From positions 24,591,079-24,655,078 of the forward strand of contig CM049307.1 in assembly GCA_026874595.1 (NCBI GenBank): a stretch of 64,000 bases of DNA, written 5' to 3'. Under the pieces are notes generated by a model. That model did no database searches and had not been told where the DNA came from. It worked only from the letters and a program-made list of their open reading frames with translations. Made by a program: the position numbers and the translations under genes. The DNA is from Sipunculus nudus. Its lineage: Eukaryota > Annelida > Sipuncula > Golfingiida > Sipunculidae. Below, piece by piece: positions 1 to 64,000 of this stretch (within the stretch, counting starts at the first letter, position 1; each line of letters begins with the position of its first letter).

Positions 1-3000
1 CACACAGTAACAACAATACAATGGGCCCTTTATGGCCACATATCAGGTCAATATCATCCAGCTTTTTACTTAACTGATCAGTATCTAGTTAAATTACAAG
101 TTATTCTACTGGAAAGACACAAAGTTCTGTATATTCAAACAGATGAGACTAAGAAATACTGTAACTTAAAAGAGGACATACTAATAACAGAACAATATTA
201 TATAAATAAAAGACTTTTTAAGAGAATGTCAAGCAGAGTACCACTTACCACACATAACTCCTAATGATATACTAAACAAAGCCATGTAGCCGAAATAAAA
301 TGTTGTCTGGAACAATCCATACATTCTGAAAAACAAGATAAGTCATGTTTTAAATGAAATCAATGGTATCCAGCTGTTCAGTTAAAAAAATCTTATTTAC
401 AACAAGTGAAAAATAAAGGTTAAACATCTGGTGAAAGGAGCTGCACTAGTTTAAGTTTAGTAGTTAAATATCAGCAAGCTAAAAAGTGGCTTGCTGTTAA
501 CTGGATTTAAAAGTTAAAATATCATTTGAAAATGAAATTTTAAAAAATATGTATACCATCAGAAAGAATACTATATTAGGTTTTAAATAATGTATACTTG
601 ATGGGTCTAATATGGATTTAACGCAAGTTTTTGACTGACTTTGGAAATATTGGTTTTTCCAAATGCTACCTTAAATGGCTTTCTGAGTCTTGTGAATGCA
701 CGTATACCTCTGTAAATTTAAGCTTGATTAAATGTATCTTTAATCAGGAGCAGAAAAAATGAACTTGATAAGATTTCCCCCCGCTACAATATATTGTGTG
801 CTTTGACTAGGAGAATATGGGCATTTATACAATGCTCAGTAAAATTAACAGTGATGCTACCAAAAGACTGATAGCCTAAAACATCCCCATGACATAAAAT
901 CATAATACAGAACTAAAACATAATACTAATTCTTATAATTATTTCAAATGATATTCTGGACTAAATGTGTTCAGATGTATTCATGATAATAGTACTTACT
1001 TTGTTTTGAAGAAGAAGTAGTAGAAAGAATACAGATACACATAAGCTGCTGTGGAGCCTGCTGCCAAGAAGCTGGTCCACTGCCTGTAAACAAAACAACA
1101 ATGTACAGGTATTAAACAAAACAAAGTACAGGTAGTAATAACAATTCAAGATTACCACATTTGATGTTCCAGTACAGTACAGTTTATCAGTATCAGTTTA
1201 CCAGTAAATCAAACAAGAAAACTGAAGACTTCATTTAACTGAATATTATTTACAATGTCTATCTTTGATTTAAAGGTAACATAAAATATGTAATCATTTA
1301 TATTATAAATCTTCAGCTTTTGCATTCTTTGAGCATGGATAACATAAACATTATCCAATGTGGCTAAATTAATAATTAACATTGTTCTGAGTCAATAAGG
1401 TGCATTATACACAGAGGTTTCATTTTTAGGTTATTTCCCTTTTGCGAATATATCACAAATTTGAAACGCTTACAAACAAGAAGTCAACCTCAGTTTACAC
1501 TGTGTAACAGTACGTACCATCTGTAGTCCTCGGCGTTGAGCAGGAAATAGGTGCAGACAATGGTGACACACATGGTGACGATGGCCAGGATGATGAAGAC
1601 AAGGAGCATGAAGCCATACACATAGTAGATCTTGTAGGCCCAGAACGATGTGAAAATGAAGTACCTGTAAATGTAAACATACAGTAAACAGCTGTACACA
1701 CAGCAGATCTTGTAGGCCCAGAACAATGTAAAGATAAAGTACCTGTAAAAGTAAACATACAGTAAACAGTAGTACACGTAGTAGATCTTGTAAGCCCAGA
1801 ACTATGGGAAGGTGAAGTACCTGTAAATGTAAACATACAGTAAACAGCTGTACACGTAGAAGATCTTGTAGGACCAGAATGATGTGAAGATGAAGTAGCT
1901 GTAAAAGTAAACATACAGTAAACAGTAGTACACGTAGTAGATCTTGTAGGCCCAGAATGATGTGAAGATGAAGTACCTGTAAATGTAAACATACAGTAAA
2001 CAGCTGTACACACAGTAGATCTTGTAGGCCCAGAACAATGTAAAGATAAAGTACCTGTAAAAGTAAACATACAGTAAACAGTAGTACACATAGTAGATCT
2101 TGTAGGCCCAGAATGATGTGAAGATGAAGTACCTGTAAATGTAAACATACAGTAAACAGCTATACTAGTAGATCTTGTAGGCCCAGAATGATGTGAAGAT
2201 GAAGTCCCTGTAAAAGTAAACATACAGTAAACAGCTGTACACGTAGTAGATCTTGTAGGCCCAGACAGATGTAAAAGTAAGCATACAGTACACACTGAAC
2301 TGGTGACCAGCCCACAAAACACCAACAATCCAAATATAATTAATATTAGATGTCTACCAAACATACCCTCTACCAGGACTATTTTTTTTTTTATAAAGGC
2401 TTCCTTGCATTCAATGAAAGCATTTCATGATTTGGATAGATTTTCAAACTGCATTATATTTTAAAGACAAATACATCTCTATCATACACAAAAGAAACCA
2501 ACAAACATAAAAATTAATAACACTCATTTAACTTCAGTTAATTAATCTTTTTTAATTTTTATCTTCAGAAAAAGCCCAAAAATAATCATATATACCCTGC
2601 TATCATCAAAAAGTCTAACTGAACAGCACTAGAGCTAAATGGTTGAGAACATTTTAGCAGACATAAGCTAGGGTGATTCTGTTTTACAATAACTTGCTCT
2701 GGAAAATTTTTTGCCCCCCCCCCCCCCACCACACACACACACACACATCACTTACATTTCAATGAAGATAGAACCAAAGGGTAGGATTCCTCCCAGGAGA
2801 ATGATGATGCCCGGCTCCATAAACCTAAAATGTTATGTTAATAACATCACAAAACATATCCAGATGTAATAATATTAATACAATCATAAAACAAAGATGT
2901 ATTCTTACAAAAACCCACAATGTTAATACCATCATGAAACATATCAAGATGTTATAAATAGTAGAACTGCTCTGGGATCTCCAACAGAATAAACACATTT

Positions 3001-6000
3001 ATGGGCTGATCCAGGGTTGGTTATCTTCTCTTATTGGCAGACATTACCTCTTGTGCTGTATTTTTAAGGCTAACCACCCTCTCATTCCACCCCCCCCCCC
3101 CTGAAGTTGTGGACCTTTAACAGTTAGTTCACTTTTGAGAATCCCTGAACTTCCCCTCACATGATATATTTTAACAATAGATTTTGATCACTGTGACATG
3201 ATTCAGTACAGTTATATGTAGTTATTCAAGATGGTTTCAGCTGATCACAACTCAAAACTTCATTGAGGTTTCTCATATGAAACAAAAAAAGTGAGGATTC
3301 AACATAATAATATCCAGAATACAAACCATTTTTTCTCAGGTATGGGTCTGGGCACTGCATTGATGCGGCAGGGGTAGTTTGGCTGGCCTGCCAAGTTGCG
3401 TCCAAGGACAGTTCCCACCAAGGTCAAGGGGAGGATCACAAACAGACAAATACATGCCACAGCGATCTACAAAATATATGGAATTAGCTAGACCTATATC
3501 AACATACTATTTCAGATGGTGTACATGCTGCTTGTTTATCAGATTTACTATGAACAAAGTTCTACATATATATTTTCAAGCTTTTCATGAATCATGACAG
3601 GACATTTGGCCTCCCCCGGCAGCATAAAGGTGAACTGCCCTAAAATTGGGCCACTAGATCTTGGGAACAACCATATTTCTTGCAAAAAATTGAAAATAAA
3701 ATCCAAACTGTCCCATTTAAAAGGACGATTGTTTCTTCTTGTGTTCTTTGTTGATTCAAACAAATTTCAAGCCGGTAGATGTTCAGCAAATCAGGCATTT
3801 CCTGTTCTTCTATTCTCCTATGATTTACTTTTTGGAGTATTCATATATTCTATTCCACCTTGACTAATGTTACAGTCTGAATTACATTCTTAAAATTCTC
3901 CGCATTCTGGGGGACTATTTTTAATTCCCCATTTTTGAAGTCACACTGCTTAACAGTATCTACTTTGACTTTGACTGGTGTTACAGTCTGGAGTTAATAT
4001 ATGAACTTGCATTCTATAACCTCCCCTCTCCCCTAAAAAAATACTGTCCTTATTCTATTCCCCTATTTGGGGGGTATATATAAGAATTCCCCTCCACTGT
4101 TGTTACATTTAGTACATCCTTACCATGGTGCCAAATGGAATGGCTCTAGAAGCATGGTAGTAGATGGCGATGAAGTTGATAAAGAATGCTGTACCACAGA
4201 TGCAGGCGGGGAGCAGGAAGGCACTGAATACCATCTGCTTGATCCACATCTTCCCTGTGTAAACAACAGGTGTAAACAGGTAAACATGTGTAAACAGGTA
4301 AACAAAAGGTGTGCACTGGTGAACAACAGGTGTAAACAGTTATACAACCGGTGTAATCAGGTATACAGGTTTAAACAAGTATACAACAGGTGAATTCAGG
4401 TATACAGATGGTGTAATTAAGTATACAACAGGAGTACATAGGTATACAAGAGGTGCAAACAGGTAAAGCTATATAAGACCACATCTTAATCAGATGTGAA
4501 GAAGTAAACAAGTGTAAACAGGTAAACAACAGATGTTAACAAATATACAACAGATGTAAATATGAAAACAACAGATGTAAATATGAATACAACAGGTGTT
4601 TATAGGTGTACAACAAGTGTAACTGGGTATACAACAAGTGTTAAGTAGGTATACAAGAGATTAATACAGGTACACAAACAAGGGACCCATGGGTCATGGC
4701 GCTCAGCTGTTATATATGATAAAAAATATGATTTGGGAAAGAGGCACATGCTTGTTTTGTGTGGTAATAAATATAAGCTTTATTATGAGTTGTTGGTGTT
4801 TAGCTTATGTATGATTTTGATAGTATCTTTGGAGACAGGGAAGAGGATTGATTTCATTTATTTTATTAACAAATGGAGTGCTATTGTCACACAGATTTTG
4901 ACTTGGCCATATAACTTTTAAGCAGCAAATATAATAAAAGAAATTTAATAAATATTGTGCCAATATAATTTTTATTAAAAAAAAATAATAGAGAAAATCA
5001 TATGATTTTTTAAAATAAAATATAACTGAAATGATTATTGAAATAATATTATAGAATATACTCATGAATGCAAATAATGAATACATTTTGAAAGTATCTG
5101 CACTAGTATTCAAATACTTTCATTTTTACCTGAATCCCATTCTTATGCAATAAAATTTTTTAATGCAGTACATATTCATATTCGTATTCAAATAAATTTG
5201 CAAAGCATTCTTACCATGTCTAGTATTTATTCAGTTTTAGCCAAACAATGATGTTGAGAATCCAGAATATACAAAATTCACAAATTTAAATAATGATCAT
5301 AAGTACCTGGTTTTATGGCTTTTATTTATATTAAAAAAAATAAATGTAATATGTTCACTTTAGACTACTTTCACATCAATCTACACGCTAGACACAGTAG
5401 GAATCTAGATTAATATTATCAACTGCATCTTTGTCTATCATTAATTTCCTTCATATGATCCCTAATGATAAGTAATGAATAATATGATTTATTTTTTTAT
5501 CATTAAAATTTCACAGAAAAATACCATAGGTGACTGCATGGTGTTATTTGGAATAACATTGACATTGACATTCTATCCATCCATACAAGATTCTTACATC
5601 ATCAGTAACTGCAAGTTAATTTTCTGTTACTCATCAACTAACAAATTTCTTTTCTATTAATTTTTCTTTAATTTGTTATAAACAAGGGACCCATGGGTCA
5701 CGGCGCTCAGCTGATCGTGATTGGACTATAAATGTTTCTCCACTGTGATACTATATCGAGTCAATAAAGCTTATGAATATCATGGACATGTTGGGCTATT
5801 ATAAAGGAATGTAATGTAATATGTGAGTAAATGATAAATGAAATTACCTGACTGATGGATTAATAGAGTCAAATATAGTGGTTTATTTTTTATTTTTTTA
5901 GGAGGGGTTGAAAATTGTGATATATTTGAGCAAATACGAATGCAATGACAGCAGTAATAAGCAGTAGTAGAATGATGATAAGGCTATTTGTTGAAGGATC

Positions 6001-9000
6001 TAAAGTGTATGGTAGTCTGCAAGCTTTCAATCTGACAGATATGATGTTATGATAAACTATGCTGATGAAGTGATTTATGAATTTGTGACTGTATGACACA
6101 ATATCTCTTTAGTCTTGACAAGGTACATTATTGTGATGCCCACTATGTCTACATATTACACAATATTGACATAATTTCTGGCATGTACATAGGTACCTAT
6201 GGACGAATAGTTATACAAAATATTAAAGTATGAATATATCTGATTCATCTTGTTCTTGCTTACTGAGGCTGACTTTGGGATGGGGTTGGAGAAGGGAAAA
6301 GTGAGGGCAGCATGAAGGTGGATGTATAAATATTCTATTGTAATGTTTTTCATTTATATAAGAATATGAAAGCTAAGAGGAAAGGGTCCCTCCTACTTGG
6401 TTATAGTAAAGTTCTAAATATATGATTGCAAACTAATACTCTGACAAGACTGTCATGAAGAAAAACAGTAAATGTTTTGAGATACTGTGATGCATATGAA
6501 AATTTACAGATGGACAGGCAAGTGGACAGAATGGACTAATACCTTTATTTCACTTTCAAGGGAATAATGCATTTAAGTTTATATATAATCCTATTTTTTT
6601 AAGCATATCCACTTTTTCCATTAAGAAGTTTTTATCTGAATCATTTTTTTATTTACAGGTTTTATAAATTTTTAATAAAAAACCTGAAAATATAAGTTAA
6701 AAAATTAGAATTGTTGCAAAGTTGCAATCATCATATATCCAGAGTGTAGCTCATATTGGGTCATATTATGCATACACATTTATTTTATTATTTTTAAATC
6801 ATAAATGTTTAAACTGAATTTAAAAGAAAATAAAGCCACAACATGGCATCTACAAGAATATTCCTTGAATCACTATTAAAAAGTTTTGCACATTGGAGTT
6901 TTCAGTACATGCTTAATTTTATTCACCAAAATAAAATAAAAGATTCAGTAAATTTGATAAAATAAAACATATTTTCAAATAAAGTATACACACTGTTGGT
7001 TGAATGAGGGACAAACAATATCATTGTGCTAATTACTATCCCAGTTTTAATTTATTACTGGAATTAATAGTCAATTTCACACCTGGTGAAGTTTTACTCC
7101 TCTGAAGTAAGGAATTACTTATCTCATGAACATCCACACTTTCATAGCAATACACCACTTTGTGGACACAATTAAATGTACACTTTAATCAATGTAACCC
7201 TGGTGGTACAATACAAAATCTAAAATGTAGCATAGCCTAGAATAAGAATGAATCAAATACAGAAAATAATAACATTCATCTAGTTTATGCACCATCTGGG
7301 GGGGGGGGGGGGGGGGGGAGTGCAGGGCAGAGGGGAAGCCTGCTGGTAGTGGCCAAGCTGACCCAAGGCAAACTGCCTGGTGTGGGTTACATAATGCAAG
7401 TGAAGGCTGTACTACTAGGTGGGCTAGATGTAAACAACACTTGACATGGTGTATGAAAACATGAATAAAAGCTATTCTTTCCAATCAATTTCTTTGAAAT
7501 TTCTGATTTTAAAAGATTAACCGGTTGCTGTTTGGGACGCCCCCTGGACGCCTGTCACAAAACTTATACGCTGTATTCATAAGCCACGATAACGCACGAT
7601 GGACTCACCGTCCTAATGCAATTTTCCCTGCTAATTATTTGCGTTAAATATCTATGCCACGCCATTGAACACATTTCCATATTGTTCAGGGACACCCCTA
7701 CCGTAAAGTTGATAATTTTTTATTTATTTACATGGGAATTTCTCGTGAATATTATTTAAATTCTAATTAGGACTCTGTTGGGAAGCCCATTGGTTGAAAT
7801 GAGTCGGCAAGTGACACAAGGTTCGCCAACAAGCGCAATGTTTCAAGTGACCGTGCCGGGTTGTTATGACAATGACTCATATAAAACTTCCACAAAAGAT
7901 TGGTATCTATCTAAATTATTATCATTTTGTACCTAAAATGTTAATATTTCTCATTCCTAAAGCCATTTTCTGTGTTTATGATGCCTGTTATGAAGGTCGA
8001 GGGATGTCACAAATTTTCAAGATGGCGGCCGTCGGACTTGCCGCTCGATAGACCTCGTGCTTTGACAAATCTCAGAATATGTTTTGAACAAAATAAATAT
8101 GAAAAGATGTTCAATAAAGTTTACTGACTGAAATTCGAGAATGTTTATTATATCTTAAGATAAAAAAAGACGTCTGACATCGTTTTGACACTGTTAACCA
8201 TCATGCAATTCCACGGGGATTCCCCGAAAAGAACTGTCAACGGGCAACAAATGGGAAATACACGCTTTACCGGGAGTACCAAAACGATCCAAGTTAACAT
8301 TACAAAGGTTGAAATACATATATAAATGTTAGATTTTACCATTCTGGTGGACTTCTGGCTACTTTCATAGGGTTTTATACATATTTGATGGATAAATGTG
8401 TCAGTTTACATTTTTTATCACCTTTCTTTGAAGTTCACCTGGTCTTAATTAGTTTTTCATACCTGAACAGGTAGGCAATTGCAATTTACCCTTATTTAAA
8501 CCAACATGATATATCATGTCAAATATACAAGTTTATTTTTTTTTATTAATTTCTTCGAACAAATTATATATTGTTTTGTCTAATTTATTTCAGAACTCCA
8601 AACTTATAAAAAATTAAATAACCTTAATCATATTTCATTAACCTGTTTTACCTAGATCTTCCATGACAATATACCAGGTACGGGGGGATGATAATTCCCT
8701 TATTGTTCCTAAATTATACAATGTCTTCACTGGGATATACTATAGATATTCATGTACAAATATGCTAAATCAATAAAGACAATATACTTGCCTGAATTTA
8801 CCTAATTTACCTGGTTCTACTAATAGATATATGTGAAATTTATGATTGGTTAAGTCATTAACCTCTTGCTTGGTATCTCTGTAAGATGTGTTAAAAATTT
8901 CATAAGGATCCACCAAAAATTGATCACATTATCAATCATAACATTAATGTACAGTGTGTCAAAATTGAAAGTGTGAGAAACCTAGAATTAATCTGAACAG

Positions 9001-12000
9001 TAAGGGGGGTGTTTTGTGACAACCAAATACAAACAGTAAAGGGTTAAATCCTAATGTGTATATGCTGTGAAAATTAAATCAACAGTGCCAAAGTTGGACA
9101 AAATTTAAGGTATTGATTTTTTTATTTATGCTAATAACTTGAAAAATTTGCAAAATTCAGATCTAATTTTGGGTAAACAATTGAATCTTGATTAAATAAA
9201 GTTATATTCCTGAAAAAAAGTCTCTAGGTTCAGCATTTCTCATGTTAGGTGAGTAAATATATTTCCTGATTTTTTAAAAAATTGCATTATGTTTTGGCCC
9301 ATAACTTCAAAATAATACCCAATACTGACCTAATTTTTGGTATGTTCATATAAAATGTATGAAAGAATGTGAATACTAAATATGATCAAAAACAGATCAG
9401 TGGTTTTGATATTAGGTAGCCTTGAAGTGTAACAATGGCTTCTTTTTATGGAAAACAGTTTTTTTTCCTTAATATCTCGAAGGAACGAAGTCCTAATGAC
9501 CCAATTTTTGGTATGGTAGGAGATTTTGGGGACATCTAAAATTATGCCAACAGCCTGGGGAGCATAGAGATGTGCACTGAATGACCTACAGTCATCAAAG
9601 TGGACTGCTTGACAATGTAAGGGAATACAACAAGAGCCTCCAAAAAAAATCAATAACTAGCCTAATTTTGCAGCTTTTATTTTCAAATTTCAGATTTTAA
9701 CAGATAAAATCCTTATGTGTACATGCTGTGAAAATTAAATCCACAGTACAGGAAAAAAACGTGCCGTGGCCAAAGTTGGGCAAAATTTAAGGTACCAATT
9801 TTATATTTTTGCCAATAGTTATAAAAATTTAACAGATTTTGATCTAATTTTTGGTATACAATTAAATTTTGATTAATTAAAGTTGTATTACTGGAAAAAA
9901 GTCCCTACCTTTAACACTTTTGGTCTTAAATGACCAATATCTTCCTGATTTTTTTACAAAGTCCATTATGTTTGGGCCCATAACTTTTTTAAATTATATA
10001 ATACTGAATTAATATCTGGCATGTACATAGGAACTATATAGAGGAATATTTATGGTAAATATGAAGAAAACCAGATGAGTGGTTTTGATATTAGGCAGTC
10101 CTGCAGTGTGAAATTAGATTTCTAATAAAACAAGGGACCTATGGGTCACGACGCTCAGCTGATCATGATTGAAGTATAAATGTATCACCATTGTGATACT
10201 ATATTTAGTCAACAAACCTTATGAATATCATGGACCTATTAGGCTATTATAAAGGAATATAATGTAATATGCGAGTAAATCATGTATGAAATTACCTGAC
10301 TGATGGATTAATATGGAGTAAATATAGTGGTTTATTTTTTATTTATTTGGGAGCTGTTGAAAATAGCAATATATTTGAGCAAATATGAATGCAATGACAG
10401 TACACTAAGCAGTGGTAGAATGATGATAAGGCTATTTGTTGAAGGATCTATAGTGTATAGAAGTCCGCAAGATTTCAATTTGACATATATAATGTTATTA
10501 TTAACTATGCTGAAGAGTGGATTTATGAATTGTGACTGTATGACATGATATCTCTTAGGTCTTGACAAGGTACATTATATTGATGCCCACCACATCTACA
10601 TATTACACAATACTGACATAATTTCTGGCATGTACATAGGCAACAAACAGTTATACAATATATAAAAATATGAATATATCTGATTCAACTTGTTCTTGTT
10701 TACTGAGGCTGACATTGGGATGGGGTTCGGAGAAGGAAACAGTGTGGGCAGCAAAGAGGATTCGATGTAGAGAGAAAAGGAGATAGAGAGAGAGGGAGGG
10801 AGCATTCAACAGTACTTAAACACCTGGAAGGTTAAAATCTAAAATATTATGAAATGTAGATAAAGTCTGAGAGAAAGAGGTAATCTAGGCTATGGTTGGT
10901 TGATATGATTGAAGAAATTGTTGCAAATAATATTTTAAGATCTGACCTTGCGCTTTCATTTGATACCTTTTTGACAGGCTGTTGACAGTTCAACATTTTA
11001 CACATTTGTCTAATGAGATCCAATTTTTTTAATTTAAACTTTAATTAAACTGTTTTTTCTATTTTATGATATGTATACAGTTGCTATAAAATCCCAACTC
11101 CACAGGCGGAAGGACTTGATGGAGGGGGGGGGGGTTACGATGGGAGTTACAATGCCTCTGTCTCTCTGTATATATTTACTTCAAATTATTAAATTTTATG
11201 CTATAGCAATAGCACTATTGTTGACAGTGCGAAGGAGCAAGGACTTAGTGGGTAGGGGGAAGGGGATGGTGGGAGTTACAATACCCTTGCATATACGTAC
11301 AGGATATGAAATTTAATTAATCAGAGCTTACAGGAAAAAAAAGTTTATTCATAATTATTAAATATTTAAAACAGGCAAGAAAGCTAGAGAAACAAAGCAA
11401 ATAATTTTAATTCCCATTCTTCTGAGCCAGGAAATTATGAACAATTTTTACATAAATTCCCTTTTTTATAACATCATTTTTTTCCAGGTTTGAAAATGTA
11501 ACTATACATTTAGAGTATAACATATATATGTGAATATTTCAGTTGATTCACATTTCTTAATTGCATCAACATATATATCTAGTAAATTAGGTTTATAGTA
11601 CCTGTCAACATAATGGGGTGGAGGGAGGAAGGGAGGCATAGGGGTGAGAGAGAGAGAGAAAGAGAGAGAGAAAAAAAGAGAGCTAGAAAGAGAGAAAGGG
11701 AAAGAGAGAGGAGAAAGGCTCTCTGGTAATTACTGCCTGACCCAGACATTCACAGAAGCAGTAGACAAGGAGTGAAGGTGTTATGTAACAGCCTGGAACA
11801 CTGTTAACCAATGACTTGATGTAAACATTCAAGACATGGTGCTATAAATATGGGTCACTGTGCTCAGCTGAAGTTGGCCTTGAAGGTAAAAATCTAAAAT
11901 AATAATGGAGATCAAGTCTAAGATGAAAAGGTAATATATGCCATGGCTGGTTGACATGATTGGTTTGTATTGATGAGTGAGAAATTGTTGCAAATAATAT

Positions 12001-12805
12001 TTTGTGACCAAACCATGCATTCTCTAATGTCAAAATTGAAGCATGTGAGCAGTTTGTGAACATAAGATGTATATTATTACCATGATCATTGGCTGGCTTT
12101 TTGATAGTTTGTTGACAGTTCAGTAGTTTACACATTTGCTCAATTGGATCTATTTTACATAATATATATTATTAAATATATGTATTTTTATTTTATAAAA
12201 TGTATACAGTTGAAATATAACTGATGTCTCCAGTCCCCAGATGCAAGAACCTGGTGGTGGTGGTTGGGGGGGGGGGGGGGGCTGGAATGATGGGAGTTAC
12301 AACATCTCTGTATTAACATAGTGTATATACATATAGGATTTCCACTTAATTCAACAATACTTACAGGATTAAATAGTCCATTCACAATTACATAATATTT
12401 AAAAAAGGACAGACAGACTGTTAGACAAACAAAGCTGATAATATATTTTAATATTTTAAAGTTTTTCATCTGCAATATTACACATCTGAATACATAAGTT
12501 GCTTTCAAATTTCAGACTTTAATGGCTTAAATCCATACACATACAGCATATGAAAGTTATTTCAACAGTGCTTAAAGGAAAAATTTCATAATTAGTATAT
12601 ATATTTAATGATAATTGAGAGATGATGGACAGACAAGAGCTGATCACTTTATGTTCCATTCTCCTGGGGCAAGAATATGTTTCAATATTAGATCTTAATT
12701 TTTCTAATCCAATTATCTTTCAAATTGAAAAAATTGTACACATTTGCAATTTTAACTAATGTCCCAGTGCACAGGTGACGGTGAGGTGCTAAGGATCAAT
12801 GACAG

Positions 12806-12838
<33 letters not shown>

Positions 12839-15800
12839 AGAGATGGGATTAACAACACTTTTGCATAAACATTCAGGGCAAACAAAGCCTGATCTCCAAT
12901 TCTGCTGAGGCTCGAAAATAATGAACACATGTTTGTATTAGATCCTCATTTTTTATTTTAAGTTTAATTTGTATACATTTCAATATAACATATATTTCTG
13001 AATATAAACGTTGATTCATAATTCTAAACTGCATCATCATAAATCTCAATCTTGTCATGTAACACCACATCATGCATACAAATGTATATTTATATATTCA
13101 TGGGGGGGGGGGGGGGGAGGGGGTGTGATATGAGAACAATTGTACACCTGTCACAGCAGGGGATCTCCCCAAGTGACTGAAACAAATCAGGAACCCTGGC
13201 ATAGCTGACTTCCAGTGACCTGGAGTGGCCTACCTGCATCTGGAACAAAGCAAGTGACTACAATAGACCCTCAAGATAAAATTCAATAACTAGCCTAATT
13301 TTCAACCTTTTAGTTTTAAATTTTCAGATTTAAACACATTAAATACTTATGTTTACATTCTGAGAAAATTAAATCAACAGTACTCACAGGGAAAAAATGT
13401 GCCATGGTCAAAGTTGGGTAAAATTTCAGGTACTGATTTTATGTTTATGCCAATAACTTATAAAATTTACAAAATACAGATCTAATTTTGGGTATACAAT
13501 TGAATCTTAATTAAACAAAGTTATATACTTAAAAAAAATTCTCTAGCTTCAATAATTTTCATGAAACCTGAGTAAATATTTTTCCTGATTTTTTACAAAG
13601 TCAATTTTGTTTGGGCACATAACTTAAAACAATTACGCAATACTGACATCATTTCTGGCATGTGCATAGCGAATGTATAGAAAAATATGTATATTATATA
13701 CGATCAAAGTCAGATCTGTGGTTTTGATACTAGGCAGTCCTGAAGTGTAACAAAGGGTTTTTAATGAAAAAATGAAGTTTTTCATTAATATCTCGAAGGA
13801 ATTAAGTTCTGGTGACCAAATTCTTGGCATGGTAGGGAACTTTGGAGACATCTTACTGTATGCCTAATTTAAGGAACTTAGAGCTGAAGCTGGGGAGCTG
13901 AGCTCTAGCAAACTGCATAACACTAGGTTGATGTAAACAATATGTGACATGGTGCTTGAAAACTTGAATAAAATCTACAGTTTTTGATCAACTGGTTTCA
14001 AATTTTAAATGTTAACAGTTGAAATGCTAACAAAAACATGCTTTGAAAATTAAATCCACAGCAGTTACAGGAAAAAAACGTGCCATGGTCAAAGTTGGGC
14101 AAAGTTTAAGGTACAATTTTTTTATTTTTGCTAATATTTCAAAAAATTTAAAAGATTTTGATCAAATTTTGGGTATACAATTTAATTTTGATTAATAAAA
14201 GTTATATTACTGGAAAAAAAGTGCTTAGCTTTAACAAGTTTTGTGTTAAGTGATCAAATTTTTTTCCTGATTATTTACAAAATGCATTATGTTTGGGCCC
14301 ATAACTTTTTTAAATTATATAATACAGACCCAATTTCTGGCATGTACATAGGAACCATATGAAGATTATTTATGGTAAATATGAGGAAAAACAGATGAGT
14401 GGTTTTGATATTAGGCAGTCCTGAAGTGTGAAAATAGGATTTTAATAAAAAAATGAGGTTTTTCCTTAATTTCTCAAAGGAACGAAGTCGCAAAGACCCA
14501 GTTTTCGGCTTGGTAGGAGATCTTGGGGACATCTAACATTATGCTGAATTTTGGATTCCTAGGTCTTACGGTTTCAAAACGTGCCACATCTACGGACGGA
14601 CGGACGGACGGATGGACAGACGGACGGACGACGGACAATGGACCACGACTATAGCTCAGATGACTTATAGTCAGCTGAGCTAAAAATGAGGTTTTTCCTT
14701 AATATCTCGAAGGAACGAAGTCCAATTGACCCAATTTTCGGCATGGTAGGAGATTTTGGGGACATCTAACTGTATGCCGAATTTCAGATTCGTAGGTCCA
14801 ACGGTGTCGAAACGTGCCAGTCTTACGGACGGACATCCGGATGGACGGACAACGGACAATGGACCACGACTATAGCTCAGATGACTTATAGTCAGCTGAG
14901 CTAAAAATTTAACAGATTTTGATCTAATTTTTGGTATACAATTAAATTTTGATTAATTAAAGTTGTATTACTGGAAAAAAGTCCCTACCTTTAACACTTT
15001 TGGTCTTAAGTGACCAAATATCTTCCTGATTTTTTTACAAAGTCCATTATGTTTAGGCCAATAACTTTTTTAAATTATATAATACTGACTTAATATCTGG
15101 CATGTACATAGAAACTATATAGAGGAATATTTATGGTAAATATTAAGAAAACCAGATGAGTGGTTTTGATATTAGGCAGTCCTGAAGTGTGAAATTAGAT
15201 TTCTAATAAAAAATTGAGGTTTTTCCTTAATATCTCGAAGGAATGGAGTCCTTTTGACCCAATTTTCGGCGTGGTAGGAGATTTTGGGGACATCTAACTG
15301 TATGCCGAATTTCAGATTCGTAGGTCCAACGGTGTCGAAACGTGCCAGTCTTACGGACGGACAGACGGACTGACGGACAGACAGGCGGATGGACGACGTA
15401 CAATGGACCACGAATATAGCTCAGATGACTTATAGTCAGCTGAGCTAAAAAGCAGACCAACATACAAAATGTGGAACACGTATACTAACAATGAGGACAG
15501 GAATACAAAAGGTGTAAAAATACAGGTATACAAAAGGTGTAAACATGATTACTAAAGGTGTGAATTAATGCAAAAAAAAAAAATAAAAATATGTAAATAC
15601 AGTGGAACCCCGCCTTGCGACCACCCCGCAATTGCGACCACCCCCACAAATACGACCACTTTTCTTGGTCCCAAATATATGATCAAGGTAATTAAGAGTC
15701 TCACAAATACGACCACCTCCAAATTACGACCACTTTGGTCAGTCCCCAAGGTGGTCATTATTGTGGGGTTCCACTGTACATAAAAAGTGTATAAATAATT

Positions 15801-18800
15801 TTTTCTGTATTTTTAATGATACACAAGAATAACTGAAATTAAATAAAAATAACTTAAAGTTAGACAGGATAGGAGCCTGGCACAGTTATCATCTGACAAA
15901 TATGATTTATAACATGTCAAATGCAAAAGTAAGGAGAAACACTGATTTACAGCAAAATTTTCTTTAACCATTATAGGGGCCTATTCCAATATTGGATGTC
16001 TGACATCAAGGACATCTGGCATCAACTCAGAGGAACCAGTTTTGCAAAGGGCATTTTGCAACTAGTTACCTTTCAACTTCTGCACATATGTAACCAAACA
16101 CCTTAGATTGCATGGTTTTCTGGTTGTGAACATTGGCGCATGTACCATGTTTACTAACAACTTGTAGATAAACAAGCTCACACATCCATCAATATGTAAG
16201 CAGAGTAAGCCATAAATCACATCCATTCTACAGGCAAGGTAGGGGAATAGCTGGCTTTAATGATTGGACAAAAAACAGCTGGGGCTAGTACTACTGTATT
16301 CATGGTTGAATATAGAGCTATAAAACAGACATCATAACAAATACCCTTTTCCTGGATACTAGTATAACTGAAATAGCTAAAAACATACCACCCATTCTGG
16401 CATACAGGCTTCCTCCGAAGTAGCCATTGACTGGAGAGGTGGCAGCGTACACAAAGATGGCTGTACTCAGTACAGATCCCCTCCTGTTATCAGAAAAAGA
16501 AAGATTTCATTTTGGCTTCAAGTATCATTGTCATATTAGTAAGAAATATCAACAAAGGGAGTTCAATGATAATTCTGTACAGCTTATATCATACTGGCAT
16601 AAAAAATTACCCTGGTACTTCTGATGGCCCAAAATTAGGTCATACTCATCTCATTTAAAGTTCCATAGACCACTTGATAATTGTAGATGGTATCCAGATA
16701 GTTAATGTAATGACCTGAGTTGACCACTATGACTTCTGCTCTGTAGCTGTGCAATCAGTCAAGTTTAAACAGGGCCAAACTTTATACACAGGCTGACAGA
16801 TTATCCAAATCAGGAATTATATCAACCAGTATGAGGAGGAGAGATACTTAACAACCGTAAGTAAATTGTGGCTATCAATTAAAACTTTATTTCTGTTACT
16901 AGCCTTGTTCAGAAACAGAAGGTTATCTATCACTGTAACTGGTATCGTTATTAATAGCTGATAAGTTAACAAGGTAATAACTAACAAGCAAATTATTATC
17001 ATATTAATGTGGCGGCTGTAACAGTCTCACCTGTAACATGCTAACATGTCTGCACTAGAGCAACAGTCTACTACATGGGTGCTTAATCACAGCTGCTATT
17101 CCATATACTCTATAATATTGCTCAGTCTATAACATGTGACCCTAGTCAGTCACCAGGGCTTGATATTAACCCTTGATACTTGCCCACTAGGGCTACTAAT
17201 ATCAAGTTTTTACTTGCCCTACACAATATTTTACTTGTTCTACACAAATCAATGATCACATCCATGAACAGAATGTGTTCCACTTGATCGCACTGCATAT
17301 TTAATTGAATGATAAATGTTATTTTTCTCTTTAGTGCAGCTAAATTAAGATAAAGTATTCTAAGTATAATTTTATTTCTCCAAGATAGAAAATAGCTAAC
17401 CAAAGATTAGTCAAGGTTACAGCCTTTGGGTAAAAGTTTATGTTGGACCCACCTGCCCATCTAGGAAAGTGGTGGTTGCCATGCTAACACCATTTTCTGA
17501 AACTTTTACTAGCCCTGGGCAAGCAAAAACACCTTGCGCTATGGCAATTTTTACAAATATAGATTTTATTTACCTTACATGGATTGTACAACTAGTTATA
17601 TTAACTAATGCAAGGCACTCTCCATGGCTTGGATGGTGTTGTTCAGTAGTCTGTAAGGGTGGAGGAAACCAAATGTGCACTGCTCAAATTGGTTTTATTT
17701 AACACATTCTTTTAGATATGCCAACACAAGGATTTTTAATTTAACATTCTACATGAAGCATGAGGGCATTATACAACCAGCCTGAAACCAGTATACAGAA
17801 GTTCCTGTTACATACCAGGAAGTTTGTCATCCTTAAAGTTTTAGGTTAACCATGCACAGAGCATTTTTCCAAGTAAAATAAGCTTTTTGATTTCAAGATT
17901 CAATAGTTTTGATGATGATTTATATTCATGAGAACAACTGTACACCTGAGACAGCAGGGGTGCTCAACCAGTGTTGCAGCACTAATAAGGTTACCCAAGC
18001 AGAACTGTAGTGACCAGAAGTGGGCTGCCTGGAGCTTGACAATGCAAATGAATAAAACAGAGCCTCTGAAATAACTTCAATAACTAGCCTAATGGTTAAG
18101 CTTTTATTTTCAAATTTCAAAATATAACAGACTAAATCCTTATGTGAACCTGCTGTGAAAATTAAATCAAATGTACTTACAGGAAAAAAATGTGCCATAA
18201 AAGTTGGGCAAAATTTATTAATTTAAGGTACTGATTTTATATTTATGGTAATAACTTAAAAAACAAATATAAAATTCAGATATAATAAAGTTATATCCCT
18301 GACAAAAAGTCCCTAGCTTCAACAATTATCATGTTAAAAGAATAAATATCTTTCATGATTTCTTTTTCACGAAGTGCATTAAGTTTTGGCCCATAACTTT
18401 AAATTAAATAATACTGACCTAATTTCTGGCATTTTCATAGGAACTATATAGGGGAATATATGTGGTAAATATGAAGAAAAACAGAACACTGGTTTTGGAA
18501 TTAGACAGTCCTGAAGTATGATAAATGGTTTTTAATGGAAAATTGTGGTTTTGCCTTAATTTCTCGCAAGAACAAAGTTGCAGTGACCCAGGAGATTCTG
18601 GGGACATCTATCAGTCTGCCAAATTCCAGATTCATAGGTCCAATGGTTTCAAAACATGCCAGTTTAACGGATGGACAGCCGATGGTCAAAAGGACCATCG
18701 CTATAGCTCAGTTGAATTATAGTCAGCTGAGCTAAAAATAATAAATAGCAACCACAACTGTTGGTAATTTCCCCATCCATGTTGGTGAATAACAAGAAAC

Positions 18801-21800
18801 CCATAAAACTTTAATAAAAAGAAACACACAAGGGGCGGATGCTCACAAGTAGCTCAGAACATGTCAATGCACTAGATTTGGGTATTCAAGGAGATCCGCA
18901 CAAAACTTTTCTGGCATCAAATTTGAACTTCCTATATTATCTCATTATATCACACAAGGGGATGGACACTTGGACCCCTAGATATCTGGACAGGTGACAA
19001 GTAAATGGCCCAACACTAAAGCTAACAAAACTTTCAGTAAGGTGTGATGAAATAATTCTTATTGATTTCAGAAATACAGCAACACAAGTTCTTCTCTTAC
19101 TCACAGCTACTGAGCTAAACTTGTATTTCAAGTCATGCCGTATAACAGCTTTCCAACTGGGACAGCAAATATCTTAGCCATTTTCAGATTTTCTTACACA
19201 CTGGTCTATAATAATAAAAGAAAGAATGATACTCACTCTGTGTACAGTTCCCCGATGATGGCAAAGGAGATGACGCACATGGAGACTGTGCACACCTGAT
19301 AACCGGTACCAATAAGAGCGGAGAATAAGATCGGGTATGATGCTGGTCTGAAAACATCACCATGGACCTGCTTCCAGCCGTATTCATCACCCAGATCCCG
19401 CTCCTGTGGGATTGAAAAATTAGTTATAATAATTAACTTGAATAACACACAGAGTAGTTACCTGTACAAAAGCAAATAAATTTATTCTATTGGATATGCT
19501 TAAAACTAAAAAAAAAAGATTTTCCCTGGCCCCCCCCCCAAGTCCCACTACCCTAAAAAGTTTCTAGTAAATCTTCTCAAAAAGTTTTTGCATAATTTTG
19601 CATCATCCAAATTATCAAGTGAAAATGTTTCTGAAAACTTTTATTCAGTCGGTCTTGCTTTGTGGTTGTTCTGCTCAAAAGTTATAATGTGACAACTATA
19701 TCCTCAAAAAACTAGGTCACAGTCACCAACTTTTACATCTGGTAAGAAAACAGTACCATAATGCTTATTATATAAGAAGACTGTGGTCCTAAAATCACAG
19801 AGAACAACACTTTTTACTATACAGTTTCTGGGCAATGGACTTTTAGTAAAAGCCGATCAAATAAATGCATCATGAATAATGCAGTGATGATAATCATTTC
19901 AAATTGCTGTTGTACTTTTACTGACCATGTCATCAATATCATCTTCTTTGCTATAGCGAGCATAGTCTTTTCGTAGTGTTCGCATCAAAATCATGCTGAC
20001 CAGGCCCACCAAGAAGATAACCATCATAAAAGAATTAAATATTGAGAACCAGTGGATCTGAAAGCAAATACATGAAAAATATTACTTGAAAACTAATAGC
20101 CAAAAATTTGGTACAAAAGATACAGTACAGAAGGCACAACATACAAGCTAAATTTTTTTTTAATTTGCTAAAAAGGTTTTTAATACTGACTTTATAAGAA
20201 AACTGATTCACATTTGACTGTCAATCTGTAGATTACACACTAAAATACACCATCATTAACATTTTTTCACACACCTATAAATATTTAACTTCCATTAAAA
20301 AACCCTTTGTGCTATCAATGTTATGGTAACACTAATGATGACTATGAAATTTTGAAAATTTCAGGCATTTATCTTACCCTGTGCTGAAAGAAGTTTGGAT
20401 CCAAGTACTTGTCGAATCTGTCTGCAAATTTTATAGATGATTTATGCCACCGAACCTGAAAGAAGAAATTGTATTGCATAATATTCTGCATGAAAAGGAT
20501 GCATTCCATAATATATATCTCCCTAGCTTGCCTTCACCATAGCTCCTGTGTAGAGAAACAAAATCTTTGGCTTTAATTAATGTCTCAGTCTGTTTCTACT
20601 GCATCATATTTGCACATAATCCATTAAAGGGCTGCATTGATAAGGTTAATACAAAGCAACTCTCACATCTGATGACCCCTTCACTTCCTTTTTATTTTAC
20701 AGACTTTGCATTTACTATTAACAAAACAGATTTATCATTTATCTGGATGGTCATAATCACTAAGGACCAAGGTATTCAATTCAACAGATCTCATACCTTT
20801 AATTTTTTAATGCCAGTTATTAATAATTTGTAAAAAATATAAAAAGTAAGACTTACCTCATAGGTGAATGAGATTTTTGTATTTGGAGCCAGTTTGACTT
20901 TGGCTTCACTTGTGAGATTCACATCAACAATCATATGTTCGTTGAAACCAATATCAAACTTTTTGTGGGTCCATATATAGTACCCTTCCCCACCTTCGTC
21001 TATCTCACCAACAATGCCTGAAAGGAATGGAGCAGATGACTAGCTTGGAAAGAATTGTACTGACAGTCACTTGCCCTGGGCAACTGGGCAATGGTTAATG
21101 TGATCCCTGTGACAGGTTACAACCATGTATTGCTACATTCTTCCTAGTTTTACATAACTGTTTTAATCAGAAAATACTTAATTTTCCCAAAGAAAATCTT
21201 TTAACCTTACATTAGGCTACTGACGGAGCAATAACATAACAGCAGGCTAGTCTGAATCCACAGATATACTACCTGATCCTAAAGGTCAACTTAATCAGGT
21301 GGAAGTCATTTTATAGGACATAACATTTTACAACGGCATGTCATTCAACACTTTACAAATTAATTCTGATATAGGTCATCACACTGTGACATTATGAGTT
21401 AAGGGAAAAAAATGTCATGCCTGATTTGATATTACTAATATAACAATACTTTAACTAGGTACAGATAGTTTTTGCTTACATTTCACATATATGCACTACA
21501 TCAAAACACATATTTAAATCTGCGGTGACAAACGGAACTGGAAGAGTCTTAGCTTTTATTACAATTCTGCAGTACCGGTAATAATAAAGTTCTGAAAGGG
21601 TTTGAAAGTTTAATTCATCACCTGGATACTTTGTTCAATTTAGAGACTGCTACACTGGCTTCCTCACAAGTTAAGATTGAGGTTTCACGTTCTTCTAAAT
21701 GATTTAATTTGCTATCACAGGAAACAGATAATTGTTTATCAATATTATCGTTCAATACTGCAACAGAGAATAAACAGCGACACAGAATATCCAACTGATA

Positions 21801-24800
21801 CTTACCCCATATGGGCAGGTCGTCTATGTACATTTGGTACCAGTAATGGTTTTTTACGGCATACACAAATGCCTGGTATTTTTCCTCTTGCAGCTGTACA
21901 TCACAGTACTGTGTTTTTGCGACATCAGCTGTGGACAATGGTAAGAATAAGCAATGTTACAAACAGAAATGTCACTGCCGGTCAGCCAAATTCACATAAC
22001 CTTCATCTATGATGGAGCCCCTGGAGTAACTTATAATATGATGATTATTCATGATAACACTAATTGTTTATCTGCCAAATCTATTTCTAGTTAAGATTTA
22101 TTTTTTGGTGGAGGTAATTTTCTTATTTTTATGCTGTCTTCTCTTATATATGCCAATATATTGATGGATATTGATACACTGCATCGATACTATTACCGGT
22201 ACACTATGCATGCTGTATCGTCGTATTGATGTACAGCCCTTACTGTAACTATATTTGGAGTTATTTATAAAGCTAAAGCTGCTTTTTATTTCCTATATTG
22301 ACCATTATAAGATCATGTATTGTCAACTGGATGGGGATTGTATATACATTACCGGTGTTTCCATGACAATGAAAGGCTAATATTACAGTCTTTATTATTT
22401 GTTAATGAAAAAATTAACCCACAGAGCTTTTAATCAGAAATCAGACACATAGGAAATGAAGCTTACTGTCATTAAGTATATTGTACCTGAAAAGGCTAAA
22501 TGATACCCAGCCCTAGTCTTATCTAATACTTAATCTAAGATTTAAGTATGTCATCTGCAGAGTTCCATTTTGGTTTAGGGCTAGATGACACTGACCGGGT
22601 TGTAGCACTTGCTCCTTATAACGTTATTTTGTATCCTGATGTCACTCCTTGGGTCAATGTTTTTTTTTATTAAATACAAAGCTTTTCTGTTTCATTCATC
22701 ACCAAATTAAACTATTCTGAATATTAATAAAGGTCAACCACATGGCAGAGTGGGGTCGACTCTTTGGACACAGATGACACCTGTAACATTCAGCCATTGG
22801 TCACTGCATTCTGTAAAGCTCATTACAATGTTTGTATTGTATTGTAATGTTTGGGACCACTATTTGACATTGAATGTGGAACAGTTCACAAGTTAATGGC
22901 TTTCTGACAGTACTGCTGAATTGGAAATGTCCATTTCATGTGAGTAAGTGATGAAAGTGTCATAATTTTTTGTCACGGTACCCAGCCCCCTTGTCAGGTA
23001 GCATATTTTGTTACAAACTGCGCTTTCAGCACAATCCATCCATTTTGCACAATCACAGAAAATTTGGATATTCATTGGCTCTAAACCCAGGCCCATTGTC
23101 TACCACACCTGTGGGTCCTGGGTAGGTAATCAACGCCACTGCTGGGTCATAACAAGGAGGATCCCCCAAAAGGTGCACTTGTTTGTGAGTGAAACACAAC
23201 TGTTAGGATTAGTCTCCCTATTAAGCCTGCAGAGCGCCCATTCTGGGTGGTTGACCAACAGTTGAAAAACTCACTACTCCTCAGCTGAAATTCAAACTCC
23301 CAATCTCCAGGCTTTGAGTCCTTTGCTCTCTACCCCTAGATTACAGAAGCCAGCCAGGTGATATTTGTTTAACATTTCCAGAACTCTTTGTCAATATCTC
23401 ATTCTAGTTAGGTATGGCAATCAATGTGAAAGCAAACAATGTGGAATTTATCGATGTGATAGATCTGCTTACTCTTTTTTTACATACAGATTTAAGTTAA
23501 GTCTGCAGCTGGTGAGCAGTGATAATAAGATAACCATACAATAAATTTTTCCTTCCCTAGCTGCCCTAGGCAGGGATTAGCTTACAAGTATTAACACATG
23601 TAGATGGGTAATACTGTCAATGTACTCATAACTGTTATAAAAAGATGTAAATCACCAAATACCTGTACTTAAACATATCACTGGTCATGTGCAAATCAAG
23701 AGTGTTATTCATATATGATATACCTAATACACTAGCAACTGGACCATATGACAGTATGCCTGTAAGATTCTGGGCTCTCATACTCAAATCTGGAAAATAA
23801 AGTCCTTTTACATATTTTTAAATCCAATTTTTTTTCACATTAAAAGGAAAATTCGGCAGAAATATTGCCTAAGAACACACAACACAAAATAATCTATGAG
23901 ATATATCTGGTTTTGCATACAATCCTTTTCTGACAATTGTAAATGTTCTGGGTATACATCCCTTGTTCTATATCTATATTTTCTTTCTGACTTCATGTAC
24001 CATATATGGGAGTCGAAAATGAATGGAAAAGTTAACAGGTGAAGCAAGTCTGCATATTTAAGTTGTAATCCTCCATGTATTTAGGGCTTATTACCTTTAT
24101 GTTACCATAGATATTTGTTTTACAGTTTACAAAGCCCAGAGAAAATAAAATGTCATCAATTGGACAGAGATTTTAGGTGATTAAATTTCGGTGGTTTTAC
24201 TTAATAGTTCTGCTTTCATCCCACTCATATTATGGATATCATAAATGTAAAAGACCTGACACATAAAAAGTCAGAAAAATGTTAAGTCACTTCCAAATTC
24301 TGATACAGCATGTTTTACTAACACTGGTAAATTGAGGTAATATACCCACCTTTAAAGTCAATGTCTAGACCACTGAACTCGAGCTCTGTCCCCTGTAGGG
24401 CTTCCCCGAGTGTTTCATGGTAGTGACCGATGCTGACTTTGGGACCAGGACAGAAAGGAAGTGAGAAGTAGGAGTAGGTCTCCTGTCTGTTGTGGTACGG
24501 TCCCACTGTGTTCATCCATAATACTACCTCCTCTCCATCGTCATACTGAAATATAAAATAATGCATTAAAATATCAATGCATTCAATAGCATCCCTAAGA
24601 ATAAATTGTAATTGATTCTCAACCTTGGAAATGATTTGATTCAATCATTTTTTGCTTGCCCGTAAAAGGTTTTACCAGTGACGTTGTCAAGTCCCCAACA
24701 TCAGAGTCCGAAGAATGAGTCCAGGCCACTCGAATCTGAGTCCTCAAGGTTCTAATCCAAGTCAACTTTCTTTGAGTCCGAGTCATTTAGAACCTGATTC

Positions 24801-27800
24801 CAAGTCAAAATCCAATACAAACAGTCTTATTAAAAGACATTCAAAAAGGATATAAATTTGTGATAATCATGGAAATGTTATTTGAGTTTACAACTAACAA
24901 GTGCCCTTTACTTAAATGTTTAACTGGGGCACCCCAAAGCGGAGCATCCCTCACATAGGGCATAATTAGAATGGGTATATTACACAATGTGAAAATGAGG
25001 AGGACAGCTCTCTGGCCTTGACCTCCTGTGACCTCAAACTAAACAGGGTTCTTCATCCATGGGTGGGTGAGCCTCAAATTGATAGGGTTCTCCATCCATG
25101 AGTAGGTGGGCAATATTTGCAAGATGAAAGGTTTTAGTCAAATGGTTTGGCTTAAAATGGGTCAAAAAGCTCTTTCAGGAAGTGGGTCCTGTGGCCATGA
25201 TCTTTGACCCCATGACCTCAAAATCGATAGGGTTCTTCATCTATGGGTGGGTGAGCCATATGTGCAAGGTGAAAGGTTTTGGTGAAATGATTTGGCTTGA
25301 AATTAATCCACAAGCGAATTCCGGACGGACAGACAGATGTATGAATGGAGGCATTACTATATCCCTTTCGCACTTCGTTGTGAGGGGATAATTAAGTTTG
25401 AAGTCCGGACTCGAGTTCTACATCACTTCGTTTTACGCAAAATTGCACAGCAAAACAGGAGTTGAAGTGTCAGTGTTTAGGCTTCTTTTAGACAGAGGTT
25501 TTGGTCAGAGCCATTTGGCTTGCTAGCAATGAAACTGATATTAAAAAAATGTGTGTGTAACTTGTGCTGATCAGTCAAATGAAGCTATGCTTGTGTCCTG
25601 CTTGATAAAAGCAAATAAACATGGTATAAAGCTTGGGTAATACTAATAAACTTGGCAACACCCTGGGCTGGGAAAAATCATGGTTAAATACTTTTGACCC
25701 TGGTTTTTAAGGTTTTAACCACTGGGTTGGGTGATATAGGTTTTTATCTGGGTCAAATGTGATTCCTGTTACATGGGATGCAATCAGACAGCTTACATGG
25801 CACCAACGCTTAAAATAAATGTTTGAAACCTGCCTTTTCAAATTGCATGAACTCCAAAATTGCAAAAAAAATAATCATGTTCATAACAAACCAAATCTTC
25901 AAGAAAATTCCTTGATATGATTCTTAAATTCCTGACAAACCAACCAGTGGTCCATGGTAGAAGATGATGTTCAGATACAGTATTCAAACACTTGCCAAAT
26001 GTGCCACAATCAAATGAATCTGCAAGGTGCAGTTGGGCTCTTGACACCATCCTGTATTATTGATCTGAAACCTGCTGTCAAATTCCAGGTGTCCTGCAAA
26101 AATTTATTGCAAAAACACCTGCATTCTCAAAGGATTTCAACAAATATGAAATAACAAGATTTGTGAGAATGCGCAAATTCATACAAATGAGTCTGTGCAT
26201 GCTGGAGAATAGAGATCAACACAAACCTATACATATGCACAGCTATCTTGGAGAAAAATCAATGCCAAATGCACCATGGCTCTGCACACACGAGACTGGC
26301 AGGTTTGTGCATCCTATGTTAAATGAAGAAAGTGAATTAACAGGCATTTGTTGCAAATATCTTTGATAGGATCTATTTGTTCTGAATCATCAAATATATA
26401 GAAGGTTGAATGTAAAAGAATGGTGATGTTCTGTGTACAAAATGACAATGCAATGGCTTCAGAACAGTTCATTTCATGGTGCTTTGTTTTAATGCTAGAT
26501 AAATTATGATGAGTTTTCTGTATCATCATCCAAACTAAAGTAGACAAATACAACATAAAAAGTATCAACACCTGTTTTTAATTTCAGAGAAAAATCTCTA
26601 TCAGTGTTAGTAGCACTGCAAAGGCTTCAGGATAGTAAGAGAGTGGCAAACAAAACTAAGTAACTGTTGCCAGATTTTGTTAAGTTGGTGGCAGTAGGTG
26701 TCCAGACTCACAACAGAAAAGTTTCATTTGAATCATTAGCATTAGTTTCACTTTTAGAAGTAAGTTATAAAGTGGCTGGAGTAAGCTTCCATTATATATT
26801 TGTTTTGGTGTGATGGTCATTTCCAGTTGATTCAATTAAATGTTTCTCGACTCCACTTAGACCAATCAATGATAACAGCAGGTAAAACAAAGTGTCAAAT
26901 GATATATAATCTAATAGTATACAGGTTCACAGCACTTCACTGTCACAAAAACAAAATTTTCCTAAATTCTTCCTATTTTACCCCCATTAAACAGCTTCTA
27001 TTTTATTACCCGGTACAGTGTACAGTGAACACTGAACATGAAATTAAGACACCAGTATCATAGTATGTATAAAACTTACAAACCAAATTGTATCAAATTG
27101 ACAACTGAAAAAAAGGCATGTCATGGCTAACCAGTCAGTGCATTATATACACTGTTTGGACATTAGACAAAAATTTACAGCCTGATTTTTGTTCTCTTAT
27201 GAATACAAATTTCCCATCTTCTTAAAGGTCAATGGCTTTCCCTGACTTGAAAAATGTTAACTGATTTTTAAGGTTTTCATGGATTACCAGGAAGTCTTGG
27301 AACCCTGAATAAAGCCTGGGCATCTTATACTTTATGACATAAAACTGACAAATTTATACTTGAAAGTGATTAAGTTAAATGCACAAGTATAACAAGAACC
27401 TTTACCTTTACACTATAATATCATTTTGAAGTAAATTACTTTATCACACAGATTGTTACAGACACTGACAAGACCAGCATCATTGGAGAAAAGGGGGTGG
27501 GGGGGGGGGGGGGATTAAGAACTAAAATACTCGCACTAGAGGGGGAAAAAATCCACTTTGCCTCTAACTGTCCAACTACTGAGCATGTTGTTGAAAGAAT
27601 ACAAAATACTGACATCAGGTCTTTCATCAAGTCTACAGCAACGTGTCAAATCAACACACCTCACCAGGTAATATATATATATGATATTACAATATTCAGT
27701 TAATAATTACATTGTTATTAAGATAACCTGAAAAGATCACACAATCAACCCATGGTTTTAGCTCATGGAATATGACCTTAGTCCTTACTTTATCCTGATT

Positions 27801-29806
27801 TTATGGAATAAATAAATGGTAAAAAGGCACTTCCTAACTAAATCCTATGCTGATAACCTGGAAGTTTCCACGTGACTGTGAGTATAAGTTCCGGTCAGAT
27901 GAAAACAATGTATGAATTTGTCAAATCACTTGGTCAATATGTGATCATGGGACAGGATACACATGTATGTGTGCTGATCCTAAGCTCCTCAACCAAAAGT
28001 ACAAGGTGTGGCCCTTAGAAACCCTAGCCTGAATAATATCACACATTTGTTCTGATGAAGTACTGTGAGAAATGGTAATCTTTTTCATTCTTGAAAGACA
28101 TACATATTAACATGTACATATACAATAATACAAAAGTATATAGAGTGACAAGAGTCTTGGACTTTTGAGGCACTGGGAATACTGTCACCCAGAAAAGAAT
28201 GGCCAACAGCCTCCTCAGTTCCCCAGTCTAACCTCTATTGATCTAGGCTCTTTAAAGAAGTTTTTTTTATGTTGTAGCTTGGGTGTGTTGTTTATTTAAG
28301 GGTGACGCCCTGTACTTTTCAGGGCCTTTTGTAAAGTTGTATATATGGTTTCTGGCTCCGTGGGAGGCAGTCTGATACTCAACAACTGTGTTTACAGATC
28401 TATTCAAGATACCATTCACATGCTGCACCTACACAGAGGACACACCCCCTCCAGTGGTACCTTTTATAGTCCATTCCATCCCCTCATGTCCACCTGTTTT
28501 TTTGCTATGAAAATTTTTAATAGTTAAATTTCAAGAGAAACAATTTTAGTGTAGAGGATTAAAGGACCTAATTTTCAATAAGGTAAATAAATACCTACCT
28601 TACATTATTTAAGACACAGAATTATTTGAAAAATATGAGAAATCAGTCTACATTTTACAACATATCAGACCCACTTATGACGGTCAAGGTCATTGGTCAC
28701 ATGCAAAAACAGCCTCAACTGACAGCTTCTGATTGGATGATCTCATGTAAACATTCTAAAAAATATAACCAGCTAAAACAAAGATGGCTGCTTATGGAGG
28801 GACACATCATATCTGCCAGATCATGGTGAAGAGACTAAAATGTTGTGAAACATAAACGGGGGATTTATTGTAAGATCCTAAATTGCCTTATTAGGTTTTC
28901 ACTTCCATGTGTTGTTTTCTTGGAAATTATTGAAAAGTATAAACATTTAAGTAAATCATCTACAAAAAACAGGTGGACAGCAGGTGATGAAACAGACTAT
29001 AGTCAGCATGACATTAATATCACCATATCAGCACTTTTACTAGATTAAGCACTGTTCCAACAGAAAAGTTCACTTTTTCAATATAAACCCCCTTAGTACA
29101 CCAAGAATACATATTCAAGCAACCCTGATTCTTAAATTCCAAATGTTCAGTTATTCTAAATGGAATTAACATTGTACGTGGTATCCTCTCTCTGGGGAGA
29201 TCCCACCTAAAACACAAATACACCACGCACCCGTTGTCTCCGACCGATAAATCATGCGGGGCGGGGCCCTTCCCCAAGTGATACCTAGCCACCTCTAAAG
29301 ACTAATGTCACTGACACTTCATACCTGTCCCCGCCCACACCGTTGATACTGACAGTGGACTTTTCTTGTGAAACTTTAAACTGTCAAACAATATAAATTG
29401 TTTTAAAAATTTGCTAAGATGAGAGTCTGGATAAATATACAAGCCCGAACCGGTCCCAATTGACTGCCACATCGCCCTGCTTGACGACGTGAATTATGGG
29501 AGTCATACATACCCGGTACCCAAACTGAAAGTAACAGCTTTTAAATTTAGGCAGAATATATTATAGATGAAATGATATCGGAGGTGTTTATGAAAAGGTT
29601 ATATTAAAGTTTAACTAAAGTAAGCGAGGAACGTTGTGGCTTCCAGGGAATACATCATGAATTCCAACTTAATTGGAGAATTGTTTGTTGTTTTATGGAA
29701 TATCTATGGAGACTATACTTACTGAATGGCTATGTTCGTCCGCTTCCGTGAAAGCTACAACTACCAACGTCATGTAAACAATATATAAGATTTTTGACTT
29801 TAACAT
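1..29806 (-). CDS. TM9SF3: Transmembrane 9 superfamily member 3 (nonaspanin), 14 of about 15 exons
   Basis: A multi-pass membrane protein of the nonaspanin family, which act in the Golgi/endosomal system in membrane-protein trafficking. Fourteen exons splice in unbroken phase with GT-AG sites and give residues 1-561: a signal peptide (about 1-22), a lumenal domain (about 23-214), then the multi-pass membrane region from about residue 215. The spliced protein aligns end to end with vertebrate TM9SF3 as I know it (about 589 residues), including [56 protein letters not shown] and LLNAEDYRW. The start is fixed by a Met followed by a hydrophobic signal sequence and a conserved ADEH motif. The final exon, expected to carry the end of the last membrane helix and the cytosolic KxD/E-type tail, is off the left edge. 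Coding exons are listed separately. The gene is divergent from HADH, 16.8 kb away. Known: family fold and location. Inferred: function in this organism. Confidence 0.96.
249..325 (-). CDS. TM9SF3: TM9SF3 exon 14 (residues 536-561)
   Basis: Penultimate exon, [20 protein letters not shown] and on to GVMC. Acceptor TTTTTCAG, donor GTAAGT. I see no final exon in 1-248, so it is outside the window. Confidence 0.93.
1000..1083 (-). CDS. TM9SF3: TM9SF3 exon 13 (residues 508-535)
   Basis: Membrane helix [20 protein letters not shown] followed by YYFFFKT. Acceptor TTTACAG, donor GTAAGT; splits a Lys codon. Confidence 0.94.
1518..1664 (-). CDS. TM9SF3: TM9SF3 exon 12 (residues 459-507)
   Basis: Encodes [20 protein letters not shown], a further membrane helix and LLNAEDYRW. 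Acceptor TTTACATTTACAG at 1665, donor GTACGT. The intron just upstream carries about eight tandem copies of this exon's 5' end with its acceptor. I chose 1664 because only this copy continues into the rest of the exon. Confidence 0.95.
1665..2292 (-). repeat. 78-bp tandem array copied from the intron 11/exon 12 boundary
   Basis: The GATCT landmark recurs at 1628 (true exon 12), 1706, 1784, 1862, 1940, 2018, 2096, 2171 and 2249: steps of 78 bp, with one of 75. Each unit holds about 30 bp of intron ending in an acceptor-like CAG and about 48 bp matching the first codons of exon 12 ([16 protein letters not shown]). Because 78 is a multiple of three, long open frames run through the array. The longest, 289 codons at 1495-2364 (minus), is in a different frame from exon 12 and reads 26-residue Ser/Thr-rich repeats. 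It is a by-product of the array, not a separate gene. Confidence 0.93.
2715..2747. repeat. Poly-C run and (CA)n microsatellite
   Basis: A run of C followed by a short CA repeat, about 10-40 bp upstream of the exon 11 donor on the intron side. Confidence 0.85.
2756..2824 (-). CDS. TM9SF3: TM9SF3 exon 11 (residues 436-458)
   Basis: Short exon encoding [20 protein letters not shown], a membrane helix. Acceptor TTTTAG, donor GTAAGT; splits the Met459 codon, which matches exon 12. Confidence 0.94.
2825..4123. other. TM9SF3 introns 10 and 9 flanking exon 10
   Basis: Apart from exon 10 this stretch shows only a poly-C run near 3091 and AT-rich intron sequence. Short open frames here have no recognisable content. 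Confidence 0.6.
3327..3466 (-). CDS. TM9SF3: TM9SF3 exon 10 (residues 390-435)
   Basis: Membrane helix ([18 protein letters not shown]) and the loop [20 protein letters not shown]. Acceptor TTGTAG, donor GTTTGT; splits a Trp codon. Confidence 0.94.
4124..4254 (-). CDS. TM9SF3: TM9SF3 exon 9 (residues 346-389)
   Basis: Membrane segment from MWIKQM through [19 protein letters not shown]. The acceptor ACACAG is embedded in the edge of a minisatellite that starts immediately upstream. Confidence 0.95.
4255..4680. repeat. Degenerate minisatellite abutting the exon 9 acceptor
   Basis: About 420 bp of degenerate units related to AACAGGTGTAAACAGGTATA, roughly 20-40 bp each. On the minus strand the units read TTTACACCTG and adjoin the exon 9 acceptor, so acceptor-like sequence is repeated. 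Related units reappear at 15455-15560, the other side of the repeat block within the same intron. Confidence 0.8.
4676..4712 (+). repeat. Fragment of a dispersed element terminus
   Basis: The block AACAAGGGACCCATGGGTCA followed by GGCGCTCAGCTG also opens the longer copies at 5681 and 10127. Here only the terminus is present. Confidence 0.7.
5681..6360 (+). repeat. Dispersed element, copy 1 (begins AACAAGGGACCC)
   Basis: About 680 bp shared with 10127-10810: the same terminus, a TCAATAAAGC/TCAACAAACC segment, a GTGGTTTATTTTTTATT stretch, the GGCATGTACATAGG motif and a CTGATTCA(T/A)CTTGTTCTTG block. No coding content is recognised. Repeat class unknown; the shared GGCATGTACATAGG motif ties it to the hairpin-ended family described below. 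Confidence 0.75.
6361..7200. other. Intron 8 sequence with no recognised feature
   Basis: AT-rich sequence between repeats. I see no gene, terminal repeat or tandem repeat. Confidence 0.5.
7250..7480 (+). repeat. Repeat module with 21-bp poly-G (7298-7318)
   Basis: The segment ending GATGTAAACAACACTTGACATGGTG and GAATAAAAGC is related to 13860-13985 and in part to 11760-11850. The poly-G run sits at the 5' edge of this copy. Confidence 0.6.
9050..9550 (+). repeat. Hairpin-ended (Pearl/HINE-like) family, internal copy lacking its 3' end
   Basis: Shares with the copies at 13300, 13990, 14905 and 18065 the ordered blocks CAAAGTTGG(G/A)CAAA, GCATTATGTTTTGGCCCATA, GTGGTTTTGATATTAGG and TATCTCGAAGGAACGAAGTC. 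It loses similarity after GGGGACATCTAA, before the hairpin terminus. Confidence 0.7.
9690..10126 (+). repeat. Hairpin-ended family, truncated copy
   Basis: Begins near the block AAAACGTGCCGTGGCCAAAG and runs to GGCAGTCCTGCAGTGTGAAA, where it is interrupted by the element at 10127. Confidence 0.65.
10127..10810 (+). repeat. Dispersed element, copy 2 (begins AACAAGGGACC)
   Basis: Near-collinear with 5681-6360, ending close to a purine-rich run at 10765-10805. Both copies are in the same orientation inside TM9SF3 intron 8. Confidence 0.75.
10820..11430 (+). repeat. Long direct repeat module, copy 1
   Basis: Ordered blocks GGTTAAAATCTAAAAT, GAAATTGTTGCAAATAATAT, GTTGACAGTTCAAC and GGGAGTTACAAT recur at 11880-12460. 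Contains a G run at about 11125-11134. Confidence 0.65.
11641..11720. repeat. (GA)-rich purine tract
   Basis: About 80 bp of AGAG/AAAG repeats. Low-complexity sequence. Confidence 0.85.
11880..12460 (+). repeat. Long direct repeat module, copy 2
   Basis: Second copy of the 10820 module, with GAAATTGTTGCAAATAATAT at about 11978-12001 and a G run at about 12265-12281 in the matching position. A further partial copy near 12740-12870 carries a 30-G run (12808-12837). Confidence 0.65.
12808..12837 (+). repeat. 30-bp poly-G homopolymer
   Basis: Uninterrupted run of 30 G. It is expected to form G-quadruplexes and to be length-variable. It lies on the non-template strand relative to plus-strand reading and antisense to TM9SF3. 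Confidence 0.95.
13300..13866 (+). repeat. Hairpin-ended family copy, 3' end missing
   Basis: Contains AAATGTGCCATGGTCAAAG, GGCATGTGCATAGCG, GTGGTTTTGATACTAGGCAG and TATCTCGAAGGAATTAAG in family order. It diverges after GGAGACATCTTACTGTATGC. Confidence 0.7.
13990..14687 (+). repeat. Hairpin-ended (Pearl/HINE-like) copy with ACGG microsatellite
   Basis: Near-complete copy. It ends with an ACGG-type microsatellite (about 14593-14635) and a 31-bp hairpin at 14652-14682 (TAGCTCAG ... CTGAGCTA), then AAAAA. Tetranucleotide repeat plus subterminal 3' hairpin is the layout described for bivalve Pearl elements and other Helentron-derived non-autonomous elements. Class assignment is inferred. Confidence 0.7.
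14688..14904 (+). repeat. 3'-end-only copy of the hairpin-ended family
   Basis: Holds only the last ~215 bp: GAGGTTTTTCCTTAATATCT, GGTAGGAGATTTTGGGGACA, ACGG repeats, and the hairpin at 14873-14903. It abuts the previous copy head to tail. Confidence 0.75.
14905..15452 (+). repeat. Hairpin-ended family copy, third in head-to-tail series
   Basis: 5'-truncated copy ending in ACGG/ACTG-like repeats (about 15353-15400) and the hairpin at 15417-15447. Minisatellite sequence like that at 4255-4680 follows directly. Confidence 0.75.
15453..15565. repeat. Minisatellite related to the one at 4255-4680
   Basis: Units such as ACAGGTATACAAAAGGTGTA and AAACATGATTACTAAAGGTG resemble those next to exon 9. 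Confidence 0.6.
15600..15776 (+). mobile_element. 177-bp Tigger/pogo-type MITE with TA target duplication
   Basis: Terminal inverted repeats CAGTGGAACCCC and GGGGTTCCACTG, flanked by TA at 15598-15599 and 15777-15778. The interior repeats (A/G)CGACCAC motifs. The CAGTGGAACC terminus and TA duplication match Tc1/mariner-Tigger elements. No transposase is present. Confidence 0.85.
16389..16483 (-). CDS. TM9SF3: TM9SF3 exon 8 (residues 314-345)
   Basis: Membrane helix with [20 protein letters not shown], a nonaspanin signature. Donor GTATGT opens the 12-kb intron 8. Confidence 0.95.
17564..17670 (-). mobile_element. Truncated SINE, family 1 (3' half)
   Basis: The reverse complement matches the 3' half of the SINE at 37173-37413: GAGGAAACC, CCATGGCTTGGATG, CAAGGCACTCTCCATGG and ATGGATTGTACAACTAGTTA in the same order. 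The tRNA-like head is absent. Confidence 0.8.
18065..18739 (+). repeat. Hairpin-ended (Pearl/HINE-like) copy
   Basis: Family blocks in order, then the hairpin at 18704-18734 with one arm mutated (GTTGAATTATAGTCAGCTGA). The tetranucleotide repeat has decayed. An older-looking copy. Confidence 0.7.
19237..19403 (-). CDS. TM9SF3: TM9SF3 exon 7 (residues 259-313)
   Basis: Cytosolic [20 protein letters not shown] motif followed by a membrane helix ([19 protein letters not shown]). Acceptor CCCACAG, donor GTGAGT, leaves 2 nt. Confidence 0.96.
19926..20057 (-). CDS. TM9SF3: TM9SF3 exon 6 (residues 215-258)
   Basis: First helix of the membrane region ([20 protein letters not shown]) and the cytosolic [15 protein letters not shown] segment. 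132 nt, phase 0 at both ends, donor GTCAGT. Confidence 0.95.
20378..20455 (-). CDS. TM9SF3: TM9SF3 exon 5 (residues 189-214)
   Basis: End of the lumenal domain ([18 protein letters not shown]). 78 nt, phase 0 at both ends, acceptor TTTCAG, donor GTAAGA. Confidence 0.94.
20857..21017 (-). CDS. TM9SF3: TM9SF3 exon 4 (residues 135-188)
   Basis: Lumenal segment with [17 protein letters not shown] and [19 protein letters not shown]. Acceptor TTTCAG, donor GTAAGT, phase 0 at its 3' end. It has one NxT sequon (NLT). Confidence 0.94.
21806..21928 (-). CDS. TM9SF3: TM9SF3 exon 3 (residues 94-134)
   Basis: Lumenal segment with [19 protein letters not shown], one of the most conserved stretches of the family. 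Acceptor CCACAG, donor GTAAGT. Confidence 0.95.
22150..22516 (-). mobile_element. Short terminal-repeat element, family E copy 1 (one end lost)
   Basis: The reverse complement begins CTAGGGCTGGGTATC and contains ATACGACGATACAGCA, then GGTAATAGTATCGATG. These blocks occur in the same order in the complete copy at 56026-56426. The terminal CAGCCCTA of the far end is missing. Confidence 0.7.
23095..23355 (-). mobile_element. tRNA-derived SINE, family 2 copy 1
   Basis: The reverse complement starts with a tRNA-like head: box A-like TAGGGGTAGAGAGCAAAGGA and box B-like GGGAGTTTGAATTTC. The body has CCTACCCAGGACCCACAGGT. A second copy with the same layout is at 37955-38190. No target duplication identified. 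Confidence 0.7.
24350..24545 (-). CDS. TM9SF3: TM9SF3 exon 2 (residues 29-93)
   Basis: Encodes the lumenal N-terminal domain, with [25 protein letters not shown] and the [11 protein letters not shown] block. Acceptor TTTCAG, donor GTGGGT, leaves 1 nt for the next codon. Confidence 0.95.
24672..25428. mobile_element. Terminal-inverted-repeat element split by a nested insertion
   Basis: The left end CCAGTGACGTTGTCAAGTCC and the right end GGACTCGAGTTCTACATCAC are imperfect inverted repeats. The left part is rich in GAGTCCGAGTC-like motifs. The two halves are separated by the repeat at 24930-25392, which appears to have inserted into it. Confidence 0.65.
24930..25392 (+). repeat. Nested dispersed repeat ending in a hairpin
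   Basis: Contains three related blocks around GGGTTCTTCATC(C/T)ATGGGTGG, an ACGGACAGACAG tetranucleotide-like run, and a terminal hairpin about 25355-25395 (ATATCCC...GGGGATA). The layout resembles the hairpin-ended elements but the sequence is unrelated. Confidence 0.65.
25429..29722. other. 5' part of TM9SF3 intron 1
   Basis: 4.3 kb of intron with poly-G at about 27497-27514. Short open frames here have no homology I recognise. A GC-box-like GGGGCGGGGCC lies at about 29255-29266. Confidence 0.5.
29723..29806 (-). CDS. TM9SF3: TM9SF3 exon 1 (residues 1-28)
   Basis: Start codon at 29804-29806. It encodes a hydrophobic signal peptide ([15 protein letters not shown]) and the start of the mature protein (ADEHSHS). 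Donor GTAAGT; ends in phase 0. The 5' UTR lies upstream of 29806 and its extent is not visible. Confidence 0.9.
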
Positions 29807-30165
29807 TATTGGGTTTTTACCCTGATGGCCACCTTAGATATCCCGATGTTACTAGATTTTGCTAACCGGTACACATAGCAGTTAAAGCTCCTATTCAAGA
29901 TGGCTGACCTTCCACGTCAACTTCCTTGCGAATGGTTTCACCTGTCGCCAACAGAGGTAGCTGCTTCTAGGTGGATTCTCCTTTTCGACTCGGCGAATCT
30001 GTGAAATGCGCTCGACCGACCCAGACTCACCCAGTGGTAATAGAAATTCCCTGACTCTGTCTATTGTTATCCATATCGATTTCCAGAATTCATAACTACC
30101 ACGTATAATTATCAAATAGCTGTTAATGGTGCAACTGTCCGGTGCTAGAACTTTTGCACACATGA
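29807..30165 (-). promoter_or_regulatory. Probable 5' UTR/promoter region of TM9SF3
   Basis: Immediately upstream of the start codon, less AT-rich and richer in CpG than its surroundings. It contains AAGATGGCTGACC at about 29898, a YY1-type motif (consensus AAGATGGC). No TATA box was recognised. The transcription start cannot be placed from sequence alone. Confidence 0.35.
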
Positions 30166-30513
30166 AAAATTTACGTGGAAACCAATTTATAGTTGTGGAT
30201 GTTTCCTCCTATCACATATCGAATACTTACATTCTACGACCGGCAATACAGAATACAACCGTATCAACTTAGCCGAAAATTCGAAAAGGAAGCGATACCT
30301 CTAAATCGGAAAGGGTTTCAAGTGTATTATCACAAGTTTTCTCATATTAATATCTATGGTAGGCCTACATTTAAAGTTAATTTTAGTCCTGCACAAACTT
30401 CTAATCAAACATTCTCCATCAACATAAAATGCGCCAAATAGCTATTGGGCCCAACTATATAAAGATGTGTAAGGCCAAAAAAGCCTTAACCATTACCAGT
30501 AGATTTAAAATAT

Positions 30514-30520
<7 letters not shown>

Positions 30521-30569
<49 letters not shown>

Positions 30570-30577
30570 ATATATAA
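30521..30577. repeat. (TA)n microsatellite
   Basis: About 57 bp of alternating TA with one TTTA interruption. Confidence 0.95.
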
Positions 30578-31039
30578 ATATGAACATGTGACAAAAAAAT
30601 ATAACGGTGCAGAAATATATAAGAATGTTAACTCATACCAAAGCCAATTTTGTGGTTTATAGCATTGAAATAAGTGATCGGTACAGTTAATTATTTACTC
30701 GTGGGCATAAAGTAGTTTTTCAGTCTGTGACGGAAACAAAGTTTTAGAACTGCACAAATGCAGATTTACAACTGCACATTTCTACTTATAACAGCCAAAC
30801 TAGGGGTCAACAGCACATTAAATATGGCCTGTAGTGTTAATGTTAATATCTAAACAAGTATATACAATCATATATATAGACCTTAAACACGCAAATGCAT
30901 CAGGGTATTTAATATGAAACCCATATATAACATATTTAAAAAGCATGACAAGAATGTCCAGTAATCGTTACATGATTTTTTATGATCACAAATCATCGGT
31001 TTCATTGTGTGAAACTATGTGAACTTTGACCTTTTTGTC

Positions 31040-31585
31040 TCCGCTTGGAGGGTTTGCGTTCATCCCCGTCCACGTGTGTTAATTTGTGTGATTGTTCACA
31101 GCATAACCAAGGGCGGGTCCAGGATTTTTGAAAGGGGAGGGTCCAACCCAGAAGTCTGATAAAAAAAACCTAAATCCGGTCCCAAGGTCCAGAAAGGAAG
31201 GGGGTCCAAACTGGAAATATTGGTTTAAACACCGGTAAAAGGTTGTTGCGGCTCCAAAGAAGGACCCCCCCCCCCCCCCAGACCCGCTACTGATAACTCA
31301 CACCATCATGAACGGAATATCATGAAATGATCAGAGAATTTTGGGAATGGGCCGATGAAGAGGCGATAAGACATTGGTGTGGATCTGGTACGTGATCAGG
31401 ATTCAGTAACGTCATCAAGGGATATTTACAAATGTAAAGTCACATGTAATATGCAAGAATGAACCTGGGAATATGGGCCGAAAAAGTAAATACAAACACG
31501 GTTATTGGAGCATCCAACAATAAGGACCTCCACATGGCGGATGATTGCATTCTTCAGAAAGCGGATTTCTAGTTTCTTAATATCT
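31040..31585 (+). repeat. Dispersed repeat family C, copy 1, interrupted by a MITE
   Basis: Blocks TTTGCGTTCAT, TTGTTCACA, CATGAACGGAATATCATGAA, TTTGGGAATGGGCC, GAATGAACCTGGGAATATGG and ATGGCGGATGATTGCATTC recur in order in the copies at 32370, 49383 (reverse), 51518, 58190 (reverse, partial) and 60890. The copy is split by an insertion at 31110-31291. Confidence 0.8.
31110..31291. mobile_element. 182-bp hAT-like MITE inside a family C repeat
   Basis: Imperfect terminal inverted repeats (AGGGCGGGTCCAGG and CCAGACCCGCTACT) flanked by CATAACCA (31102-31109) and GATAACTC (31292-31299). Uninterrupted family C copies in this window read CATAACTC at this spot, so the flanks are an 8-bp target duplication, the hAT length. 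The inside holds a poly-C run (31265-31279). Confidence 0.8.
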
Positions 31586-32369
31586 GCATATGGAATCTTT
31601 GATTGGAGGGGTAGGGCGTATCATCTTGTTAGGTACATATGAACATTTAAAATAACATGTTCATCGGCACAATAGTTCACTTTGGCTGAAAACAAAAGAT
31701 TCACAACAAAACCATGCATCCTGCCACATCAAGTTACTATCTCCAATGTACTTGTCTTTACGGTCCAAGTGTGTCTTGTTTATCATTACCAGAGGTCATA
31801 TATGGGGACAAATCCCAAACAAGATGAAGGAACAAGAAGGAGGAAAAGCAGAAGAAACTATATACGGCTTGAAACTTGAAAATCATGATTCGTGATGTCG
31901 CCACGAGTTGGCGTGCACGCTATATTTATATTTTGCACCATTGAATGTGCCCGATGCAGGCTTTTTCTACTGGTGTACATGATTAAACAAACGGTTTTAG
32001 AACGAACTAATGGCAGATAACATAATATTTTAAGGAGAAAACGCTACAGTTCGTGCATATTTAACATACCTGGTATGTGAATAGGACCCTTTAATCGCTC
32101 TATATAAGGTCTATTTTACTTCTGTATCGTTAACTATCTTTTCCTGTGTTTATAAAATCTGAAACCCAAAATTCGTGACAATAATATATGTTTCTTGTTT
32201 TATTTTTACTTCATTCACATTCATTTGGCAGTGTCCCCTACAAGTCATGGACCTATCGTTAAAAAATTACGATTCGGTTTCATCAATGAGTAGGTGAGGC
32301 CTTTAGGCAAGAAAGAATTGGCTAGGTTTAGAAAGTTATCTGGATGACTTACACGGCATTGGCAGAGGT

Positions 32370-32735
32370 ATGCGCTCTCCAAGTGTTTTTACTGCCTCCG
32401 CCATGCAGGAAGGGTATGTGTTCATGCATCTACTTTCGTGCGTGTGTGTATTTGTGTGTTTGTTCACAACATAACTCAAGAAGTCATAAACGGAATCCCA
32501 TGAAACTATCAAGCTATTTTGGGAATGGGTTATGGTATAACAGAATATATAGATTTTTGTGTGGATCCGGAAAATGATCCGGATTCAGGAATGTCATCAA
32601 GTATTTATGTATTGACAAAAGCACAGTCACTTATGCATGAATAAACCTAGGAATATAGGCCGATTAAGTCAATGCAAACACATGGCGGAGATTACATTCC
32701 TTATAATGCAGATTTTTAGTGTTAAATATTTATGG
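32370..32735 (+). repeat. Dispersed repeat family C, copy 2
   Basis: Begins GCCTCCGCCATGCAGGAAGG and runs through AACATAACTCAAGAAGTCAT, TTTGGGAATGGG and ATGGCGGAGATTACATTCC. Confidence 0.8.
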
Positions 32736-33648
32736 TGGCAAGGAATTTTTAGAACGGACTGAAAGGGCATAGTGACGTAGTTTACCTGGATACAATGCAA
32801 TTATAAACTACTGCTGCTGCGTGTTGACATATTATATATTTATATATTATATGACATAATTAAATAATATTACCTTTCCAAGTCCACGTATACAAGCGAT
32901 CCCGCGCTTGTGTCATCAACCACCATACGCACTTTATTTTGTGTGATACTGAATATGTTTACAAAATCCACAGACACTCACGAAGCTCCTCTCACTCGGA
33001 ATTCAATTATTAAAATAATATTTTTTTGTTCAGATTTTGATGTTACCAGTCTTTGACAGAAAACCCTGTTTTTCTGCGTCCCTTTTTTTGAAAAATAAAT
33101 CCTGCATACAGCTCAACTAGAAAGCAGTAAAAGGCCGCATGTATACCTCCGCCAATATTCTAGATAACCAGATTGATCCGCAATATCGTCGGGATCCTGG
33201 CCTTTGATCTATTACGTGAGCTCAGGAAATTATTGATGAATCGAAGCACGGTGTACTTTGCTTTGTATGTCGGCCAATGAAATACATACGCTCCTTTGTA
33301 AATGTATTTATATTAATGAGACTAATATAACAAGAATTATGACTGAAGCGTACCCCACAACTGAAGGGCCCGCCCGGTGAACCTGCCCACGAGGAAAAGG
33401 ACACTACACTGTCGCGCCCCCTAATGACAATAATGCAAATTAAAATTTCTGATCGAAGTGCTGTTGAATATTATTACTGGGCGAACCGTTTCCTTTGGCA
33501 GAAATGATTAATATGTCTATAGTTAGTGTTATGTTTATACTCTTATGAAAAATAATTCTCTTAAATGAAAGACAGTTTTATTCAGGCAATCTGATCAGCA
33601 TATACATAAGCAAATACAATGACATACATGCAGTTTTTCATATATAAT

Positions 33649-33770
33649 CAGGGGCGTAGCCAGGATTGAGGTAGGGAGGGGGCCATGATCAGTGGCGGAT
33701 CCTAAAATTCGAAAACGGGGTGAGGGGTGAGGGACGATAATATGCATGTATGTGTACTAATATATATACG
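33649..33770 (+). mobile_element. hAT-type element ends (fragments)
   Basis: CAGGGGCGTAGCCAGG at 33649 and CAGTGGCGGATCC at about 33690 are two different hAT-like termini in the same orientation. No matching far ends were found close by. Confidence 0.5.
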
Positions 33771-34336
33771 TGTATATGTATATATGTATATATTATTATT
33801 ATTATTATTATTATTATCATACTATGCGTTATATATGTTTAGTGTTTGAAAATACAGATTTTTATTTATTTTCAATTATGAACCATGGTTTCATTAAAGT
33901 TAGTTACAGGTACATGGGGATGGTATTGGTATCTCCCTCCCATATTGGGAAATTATTTTGATATGCAATGTAAAGAGAACATATTGAGGCAATTTTTACA
34001 AAAACATTTGGCTTTCCTGTTCCTGAAAAACGTTTCCCTTATGTCTTTGCGTTATATAGTCAAACTGTAGAGGGGTTCAATATTTAATATTTATATTTCT
34101 TCAAAATAAGGATATAAAATTCCAATCGTTTTCAACATGTTAAAGTCAATGGCGCAAAAGTGCGTTTACGTTTATAACTTGCAAAATATTTAAATGTAAT
34201 GATAGGAGTGAAATAACTGATATGTTGAAGTCTTATGTTAAACTTTGCATTTTACCGGGGTCCGTGGTCTCGACAGCACACAAGTATCCTAAGAGCACAT
34301 ATCGCGAGTTCCAGTACCGGTATCACCAGAGGAGCT

Positions 34337-34339
<3 letters not shown>

Positions 34340-34381
<42 letters not shown>
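34340..34381. repeat. (TA)n microsatellite
   Basis: About 42 bp of pure TA repeat. Confidence 0.95.
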
Positions 34382-34383
<2 letters not shown>

Positions 34384-36923
34384 CTGGTTACTCTATTTCA
34401 GTACTTAAAAATATAAATTTGAACATATAATTCTTTTGCTAAATGTTATTTAAAGAAATTATAAATGTTTCTTGTGAACATAATTATTTTGGTAATTAAG
34501 GCACAAATCAGTTTGAAATCCTTTCGAAACATTCCAACAGGCATATTATGATTTATATAATATACTTATATTTTTTTTATTTAATTAGATCGTTTTTGTT
34601 TATAACATTTGCTTAAACCTGACAAGACATGAGATCTGTATATTAAATTGTATATTAAACAAACCCAATGGACTACTTGACAGCAACCTCGAGAACATGA
34701 CCCCGTCGGAAATACTTGCATGTTTAGCATAAATTAGCATATACATATATGTATGCATATGATCAAGATGTTGTGGAATATGGCAGGTCTACTTTCATCA
34801 GAGGTAGCAGAGTCTCATGTACTCTTACATGTCCAAGAACATGATGAAAACGATTGTAATATTTTGCATTTCCTTGAATCATTTAAATATAAAACTAGAT
34901 ACACTGATAAGTCGTAAAAAATATGGCATTGTAAAAGGATGGGTTTTGTCTGCAGGTATATGTCTAAGTTTTGTTCACGGGGTAACAGTGTGATCTGTGT
35001 TCACGGACGACACTGCAGTCGAAAGTTTTCTTCGATCATACAGATGGATGCCCCCCAAATGTAGTCCCGATTTTACAAGGTGTCCATAAAAGTAACCTAT
35101 ATCGATTGTATAGGGTTAATTGCCCAGATTCAAAATGATCACATATTCCGCTTGCTAGCTATCTCATCAAACAGACAAATCTCATGGGAATCGAGTGGAA
35201 TGCCTTTTAAATGTTAACATAATCGTAAGGACCCTGCATTGTGCATCCAGTCAGGTGTTAATGCTTGAGCAAATGTTTACATTTGCTCAAACAGCTGGAT
35301 GTTTCAGAAGTCCGAAAATCTTTCTGATTCGAAAGGGAAAATACCTCCTATACATGTCCTATCACAGTCTTGTCGTTTATTTTTGTCGTATATTTCAATC
35401 AGACCCCTTCAATGAAACGGCGAAATACCTCCGTCGAATCTTATATATTTTTGTTATGACCTTGGAAGGACATTGCCATAAATTAAACCTCTGCATCTTT
35501 ATTTACTTGCTCAACAACGGTGTTGGAGGAAACCGTCTCTGTCAATGTATATGGTGTGTTCCTGTCATATTTGCGAATGCTGTCAACCTTGCTCATCCAC
35601 CTCTGATTTATTTAATTGGCTTTGTCTCTAACTTTCACTCTGCATCTGCAAAGAAAAATGATCAGCAACATGGCGGTCATAGAGCACTTTTTAAAACCCA
35701 AATATGGCCGTTAGTGATCCTGTTGTAAGATCCGTCTTAGTCAAACCCGGCTTAGATGACCAATTTGAAAAAAAACGACCACTTTATCAAGGTCCCATTA
35801 GTGGTCGCTATTATATAATATGAGATTTTATTATATATTTTAAATATATATATATATGTATATATACATGTATAATTTATGGACTAATTTATCTTTTAAT
35901 TCCACCTGGACCCGTGCCCACATCCGTGTTAGAACTGTAAAAAATACCAAACAACTCGTTTTTTTCAAGAACAATAAAAAAAGGTAAATTCTACCGAAGA
36001 TGGAAAGAGAGTCTAATGTTTAAAACAAATTTGGCAAGTGTTACCCAAATTTAACTCTAAGGTATCATTAATAAAGTTGATTACAAGGATTCCTTGTCAA
36101 CGGAGCAACACTGGGAACTGCTACCTGAGGAACAGCTCCATTCACACCTGTGGAAGGGGCACCGAGCACCCGAATGCTAGTGTACAAGAACCTGCACAAA
36201 GCTAGTCTTACTTTTTTTAAGCAATACAAAACTTCACATAGGAGGTTACTTAGTATGTTAAATTAATATTTACAATCACAGAAAAGTAGCTATGAACACT
36301 GACGTCATTTGATATTCCAATGTAAAATGAATAGACTTAGCCAACAGTGGTATGGTTATGAATTAGTCGGGTGTAATATATCTGAGTTTACTTAAACTCC
36401 CACGGTCTCCTCGTGCCTGGCTCAAAGGAGTTAGACCTTACACGGTTCACCGCTCAAACTGACAGCAGCGTGGTGGATCTATTGTATGATTAAAAAATTT
36501 GTTAAATTCTATATGAATATTTATCTTGGCGCCAGGTTCAGTCTTTTGTATCTGACATGACTGAATATGTTGTGGAGTTCCAACGGACGTTCAAAGACAA
36601 AATGTGCGACGTTATCCTCGGGATAAAAACATAATCCAATAGGCTGAAATTTGTCCACACTCATCACTTAAATTAAAGAATGACCCGTTATATGAACAGT
36701 TTTTTTTATTATTAATTATTGAATTTACCAAATTTTTGTGAATACATAGATCTTTTTTATTAAAATCACTTAAATATTACAAACAAAGTCACATTAAACA
36801 GACCACAATGTTCCATGTAATTTAAAATATAGAATCTGAACATGTAACACATAATACACACAACGAAGGCATAAAATTATTAAATAAATTATATGTATGT
36901 GGATATGTGCGTAGTGTATGTGC

Positions 36924-36926
<3 letters not shown>

Positions 36927-36974
<48 letters not shown>
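36927..36974. repeat. (GA)n microsatellite
   Basis: About 48 bp of pure AG repeat. Confidence 0.95.
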
Positions 36975-36977
<3 letters not shown>

Positions 36978-37172
36978 ATGCTGAAAACACAGATGATTTT
37001 TATTGATGGTGATGGGGAGAGATTGGTAGAGTTTATAAATGAAACTTCAAAGGCACTATATATTGTTTATACGATGCTACTTTTCTCTATAACAATGACG
37101 TTTAATTGATTAGGAACGGGTGACACTGGAAATGCGGGAAGTAGATGGAAAGTAACTTTAAATAGAGGCATG

Positions 37173-37413
37173 GGACCTGGACATTTGAGTGGTAAAACGC
37201 TCGGCCTTCTCCGCTGGCGACCCGGGTTTGATTCCCGGCGTGGCTACGAGAGAGGGCTGTGGTTGCCTGTCCAAGGTCGTTGGTTTTTTCCGGGTTCTCC
37301 GGTTTCCTCTACCCATACCGACTACCGAGCGCCAACATCCGAGCCATGGAGAGTGCCTTGTATTAGTAATTATAACTAGTTGTACAATCCATGTAAAATA
37401 AATAAAGTTTATA
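37173..37413 (+). mobile_element. Full-length tRNA-derived SINE, family 1, with 15-bp target duplication
   Basis: Flanked by the perfect 15-bp duplication TTAAATAGAGGCATG (37158-37172 and 37414-37428). The head has a box A-like TTGAGTGGTAAAACGC and a box B-like GGGTTTGATTCCC, then a body with CCGGGTTCTCCGGTTTCCTC and an A-rich AAATAAATAAAG tail. These are RNA polymerase III promoter boxes of tRNA-derived SINEs. The perfect duplication points to a recent insertion. A truncated relative is at 17564-17670. Confidence 0.93.
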
Positions 37414-37954
37414 TTAAATAGAGGCATGTTCTTTATCTTAAGATAAATACCGATTTAAACATACTTTTTATTATAGAATAATCTTTAGATTAAGTTCTTT
37501 CTGTAATGTAATTGTGACGAAGAGACTATATACCGCGTATCGAGTCGCTTATATTGAAACACACCCCGCGAATGGTTCGCCACTCATATACCCGCTAGGG
37601 TTCGCTGTCGCGTCTGGATTTATCATGGCAACGTAACTTCGAAAGTTAACTAGACTTCTTTGTAAATGTTAAACAACAGTAAGTGATCTTCATCCATCCA
37701 CACGTTTTATCTGATCATAGTTCAATGCCTTTATCTGTCAAAGATCAAAAGAAAAGCTCGGATGTAAGAATGGATTGCGGCGGTGACAAATGCATTTTAC
37801 AAGGACTACACATTTCGTCTACGTCACTCCTGCCTCGACATTGAAAATATAGATAAACATAGACATGAACACCAGTGCAGTGAATTACTAACTCAAGGGG
37901 ACCTAGATAAGACTGCAACAACAAAACTCCAAAAGCAAATAAATAATATACGGC

Positions 37955-38190
37955 TACTGTGGTCAGGGGATAGAGCACAGGACTCAACCACCGTGGATGG
38001 TGAATTCGAAATCCAGTCGAGAAGCGGTGAATTTTTAACGATCGGTGTGACCCAGGGTGAGTGCTCTGAAGTCTTGATAGGAAAGCTGTGCCCTCCCATT
38101 ACTTGCAAACGAGTACGTGTTTGGGGGTAATATAACCTAAGAATATAGATTTTACCCACCCAAGACCCACAGGTGGGGTTGTTACCGGAT
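37955..38190 (+). mobile_element. tRNA-derived SINE, family 2 copy 2
   Basis: Box A-like GGTCAGGGGATAGAGCACAG, box B-like GTGAATTCGAAATCC, and the body block CCCAAGACCCACAGGTGGGG shared with 23095-23355. The overlapping 115-codon open frame at 37783-38130 reads across the SINE and is not taken as a gene. Confidence 0.7.
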
Positions 38191-38685
38191 CTGCTTAGCA
38201 CATGGATAAAATGAGAGGACGCTTGCATGAGCAACCGCCCTGTTACGTCTTGAACTGTCTAATACTGACATAGAATTCTGTAGGTAAACCATTGCTTGAA
38301 TAACGGAGGTGGATACATCATTCTAAAATTTAAATAAAAAGTACATACAATTCCTAAATCGAAGCCTACATATATCAGGGATCCATTGAGTCTTCTATAA
38401 CTACGTATATGACATAGGAATAACATGTCAAAGGACTCGTTGAATATAAAGGGGCATCGAACTATATCCATTAGCTTAATAACCTTATCTTTGTGTTTTA
38501 TATTCCGTTTACACTTTTAAATTAGGAATGGCCATGCCAACAAAATATGGAACAGTATTTCGCATATTATTATGTAAATAAATTGAAGAGATTGCTCTTG
38601 AGACTATACGGCTGGTTATTCTAACACCAAGTTATCAGTATTTATCTTTTATGGTTATGTCCAAAGAAAGCCTGTTTTTTGGTGT

Positions 38686-38688
<3 letters not shown>

Positions 38689-38768
<80 letters not shown>

Positions 38769-38769
38769 A
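38689..38769. repeat. (TA)n-(TG)n compound microsatellite
   Basis: About 54 bp TA followed by about 28 bp TG. Confidence 0.95.
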
Positions 38770-38875
38770 TTAGACTAAGTGAAATTCCGAAAGGACGGCG
38801 AGTACTGGATGCGACCGGGGGCCGGGGGGGGGGGGGGGCATGGCCCCCTGCGGCCCCCCTCTGGCTACGCCCCTG
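38770..38875. mobile_element. Right end of a hAT-type element with poly-G
   Basis: Ends CTGGCTACGCCCCTG at 38875, the inverse of the terminus at 33649. Contains a G run at about 38824-38838 and GC-rich sequence typical of this terminus. Confidence 0.5.
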
Positions 38876-38889
38876 ATATATATATAATG

Positions 38890-39389
38890 ACATGCACCTT
38901 GGAAAGCACCAAAATGTTGAATAGAAAACCTATTTCCATAGTGGTCCATATAGCTGCCAAGACGATATGCAAGGAGCAAATTAAAAAATACAATGATAAA
39001 TAAACCATAAAAGTAGACTAAAAATGTTATTTACCCCTGAGTAGATGAGTATAGGAGTATAGTATATCTAATATGACAATTTGACTAGTAATTACAATAT
39101 ACAATTATTACTTAATTAAACTATAGTTAGAAATAATAATATCTTTAAATAAAGGTGAGCATAATACTCAGAAGTACATTCAAAAGACCATGGCAATATG
39201 AGGTAACATTATAAGGATTCAAATAATAAATAAATCCCCTAAAAAGTAATAAACTATGAACACAGTGTTCGGACTAATTACTACCCTGAGTAATAAAAAA
39301 GTACATATAATACCCTTGATTTTACAAGCAAATGATGAAAACCAAGATATATTAACTTAATAGATTAAAATGTTTGAAAAAAAAAACAT
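38890..39389. other. Intergenic, nothing recognised
   Basis: AT-rich sequence without a supported gene or repeat. Confidence 0.5.
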
Positions 39390-39690
39390 ATCCACTGTTT
39401 CATTTGCCTGAATATGGCAAAGTAGACCTATTTCATAGTTTAATACCTATGGAAAAGAAAGTATGACTAGCTGCCACATCAACTCTAGGTAATTTAAATG
39501 CGTGGTGTGATGATCGTGTTGTATATGTATGTGATGATTTCACATGATCAAACTGATCTTGGAGATATAATGGTGCATGCCCATGAAAAATGTTGTACAT
39601 GTGATTTAATTTCAATTGAGTAACTCGATTTTCCACAATCAACCACACCACAAATAAATCCAATCCTATTTTGTTCATTTTATGAAGAAT
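39390..39690 (-). pseudogene. LINE reverse-transcriptase C-terminal fragment with in-frame stop
   Basis: The minus frame reads WLIVENRVTQLKLNHMYNIF, then GHAPLYLQDQFD, TRSSHHAFKLPRVD and SHTFFSIGIKL. This matches the segment after the polymerase domain in CR1/L2-type non-LTR retrotransposons (W-L-x-x-x-R-V ... M-Y-K-x-x-x-x-x-A-P-x-Y-L ... K-L-W-N). The expected Trp of the final KLWN is a TGA stop (near 39437). A dead fragment of under 100 residues. The family is known; the subfamily is not resolved. Confidence 0.6.
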
Positions 39691-40815
39691 CTTTTTACGA
39701 GAGCGATACTGAAAGTTTCGTTACCTGAAAGGTATATATATTTCTTTTCAATTAAATTCTTACAAAATAAGTTTTCATACTCGGAGACGACAGGAGCGTC
39801 AGAAACCTGGGTTGCTCAACGAAGTCAAGCCTATACATTAATAGTAGGGGCTGCCACCTAGCGGTGAATTTATAACTAACTGAACATGCAAGTTGTATCA
39901 CTATCATGCATGTACCAACATGCAAGTTGTCGATAGGCTGCACGCGACTTCCCGCGTTGAACGCATTGAGCAGATGCAAACTGGAAGTCAATAAAAGAGG
40001 TACACTGAATTCAAGTAGGTGCTACTGATTTAGTCACATTTACTAATATACATTTTTATCTGAAATGGCATCAGCAGTTACGAATAAATATGCCTGCTGT
40101 GGGAATTCCCGGTCTCCTTTGTAGCCCCAGGTTACAGCTAGCCTGCATGATGGGAGGCGTACAGGTATCTTATTTGTTCCATAAGCGGAAACCCTCCGGC
40201 AAAAAGCAATGTTGGTGTATTGTTTATTAGCCAGACGTTAGCCCCGTTTGATTTGTGTTCTGGAGGTCCTTTGTTCAATCCCCGACTGAGAGCTTGATGA
40301 GAAAATTCCATCATAAATTTCCAAGATCTGCTGTAACATGGCAACTACAGGGTACTCGTGCAAAGGGAATTCTTATCTGACGGTTAATTAATAACTATAC
40401 TCAGCATCATACCATTAATTAGTCAGTGGTGTCACCATCTGTCCGAGAAAGCTATTTTTAAAACAGGGCCTCTCTCAGGCCCCGTTGTGTTTTTGTTTAT
40501 AAGATATTAATGATTTTGTGAATACTAACAATACAAAGGCAAATTTTCTATGATGTGATATTACTTTTGAAATTGAGGATATAAAATACAGCAACATACA
40601 GAAGCACACATAAACACAACTAGGAACACATGTGAATATAAATGTTGTACCATCGAAAGAGCTATAAAATTATGTTTCCATGTTAAAATCGCTTATATGA
40701 TTTTGTAACTGTGATTTATCCATGTGTCCGTCAGCGTATATGCGTATATGTGTAAGAATCGCTCCTGTGGCGATATCCACGCATATAGGGTCTGCGCGTA
40801 ATCAGGGATTCAGGG

Positions 40816-40850
40816 TATAAAATGACGTCACTCCATCGTCTTTTTTTTCA
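40816..40850 (+). promoter_or_regulatory. Candidate core promoter: TATA box, CRE and initiator
   Basis: TATAAAA at 40816-40822 is followed at once by a perfect CRE (TGACGTCA, 40823-40830), and about 34 bp after the TATA start comes a pyrimidine run ending TTTTCAGGA that could be an initiator. Downstream, GTAAGT at 41126 could be the donor of a first exon of about 275 nt. An acceptor-like pyrimidine tract ending TTTTTTTAG at 46504 precedes HADH. Linking these is inference. Confidence 0.35.
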
Positions 40851-40922
40851 GGAAAGTCACCAGAGAACTTAGCACTCCCTATATACAGGAAAGTCACCAG
40901 AGAACTTAGCACTCCCTATATA
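40849..40922. repeat. Perfect 37-bp tandem duplication
   Basis: Two adjacent identical units starting CAGGAAAGTCACCAGAGAAC and ending CTCCCTATATA. Confidence 0.95.
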
Positions 40923-41250
40923 CAGAGTGACAAGAGGACGGGACTAGAAGCTTGCATTCCAATGTCACGTGTGCGTCGGTCATGTGATTATCAGTCGTTA
41001 TACCTAGAGGGACATTCATGTGTAGTGTACATTCGAGAGTAAACAGGACTCAGTGATTTTATGTCTGATTATAGGGTCTCTAGAGATCATCGATTCATTT
41101 ATGTGGAACGCCTCTCCAGAGAAGTGTAAGTGTACATATAAGATACTTTATTGTTTTGTTTACTCATACCTTTTTCATCTTAGTGTAAGTGTGAGTTTCA
41201 GCCGGTTTAGTTCACCGTTTAAAAGAACCTGGAGTGACCATTCCTTCTGG

Positions 41251-41267
41251 GGGGGGGGGGGGGGGTG
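41251..41267. repeat. Poly-G run
   Basis: Homopolymer of about 17 G. Confidence 0.9.
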
Positions 41268-41879
41268 ACTAGGAAGACCTGCCATATCCACTGAACCACG
41301 TCTGCCATGAGGCATATACACGCTCATGGTAACAACTTTACTCGTTCGTGCACTTAATTTATCTAGAACTGTCGGTGATAAGATAAGAAAGTATGAGCGT
41401 TATAGGTTATCATTTTTTTTTCTACTATAGAACACAGAGTATCTGTATAAAGCTTAATAGGAGTAGAAAGCCGGTACCTGGTACATGCATGGATACTGTA
41501 TAACATTGTAATACCCAAGGTTATACTGTAATACACAAACACCCACACACCATCACACACACACACTAACATATATATATATATATATATATAGTGATAA
41601 AATAATATATGAAAGTATACCAAGAATAAGCCTATAACTTCAATATTCTTTGAGATGTCAAATAGTAGTCCAATATAGACACTATGGGAATGAATGAAAG
41701 AAGAGTAAATGGTGAAATGAGCAGACAATTTATCTGAATGATCGTTTGTATGGAATGCATAAATCAGCAATTTAGTTATGCCATGAATGACAAATTCATA
41801 AACAATATCGATCTGATTCTAACAATAAATATAGAATATTGCATATACAATTTGTTTCGCACACAGTCCATAGCATTAA

Positions 41880-42335
41880 AGGCGTGCGTTCGGTAGTCCT
41901 TAGACACTCCATAGAACAGATGGTGGCGTTCGGTAGTCTCTGTGGCACAGATGGTGGCGTTCGGTAGTCTCTAGGCACATCCTTTGGCACATATGGTGGC
42001 ATTTGGTAGTCTCTAGGCACATCCCATGGTACAGATGTGGCATTTGGGGGGGGGGGGGTTCTTAGGCACACCTAATGGCATAGATGGTCGGCTCGGTAGT
42101 CTCTAGGCACTCTCAATGGTACAGATTGTGGCGTTCTATAGTCCTAAGGGACTCCCCATGGCACAGATGGTGGCGTTCGGTAGTCTCTAGGCACTCCCTA
42201 TGGCACAGATGGTGGTGTTCGGTAGTCTCTAGGCACTCCCCATTGTACAGATGGTGGTGTTCGGTAGTCTCTAGGTACTCCCTATGGTACAACCCGTGGC
42301 GTTCGGTAGTTTCTAGGCAGTCCCTATTGTAATGT
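41880..42335. repeat. 42-bp minisatellite, first array
   Basis: About ten degenerate copies of a 42-bp unit: GGTAGTCTCTAGGCACTCCC then CATGGTACAGATGGTGGCGT then TC. Includes a poly-G insertion near 42047-42058. Confidence 0.93.
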
Positions 42336-42499
42336 ACTAAGGGCCAGTCTAATTCTACAATTCTCACTCTCTGTATTTCATCATGATTATATACATTATG
42401 TAAGTTGCAGGGGTTAAAGTTAATTGGGACTTTGTGTATTCAAATGTCAGAGCTGAGTTGCCAAGCAATTACAGTCATTTTGTAAATACCTGGCAACTC

Positions 42500-43340
42500 A
42501 GCTCTGAAACTGTTCAAGTATCCCGTACACGTCTCATTAATAGACTGAATATGTAAAACCTGGTCTATGGAAGTCTTAACTGACTAGGGTAACAGTTATA
42601 TCTTTTTATATGTATATATGCATGTGTTTAAGAAAAAATTCACATTGTCATGAATGTACTGTACCTATAGTATACGATAGTATATGTCTTGCCATATATT
42701 AACCTAGTAAAGACGATCAGAAATGAGCATCTGGTATGGTATTGGCACAGAACAGAATTATTACAGTGTTACACTGGCATACCTATTAAAGACGGATCAG
42801 AAATGAGCATTTGATGTGGTATTAGGATATTCTTTTTCAAAGTTTTGTCAGTATGAACCTGTCAGTTCAGTGCTATTGTGTAGTAAAGTGTTACACTGTT
42901 ATATATTACCTGGTGAGGACGGATCAGAAATGAGTATCTGGTATGGTATTTTTTTTGGTAAGATTCTCTAAATGTCAACCTGCCTGCTTGGTGGCACAAA
43001 ACAGAGATTTAAGTGTATCACTGAAATACCTGTTGAAGACGGATCAGAAATGAGCGTCTAGTATGGTATTAGGCAATTTTGTTTCTAAGTTTTGTCAGTC
43101 TGAACTGGCCTGATCAGTGATATATTACAGAATAAGGGAAGAGTTACAATGTCACTTGTTTACCTAATAAGGACAGATCAGAAATGAGCGTCAGGTATGG
43201 TATTTGGCAGTTTTTTTGCATGTTTTATTTTGTCTGTTAAGTGTTATGATGATAGGAAACTGTTCAAGTATCCTGTACACGTCTTATTAATAGACTGAAT
43301 ATGTAAAACCTGGTCTATGGGAGTCGTAAATGACTAGGGT
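42500..43340. repeat. Spacer between the arrays: flanking duplicates and a degenerate ~80-134-bp repeat
   Basis: The block GAAACTGTTCAAGTATCC...GTAAAACCTGGTCTATGG occurs at both edges (42505 and 43255). Inside, GGATCAGAAATGAGC-like motifs recur near 42715, 42795, 42922, 43042 and 43176. Confidence 0.8.
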
Positions 43341-45960
43341 ACAGATGGGTGTGTTCGGTAGTCTCTAGGCACTCCCTATGGATCATAAGGTGGCTTTCGT
43401 AGTCTCTAGGCACTCTCTTTGGTGCATATTGTGGCGTTAGGTAGTCTTTAGGCACTCCCCATGGTACAGATGGTGGCGTCCGTTAGTCTCCAGGCACTCC
43501 CCATGGTACAGATGGTGGCGTCCGTTAGTCTCTAGGCACTCCCCATGGTACAGATGGTGGCATCCGTTAGTCTCTAGGCACTCCCCATGGTACAGATGCT
43601 GGCGTTCGGTAGGCTTTAGGCACTCCCCATGGTACAGATGGTGGTGTTCCGTAGTCTCTAGGGACTCCGTATGGTTATATGGTGGCGTTCAGTACTCCCT
43701 AATTCCCTATAGGCACATTCCATGGTACAGATGGTGGAGTTCTGTAGACCTCTGGCACTCCCCATGGCACAGATGGTGGCGTTCGGTAGTCTCTAGCCAC
43801 TCCCCATGGTACAGATGCTGGCGTTCGGTAGTCTTTAGGCACACCCCATGGTACAGATGGTGGCGTTCGGTTGTCTTTAGGCACTCCCCATGGTGCAGAT
43901 GGTGGTGTTCCGTAGTCTCTAGCCACTCCCCATGGTACAGATTGTGGCGTTCGGTAGTCTTTAGGCACACCCCATGGTACAGATGGTGGCGTTCGGTAGT
44001 CTTTAGGCACTCCCCATGGTGCAGATGGTGGTGTTCCGTAGTCTCTAGGCACTCCCCATGGTGCAGATGGGTGTGTTCGGTAGTCTCTAGGCACTCCCTA
44101 TGGATCATAAGTTGGCGTTCTGTACTCCCTAATTCCCTATAGGAACTCCCCATGGTACAGATGCTGGCGTTCGGTAGTCCCTAATTCCCTATAGGCACAT
44201 TCCATGGTTCAGATGGTGGAGTTCTGTAGACCTTTGGCGCTCCCCATGGCACAGATTGTGGCGTTCGGTAGTCTCTAGCCACTCCCCATGGTACAGATGC
44301 TGGCGTTCGGTAGTCTTTAGTCACACCCCATGGTACAGATGGTGGCGTTCGGTAGTCTTTAGTCACACCCCATGGTACAGATGGTGGCGTTCGGTAGTCT
44401 TTAGGCACTCCCCATGGTACAGATGCTGGCGTTCGATAGTACCTAATTCCCTATAGGCACATTCCATGGTTCAGATGGTGGAGTTCTGTAAACCTCTGGC
44501 ACTCCCCATGGCACAGATGGTGGTGTTTGGTAGTCTCTATAGGCACTCTCCATGAAACTGATGATACCGTTCTGTAGTCCTAAGGCACTCCCCATGGCAC
44601 ATATGGTGGTTCGGTAATCCCTAGGCACTCCCAATGGTACAGATGGGGGCGTTTGGTAGTCTCTAGGCACTCTCAATGGTACAGATTGTGGCGTTCTATA
44701 GTCCTAAGGGACTCCCCATGGCACAGATGGTGGCGTTCGGTAGTCTCTAGGCACTCCCTATGGCACAGATGGTGGCGTTCGGTAGTCACAGGCACTCCCC
44801 ATGGTACAGATGGTGGTGTTCGGTAGTCTATTGGTATTCCCCATGGCACATATGGTGGTTAAGTAATCCCTAGGCACTCCCATTGGTACAGATGGTGGAG
44901 CTCGGTAGTCTCTAGGCACTCCCCATGGTACAGATGGTGGCGTTCGGTAGTCTCTGGGCATTCCCCATAGCACATATGGTGGTTTTGTAATCCCTAGGCA
45001 CTCCGAACGGTACAGATGGTGGCGCTCGGTAGTCTCTAGGTACTCTCCATGGTACATATGGTGGTGTTCGGTAGTCTCTAGACACTCCCCATGGTACATA
45101 TGGTGGTGTTTGGTAATCTCTAGGCACTCTCCATGGTACAGCTTGTGGTGTTCCGTAGTCTCTAGGCACTCCCTATGGATCATATGGCGGCGTTCGGTAG
45201 CCTCTGGGCATTCCCCATGGCACATATGGTGGTTCGGTATTCCCTAGGCACTCCCAATGGTACAGATTGTGGCGCTCGGTAGTCTCTAGGTACTCCCCAT
45301 GGTACAGATGGTGGTGTTCGGTAGTCTCTGGGCATTCCCCATGGCACATATAGTGGTTCAGTAATCCCTAGGCACTCTCAATGGTACAGATTTTGGCGCT
45401 CATTAGTCTCCAGGTACTCTCCATGGTTCAGATTGTGGCGCTCGATAGTCTCTAGGTACTCTCCATGGTTCAGATGGTGGTCTTTGGTAGTCTCTAGGCA
45501 CTCTCTTTGGGTCATATGATGGCGTTTGGTAGTCTCTAAGCTCTCCCAATGGTACAGATTGTGGTTTTCGGTAGTCCCTATAGGCACATTCCATGGTACA
45601 GATGGTGGCGTTCGGTAGTCCCTATAGGCACATTCCATGGTACAGATGGTGGCGTTCGGTAGTCTTTAGGCACTCTCCATGGCACAGATTGTGATATTTT
45701 GGGGTTCTTAGGCACTCCTAATGGCACAGATGGTGGCGTTCGGTAGTCCCTATAGGCACATTCCATGGCAAAGATGGTGGCGCTCAGTAGTCTCTAGGCC
45801 GTGTCCATGGCAAGGATGGTGGCGTTCGGTAGTCGCTATAGGCGCTCTCCCTAGCACAGATGGTGGTGTTCGGAAGTTCCTAAAGGCACTCTCTGTTACA
45901 CAGATGGTGGCGTTCGGTATTCTCGAGACACCGTGCATGGTACAGATAGTGGTGTTCTCA
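43340..45960. repeat. 42-bp minisatellite, main array of about 60 units
   Basis: 2.6 kb of the same 42-bp unit with 36-48 bp variants. A longer unit containing CCTAATTCCCTATAGG recurs near 43704, 44126, 44188 and 44446, giving higher-order structure. Since 42 is 14 codons, several frames on both strands stay open, producing 60-155-codon frames of 14-residue repeats such as VPRDYRTPPSVPWG or HHLYHGECLETTER. These have no start context, splice signals or domain and are read as repeat by-products. Confidence 0.93.
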
Positions 45961-46610
45961 GGGTGCTTGGTCGATATGTAAATTTGGAATATATTTTCAC
46001 AATAAAAGAGTCCAATAGAAAGTATCATATATTTATCAGAATCAAATGTGTTCAGACATTTCAAATTAAATATTATCTTGATTGCAGAGAACCACGTGGA
46101 TACATGGTTAATTTGTGGTGATATTATATATAGTGACGTTTATTTATTGAATAAAGTAACATTTTGAAATAACCCGAATTTAAAACTGAGTTGTAACAAG
46201 TCAGTGAAGGCGCAATACATAGTCACATTGTTGTCTTTACCAAGTGCAATAGACTTGCCCCGTCGGTAAGCTTAAGAATTTGTGCCGCTGTATGACACCT
46301 AGGGTATTTGCTGCCATCGGACGTCAAATTACACGACTATTTCATAGTTCTCATGCCATATTTCATGTTTTCAGACAATAATAAAATTATTGACTAAATT
46401 ACCTATGGTATAATATTACGTCCTTTTTTCATATTCTCTTTGCAAAGTAATTATTAACGGCTTGGCAGATCAGCAAGTGAAGCTGTTTTCTTTTATTTTT
46501 TTAGGAGAGTCGTCCAATCCATCTGAGACAAAACAGCGTAACCAAATATTTTAGACTTGTTTTCTATAGCTACTGTTGTTTTGAGCGCAGGTGTCACAGC
46601 CTATTTAACG

Positions 46611-46727
46611 ATGGCGTCAGCCGGCAGAAGTTTTGCAAGAGCTTTCACTACCTCGCGCAAGGCACACGGCACTGTCTATAATGTAGCGGTTATTGGGGCT
46701 GGCGTCGTTGGCACAGGGGTTGCACAG
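46611..46727 (+). CDS. HADH: HADH copy 1 exon 1 (residues 1-39)
   Basis: Targeting presequence and GxGxxG loop ([13 protein letters not shown]). 117 nt, donor GTGAGT. Confidence 0.95.
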
Positions 46728-47936
46728 GTGAGTTTGGCATCTTGTCACACCTCAGTGTGGCTTCCTGATTTTTTTCTGCTTGCTGGATGTACGATGCTTC
46801 AAAGAGTCTAGGTTGGTTCCTTCTTACTCTCTTTGATTGCTACTCCAAACATACATTGACAGATACTTTTAAAGGCGCAAGAACCAGACCATTCACCAGG
46901 AATACTTACTTCGTATAAGACACATTTTTCATTAAGAAAACATAACTTCACATAACATAACGAATAAAGACTTTCACATGGTGAAAGACATATAAGCAAA
47001 TATCCATTTTTCTGTTATTCTGAGTCAAAAATAATATTTGTTAATAAAAGTAAAAACTTGGCTGTATATGGAAACCAGACATGGGGAGATGATTGATTAT
47101 AAAATCAATATTTTGTGTAGATAGCAGCACAGGCGGGTCACGATGTGGCGTTGGTTGATTTGACGGACGGGGCCCTGCAGAGGAGTAGAGACAATATCAT
47201 CAGGTCTTTGGACAGAATCATCAAGCAGGAATTTAAGGATGGTCAACAGGTTGATTTCAATAAGAATAATGCCCGAATATTTCACTTGGTCGAGTGGTCA
47301 AGCTTTGATATCTTACACCTTAGCACCCAGGCGAATGGGAGATTTGTTGGTCCGTGATGGTTTTGCTGGGGAAAATTGTAATAGGTCAAAAGGAACTAAT
47401 AGAGTGAGAAAATACACATATTATTGCAAATAACAATGTACCTATAAAGTTTGCTTCCTTGTTCAAATTTATGGATAACTATCAGGGGCGTCAATGCAGA
47501 ATATTTTACTTATTTTTAAGCAATGGTCAATTTTACCCCCCCCCCCTGATATTCAGAGAAAAATATTAAAAAAAAAAATTTTCTGAGTTTACTATGAAAT
47601 ATTATATATCTAAACAAACCTGGTTTAGAATTAACAAATACTGGAAACATAACATTATTATTTTTTTATCTTATACTTAATTGTAATATATTTGAAATGT
47701 GTCACACAAAAAAAAATGAAAGGTGTAGTACATACATATGTCCAAACATTGTTCACCCTCCCTCGCCTGCGAGTGCCCCCCCCCCCCCCCCGCCGCTTAT
47801 AGATAAATTGACGCCACTGATTACTACGGCTGTTTTAAAGATGACAATCGATTTCATCACTTGCTGATTAAAGACCTGACGTTGAATGGAGGCAGTAATT
47901 CAGCCTTAATGCATTAAGATAACATTTCACCTATAA

Positions 47937-48002
<66 letters not shown>

Positions 48003-50592
48003 CGCAGGGCAAAGACAGGTTCCGGTCGGATGTACTTGGCCGGATATCTCTGACGACAGACGCAAAGCAGGCCGTGTCTGCCGTGGACCTGGTAATCGAA
48101 GCTGTACAGGAAGACCTTGAACGCAAGATAAAGGTGTTTAAAGAACTCGACCTGATCGCTCCAAAGTGAGTAGAATTAATAAACAGAAGGTGCTGTCATT
48201 TCTACGAGCAATGTGTCTATGAAGAATATTTGATATTTATTAAATTATATTGGAGACAACAGTGATTTCAGTAAGGCCAGGATAAGGTACGTTTGTGGCA
48301 GTGACATGCACTCAAAGCATTTTAATAAGGCTGTAGGCCTAACTATGCGCATACACCGCATAGGTCAAAGTTTGTGGTCAGAACTGTATTTTGTTACCCC
48401 CATAATTTTTGCGCATAGTATAATATACATAGTATCTAATATAATGAAACGCCGCCCGAAGGTTGAATTACTTTGGCCCGTGTTTCGGTCAAATTAAACT
48501 TCCACATCTCCCACAAACTGACATTATTTCAAGTTATTTCAAGTTATGAATATATGTCTGGAATTGTACCATATATACTCCTAAAATATTTGCCTTAATT
48601 ATCCTTTGGGTAAAATTGATTTTATCTTTCCTTGTAGTTTTTCTCAATAAAGTTAAATATACATCGCTTTAAGGGCTTTCGGATATCGTTTAAGTCAATG
48701 TACCACAGATAGTTGGGCCCTTTCACATAATACTGACGCCGTCGTAATACTTAAACGTCGGTTTTCTACACCCCGGGGATCACATATCCTCAGACGTTCC
48801 AGAATTGTTTATTTCGGACAGTGAATCCATTCTGTAAGCATTGTACATGCGACTAACGGAGGCATGTAGAGCATTCGACCAGTGGATCTGGTTCTGAATA
48901 AATTGAGCAACATCTAAATTTAAGTCGGAATGGATTCAGGTCTGTTACAATGGCGTCCAGATATGATTGTTCTATATGCCTCTCATCGAGACCTACCACC
49001 GTCTCTTCATAGGTAAAACCCTATATAAAGTACAATTCTATCAGCTAAACCTATATATAAGCGATTTTAATGCCAGTTGCATAGCCTTGGCGGACAAAAT
49101 GGACTTCATATTTCGTGCACGAAATATAACCCGTGCACACGACTGATTACTGCATGCGCATGAGATAAATATTTTTTGCTCATATCGTCAATTGTCGTGT
49201 TGCAGGGGCAGGTGGTTCAACTGATCTAGAACCAAAGTCCGTAACCGGTGACCTCCTCGAGTTCAGGCGTTGTAATTTATTTAACATATTTTAGAAGTAA
49301 ACTAGAAACCAAAGTCCTTAACCGGTGACGTAATCGAGGTAAAGCGTAATTTATTTAACATATTTTAGAAGTAAACAAAATATCTACATTCTGATGAATG
49401 CAGTCCTCCGCCATTCACTTATTCGGCCCATATGCCCAGGTTCATCCATGCATGAGTGACCGTAAATATGTGACTATATCTTGATGACATTCCTTGATCC
49501 GGACCATGCGCCACATCCTCACGTAAATATAGTCGTTCCGTCAATGGCTCATTCCCGCACTGCTCTAAAAATTTCACGAGGTTCCGTACATGACTGCATG
49601 AGTTATGTTGTGCACAAACATACAAACACAAGACCGAGGATGAACGCATTACCACCTGTCGGAGGGAATTAAACATGAAACGATTTGACAACAATTAGTT
49701 GCACAATTAATTAATTACATGCTTAATTTCTACAGGTCAGCAGTATTTGTCACCAACACCTCGTCATATTCCATTAGAGAATTAGCGAAAGCCACTCAGA
49801 GGGCAGACCGCTTCGGGGCCCTACACTTCTTCAACCCAGTCACGGTACTGAAACTTGTGGAGGTGAGTTTGTAATTCTATCATTAAATGGAAGTGTGTAG
49901 GTGTATACGCTTGCAATTGTAACCTTCTCAATAATTGCTTCCCGTCGGAATAAAAGTCTTTGGAAAAATCATAATACAATTTTAGGAAAAACGTGGTTCG
50001 TAACACTGTTATGTGCAGAATGGGACTCACAAGAGTACGACTCTGCTGGTTAGGGTTTGTTGGCTTCAAACTCTGCAGCCCACAATGCAGCGGGGCTTCT
50101 ACATACACAGCGTAGGTATGATTGTAGTGTAGAGAGTAATGTAGTCCGTTCAAGTACGTTTGCTAAAATGTTTCATATCAAATTAAATGAACTTGCTCGT
50201 TTTGTGGTAAGGACTTCACGGAATAAGTAATATTTTGAAAGCATGCGCATGTGAACTCTAAACTTGTGTTTCCTTGAAATGTTACAATGTTACAAATTTT
50301 GATTTAAAAGTTTGACAGTTGGGACAAGTGTTGTCCCGGCCATCCCAACAGGTCGAGGTTTGTTTTGAGTAGAAACGACCTCTAGTGGTAGAGTGGCGGT
50401 GCGTTAAGCCGCGTTCACACCTATCCGTTTTTTTCCTTCCGCACCCGCACCCGCACCCGCTTCCGTCATCCGTCGTCAGCCATCCGTTCTCGCTGTTCAC
50501 ACCTATCCCCGCTTTTTCCGTCCGCACCCGCACTCATCACATTTGTTTCATATAAAATACACTATACACTATTATCTTTCACATATATTCAT

Positions 50593-50649
<57 letters not shown>

Positions 50650-53600
50650 CAAATTTACTTTATACAATAGGCTATATTTTATTTTTCGAGGGCTTACTAG
50701 TAAATTTGTATAATATATTCATCGACTTATCAGTCTTAATTCCAAATTACCCCGTCCCCGCTCCTTTGGTGATTTATATGATTCTATTTATAACATTGCT
50801 TTAATTATATCAATTAATAATTAAAGCTTTCCCGAGCGGGATTGTGAGGCACGCGCAAGTTCCAAATTTTCATAGTGAAAATAAACCGCTTTTGTCATTT
50901 TCTATCAAGGGGAAGACACAAGCACATTCCAGAATATCCCCTATTATATGACGTCATAATATGGATTCCCGTCCGCATGCACCCGATGTCCGCTTCCGTC
51001 GTGAATCGGTCCCAGGCCGATTTGTGCGGACGGCGTGACGGGTGCGGGTGCGGAAGCGGATAGGTGTGAATGCCCTATGTAATTTTAACTAACTCGAATT
51101 TGACGGATGACAGATGATGGAAGCGGGTGCGGAAGGAAAAAACGGATAGGTGTGAACGCCCCTTTAGTCTAAGCATACAGAATGATGACTTCGGGTTAAC
51201 AAAAAGTTACAGTACATTTCACGACTCCATACAGGCTCTGAAACGCCTACACTGAAATGCTTGCTGGGAATAGAAAAATGGTTGTCAATCTTTACTCTGT
51301 TGGTGGCCTTTTTACTTCAGGTGATTCGCAGTCCTGAGACATGCGACGCGGCATACGCCATGATGCTTGAGTTCAGTCAGAGTTTAGGCAAAACAACTCT
51401 GCTGTGTAAGGTAAGCCAACTGTTAACAAGAGTATAATGTCCATCAAAAAGCATGTTCTTCTGAGTGCTACACACGTTCATGTATTAGGAATATATACTA
51501 TCAAATTCAATATTGCTTCCGCCAGGAGGTTATGCGTTCATCTTTGTTCGTGTGTGTGTTTGTGTTTTTTTTTTGTTCACAACATAACTCACGCACATCA
51601 TGAACGGAATCTCATGAAATTTTCAGAGCATTTCGGGAATGGGCCAGCGAAGAATCGATCCAGATTCAGGACCGTCGTCAAGGGATATTCACAACTCTAC
51701 AGTCACTTATGCATGAATGAACCTTGGAATTTAGTCCGAATAAGTGAATGCAAACACTTTTTTGGGAGCATCCCAAGTCCAGAACAGAGAATCCCCCCCC
51801 TGTACACACACACACACACAATGGCGGATGCTTTCATTCCTTAAAATGCACATTTCTAGTTATATCTGGTTTGACCAGCATGCAGGAGCTTTAGTACGTA
51901 GCTTAATGGGTATTTGAAAGCAAAACAAAACAAGGAAATCATTTGAATTATTTGAAGGTTATGGGCGAAAGTACGGCATGGACTAACACCTGCATTGCAT
52001 GTTCAAATTAACCCAGCTTCCGTTTTTCTCGGCGTTGTCAGACATCTTTTGAATCTACTAACACAATGCATTGTTCCAACCACATGCTTTTCACTCCTCA
52101 GTAAAAAGATTTATGAAAATAATAGCCCATGTGATGTATGAACACAAAGTACGGCTCTAACATCGTACAATTTTTCTGTGGCATAAGGCTTTACGAAACA
52201 GTTAGTTTGACGGGTATAGTTTTAGTTTTTGGTGTATTCACTTCTAAGGATATCATAAGATTTACATTTTAATTAGTAAAGTGGAGAAAGGCACATATTT
52301 GAATGCGCAAGACTAAATGGTAAATTAAATTTTGTGAATAATTAGGAAGATCTTCCATACATTTCTAACACCTGGAACGTGTAAAGACCTAAAGACGAGA
52401 AGTGAATTTCAATTCATTTCCATGGATACACAGAATTCTGGAATGAACAATAATATCATTTTTACTTTTTGTTCAAATGTCTATGAAAGTCTTTTACTGA
52501 AGTTAATTATGTATTAATGTTTTACAATCATATTTACAATCAACCACACAGATATATGGAAGGCATTTATGGTCAAGACTCTTATAAGAGGATGAAAAAA
52601 GACAAGACAAAATCTTTATTAATTGACACTATAAAACAACATTCGCTACATCCAATATTAAAATAGGCAACGCATCTAAATTTTAAGAAACAGCATTTTT
52701 AATGATATGAATTTATTCTTTATTACAAGGACACGCCAGGGTTTATCGTGAATCGACTATTAGTTCCCTACTTAATGGAGGCAGTGCGCATGCTCGAAAG
52801 AGGTAATTAAGCTTTTTTTTTTATATTGGTTTCGCTCTATAACAATATATAAAATAACCGAATGAATAATTGTTAATACTTTAGAACGTTTCATTCAGTC
52901 ATGCAAACATCGGAACTCCGTGTAAGGTAGAAAATTATTCAAATCTTCAAAGTAGAAACTCCTGAAGAAGATGCTAAGAAAAAAATTATTTCCTTCTTTT
53001 CGAGTGAATTTAAATTTGTTAGGTTAAAATGTGAACAGTTGTCAAAATGCCAAAGATGACAACAATATTGGTAACATTTCAACACCTACAGGCGATGCAA
53101 GAGCACGTGATATTGATACGGCCATGAAGTTGGGAGCCGGCTATCCGATGGGTCCGATTCAGCTGTTGGATTTTGTCGGGCTGGACGTTTTCAAGTCTGT
53201 AATAGATGGTTAGTGGACGCTTTGAAGAATTAGAGAGTACTAAGAGAGCACATGCCTCCACCAAATCCAAAATAAATTATGATAAAACTCGAAAAGTGGA
53301 ACATATACATTGTTCATGAACTGAACATAATAGATCTTTCAGTGTTTTATAACTATCGGAACAAAAGATTTTCACCAACTGATCACACAGCCTTACTTCG
53401 AAATTTCAGTTGCTGCTGGTTAATAAAGGTGATATTAAATGTAAAAATATACGTTATAAACGGATGCATCTAAACCCTATTAAAGTAGCAATTTAAAGCA
53501 TGCATTTTCTAATATAGTTGAACATGGTCCAAACATGTGCTGCAGGATTGCTATAGGAAGGACAAAAAATCACAACTATTTAAGACACCGTGAAAGAAAA

Positions 53601-53784
53601 TATAAAAAAGGACAATACATCATATTGAATCTTACCATTGAATCCTGCATCTCTGATTCCTACAGGCTGGCACAAATTATATCCAAATGAACCGTTATTC
53701 AAACCTAGCCCACTACTGGAAAGACTGGTGTCGGAAGGAAACATAGGCGTCAAAGTGGGAAAAGGATTCTACACTTACAAGTGA
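46611..53784 (+). CDS. HADH: Mitochondrial 3-hydroxyacyl-CoA dehydrogenase, complete (309 aa, 8 exons)
   Basis: Oxidises L-3-hydroxyacyl-CoA to 3-ketoacyl-CoA with NAD+, the third step of mitochondrial fatty-acid beta-oxidation. Eight exons join in phase to 309 residues (the human protein is about 314). Residues 1-20 are Arg/Ser-rich without acids, a matrix-targeting presequence. The Rossmann motif GAGVVG is at 29-34, and Asp52 (LVDLTD) is at the ribose-binding position. Catalytic-site residues by family alignment are Ser144 (NTSS), His165 (LHFFNP), Glu177 (KLVEV) and Asn215 (GFIVNR). The C-terminal dimer domain has [15 protein letters not shown] and ends GFYTYK-stop. The ATG at 46611 is chosen because the targeting peptide starts there; the open frame upstream has no ATG. 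Introns 1-7 are all GT-AG. A paralogue follows in the same orientation 3.7 kb downstream. Confidence 0.97.
47121..47249 (+). CDS. HADH: HADH copy 1 exon 2 (residues 40-82)
   Basis: [20 protein letters not shown], containing the ribose-binding Asp52. 129 nt, acceptor TGTGTAG, donor GTTGAT, a weak donor. Confidence 0.94.
47483..47819. mobile_element. 337-bp hAT-like MITE in HADH intron 2
   Basis: Terminal inverted repeats CAGGGGCGTCAAT and ATTGACGCCACTG (one mismatch), flanked by ATAACTAT (47475-47482) and ATTACTAC (47820-47827), a decayed 8-bp target duplication (6 of 8). Contains two poly-C runs. No transposase. Confidence 0.8.
47938..47999. repeat. (TA)n microsatellite at the exon 3 acceptor
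   Basis: About 60 bp of TA directly upstream of GTATGTCGCAG, the exon 3 acceptor. Confidence 0.95.
48008..48165 (+). CDS. HADH: HADH copy 1 exon 3 (residues 83-134)
   Basis: Encodes [20 protein letters not shown] and [20 protein letters not shown]. 158 nt, leaves 2 nt. The acceptor GTCGCAG comes straight after a 60-bp TA microsatellite instead of a pyrimidine tract. Confidence 0.94.
49225..49376. repeat. Imperfect ~76-bp tandem duplication
   Basis: Two copies of a unit with ACCAAAGTCC(G/T)TAACCGGTGAC and TATTTTAGAAGTAAAC, in HADH copy 1 intron 3. Confidence 0.85.
49383..49665 (-). repeat. Dispersed repeat family C, copy 3
   Basis: Reverse orientation: TCTACATTCTGATGAATGCA, CCATATGCCCAGGTTCATCC and GAGTTATGTTGTGCACAAAC in inverse order relative to 51518. 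Confidence 0.8.
49736..49862 (+). CDS. HADH: HADH copy 1 exon 4 (residues 135-177)
   Basis: Catalytic exon: [20 protein letters not shown] (His165) and KLVE (Glu177). 127 nt, donor GTGAGT. Confidence 0.95.
50050..50105 (-). repeat. Short repeat family F, copy 1
   Basis: The reverse complement GAAGCCCCGCTGCATTGTGG...TTTGAAGCCAACAAACC...AACCAG matches 56605-56670 in order. Confidence 0.6.
50405..51172. mobile_element. ~770-bp long-terminal-inverted-repeat element in HADH intron 4
   Basis: The left arm (50412-50530) and right arm (about 51030-51165) are long inverted repeats built around GTTCACACCTATCCGTTTTT and CCTTCCGCACCCGC. TTA lies next to each outer edge. TIR sequence and a TTA-type duplication resemble PIF/Harbinger MITEs, but the class is inferred. 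Contains a (TA)n at 50599-50645. Confidence 0.75.
51321..51410 (+). CDS. HADH: HADH copy 1 exon 5 (residues 178-207)
   Basis: [20 protein letters not shown] and on to LLCK. 90 nt, phase 0 at both ends, acceptor ACTTCAG, donor GTAAGC. Confidence 0.95.
51518..51860 (+). repeat. Dispersed repeat family C, copy 4
   Basis: Runs from TTCCGCCAGGAGGTTATGCG through ACAACATAACTCACGCACAT, GGGAATGGGCCAG and ATGGCGGATGCTTTCATTCC to CTAGTT. Overlaps the 135-codon frame at 51437-51844, which is not a gene. Confidence 0.85.
51861..52729. other. Rest of HADH copy 1 intron 5
   Basis: AT-rich intron sequence with no further feature recognised. Confidence 0.5.
52730..52802 (+). CDS. HADH: HADH copy 1 exon 6 (residues 208-231)
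   Basis: [20 protein letters not shown], with Asn215 of the active site. 73 nt, donor GTAATT. Confidence 0.94.
53092..53208 (+). CDS. HADH: HADH copy 1 exon 7 (residues 232-270)
   Basis: C-terminal domain, [20 protein letters not shown] and [12 protein letters not shown]. 117 nt, acceptor CTACAG, donor GTTAGT. Confidence 0.95.
53666..53784 (+). CDS. HADH: HADH copy 1 exon 8 (residues 271-309 and stop)
   Basis: [20 protein letters not shown] through VGKGFYTYK and TGA at 53782-53784. A possible donor (GATG/GTAAGA) about 20 nt past the stop hints at a spliced 3' UTR. Confidence 0.95.
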
Positions 53785-54620
53785 GGCAGTAAACTGAGAT
53801 GGTAAGAAAATAACTAAAAATACATATATCTTAATGATTGGACTTCTAAACACTAAACAGTCTACCGACCACAGCCTGCATGAGTAAAACTGAACATAGG
53901 CGCGAGGAAACTTATCTCTGTCAATGGAGCAAAGTTATTCTGAACATATGAGAAACCATCGAATTGAATCAACCCTACATGCACTAGGCATAACGTGTTA
54001 TAGATCTCACGGTAAATGAATATAGCGAAGTAATGAAGTCGTCACAGGGGCAGTCATTTTAGAAAAACAGCACCGACGACTCATAAATTCATTATCATAT
54101 ATTTATATAAATATATGTATAATAGTAATAAGGTGATAGATTATGCAATATCTGTGCATTTCTCAAGAGACATCCGTCTGCTTATTATTCCTTTCTTTTC
54201 AGAGTCACTGGATTGTTCAAGCCATCATGTCCAGCATTTGCAAATGCCCTTGTTGTTATATAACGTGACGATGAGGATCTTGAAAAAAGATATATTTTCA
54301 AGAGTGAATAGGAGAGAGTCCATTGGTGAAGAAACTGGACGTTGGTGCAGACGGATTCTACTGCTCCGGATACTGCCAAAGCGTCTACTTTAAAACACGC
54401 TCCTTACGCAGCGGTTATACGCTACATTTAAGATCTCCTTTGTTCAAACCGCTGCTTCGTATAGCAAGGTTCTCCAGGTCCCATAAGCAGGGCCGGCACA
54501 GGGCAAAGAACTGTTATCAGACAAATGAGGGCGTGTTACAGCATCGTGCATCCAGCTCCAAGTTTTAAACCCCACTCTCGTTGGTCGGATTCTTGGCCCT
54601 GTGCCAGAACCGCGGTGTAA
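53785..54620. other. Region after HADH copy 1; possible spliced 3' UTR
   Basis: A donor-like GATG/GTAAGA at about 53803 and an acceptor-like TTCTTTTCAG at about 54202 could bound a 3' UTR intron. An imperfect 18-bp inverted repeat (54493-54510 with 54590-54607) lies beyond. I see no clear poly(A) signal before 55279. Confidence 0.3.
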
Positions 54621-54715
54621 TCTGACTGCGTTAGGAATGTATACTGTAAAATGACAAACGCTCAGCAGAGATCGGCTTTAATCTCTTCACGACAGCCATT
54701 TGTGTTCCGATTATT

Positions 54716-55043
54716 TGATCTACATATCTGTTCAGTGACCAATACACCAGGGAATTCCAGTATAAAATCTTAAATAATAATTTACCAGTCAATGCCAAGC
54801 TATTTATATGGAAACTCATAGGAAGTGACAGATGTGATGATTTTTTTAAGTAAGGAAACATTCCACCTATTTTGTCAATGTACGATTACAAGGAATTTAT
54901 ATCTTAAAATATGTGATTTGCTGAAACAAGTTGAAATATATATGCCAGAATTCAAATCAAATGCTATAATATTTGAAGTATTGCCTGTTACTGACAGCAA
55001 TATTATGGTAAACACTATTATTATACTGTATAAACTCATTATA

Positions 55044-55077
<34 letters not shown>

Positions 55078-55086
55078 CACACACAC

Positions 55087-55124
<38 letters not shown>

Positions 55125-55265
55125 GAAAAGAATGCAAAAGTGAAACAGGTATTTTCACTAATATTAAGTCTCTATTTATCTCTTTTCAAAAAGAGGATTA
55201 TATCATTGCTGAAAAGAAAGGGACAATAGGATTTCATTTGAAAAAGTGGAATCAGTTAATGTCTC
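54716..55265 (+). pseudogene. LINE ORF2 3'-end remnant (zinc-binding RT C-terminus)
   Basis: The plus frame from 54735 reads EFQYKILNNNLPVNAKLFIW and KLIGSDRCDDFF. After a one-base frameshift around 54845-54852 it continues KETFHLFCQCTITRNLYLKI. This is the W-K-x-x...C-x-x-C...H-x-F-x-x-C pattern of the reverse-transcriptase zinc-binding region (zf-RVT) at the end of LINE ORF2. A further piece (EKKGTIGFHLKKWNQLMSQI) lies past a TA/GA microsatellite at 55041-55121. Frameshifted and microsatellite-interrupted, so inactive. Confidence 0.65.
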
Positions 55266-56025
55266 AGATAAGGTAATAAGAATAAAGAAACAAAGAAGAT
55301 TGAAATTTTATTTTTCCCTACTATAAACAATCTCTGATTTTTATAAATATCAATGAAATGTTTATATGCATTGAAATATTACCTGTCATGATTGACATTT
55401 GTGTATGTCTATACTTATCCTGTTTAATGTTGATATGAGGAAATTCAAATCAGATAGAAGCTGATATATGAGATGTCTACATATATTTCCTTATGCTATT
55501 GTGTATTTGAGGTTGTACGTGATTGTTGTTTGTAATTCAATGTAAAAGTGTTGTTATTGTTGTGATATGTATAGATTAAAAAAGAATTGTTAAAATTAAT
55601 ATACATATCTTAGTTTGAGAACGATAATTTGACGAACAAGGTTGACCCAATAATTTGTGTATATGTCACTGAGATGAAAAGTCTGGCGAACAGAGAACTA
55701 CTTGCTGAAATTCTAATGGCAGTAAACTGTATTTAATTGAGGCACATAAATGAAATCTTTATCAAATCGTTTTATCACGTTTTAATGTTCATATGATTAC
55801 GAGATGTGTTGACTTGCTGACACGTGTTATTGAAGTTAATTCAAGGGAAAGCGTGGCCTTTGTAATGCCGCACAAACAAAAATAATTGTTCTACGGACCC
55901 AGTCAACAACAACAAAAATATGATGGCAAGATTTTTTTTACCGGTCAAGATACGATACGTGGAATTTTGCCAGGTTGTCAATAGAAAAAAGAAAAAAATT
56001 GCTTCAAATTTTGAAAAGAGTGAAG
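55266..56025. other. Intergenic, nothing recognised
   Basis: AT-rich sequence. AATAAA-like motifs at 55279 and a variant near 55575 could serve an upstream transcript, but none can be assigned. Confidence 0.4.
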
Positions 56026-56426
56026 TAGGGCTGGGTATTGGTCAACCCATTTAGGTACAATACGTATTGCGATATACTTAAGGCGTTACCCGATACATAT
56101 TTACGGTACGCTTTATTTTCTTTTGTGTATTATTTCTGATTAAAACACCGAGAACCGTATACACAAACCTCATCAAGTCGATTATATCCGACAATACGTG
56201 ATCTTGTTTGACTCTGAAAAGTTCAATATAATAAAATAAAAGCAGTATAAGCTTCATAGATCACTCATGTTATAGTTTGGATTAGGGTTGTATGACTTCT
56301 ATCTATATTCCTTAGCAGTTTTTGTGTTTCATCGGTACGACGATACAGCAAGCACAGCTTATCGGTAACCGTATCGATGTTGCGTATCGATATGTATCGA
56401 TATATCTGTATATTGATACAGCCCTA
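56026..56426 (+). mobile_element. ~400-bp short terminal-repeat element, family E copy 2
   Basis: The left end TAGGGCTGGGTATTGG and right end ATTGATACAGCCCTA are inverted repeats at their outermost 7-8 bp. The interior shares ordered blocks (TACGACGATACAGCA, GGTAACCGTATCGATG) with 22150-22516. The class is not determined. Confidence 0.7.
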
Positions 56427-56589
56427 GTTGGATGGGTCAACACAAAATTGAGTCCCTAAGATTTCTGTGAAAGAGTAAAGGGTAAAGAGTAACTGGGCAA
56501 GAGCACAAACTAGAATCATGCATAATCAAATGCCTCGTCTTCATTTGCACAAAAAATCCCTCTCCCCTCTTTACTTCATTTATACCTAC

Positions 56590-56680
56590 GCAGCTGGTGT
56601 ATTTAGAAGCCTCGGTGCATTGTTGGTGACATATTTTGAAGCCCACAAACCATAACCAGTGGAGTCGCACTCGTGTGAGT
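56590..56680 (+). repeat. Short repeat family F, copy 2
   Basis: GAAGCCTCGGTGCATTGTTG...TTTGAAGCCCACAAACCATA matches 50050-50105 in inverse orientation. Confidence 0.6.
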
Positions 56681-57424
56681 CCGATTTGGGCAGTTTGACT
56701 GGTTTGTTTTGTTTATGGAGTGTATTTAGAAATGAACCGAATCTAGTAACATATGGCGTTTTTATCATTATTCTGAGCGTTGCTCTTTGTGTTCGGCCAT
56801 CCAGACCAAATCACTTATGGCCTATAAGTATGTGTAATGTATTTGATCCATGTTCAGGTTTAAAGGTATTATTCCGACAAGTTCCCACCTCAAAAGCAGT
56901 TGATAAGACATTTGATACAGGTAGTGTGTTAGACCAACAGGCCTTTAGTTGGATAATTTTGCGCATACAGAATCGTCTAGCAGAGCCTTGTGGGCCTTGG
57001 GCCAATTGCAGTTTAATTCACCAGCAAAGGCGTATTTTGTACTTGGTGGGTGGTAACGAAACAATCTACATATGAATATAATTATAATCTGAGTATTTAA
57101 CGTGTCCCAAGGTTTATCAGGAAAGAAGGGGCAATTTAGCAAATGGGGCTCATGATTATCTGTTGCCATATCTTAAACTTGATTACACAGCCAAGATAAG
57201 ATTACAACTGAATGCACTTACAACTCTCGAGTTATCTATCTGACACGACAGTCGCCGCATCCAAGCACCGTATCCATGGTGTTTTTTTACACTGGTTGCT
57301 CAAGATAACTTCGGCACACTGCTCGAATATACGAAAATGTTCATACTGACTTTATCAATTTTTTTTTATCATCGGACCCAACGTGTACACAGACGAGTAA
57401 CAGCAAATGTTCTCCATCGCTTCT

Positions 57425-57492
57425 GTGTTCCCGCCATATTGACACGACTGGCGTCTGGACACGCTCTATCGTGACGTCACATACTTGTAGGC
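57425..57492 (+). promoter_or_regulatory. Promoter-proximal region of HADH copy 2 with CRE
   Basis: A perfect CRE (TGACGTCA, 57472-57479) lies 13 bp before the start codon. The sequence CCCGCCATATTG at about 57430 contains the reverse complement of a YY1-type core. The 5' UTR must overlap this, so the CRE may lie at or just downstream of the transcription start. Confidence 0.4.
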
Positions 57493-57609
57493 ATGGCGTT
57501 CTCGTGCAGAGCTATAGCCAGGGCTTACTCCACGTCATCAAAGACACACAGGGCTGTCAGTCATGTTGCCATCGTGGGTTCTGGTCTTATGGGCAGAGGG
57601 TTAGCACAG
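57493..57609 (+). CDS. HADH: HADH copy 2 exon 1 (residues 1-39)
   Basis: Presequence and AIVGSGLMGRGLAQ. 117 nt, donor GTGAGA. Confidence 0.93.
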
Positions 57610-60600
57610 GTGAGATCAATATCTCATAAATATCCTGCGACACTACAGGGCAATACATGAATGTACTTTCACTGTTACGCAAAAAAGATATATTACCCTT
57701 CCCTGAGCCATCACCATGTATGTGTATTACAAAAGTCTCTTATATATGAATTGATCCCCCCCCCCCCCCCAAAAAAAAAGCACCAAAAACAATGAACGTT
57801 TTCGTATTAACAGCTGATTTGTTTCGAGCTTAATATTAATTTTTATTTACCATTAGGTGGCAGCACAGACAGGTCATCACGTGACCCTTGCTCATAGGTC
57901 CGAGGCAACTTTGCATCAGCGAAAGGAAATAATCAAAACTGCCTTAGAGCGATTCGTCAAGAAAGAATTCAAAAAGGACGAACAGGTTCGTGTTCACATT
58001 TGACAAATTCTGAGGAAATGCAAACCATAGAGTCTTGCCCCCCCCCCATTTGCATATACATTTCAATACCGAAAGCCTATTCGTAATGTGTCAGGTAAGT
58101 CTAGGTGCAGGAGAGTAGGGCGAATACGAAGTGAACCGAATACCGAATCCGGAATGTTTTCACAATAAAGCCTTGAGCATGGATAAAGTATGAAACTAGA
58201 AATCTGCATTCTAATGAATGCAAAACTCCGCGATGTCGGGGGGGGGGGGGGGGATTGTGAATTGCTCCCTATATAAAACGTGTTTGCATTAATGTATTCG
58301 GCCCATATTCTCTCTTTCCTTCGTGTATAAGTGACTGGACATTTGTGAATATCCCATTAAAAAAAATCTTTATTTTCTTGATGTGAAATCATATTCAACA
58401 GTTGCATATATATTCCTTTTTGACCTGGCTCACTATAACTGTCTTTATTAAATATACAATTAACTGATCTTACGAGATAATGATATAGCGTTTCACTTTG
58501 AATCAAAAGTGATGATGGTTTGATTGAAGGAGGGCGTTTAAGAATCAACTCCCCCTCCTGCAGACTACACATTTGATTTTTTTTCACTGCAATTTTATTT
58601 ACATTTTTTTTTTATCGCGAGACGGTAACTTAGTTTGGACAAACATTTGCCACCTTTAAAGCTCTGCATTTTGAGTCTACAATATTTCCCTCTGACATTT
58701 AAAATTTCATGTGGTAAAGCTAAACATTGTCAATGTCTAAGCCTTTACTTAACTTGCGCATATGCAGCTAAATATAAATTTGACATCTAGGCCAAGAATG
58801 TTGTGACACACAAATTATTAAAGTCTATTCCATAGTCTATTCTAATGTTCGCTCAAACAAATTGGAATATTCAGACATTAATGTTCCTAAACCTAAATAC
58901 CAGCATGGAGAGAAGTTCCTGAACGACGCCCTGGGACGCATCACCCATACCATGGACATACAGGAAGCTGCGTCACGGGCAGACATAGTACTGGAAGCCG
59001 TCAAAGAGGACATTGACCTGAAGAAACGTCTGCTGGAGGAAATCGACCAGGCCTGTCCACAGTAAGTATGAAATGAACAAACTTTTCCATTTGAAAGAAG
59101 AGACAAGTCCACACGGTCAATGGTGGCAGGCCGATTAGGAGAAATTATTATTATTACACTATTCTTTCATAATTCTAGATATTTTAAACCGTAGTTAAGA
59201 TAATCGGAACCGTAAATCACTTAGACTCGTGTGATTTGTGTTATTTTACATTGAAGGCTGGTTGAGAACAAACTGAGGATTTATACATATATTGTGATAG
59301 GAGGTCTGCTGTTTTAACCATAATTTATTCCCTGTAATCAGATTTCTATGTTCCTGCTGACCCATAAGATGACAGTCATGTCTAACCAACGTCCTGTAAA
59401 AGTCTTAGCACTGTAAATTTCATGCCGTCTTAGATCATGCAATCTTATGTTTTAGTCACAATTCATCACTATTCCTATATTTACGTTGTCTCCTTCTTAT
59501 CTTGTGCAGTATGGGACCTTTGTTCTTTACTCTGACATGCGTAAAGATGATTTTGGTAAGCGGAGCCCAAACCTGCTGAATCTTACGTATTTGACCCAAA
59601 TAAACATGGAAAATGTTCCTGGTACACAAACCTGTATTTAATATTCAGTGTCTTGGGAATATACTCTGTTTTCATGTTAATCTTCGTCTTCCCATGAAAA
59701 CTTGTCTGTTCTCCGCGGGCTCCGTGAGAACCATACGTTTTGGGTGGGCTTTGCAATAGGTATCACAAATCCGCGTGTAGGCTACATACGGTCACGTCTG
59801 CATGATGTGTCACTTTGTTCTAAGCCTGGTGTTCAGGTGACCTTTGGCCCATTGTTATGCATGTCTGTGGTTTATAATTTTTTAAACTCTTAACGTTTCT
59901 CATTGAAATATCTGGAATGATCTTTCCGAAATTTGTTACAAGGGTGTTTCTTTTTTATTCGTTTTCGCAAAGAGCCCGTTTTTCTCCAACAAGCAGAGAA
60001 AGAACTGAAAAGGGGTTTTCAAGCTAATATAGGTGTCCTATATTATCATTTTAGATCGAACTCACTAGTCTCTCTGTCACTAGTCTATAGTACGTGTAGA
60101 AATTAAGGAAGTACATTGAGATTGTTTTTTTTTACTAATCCGAAAAAAACTGATATAAGACTATTTAAAATCTGTGTAAATGTCTCCAACACCACGTATA
60201 TAGTCAGGTACCATATTAAATCTAAAATAAGCACACAAGTCTCGTGAAAATTCATAGGGTTATAATACCCTATAAAGCAATAACTTTATACTTCTGTAGA
60301 TTACAAAAAGTAAAATCTATTAATCCCTGTTTTAAAATTTCAGACAGACCATTTTGGTGACCGTGACGTCATCACTCTCTATTCGGGAACTGGCACGAGC
60401 AGTTAGTCGGCCAGATCGTTTTGGGGCTCTGCATTTCTTTAACCCGGTTCAGCTTATAAAACTTGTCGAGGTAGGTCCGACTTCACGCTTCAGGACCAGC
60501 AGTGATCCTGTGCATGATCATTTAATCGTTCCATGCAGCATCACTGCGTTGATCATAACTGGCCGGCTATGTTAAGCAACCGGTGGTGGTTGTAAATGAA

Positions 60601-63600
60601 ACCAATCACGCTTCATGTATCTAATGTACACCCCTGTTGATCCGTGTGTCTATCCCAGTATAAAGCATCATGTCCCATGCATCCACATTGATTTGAAAGC
60701 TTCTTCTCAGGAACCAATCAGAATCACTGATGGGGCAGCCCTCCATCCTTTTCACATGTAGACTGGTCCTACACAGACTGGGATGCACGCAGGCCCTGGG
60801 AGTAGAGGAAGCGCCTAGTTTGTAAGCCTACCATCAGCCCACCGATATCAATATTCTGTTCATACCCGCTGGCCCACGGGCATCCATATTTGCCACCGCC
60901 AGGAGGGCATGCGTTAATTCCCGTTAGTGTGTGTTTGTGTGTGTGTGTTTTTTCTGTGCGTTTGTGTACAACATAACTCAAGCAATTATGAACGGAATCC
61001 CATGAAATTTCCATTGAACCTCGGGGGAATAGATCAATAAAGAATCGATTAGCTATTGATGTCTCATGATCAGGATCCAGGGAGAACTTCCAGGAATATA
61101 CACAAATGTGCAGTCACATGTGCACGAATGAACCTGGGAATATGAGCAGAAAAGTGAATGCAAATACAGTCGAGCCTAGTGTGTCACACAACTGGACTGC
61201 CTGCCTGTTCAGGTCACGGTCGAGCGTTCAGTACTTCGGAATGAGGGTGTCAATTGATTTTTCTGCAGTACGGTTCGTGTACACCGGCAAGTATTCAGCA
61301 CCGTGATTTCAATGAGCGTTTTGAAACGTGTGCTCTCAGTTCTGAGGTGAGCGGCCGTCTGCATTCCACAAAAGGGAACCCCCCCCGCCCTACCACCCAC
61401 CCACACACACACACACACATGGCGAAAGCTTGCATTCTGTGGATAAAATATTCTTTATACCACCGGCGCACCAGGAAACTAGACCAAGTCATGTCTTATT
61501 AGTTATAACATGTACCGAGTTTCGCAAGCTCATGGTAAATATCTATGGCAGTGGGCTATATTTTTTTCTGCATTTTCTTGACATGGAGTTCTATCATTAA
61601 AATGCCTTAGATTCCGATAAAAGAAAATTTGTTCAGCCATCAGAAAATTACGTTTGAACATGTGTTTTATACTGTAGGTGGTTCGTATTCCTGAAACAAG
61701 CGACGAAACTCACCAGGTCATGATGGAGTTCACAAAGAACATGGGTCAAACGAGCGTGCAGTGTAAGGTGAGGAGTGAATGTGAACATTCATAATATAGG
61801 TCTGTCATAGACATATAGGTCTTTTATAGTGATATATGTATATAAATATATTTATATAGACTAACTTGTTTATTGCGTTTTACAACAACACCACTGGTTT
61901 TTTTGCTACTTTAATTGATCTGGGTATTGCTCTCGAAACTTCAGTGATTTTCATAACACTTGTATTTTTTTTAGCTCAGCTGACTGAAAGTCATCTGAGC
62001 TATAGCGATCACTCTTTGTCCGTCGTCCGTCTGTCCGTCTGTCCGTCCGTTAACCAGGCACAAATCGTAACTGCTGGACCTAGAACCTTGTAACTTAGGA
62101 TTCTGAGAGGTCCATGAAAAATCTCCTTGGAAACCAGAAATAAGGTCATGATTTTTGGCATACATATTGATCATGAGATGTTCCATCAGTTCCTGCAGAC
62201 TGGTGGCGCCACCTGTATTTTTCGATTTTTTTCTCTATTTTTGAAACCTTTAAAAATTTGAACATCTGGTAATAAGGCACAAATCGTAAAGATTGGACCT
62301 AGAATCTTAATTCTTGACACACTGAGAGGTCCATGAAAACTCTCCTTGGAAACCAGAAATTAGGTCCCTGTTACTCATATCCTTTGAGCTATGGGGCCCC
62401 AAAGTACCCCCCAGAATAGTAAAAAATTTCATACAAAATCTTCAATATCTCAATAACTACATCACTGATGGTCATGATTTTTGGCAATCATATTGATCAT
62501 GAGATGTTCCATCAGTTCCTGGAGACTGGTGGCGCCACCTGTATTGTTCGATTTTTTACAATTTTTTTCCTCTATTTTTGAGACCTTTAAGGATGCTGTC
62601 ATCTGTTAACGTGGCACAAATCACGACGACTGGACCTAGAATCTTCATTCTCAACACACTGAGAGACCTATGAAAAGTCTCAATGGAAACCAGAAATTAG
62701 GTCACTGTTACCCATATCCTTCGAGCTATGGGGCCCCAAAATACCCCCCAGAATAGTTAAAAATTTCATACAAAAACTTCAATATCTCATTAACTACATC
62801 ACTGATAGTCATGATTTTTGGCATACGTATTGATCATGAGATGTTTCATCAGTTTCTGCAGACTGGTGGCGCCACCTGTATTTTTCAATTTTTACGAATT
62901 GTTTTCTCTATTTTTGAGACCTTTAAAAGTGTGAACAGCTGTTAACAGGGCACAAATCATAAAGACTGGACCTAGAATTTTCATTCTTGACACACTAAGA
63001 GGTCCATGAAAAGTCTCCATTGAAACCTGAAATAAGGTCTCTGTCACCAATATCCTTTAAGCTGTGGGGGGTCACAATTACCCCCCCCCCCCCAACCCCC
63101 AGAATAATGGAACATTTGATACAAAAGCTGAAGTATCTGAACAACTAATGCAGAGATCACGATAATTGTTTGCATGGATATTGATCATTGAGTGTTTCAT
63201 CAGTTTCTGCAGACTGGTGGCGCCACCTGTATTTGTTCAGGTTTTTTAACGATTTTTTCTCTATTTTTGAGACCTTTTAAGATATGAACATCTGTTAACA
63301 GGGCACAAATCATAAAAAACTGGACCTAGAATCTCCATTCTTGACACACAGGGAGACCCATGAAAAGTCTCCATGGAAACCTGAAATTAGGTCTCTGTTA
63401 CCCATATTCTTTAAGCTGTATGGCTCCAAAATACCCCCCCCCCCCCCAGAATAATGGAAAATTTGACACAAAACTGCAGTATCTGAATAACTACAACACT
63501 GATGGTCATGATTTTCGGCATACATATTGATCATAAGCTGTCCTATCAGTTTCTGCAGACTGGGTGTGCCACCTCTATTTTTTTCAAATTTTTACGATTT

Positions 63601-64000
63601 TTTTTCTCTTTTTTGAGACCTTTAAAGATGTGGTTATCTGTCAACAGGGTACAAATCACAACAACTGGACCTAGAATCTTCATTCTTGTAATGCAAGGAG
63701 GCCCATGAAAAGTGCCTGTGGAAACTTGAAATAAGGTCTCTGTTACCCATAGCCCTTCAAGCTATAGGACTCCGAAGTATCCCTCAGAATAATGGACAAT
63801 TTGATACAAAAGCTGAAGTATCTGAACAACTTATGCGGAGACCACAATGATTCTTTGCATGGATATTGACCATTAAGTGTTTTTATTAGTTTCTGCAGAC
63901 TGGTGGAGCCACCTGTATTTTTGTATACGCCAAAACGATGTTTTGCGGATACTATGTTTTTGACCGGGTTCCTCCGCCACCGCCGCGTTCGTTTCCAGAG
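57493..64000 (+). CDS. HADH: Second 3-hydroxyacyl-CoA dehydrogenase paralogue, exons 1-5, runs off the window
   Basis: Five exons give residues 1-207, which align without gaps with copy 1; exon lengths (117, 129, 158, 127, 90) and phases are identical. It has a presequence like copy 1 (MAFSCRAIARAYSTSSKTHR) and a more canonical nucleotide loop, GSGLMG at 29-34. But the ribose-binding Asp52 is His, giving TLAHRSEATL, and Asn142 before the catalytic Ser144 is Val (VTVTSSLSI). His165 and Glu177 are kept. Exons 6-8 (dimer domain) are not seen in 61768-64000, which is filled by a repeat; they are presumably beyond the edge. Frames are intact, with no stops or frameshifts, so a functional gene with changed cofactor use is more likely than a pseudogene. 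Alternative: an NAD-binding protein with reduced activity. Confidence 0.9.
57857..57985 (+). CDS. HADH: HADH copy 2 exon 2 (residues 40-82)
   Basis: VAAQTGHHVTLAHRSEATLH, with His52-Arg53-Ser54 in place of Asp52. 129 nt, donor GTTCGT. Confidence 0.92.
58190..58360 (-). repeat. Dispersed repeat family C, copy 5 (partial) with poly-G
   Basis: AAACTAGAAATCTGCATTCT and GTATTCGGCCCATATTC in inverse order relative to the plus copies; a run of 16 G at 58238-58253. Confidence 0.7.
58904..59061 (+). CDS. HADH: HADH copy 2 exon 3 (residues 83-134)
   Basis: HGEKFLNDALGRITHTMDIQ and DIVLEAVKEDIDLKKRLLEE. 158 nt, acceptor ATACCAG, donor GTAAGT. Confidence 0.93.
59062..60343. other. HADH copy 2 intron 3
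   Basis: 1.3-kb intron with no repeat or gene that I recognise. Confidence 0.5.
60344..60470 (+). CDS. HADH: HADH copy 2 exon 4 (residues 135-177)
   Basis: [25 protein letters not shown] and KLVE. 127 nt, acceptor ATTTCAG at 60343, donor GTAGGT. The start is chosen over the AG four bases later because it preserves phase and the 127-nt length of copy 1. Confidence 0.92.
60890..61436 (+). repeat. Dispersed repeat family C, copy 6
   Basis: Starts CCACCGCCAGGAGGGCATGC, then ACAACATAACTCAAGCAATT, ATCCCATGAAATTTCCATTG and GAATGAACCTGGGAATATGA, ending ATGGCGAAAGCTTGCATTCT. It has an extra internal stretch and a CA microsatellite at about 61393-61418. Confidence 0.75.
61678..61767 (+). CDS. HADH: HADH copy 2 exon 5 (residues 178-207)
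   Basis: VVRIPETSDETHQVMMEFTK through VQCK. 90 nt, acceptor ACTGTAG, donor GTGAGG. Confidence 0.92.
61972..64000 (-). mobile_element. Pearl/HINE-like element with at least six ~340-bp core repeats (open at the window edge)
   Basis: Reading the minus strand: tandem core repeats, then a (ACGG/ACAG)n tract (62016-62052 on the plus strand as CCGT units), then a 31-bp terminal hairpin at 61972-62002 (TAGCTCAG...CTGAGCTA). Core repeats are marked by TGGTGGCGCC-like motifs at 62201, 62527, 62864, 63215, 63561 and 63901, so spacings are 326-351 bp. Each repeat has GGACCTAGAATCTTCATTCT and ATATTGATCATGAGATGTTC blocks. This is the order reported for bivalve Pearl elements. It starts 205 bp into intron 5 of HADH copy 2. 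Confidence 0.75.

Follow-up and report, generated by a model that had tools for sequence, protein, structure and literature searches.

Does a coding exon whose splice acceptor has been copied many times into the preceding intron still give rise to a single protein? This question is raised by the gene of an EMP70-family protein, TM9SF3, in the annelid Sipunculus nudus, where the border between intron 11 and exon 12 is repeated in tandem. We analysed the window, the whole stretch of 64,000 nucleotides of contig CM049307.1 (positions 24,591,079 to 24,655,078), which has a GC content of 37% and a CpG observed/expected ratio of 0.56.

The TM9SF3 gene and the copied junction

The TM9SF3 gene lies on the minus strand within 1-30 kb of the window, and 13 of its acceptors were mapped. 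Fourteen exon-sized pieces, ordered from 29779 down to 247, match a human TM9SF3 query sequence. Three of the pieces are weak when taken alone, namely the first piece (E 3.1), exon 11 (E 0.55) and exon 13 (E 0.22), and the query gave two more weak matches elsewhere in the window. All four exons submitted to Pfam matched PF02990 (EMP70), with E-values ranging from 7e-17 to 2e-4, the match of exon 2 falling below the curated cut-off. The assignment of the gene to TM9SF3 in the original prediction is thus borne out by the Pfam EMP70 match of exon 12 and by the exon matches to the human sequence. The two exons that flank intron 11 are as follows, with a slash marking the splice point here and below.

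1518..1664, minus strand: exon 12 of TM9SF3, 147 nt, phase 2 at both ends; acceptor CAG/GTACTT before 1664; Pfam EMP70 E 7.3e-17
2756..2824, minus strand: exon 11 of TM9SF3, with the donor GAAAT/GTAAGT

It had been proposed that the intron 11/exon 12 junction is copied about eight times in a 78-bp unit. TRF indeed reports an array at 1617-2272 with a period of 78, 8.4 copies and a score of 1018. Cut at the splice point, the unit consists of 30 nt of intron end and 48 nt of exon start, corresponding to 26 codons in frame. The full copies number eight, of which seven lie directly upstream of exon 12 and one, at 1664, is authentic; the exon-like starts (1664, 1742, 1820, 1898, 1976, 2054, 2132 and 2207), each following ..TTTACAG, lie exactly where they had been placed. 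Neighboring copies are spaced by 78 bp, with the sole exception of the 75 bp between 2132 and 2207, and a ninth copy at about 2238-2293 is eroded and has lost its AG. The units of the array are listed below.

1617..1694, minus strand: unit 0, type A; the authentic junction itself, made of the last 30 nt of intron 11 and the opening 48 nt of exon 12
1695..1772, minus strand: unit 1, type B; the decoy acceptor, before 1742, is in frame and its use would add 26 residues
1773..1850, minus strand: unit 2, type A; decoy acceptor before 1820, in-frame TAG
1851..1928, minus strand: unit 3, type B; decoy acceptor before 1898, with AG/CT in place of AG/GT
1929..2006, minus strand: unit 4, type A; decoy acceptor before 1976, peptide of the exon-like part identical to the authentic one
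2007..2084, minus strand: unit 5, type B; decoy acceptor before 2054, one mismatch in 78 to unit 1
2085..2162, minus strand: unit 6, type A; decoy acceptor before 2132, peptide of the exon-like part identical to the authentic one
2163..2237, minus strand: unit 7, 75 bp, mixed A/B; decoy acceptor before 2207, with its own in-frame TAG
2238..2293, minus strand: eroded ninth unit, having lost the segment that held the AG and the first codons

Two types of copy, A (cagctg..acatttacag) and B (ctactg..acttttacag), follow each other in alternation, forming a 156-bp higher-order pattern in which only the 2207 copy is mixed. The AG of the acceptor is present in all eight full copies, and AG/GT in six of them, the exceptions being 1898 (AG/CT) and 2207 (AG/GG). 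Repeated 20-mers start at 407 positions of 1518-2824, compared to none in each of 20 dinucleotide shuffles, which shows that the array is not a product of chance. Searches of Rfam at gathering scores, for tRNAs, and of the array against phage sequences gave no match.

A 26-mer from an interspersed repeat of the window matched neither a collection of genome contigs nor one of viral contigs, and a second repeat had no match among the viral contigs. Exon 12 matched one locus in the genome contigs and none in the viral contigs. The matching locus (L001, 4400-5700) belongs to a bacterial MAG record from a pond, assigned to Verrucomicrobiaceae, and carries a eukaryote-like EMP70/TM9SF stretch, which is probably contamination. 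The corresponding protein stretch is intronless in this locus, and the residues spanning the splice point are contiguous and conserved, so a 26-residue insert at this point would be unusual. The peptide of exons 11-13 has no relative in the PDB at E 0.001, and the affected helix is therefore not placeable on a structure.

Decoy acceptors, reading frames and codon changes

The copies had been predicted to bear acceptor-like sites of their own, and on a small matrix built from the 12 other acceptors of TM9SF3 these sites are as good as the authentic one. The authentic acceptor scores 7.1, as do 1820, 1976 and 2132, followed by 1898 (7.9), 2207 (8.3), and 1742 and 2054 (9.9 each); four of the seven decoys are thus higher than the authentic site and three are equal to it. 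The gap between 7.1 and 9.9 comes from a single A/T change at position -8. Leave-one-out scores of the 13 real TM9SF3 acceptors span 2.8-12.5, a range that encloses that of the decoys (7.1-9.9), and by the same procedure the authentic exon 12 acceptor is ordinary rather than weak, with five of the 12 others scoring lower. As the decoys score no lower than the authentic site, their misuse is possible, and the retention of AG in all seven gives no sign of selection to silence them. Selection that keeps the decoy acceptors was considered as well and rejected, the variable columns numbering 4 of 30 in the intron part and 14 of 48 in the exon part (Fisher p 0.17, the last columns of unit 2207 being omitted).

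Reading frames were followed by joining exon 11 to each acceptor and continuing to exon 13. The frame is open only from 1664 and 1742. As foreseen in the original prediction, splicing at 1742 stays in frame and adds 26 residues, and the copy at 1820 contains a TAG. From the other six decoys, the frame ends at a stop whose distance to the exon 12/13 junction is 287 nt for 1820-2132 and 650 nt for 2207. Under the 50-nt rule for decay targets, stops at least 287 nt upstream of this junction make the resulting transcripts expected targets of decay.

Exon 12 would be 147 nt long from 1664, compared to 225-690 nt from the decoys, and from this proximity argument we infer that 1664 is favored. In tests of duplicated acceptors by Lang and Spritz in 1983 and by Reed and Maniatis in 1986, the upstream copy reportedly can win, so that a preference for 1664 as the nearest acceptor is conjectural. 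A literature search on splice-site proximity gave no match.

The exon-like codons were compared with three references, namely unit 4, the authentic copy and the majority sequence, because two reference columns are tied or nearly so. Relative to unit 4, all seven decoys together show 6 synonymous and 12 non-synonymous codon changes, and the authentic copy 3 and 0; the last two codons of unit 2207, which are shifted by the 3-nt loss and one of which is its stop, were omitted from the count. Whichever of the three references is used, the 16 codons of the decoys show 10 distinct changes to another amino acid or to a stop, evidence against tight constraint, and the authentic copy carries no non-synonymous change. 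The authentic 16-codon peptide is identical to that of human TM9SF3. The distinct decoy changes, synonymous to non-synonymous, number 4:10 (unit 4), 6:10 (authentic copy) and 5:10 (majority). Given a random non-synonymous share of 0.83, the binomial p values are 0.27, 0.04 and 0.09, respectively, and all three tests lean to fewer non-synonymous changes than random. The silent share is thus equal to or above the random one, depending on the reference, and the decoy codons may be under weak constraint or may descend recently from a constrained exon.

Relation to known mirages and competing explanations

Minisatellite-like tandem duplications across an intron-exon border have been described as “mirages” in lancelets, where published reports document them in Adh3 and the globin genes BflGb6 and BflGb9 (PMC3087553), in addition to PGBD5, with TnC also cited (PMC3902484). 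According to these reports, Adh3 data and globin RT-PCR suggest normal splicing despite the mirage (PMC3087553), and normal splicing of PGBD5 is by inference only (PMC3902484). The repeat signals could serve as cryptic splice sites, and it has been suggested that new introns may arise from mirages (PMC3087553). A lancelet gene model includes a repeat-derived exon of PGBD5, a prediction that the authors did not adopt because transcript support was lacking (PMC3902484). Two haplotypes of BflGb6 hold six and three units (PMC3087553).

Similar to the lancelet mirages, the TM9SF3 array has a unit that spans the intron-exon border and repeats that bear splice signals. It differs in the gene concerned, in its 78-bp unit of whole codons in frame and in its A/B alternation; the lancelet units on record measure 10-72 bp (Adh3), 150-160 bp (BflGb6), 157 bp (BflGb9), and 60 and 108 bp (PGBD5). 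With border-spanning tandem repeats in eight copies and splice signals kept, the array has the structure by which a mirage is defined, and it is a new example of an already described kind of duplication. Repeated splice sites are also shared with human IFI6 (6-16), where the title of a 1995 paper, as listed in PMC2572611, refers to a minisatellite with multiple splice donor sites. By contrast, the TM9SF3 array supplies acceptors rather than donors. The IFI6 unit is said to be 12 bp long. Literature searches on splice acceptor minisatellites and on minisatellite exonization returned no titles of evident relevance, and a search on TM9SF3 splice variants returned no title on this array. Searches on mirages and on lancelet intron-exon boundaries pointed to the two lancelet reports.

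We consider it probable that the array is a mirage, built up as a 78-bp block joining the 3′ end of intron 11 to the first 48 nt of exon 12 was duplicated in tandem again and again, and that it is near-neutral and leaves with the intron. Its growth and reshuffling would have proceeded by unequal exchange or replication slippage, as suggested by the A/B alternation, the near-identity of units 1 and 5, and the mixed unit at the far end. The spliceosome would mostly pair the donor of exon 12 with the nearest acceptor to yield the 147-nt exon, and the array, removed along with intron 11, would be nearly neutral. Leakage to 1742 would produce a protein longer by 26 residues, and leakage to the other six decoys would produce early-stop transcripts. 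Altogether, the array is probably spliced around, and on the reading frames and the lancelet precedent it is unlikely to affect the TM9SF3 protein, some use of 1742 being possible. A polymorphism in array length is plausible by analogy with BflGb6. In other respects the array is unremarkable, probably a near-neutral side effect of tandem duplication. Nevertheless, eight near-identical acceptors in front of one exon amount to a natural experiment in spliceosomal choice among equal sites, which is sharpened by the decoys scoring no lower than the true site and by a single decoy keeping the frame open.

Alternatively, the array might be a working generator of isoforms, in which 1742 is used regularly to add 26 residues, the other decoys act as a valve of unproductive splicing, and the length of the array tunes the ratio. 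The open frame from 1742 and its acceptor score of 9.9 against the authentic 7.1 are consistent with this, as is the somewhat lower number of non-synonymous changes than random in the decoys when the authentic copy is the reference (p 0.04). However, unit 1 carries an S>L and two Y>C replacements, and the insert is hydrophobic (19-residue Kyte-Doolittle means of about 0.45-1.8) and would enter at a conserved point, where it could upset the packing or the count of helices. We therefore regard a regular use of this kind as unlikely. The protein isoform role put forward in the original prediction is not supported, in view of the early stops from six of the seven decoys, the 10 distinct decoy codon changes and the reported normal splicing of the Adh3 and globin relatives.

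The copy number might also have been inflated or collapsed in the assembly. In the lancelet draft, one mirage was assembled aberrantly (PMC3087553), and copy numbers differ between two lancelet assemblies (PMC3902484). In the present array, the closest pairs, units 1 and 5 (one mismatch in 78) and units 4 and 6 (two mismatches), could have been over-counted. Several other units, however, are distinct by private differences, with five in unit 2 and three in unit 3 relative to unit 4, in addition to the 75-bp unit and the eroded unit, and an assembly artefact is very unlikely to account for the copy number.

A last alternative is that CAG/GTACTT serves as acceptor and donor at once, so that a mis-spliced unit could be excised later, either as an intron of 78 nt or in a round of recursive splicing, to restore the normal mRNA. 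AG/GT occurs at six of the eight junctions, and each unit would make an intron of 78 nt; moreover, a model of intron gain by AGGT duplication is described in PMC4974935. The cases given there, including potato RdRp, resemble the TM9SF3 array in a tandem duplication with AGGT, or of an acceptor and part of an exon, but in those cases the duplicate became a new intron. Donor strength was scored from base frequencies, and on this scale the junction reaches 1.2, above one of the 14 TM9SF3 donors (exon 10, -0.5) and below the other 13. Nine real donors score 1.5 to 7.6, and the remaining five, taken as the best or frame-fitting GT, score 5.8, 5.3, 4.5, 2.7 and -0.5 (exon 10). Once joined to exon 11, the junction becomes AAT/GTACTT and drops to -2.5. 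With so weak a donor, the 78-bp unit is not favored as a small intron that functions, and removal of mis-spliced units in this way is very unlikely.

Arrays at other TM9SF3 acceptors and repeats elsewhere in the window

Five minisatellite-like arrays are present in TM9SF3 at a TRF score of at least 50 and a period of at least 15, with overlapping rows merged (the GA, ACGG and poly-G rows lie below the period limit). Three of the five touch an acceptor, i.e. come within 6 bases of it. Besides the 78-bp array, a 21-bp array at 4259-4677 (CTGTTTACACCTGTTGTATAC on the minus strand) has about 20 copies and ends 4 nt from the start of exon 9 (4254); it contains 4 AG in 419 nt, compared to about 12 expected from base composition. 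The other, at 1086-1138, consists of 2.2 copies of 23 bp and ends 2 nt from the start of exon 13 (1083), at its acceptor. Neither of these two arrays contains exon sequence. Random placement gave p 0.005 for the arrays touching acceptors and 0.016 without the 78-bp array, for a threshold chosen after seeing the list and for acceptors only; a concentration of arrays at TM9SF3 acceptors is thus suggestive. A much bolder reading, which we find improbable as a whole, is that minisatellites at acceptor borders, present at three of the 13 mapped TM9SF3 acceptors, are a recurrent outcome of mutation in this genome, possibly outside lancelets. TM9SF3 would then present an eight-way competition of acceptors, with the insert of 26 residues in a fraction of the mRNAs and with arrays whose length varies among individuals.

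Other repeats were observed further along the window. Two tandem HADH-like (3-hydroxyacyl-CoA dehydrogenase) copies or parts lie at 46611-60473 on the plus strand, as found with a human HADH query. Upstream of the HADH-like gene, a large 42-bp minisatellite at 41886-45957 forms two blocks, the larger with 61.5 copies. A (TA)31 run at 47938-48000 ends about a dozen bases before a likely HADH exon acceptor. In addition, a 337-bp tandem repeat of 5.2 copies occupies 62144-63919, and 16 poly-G/poly-C runs of at least 12 bases, the longest of 30, are found across the whole window.
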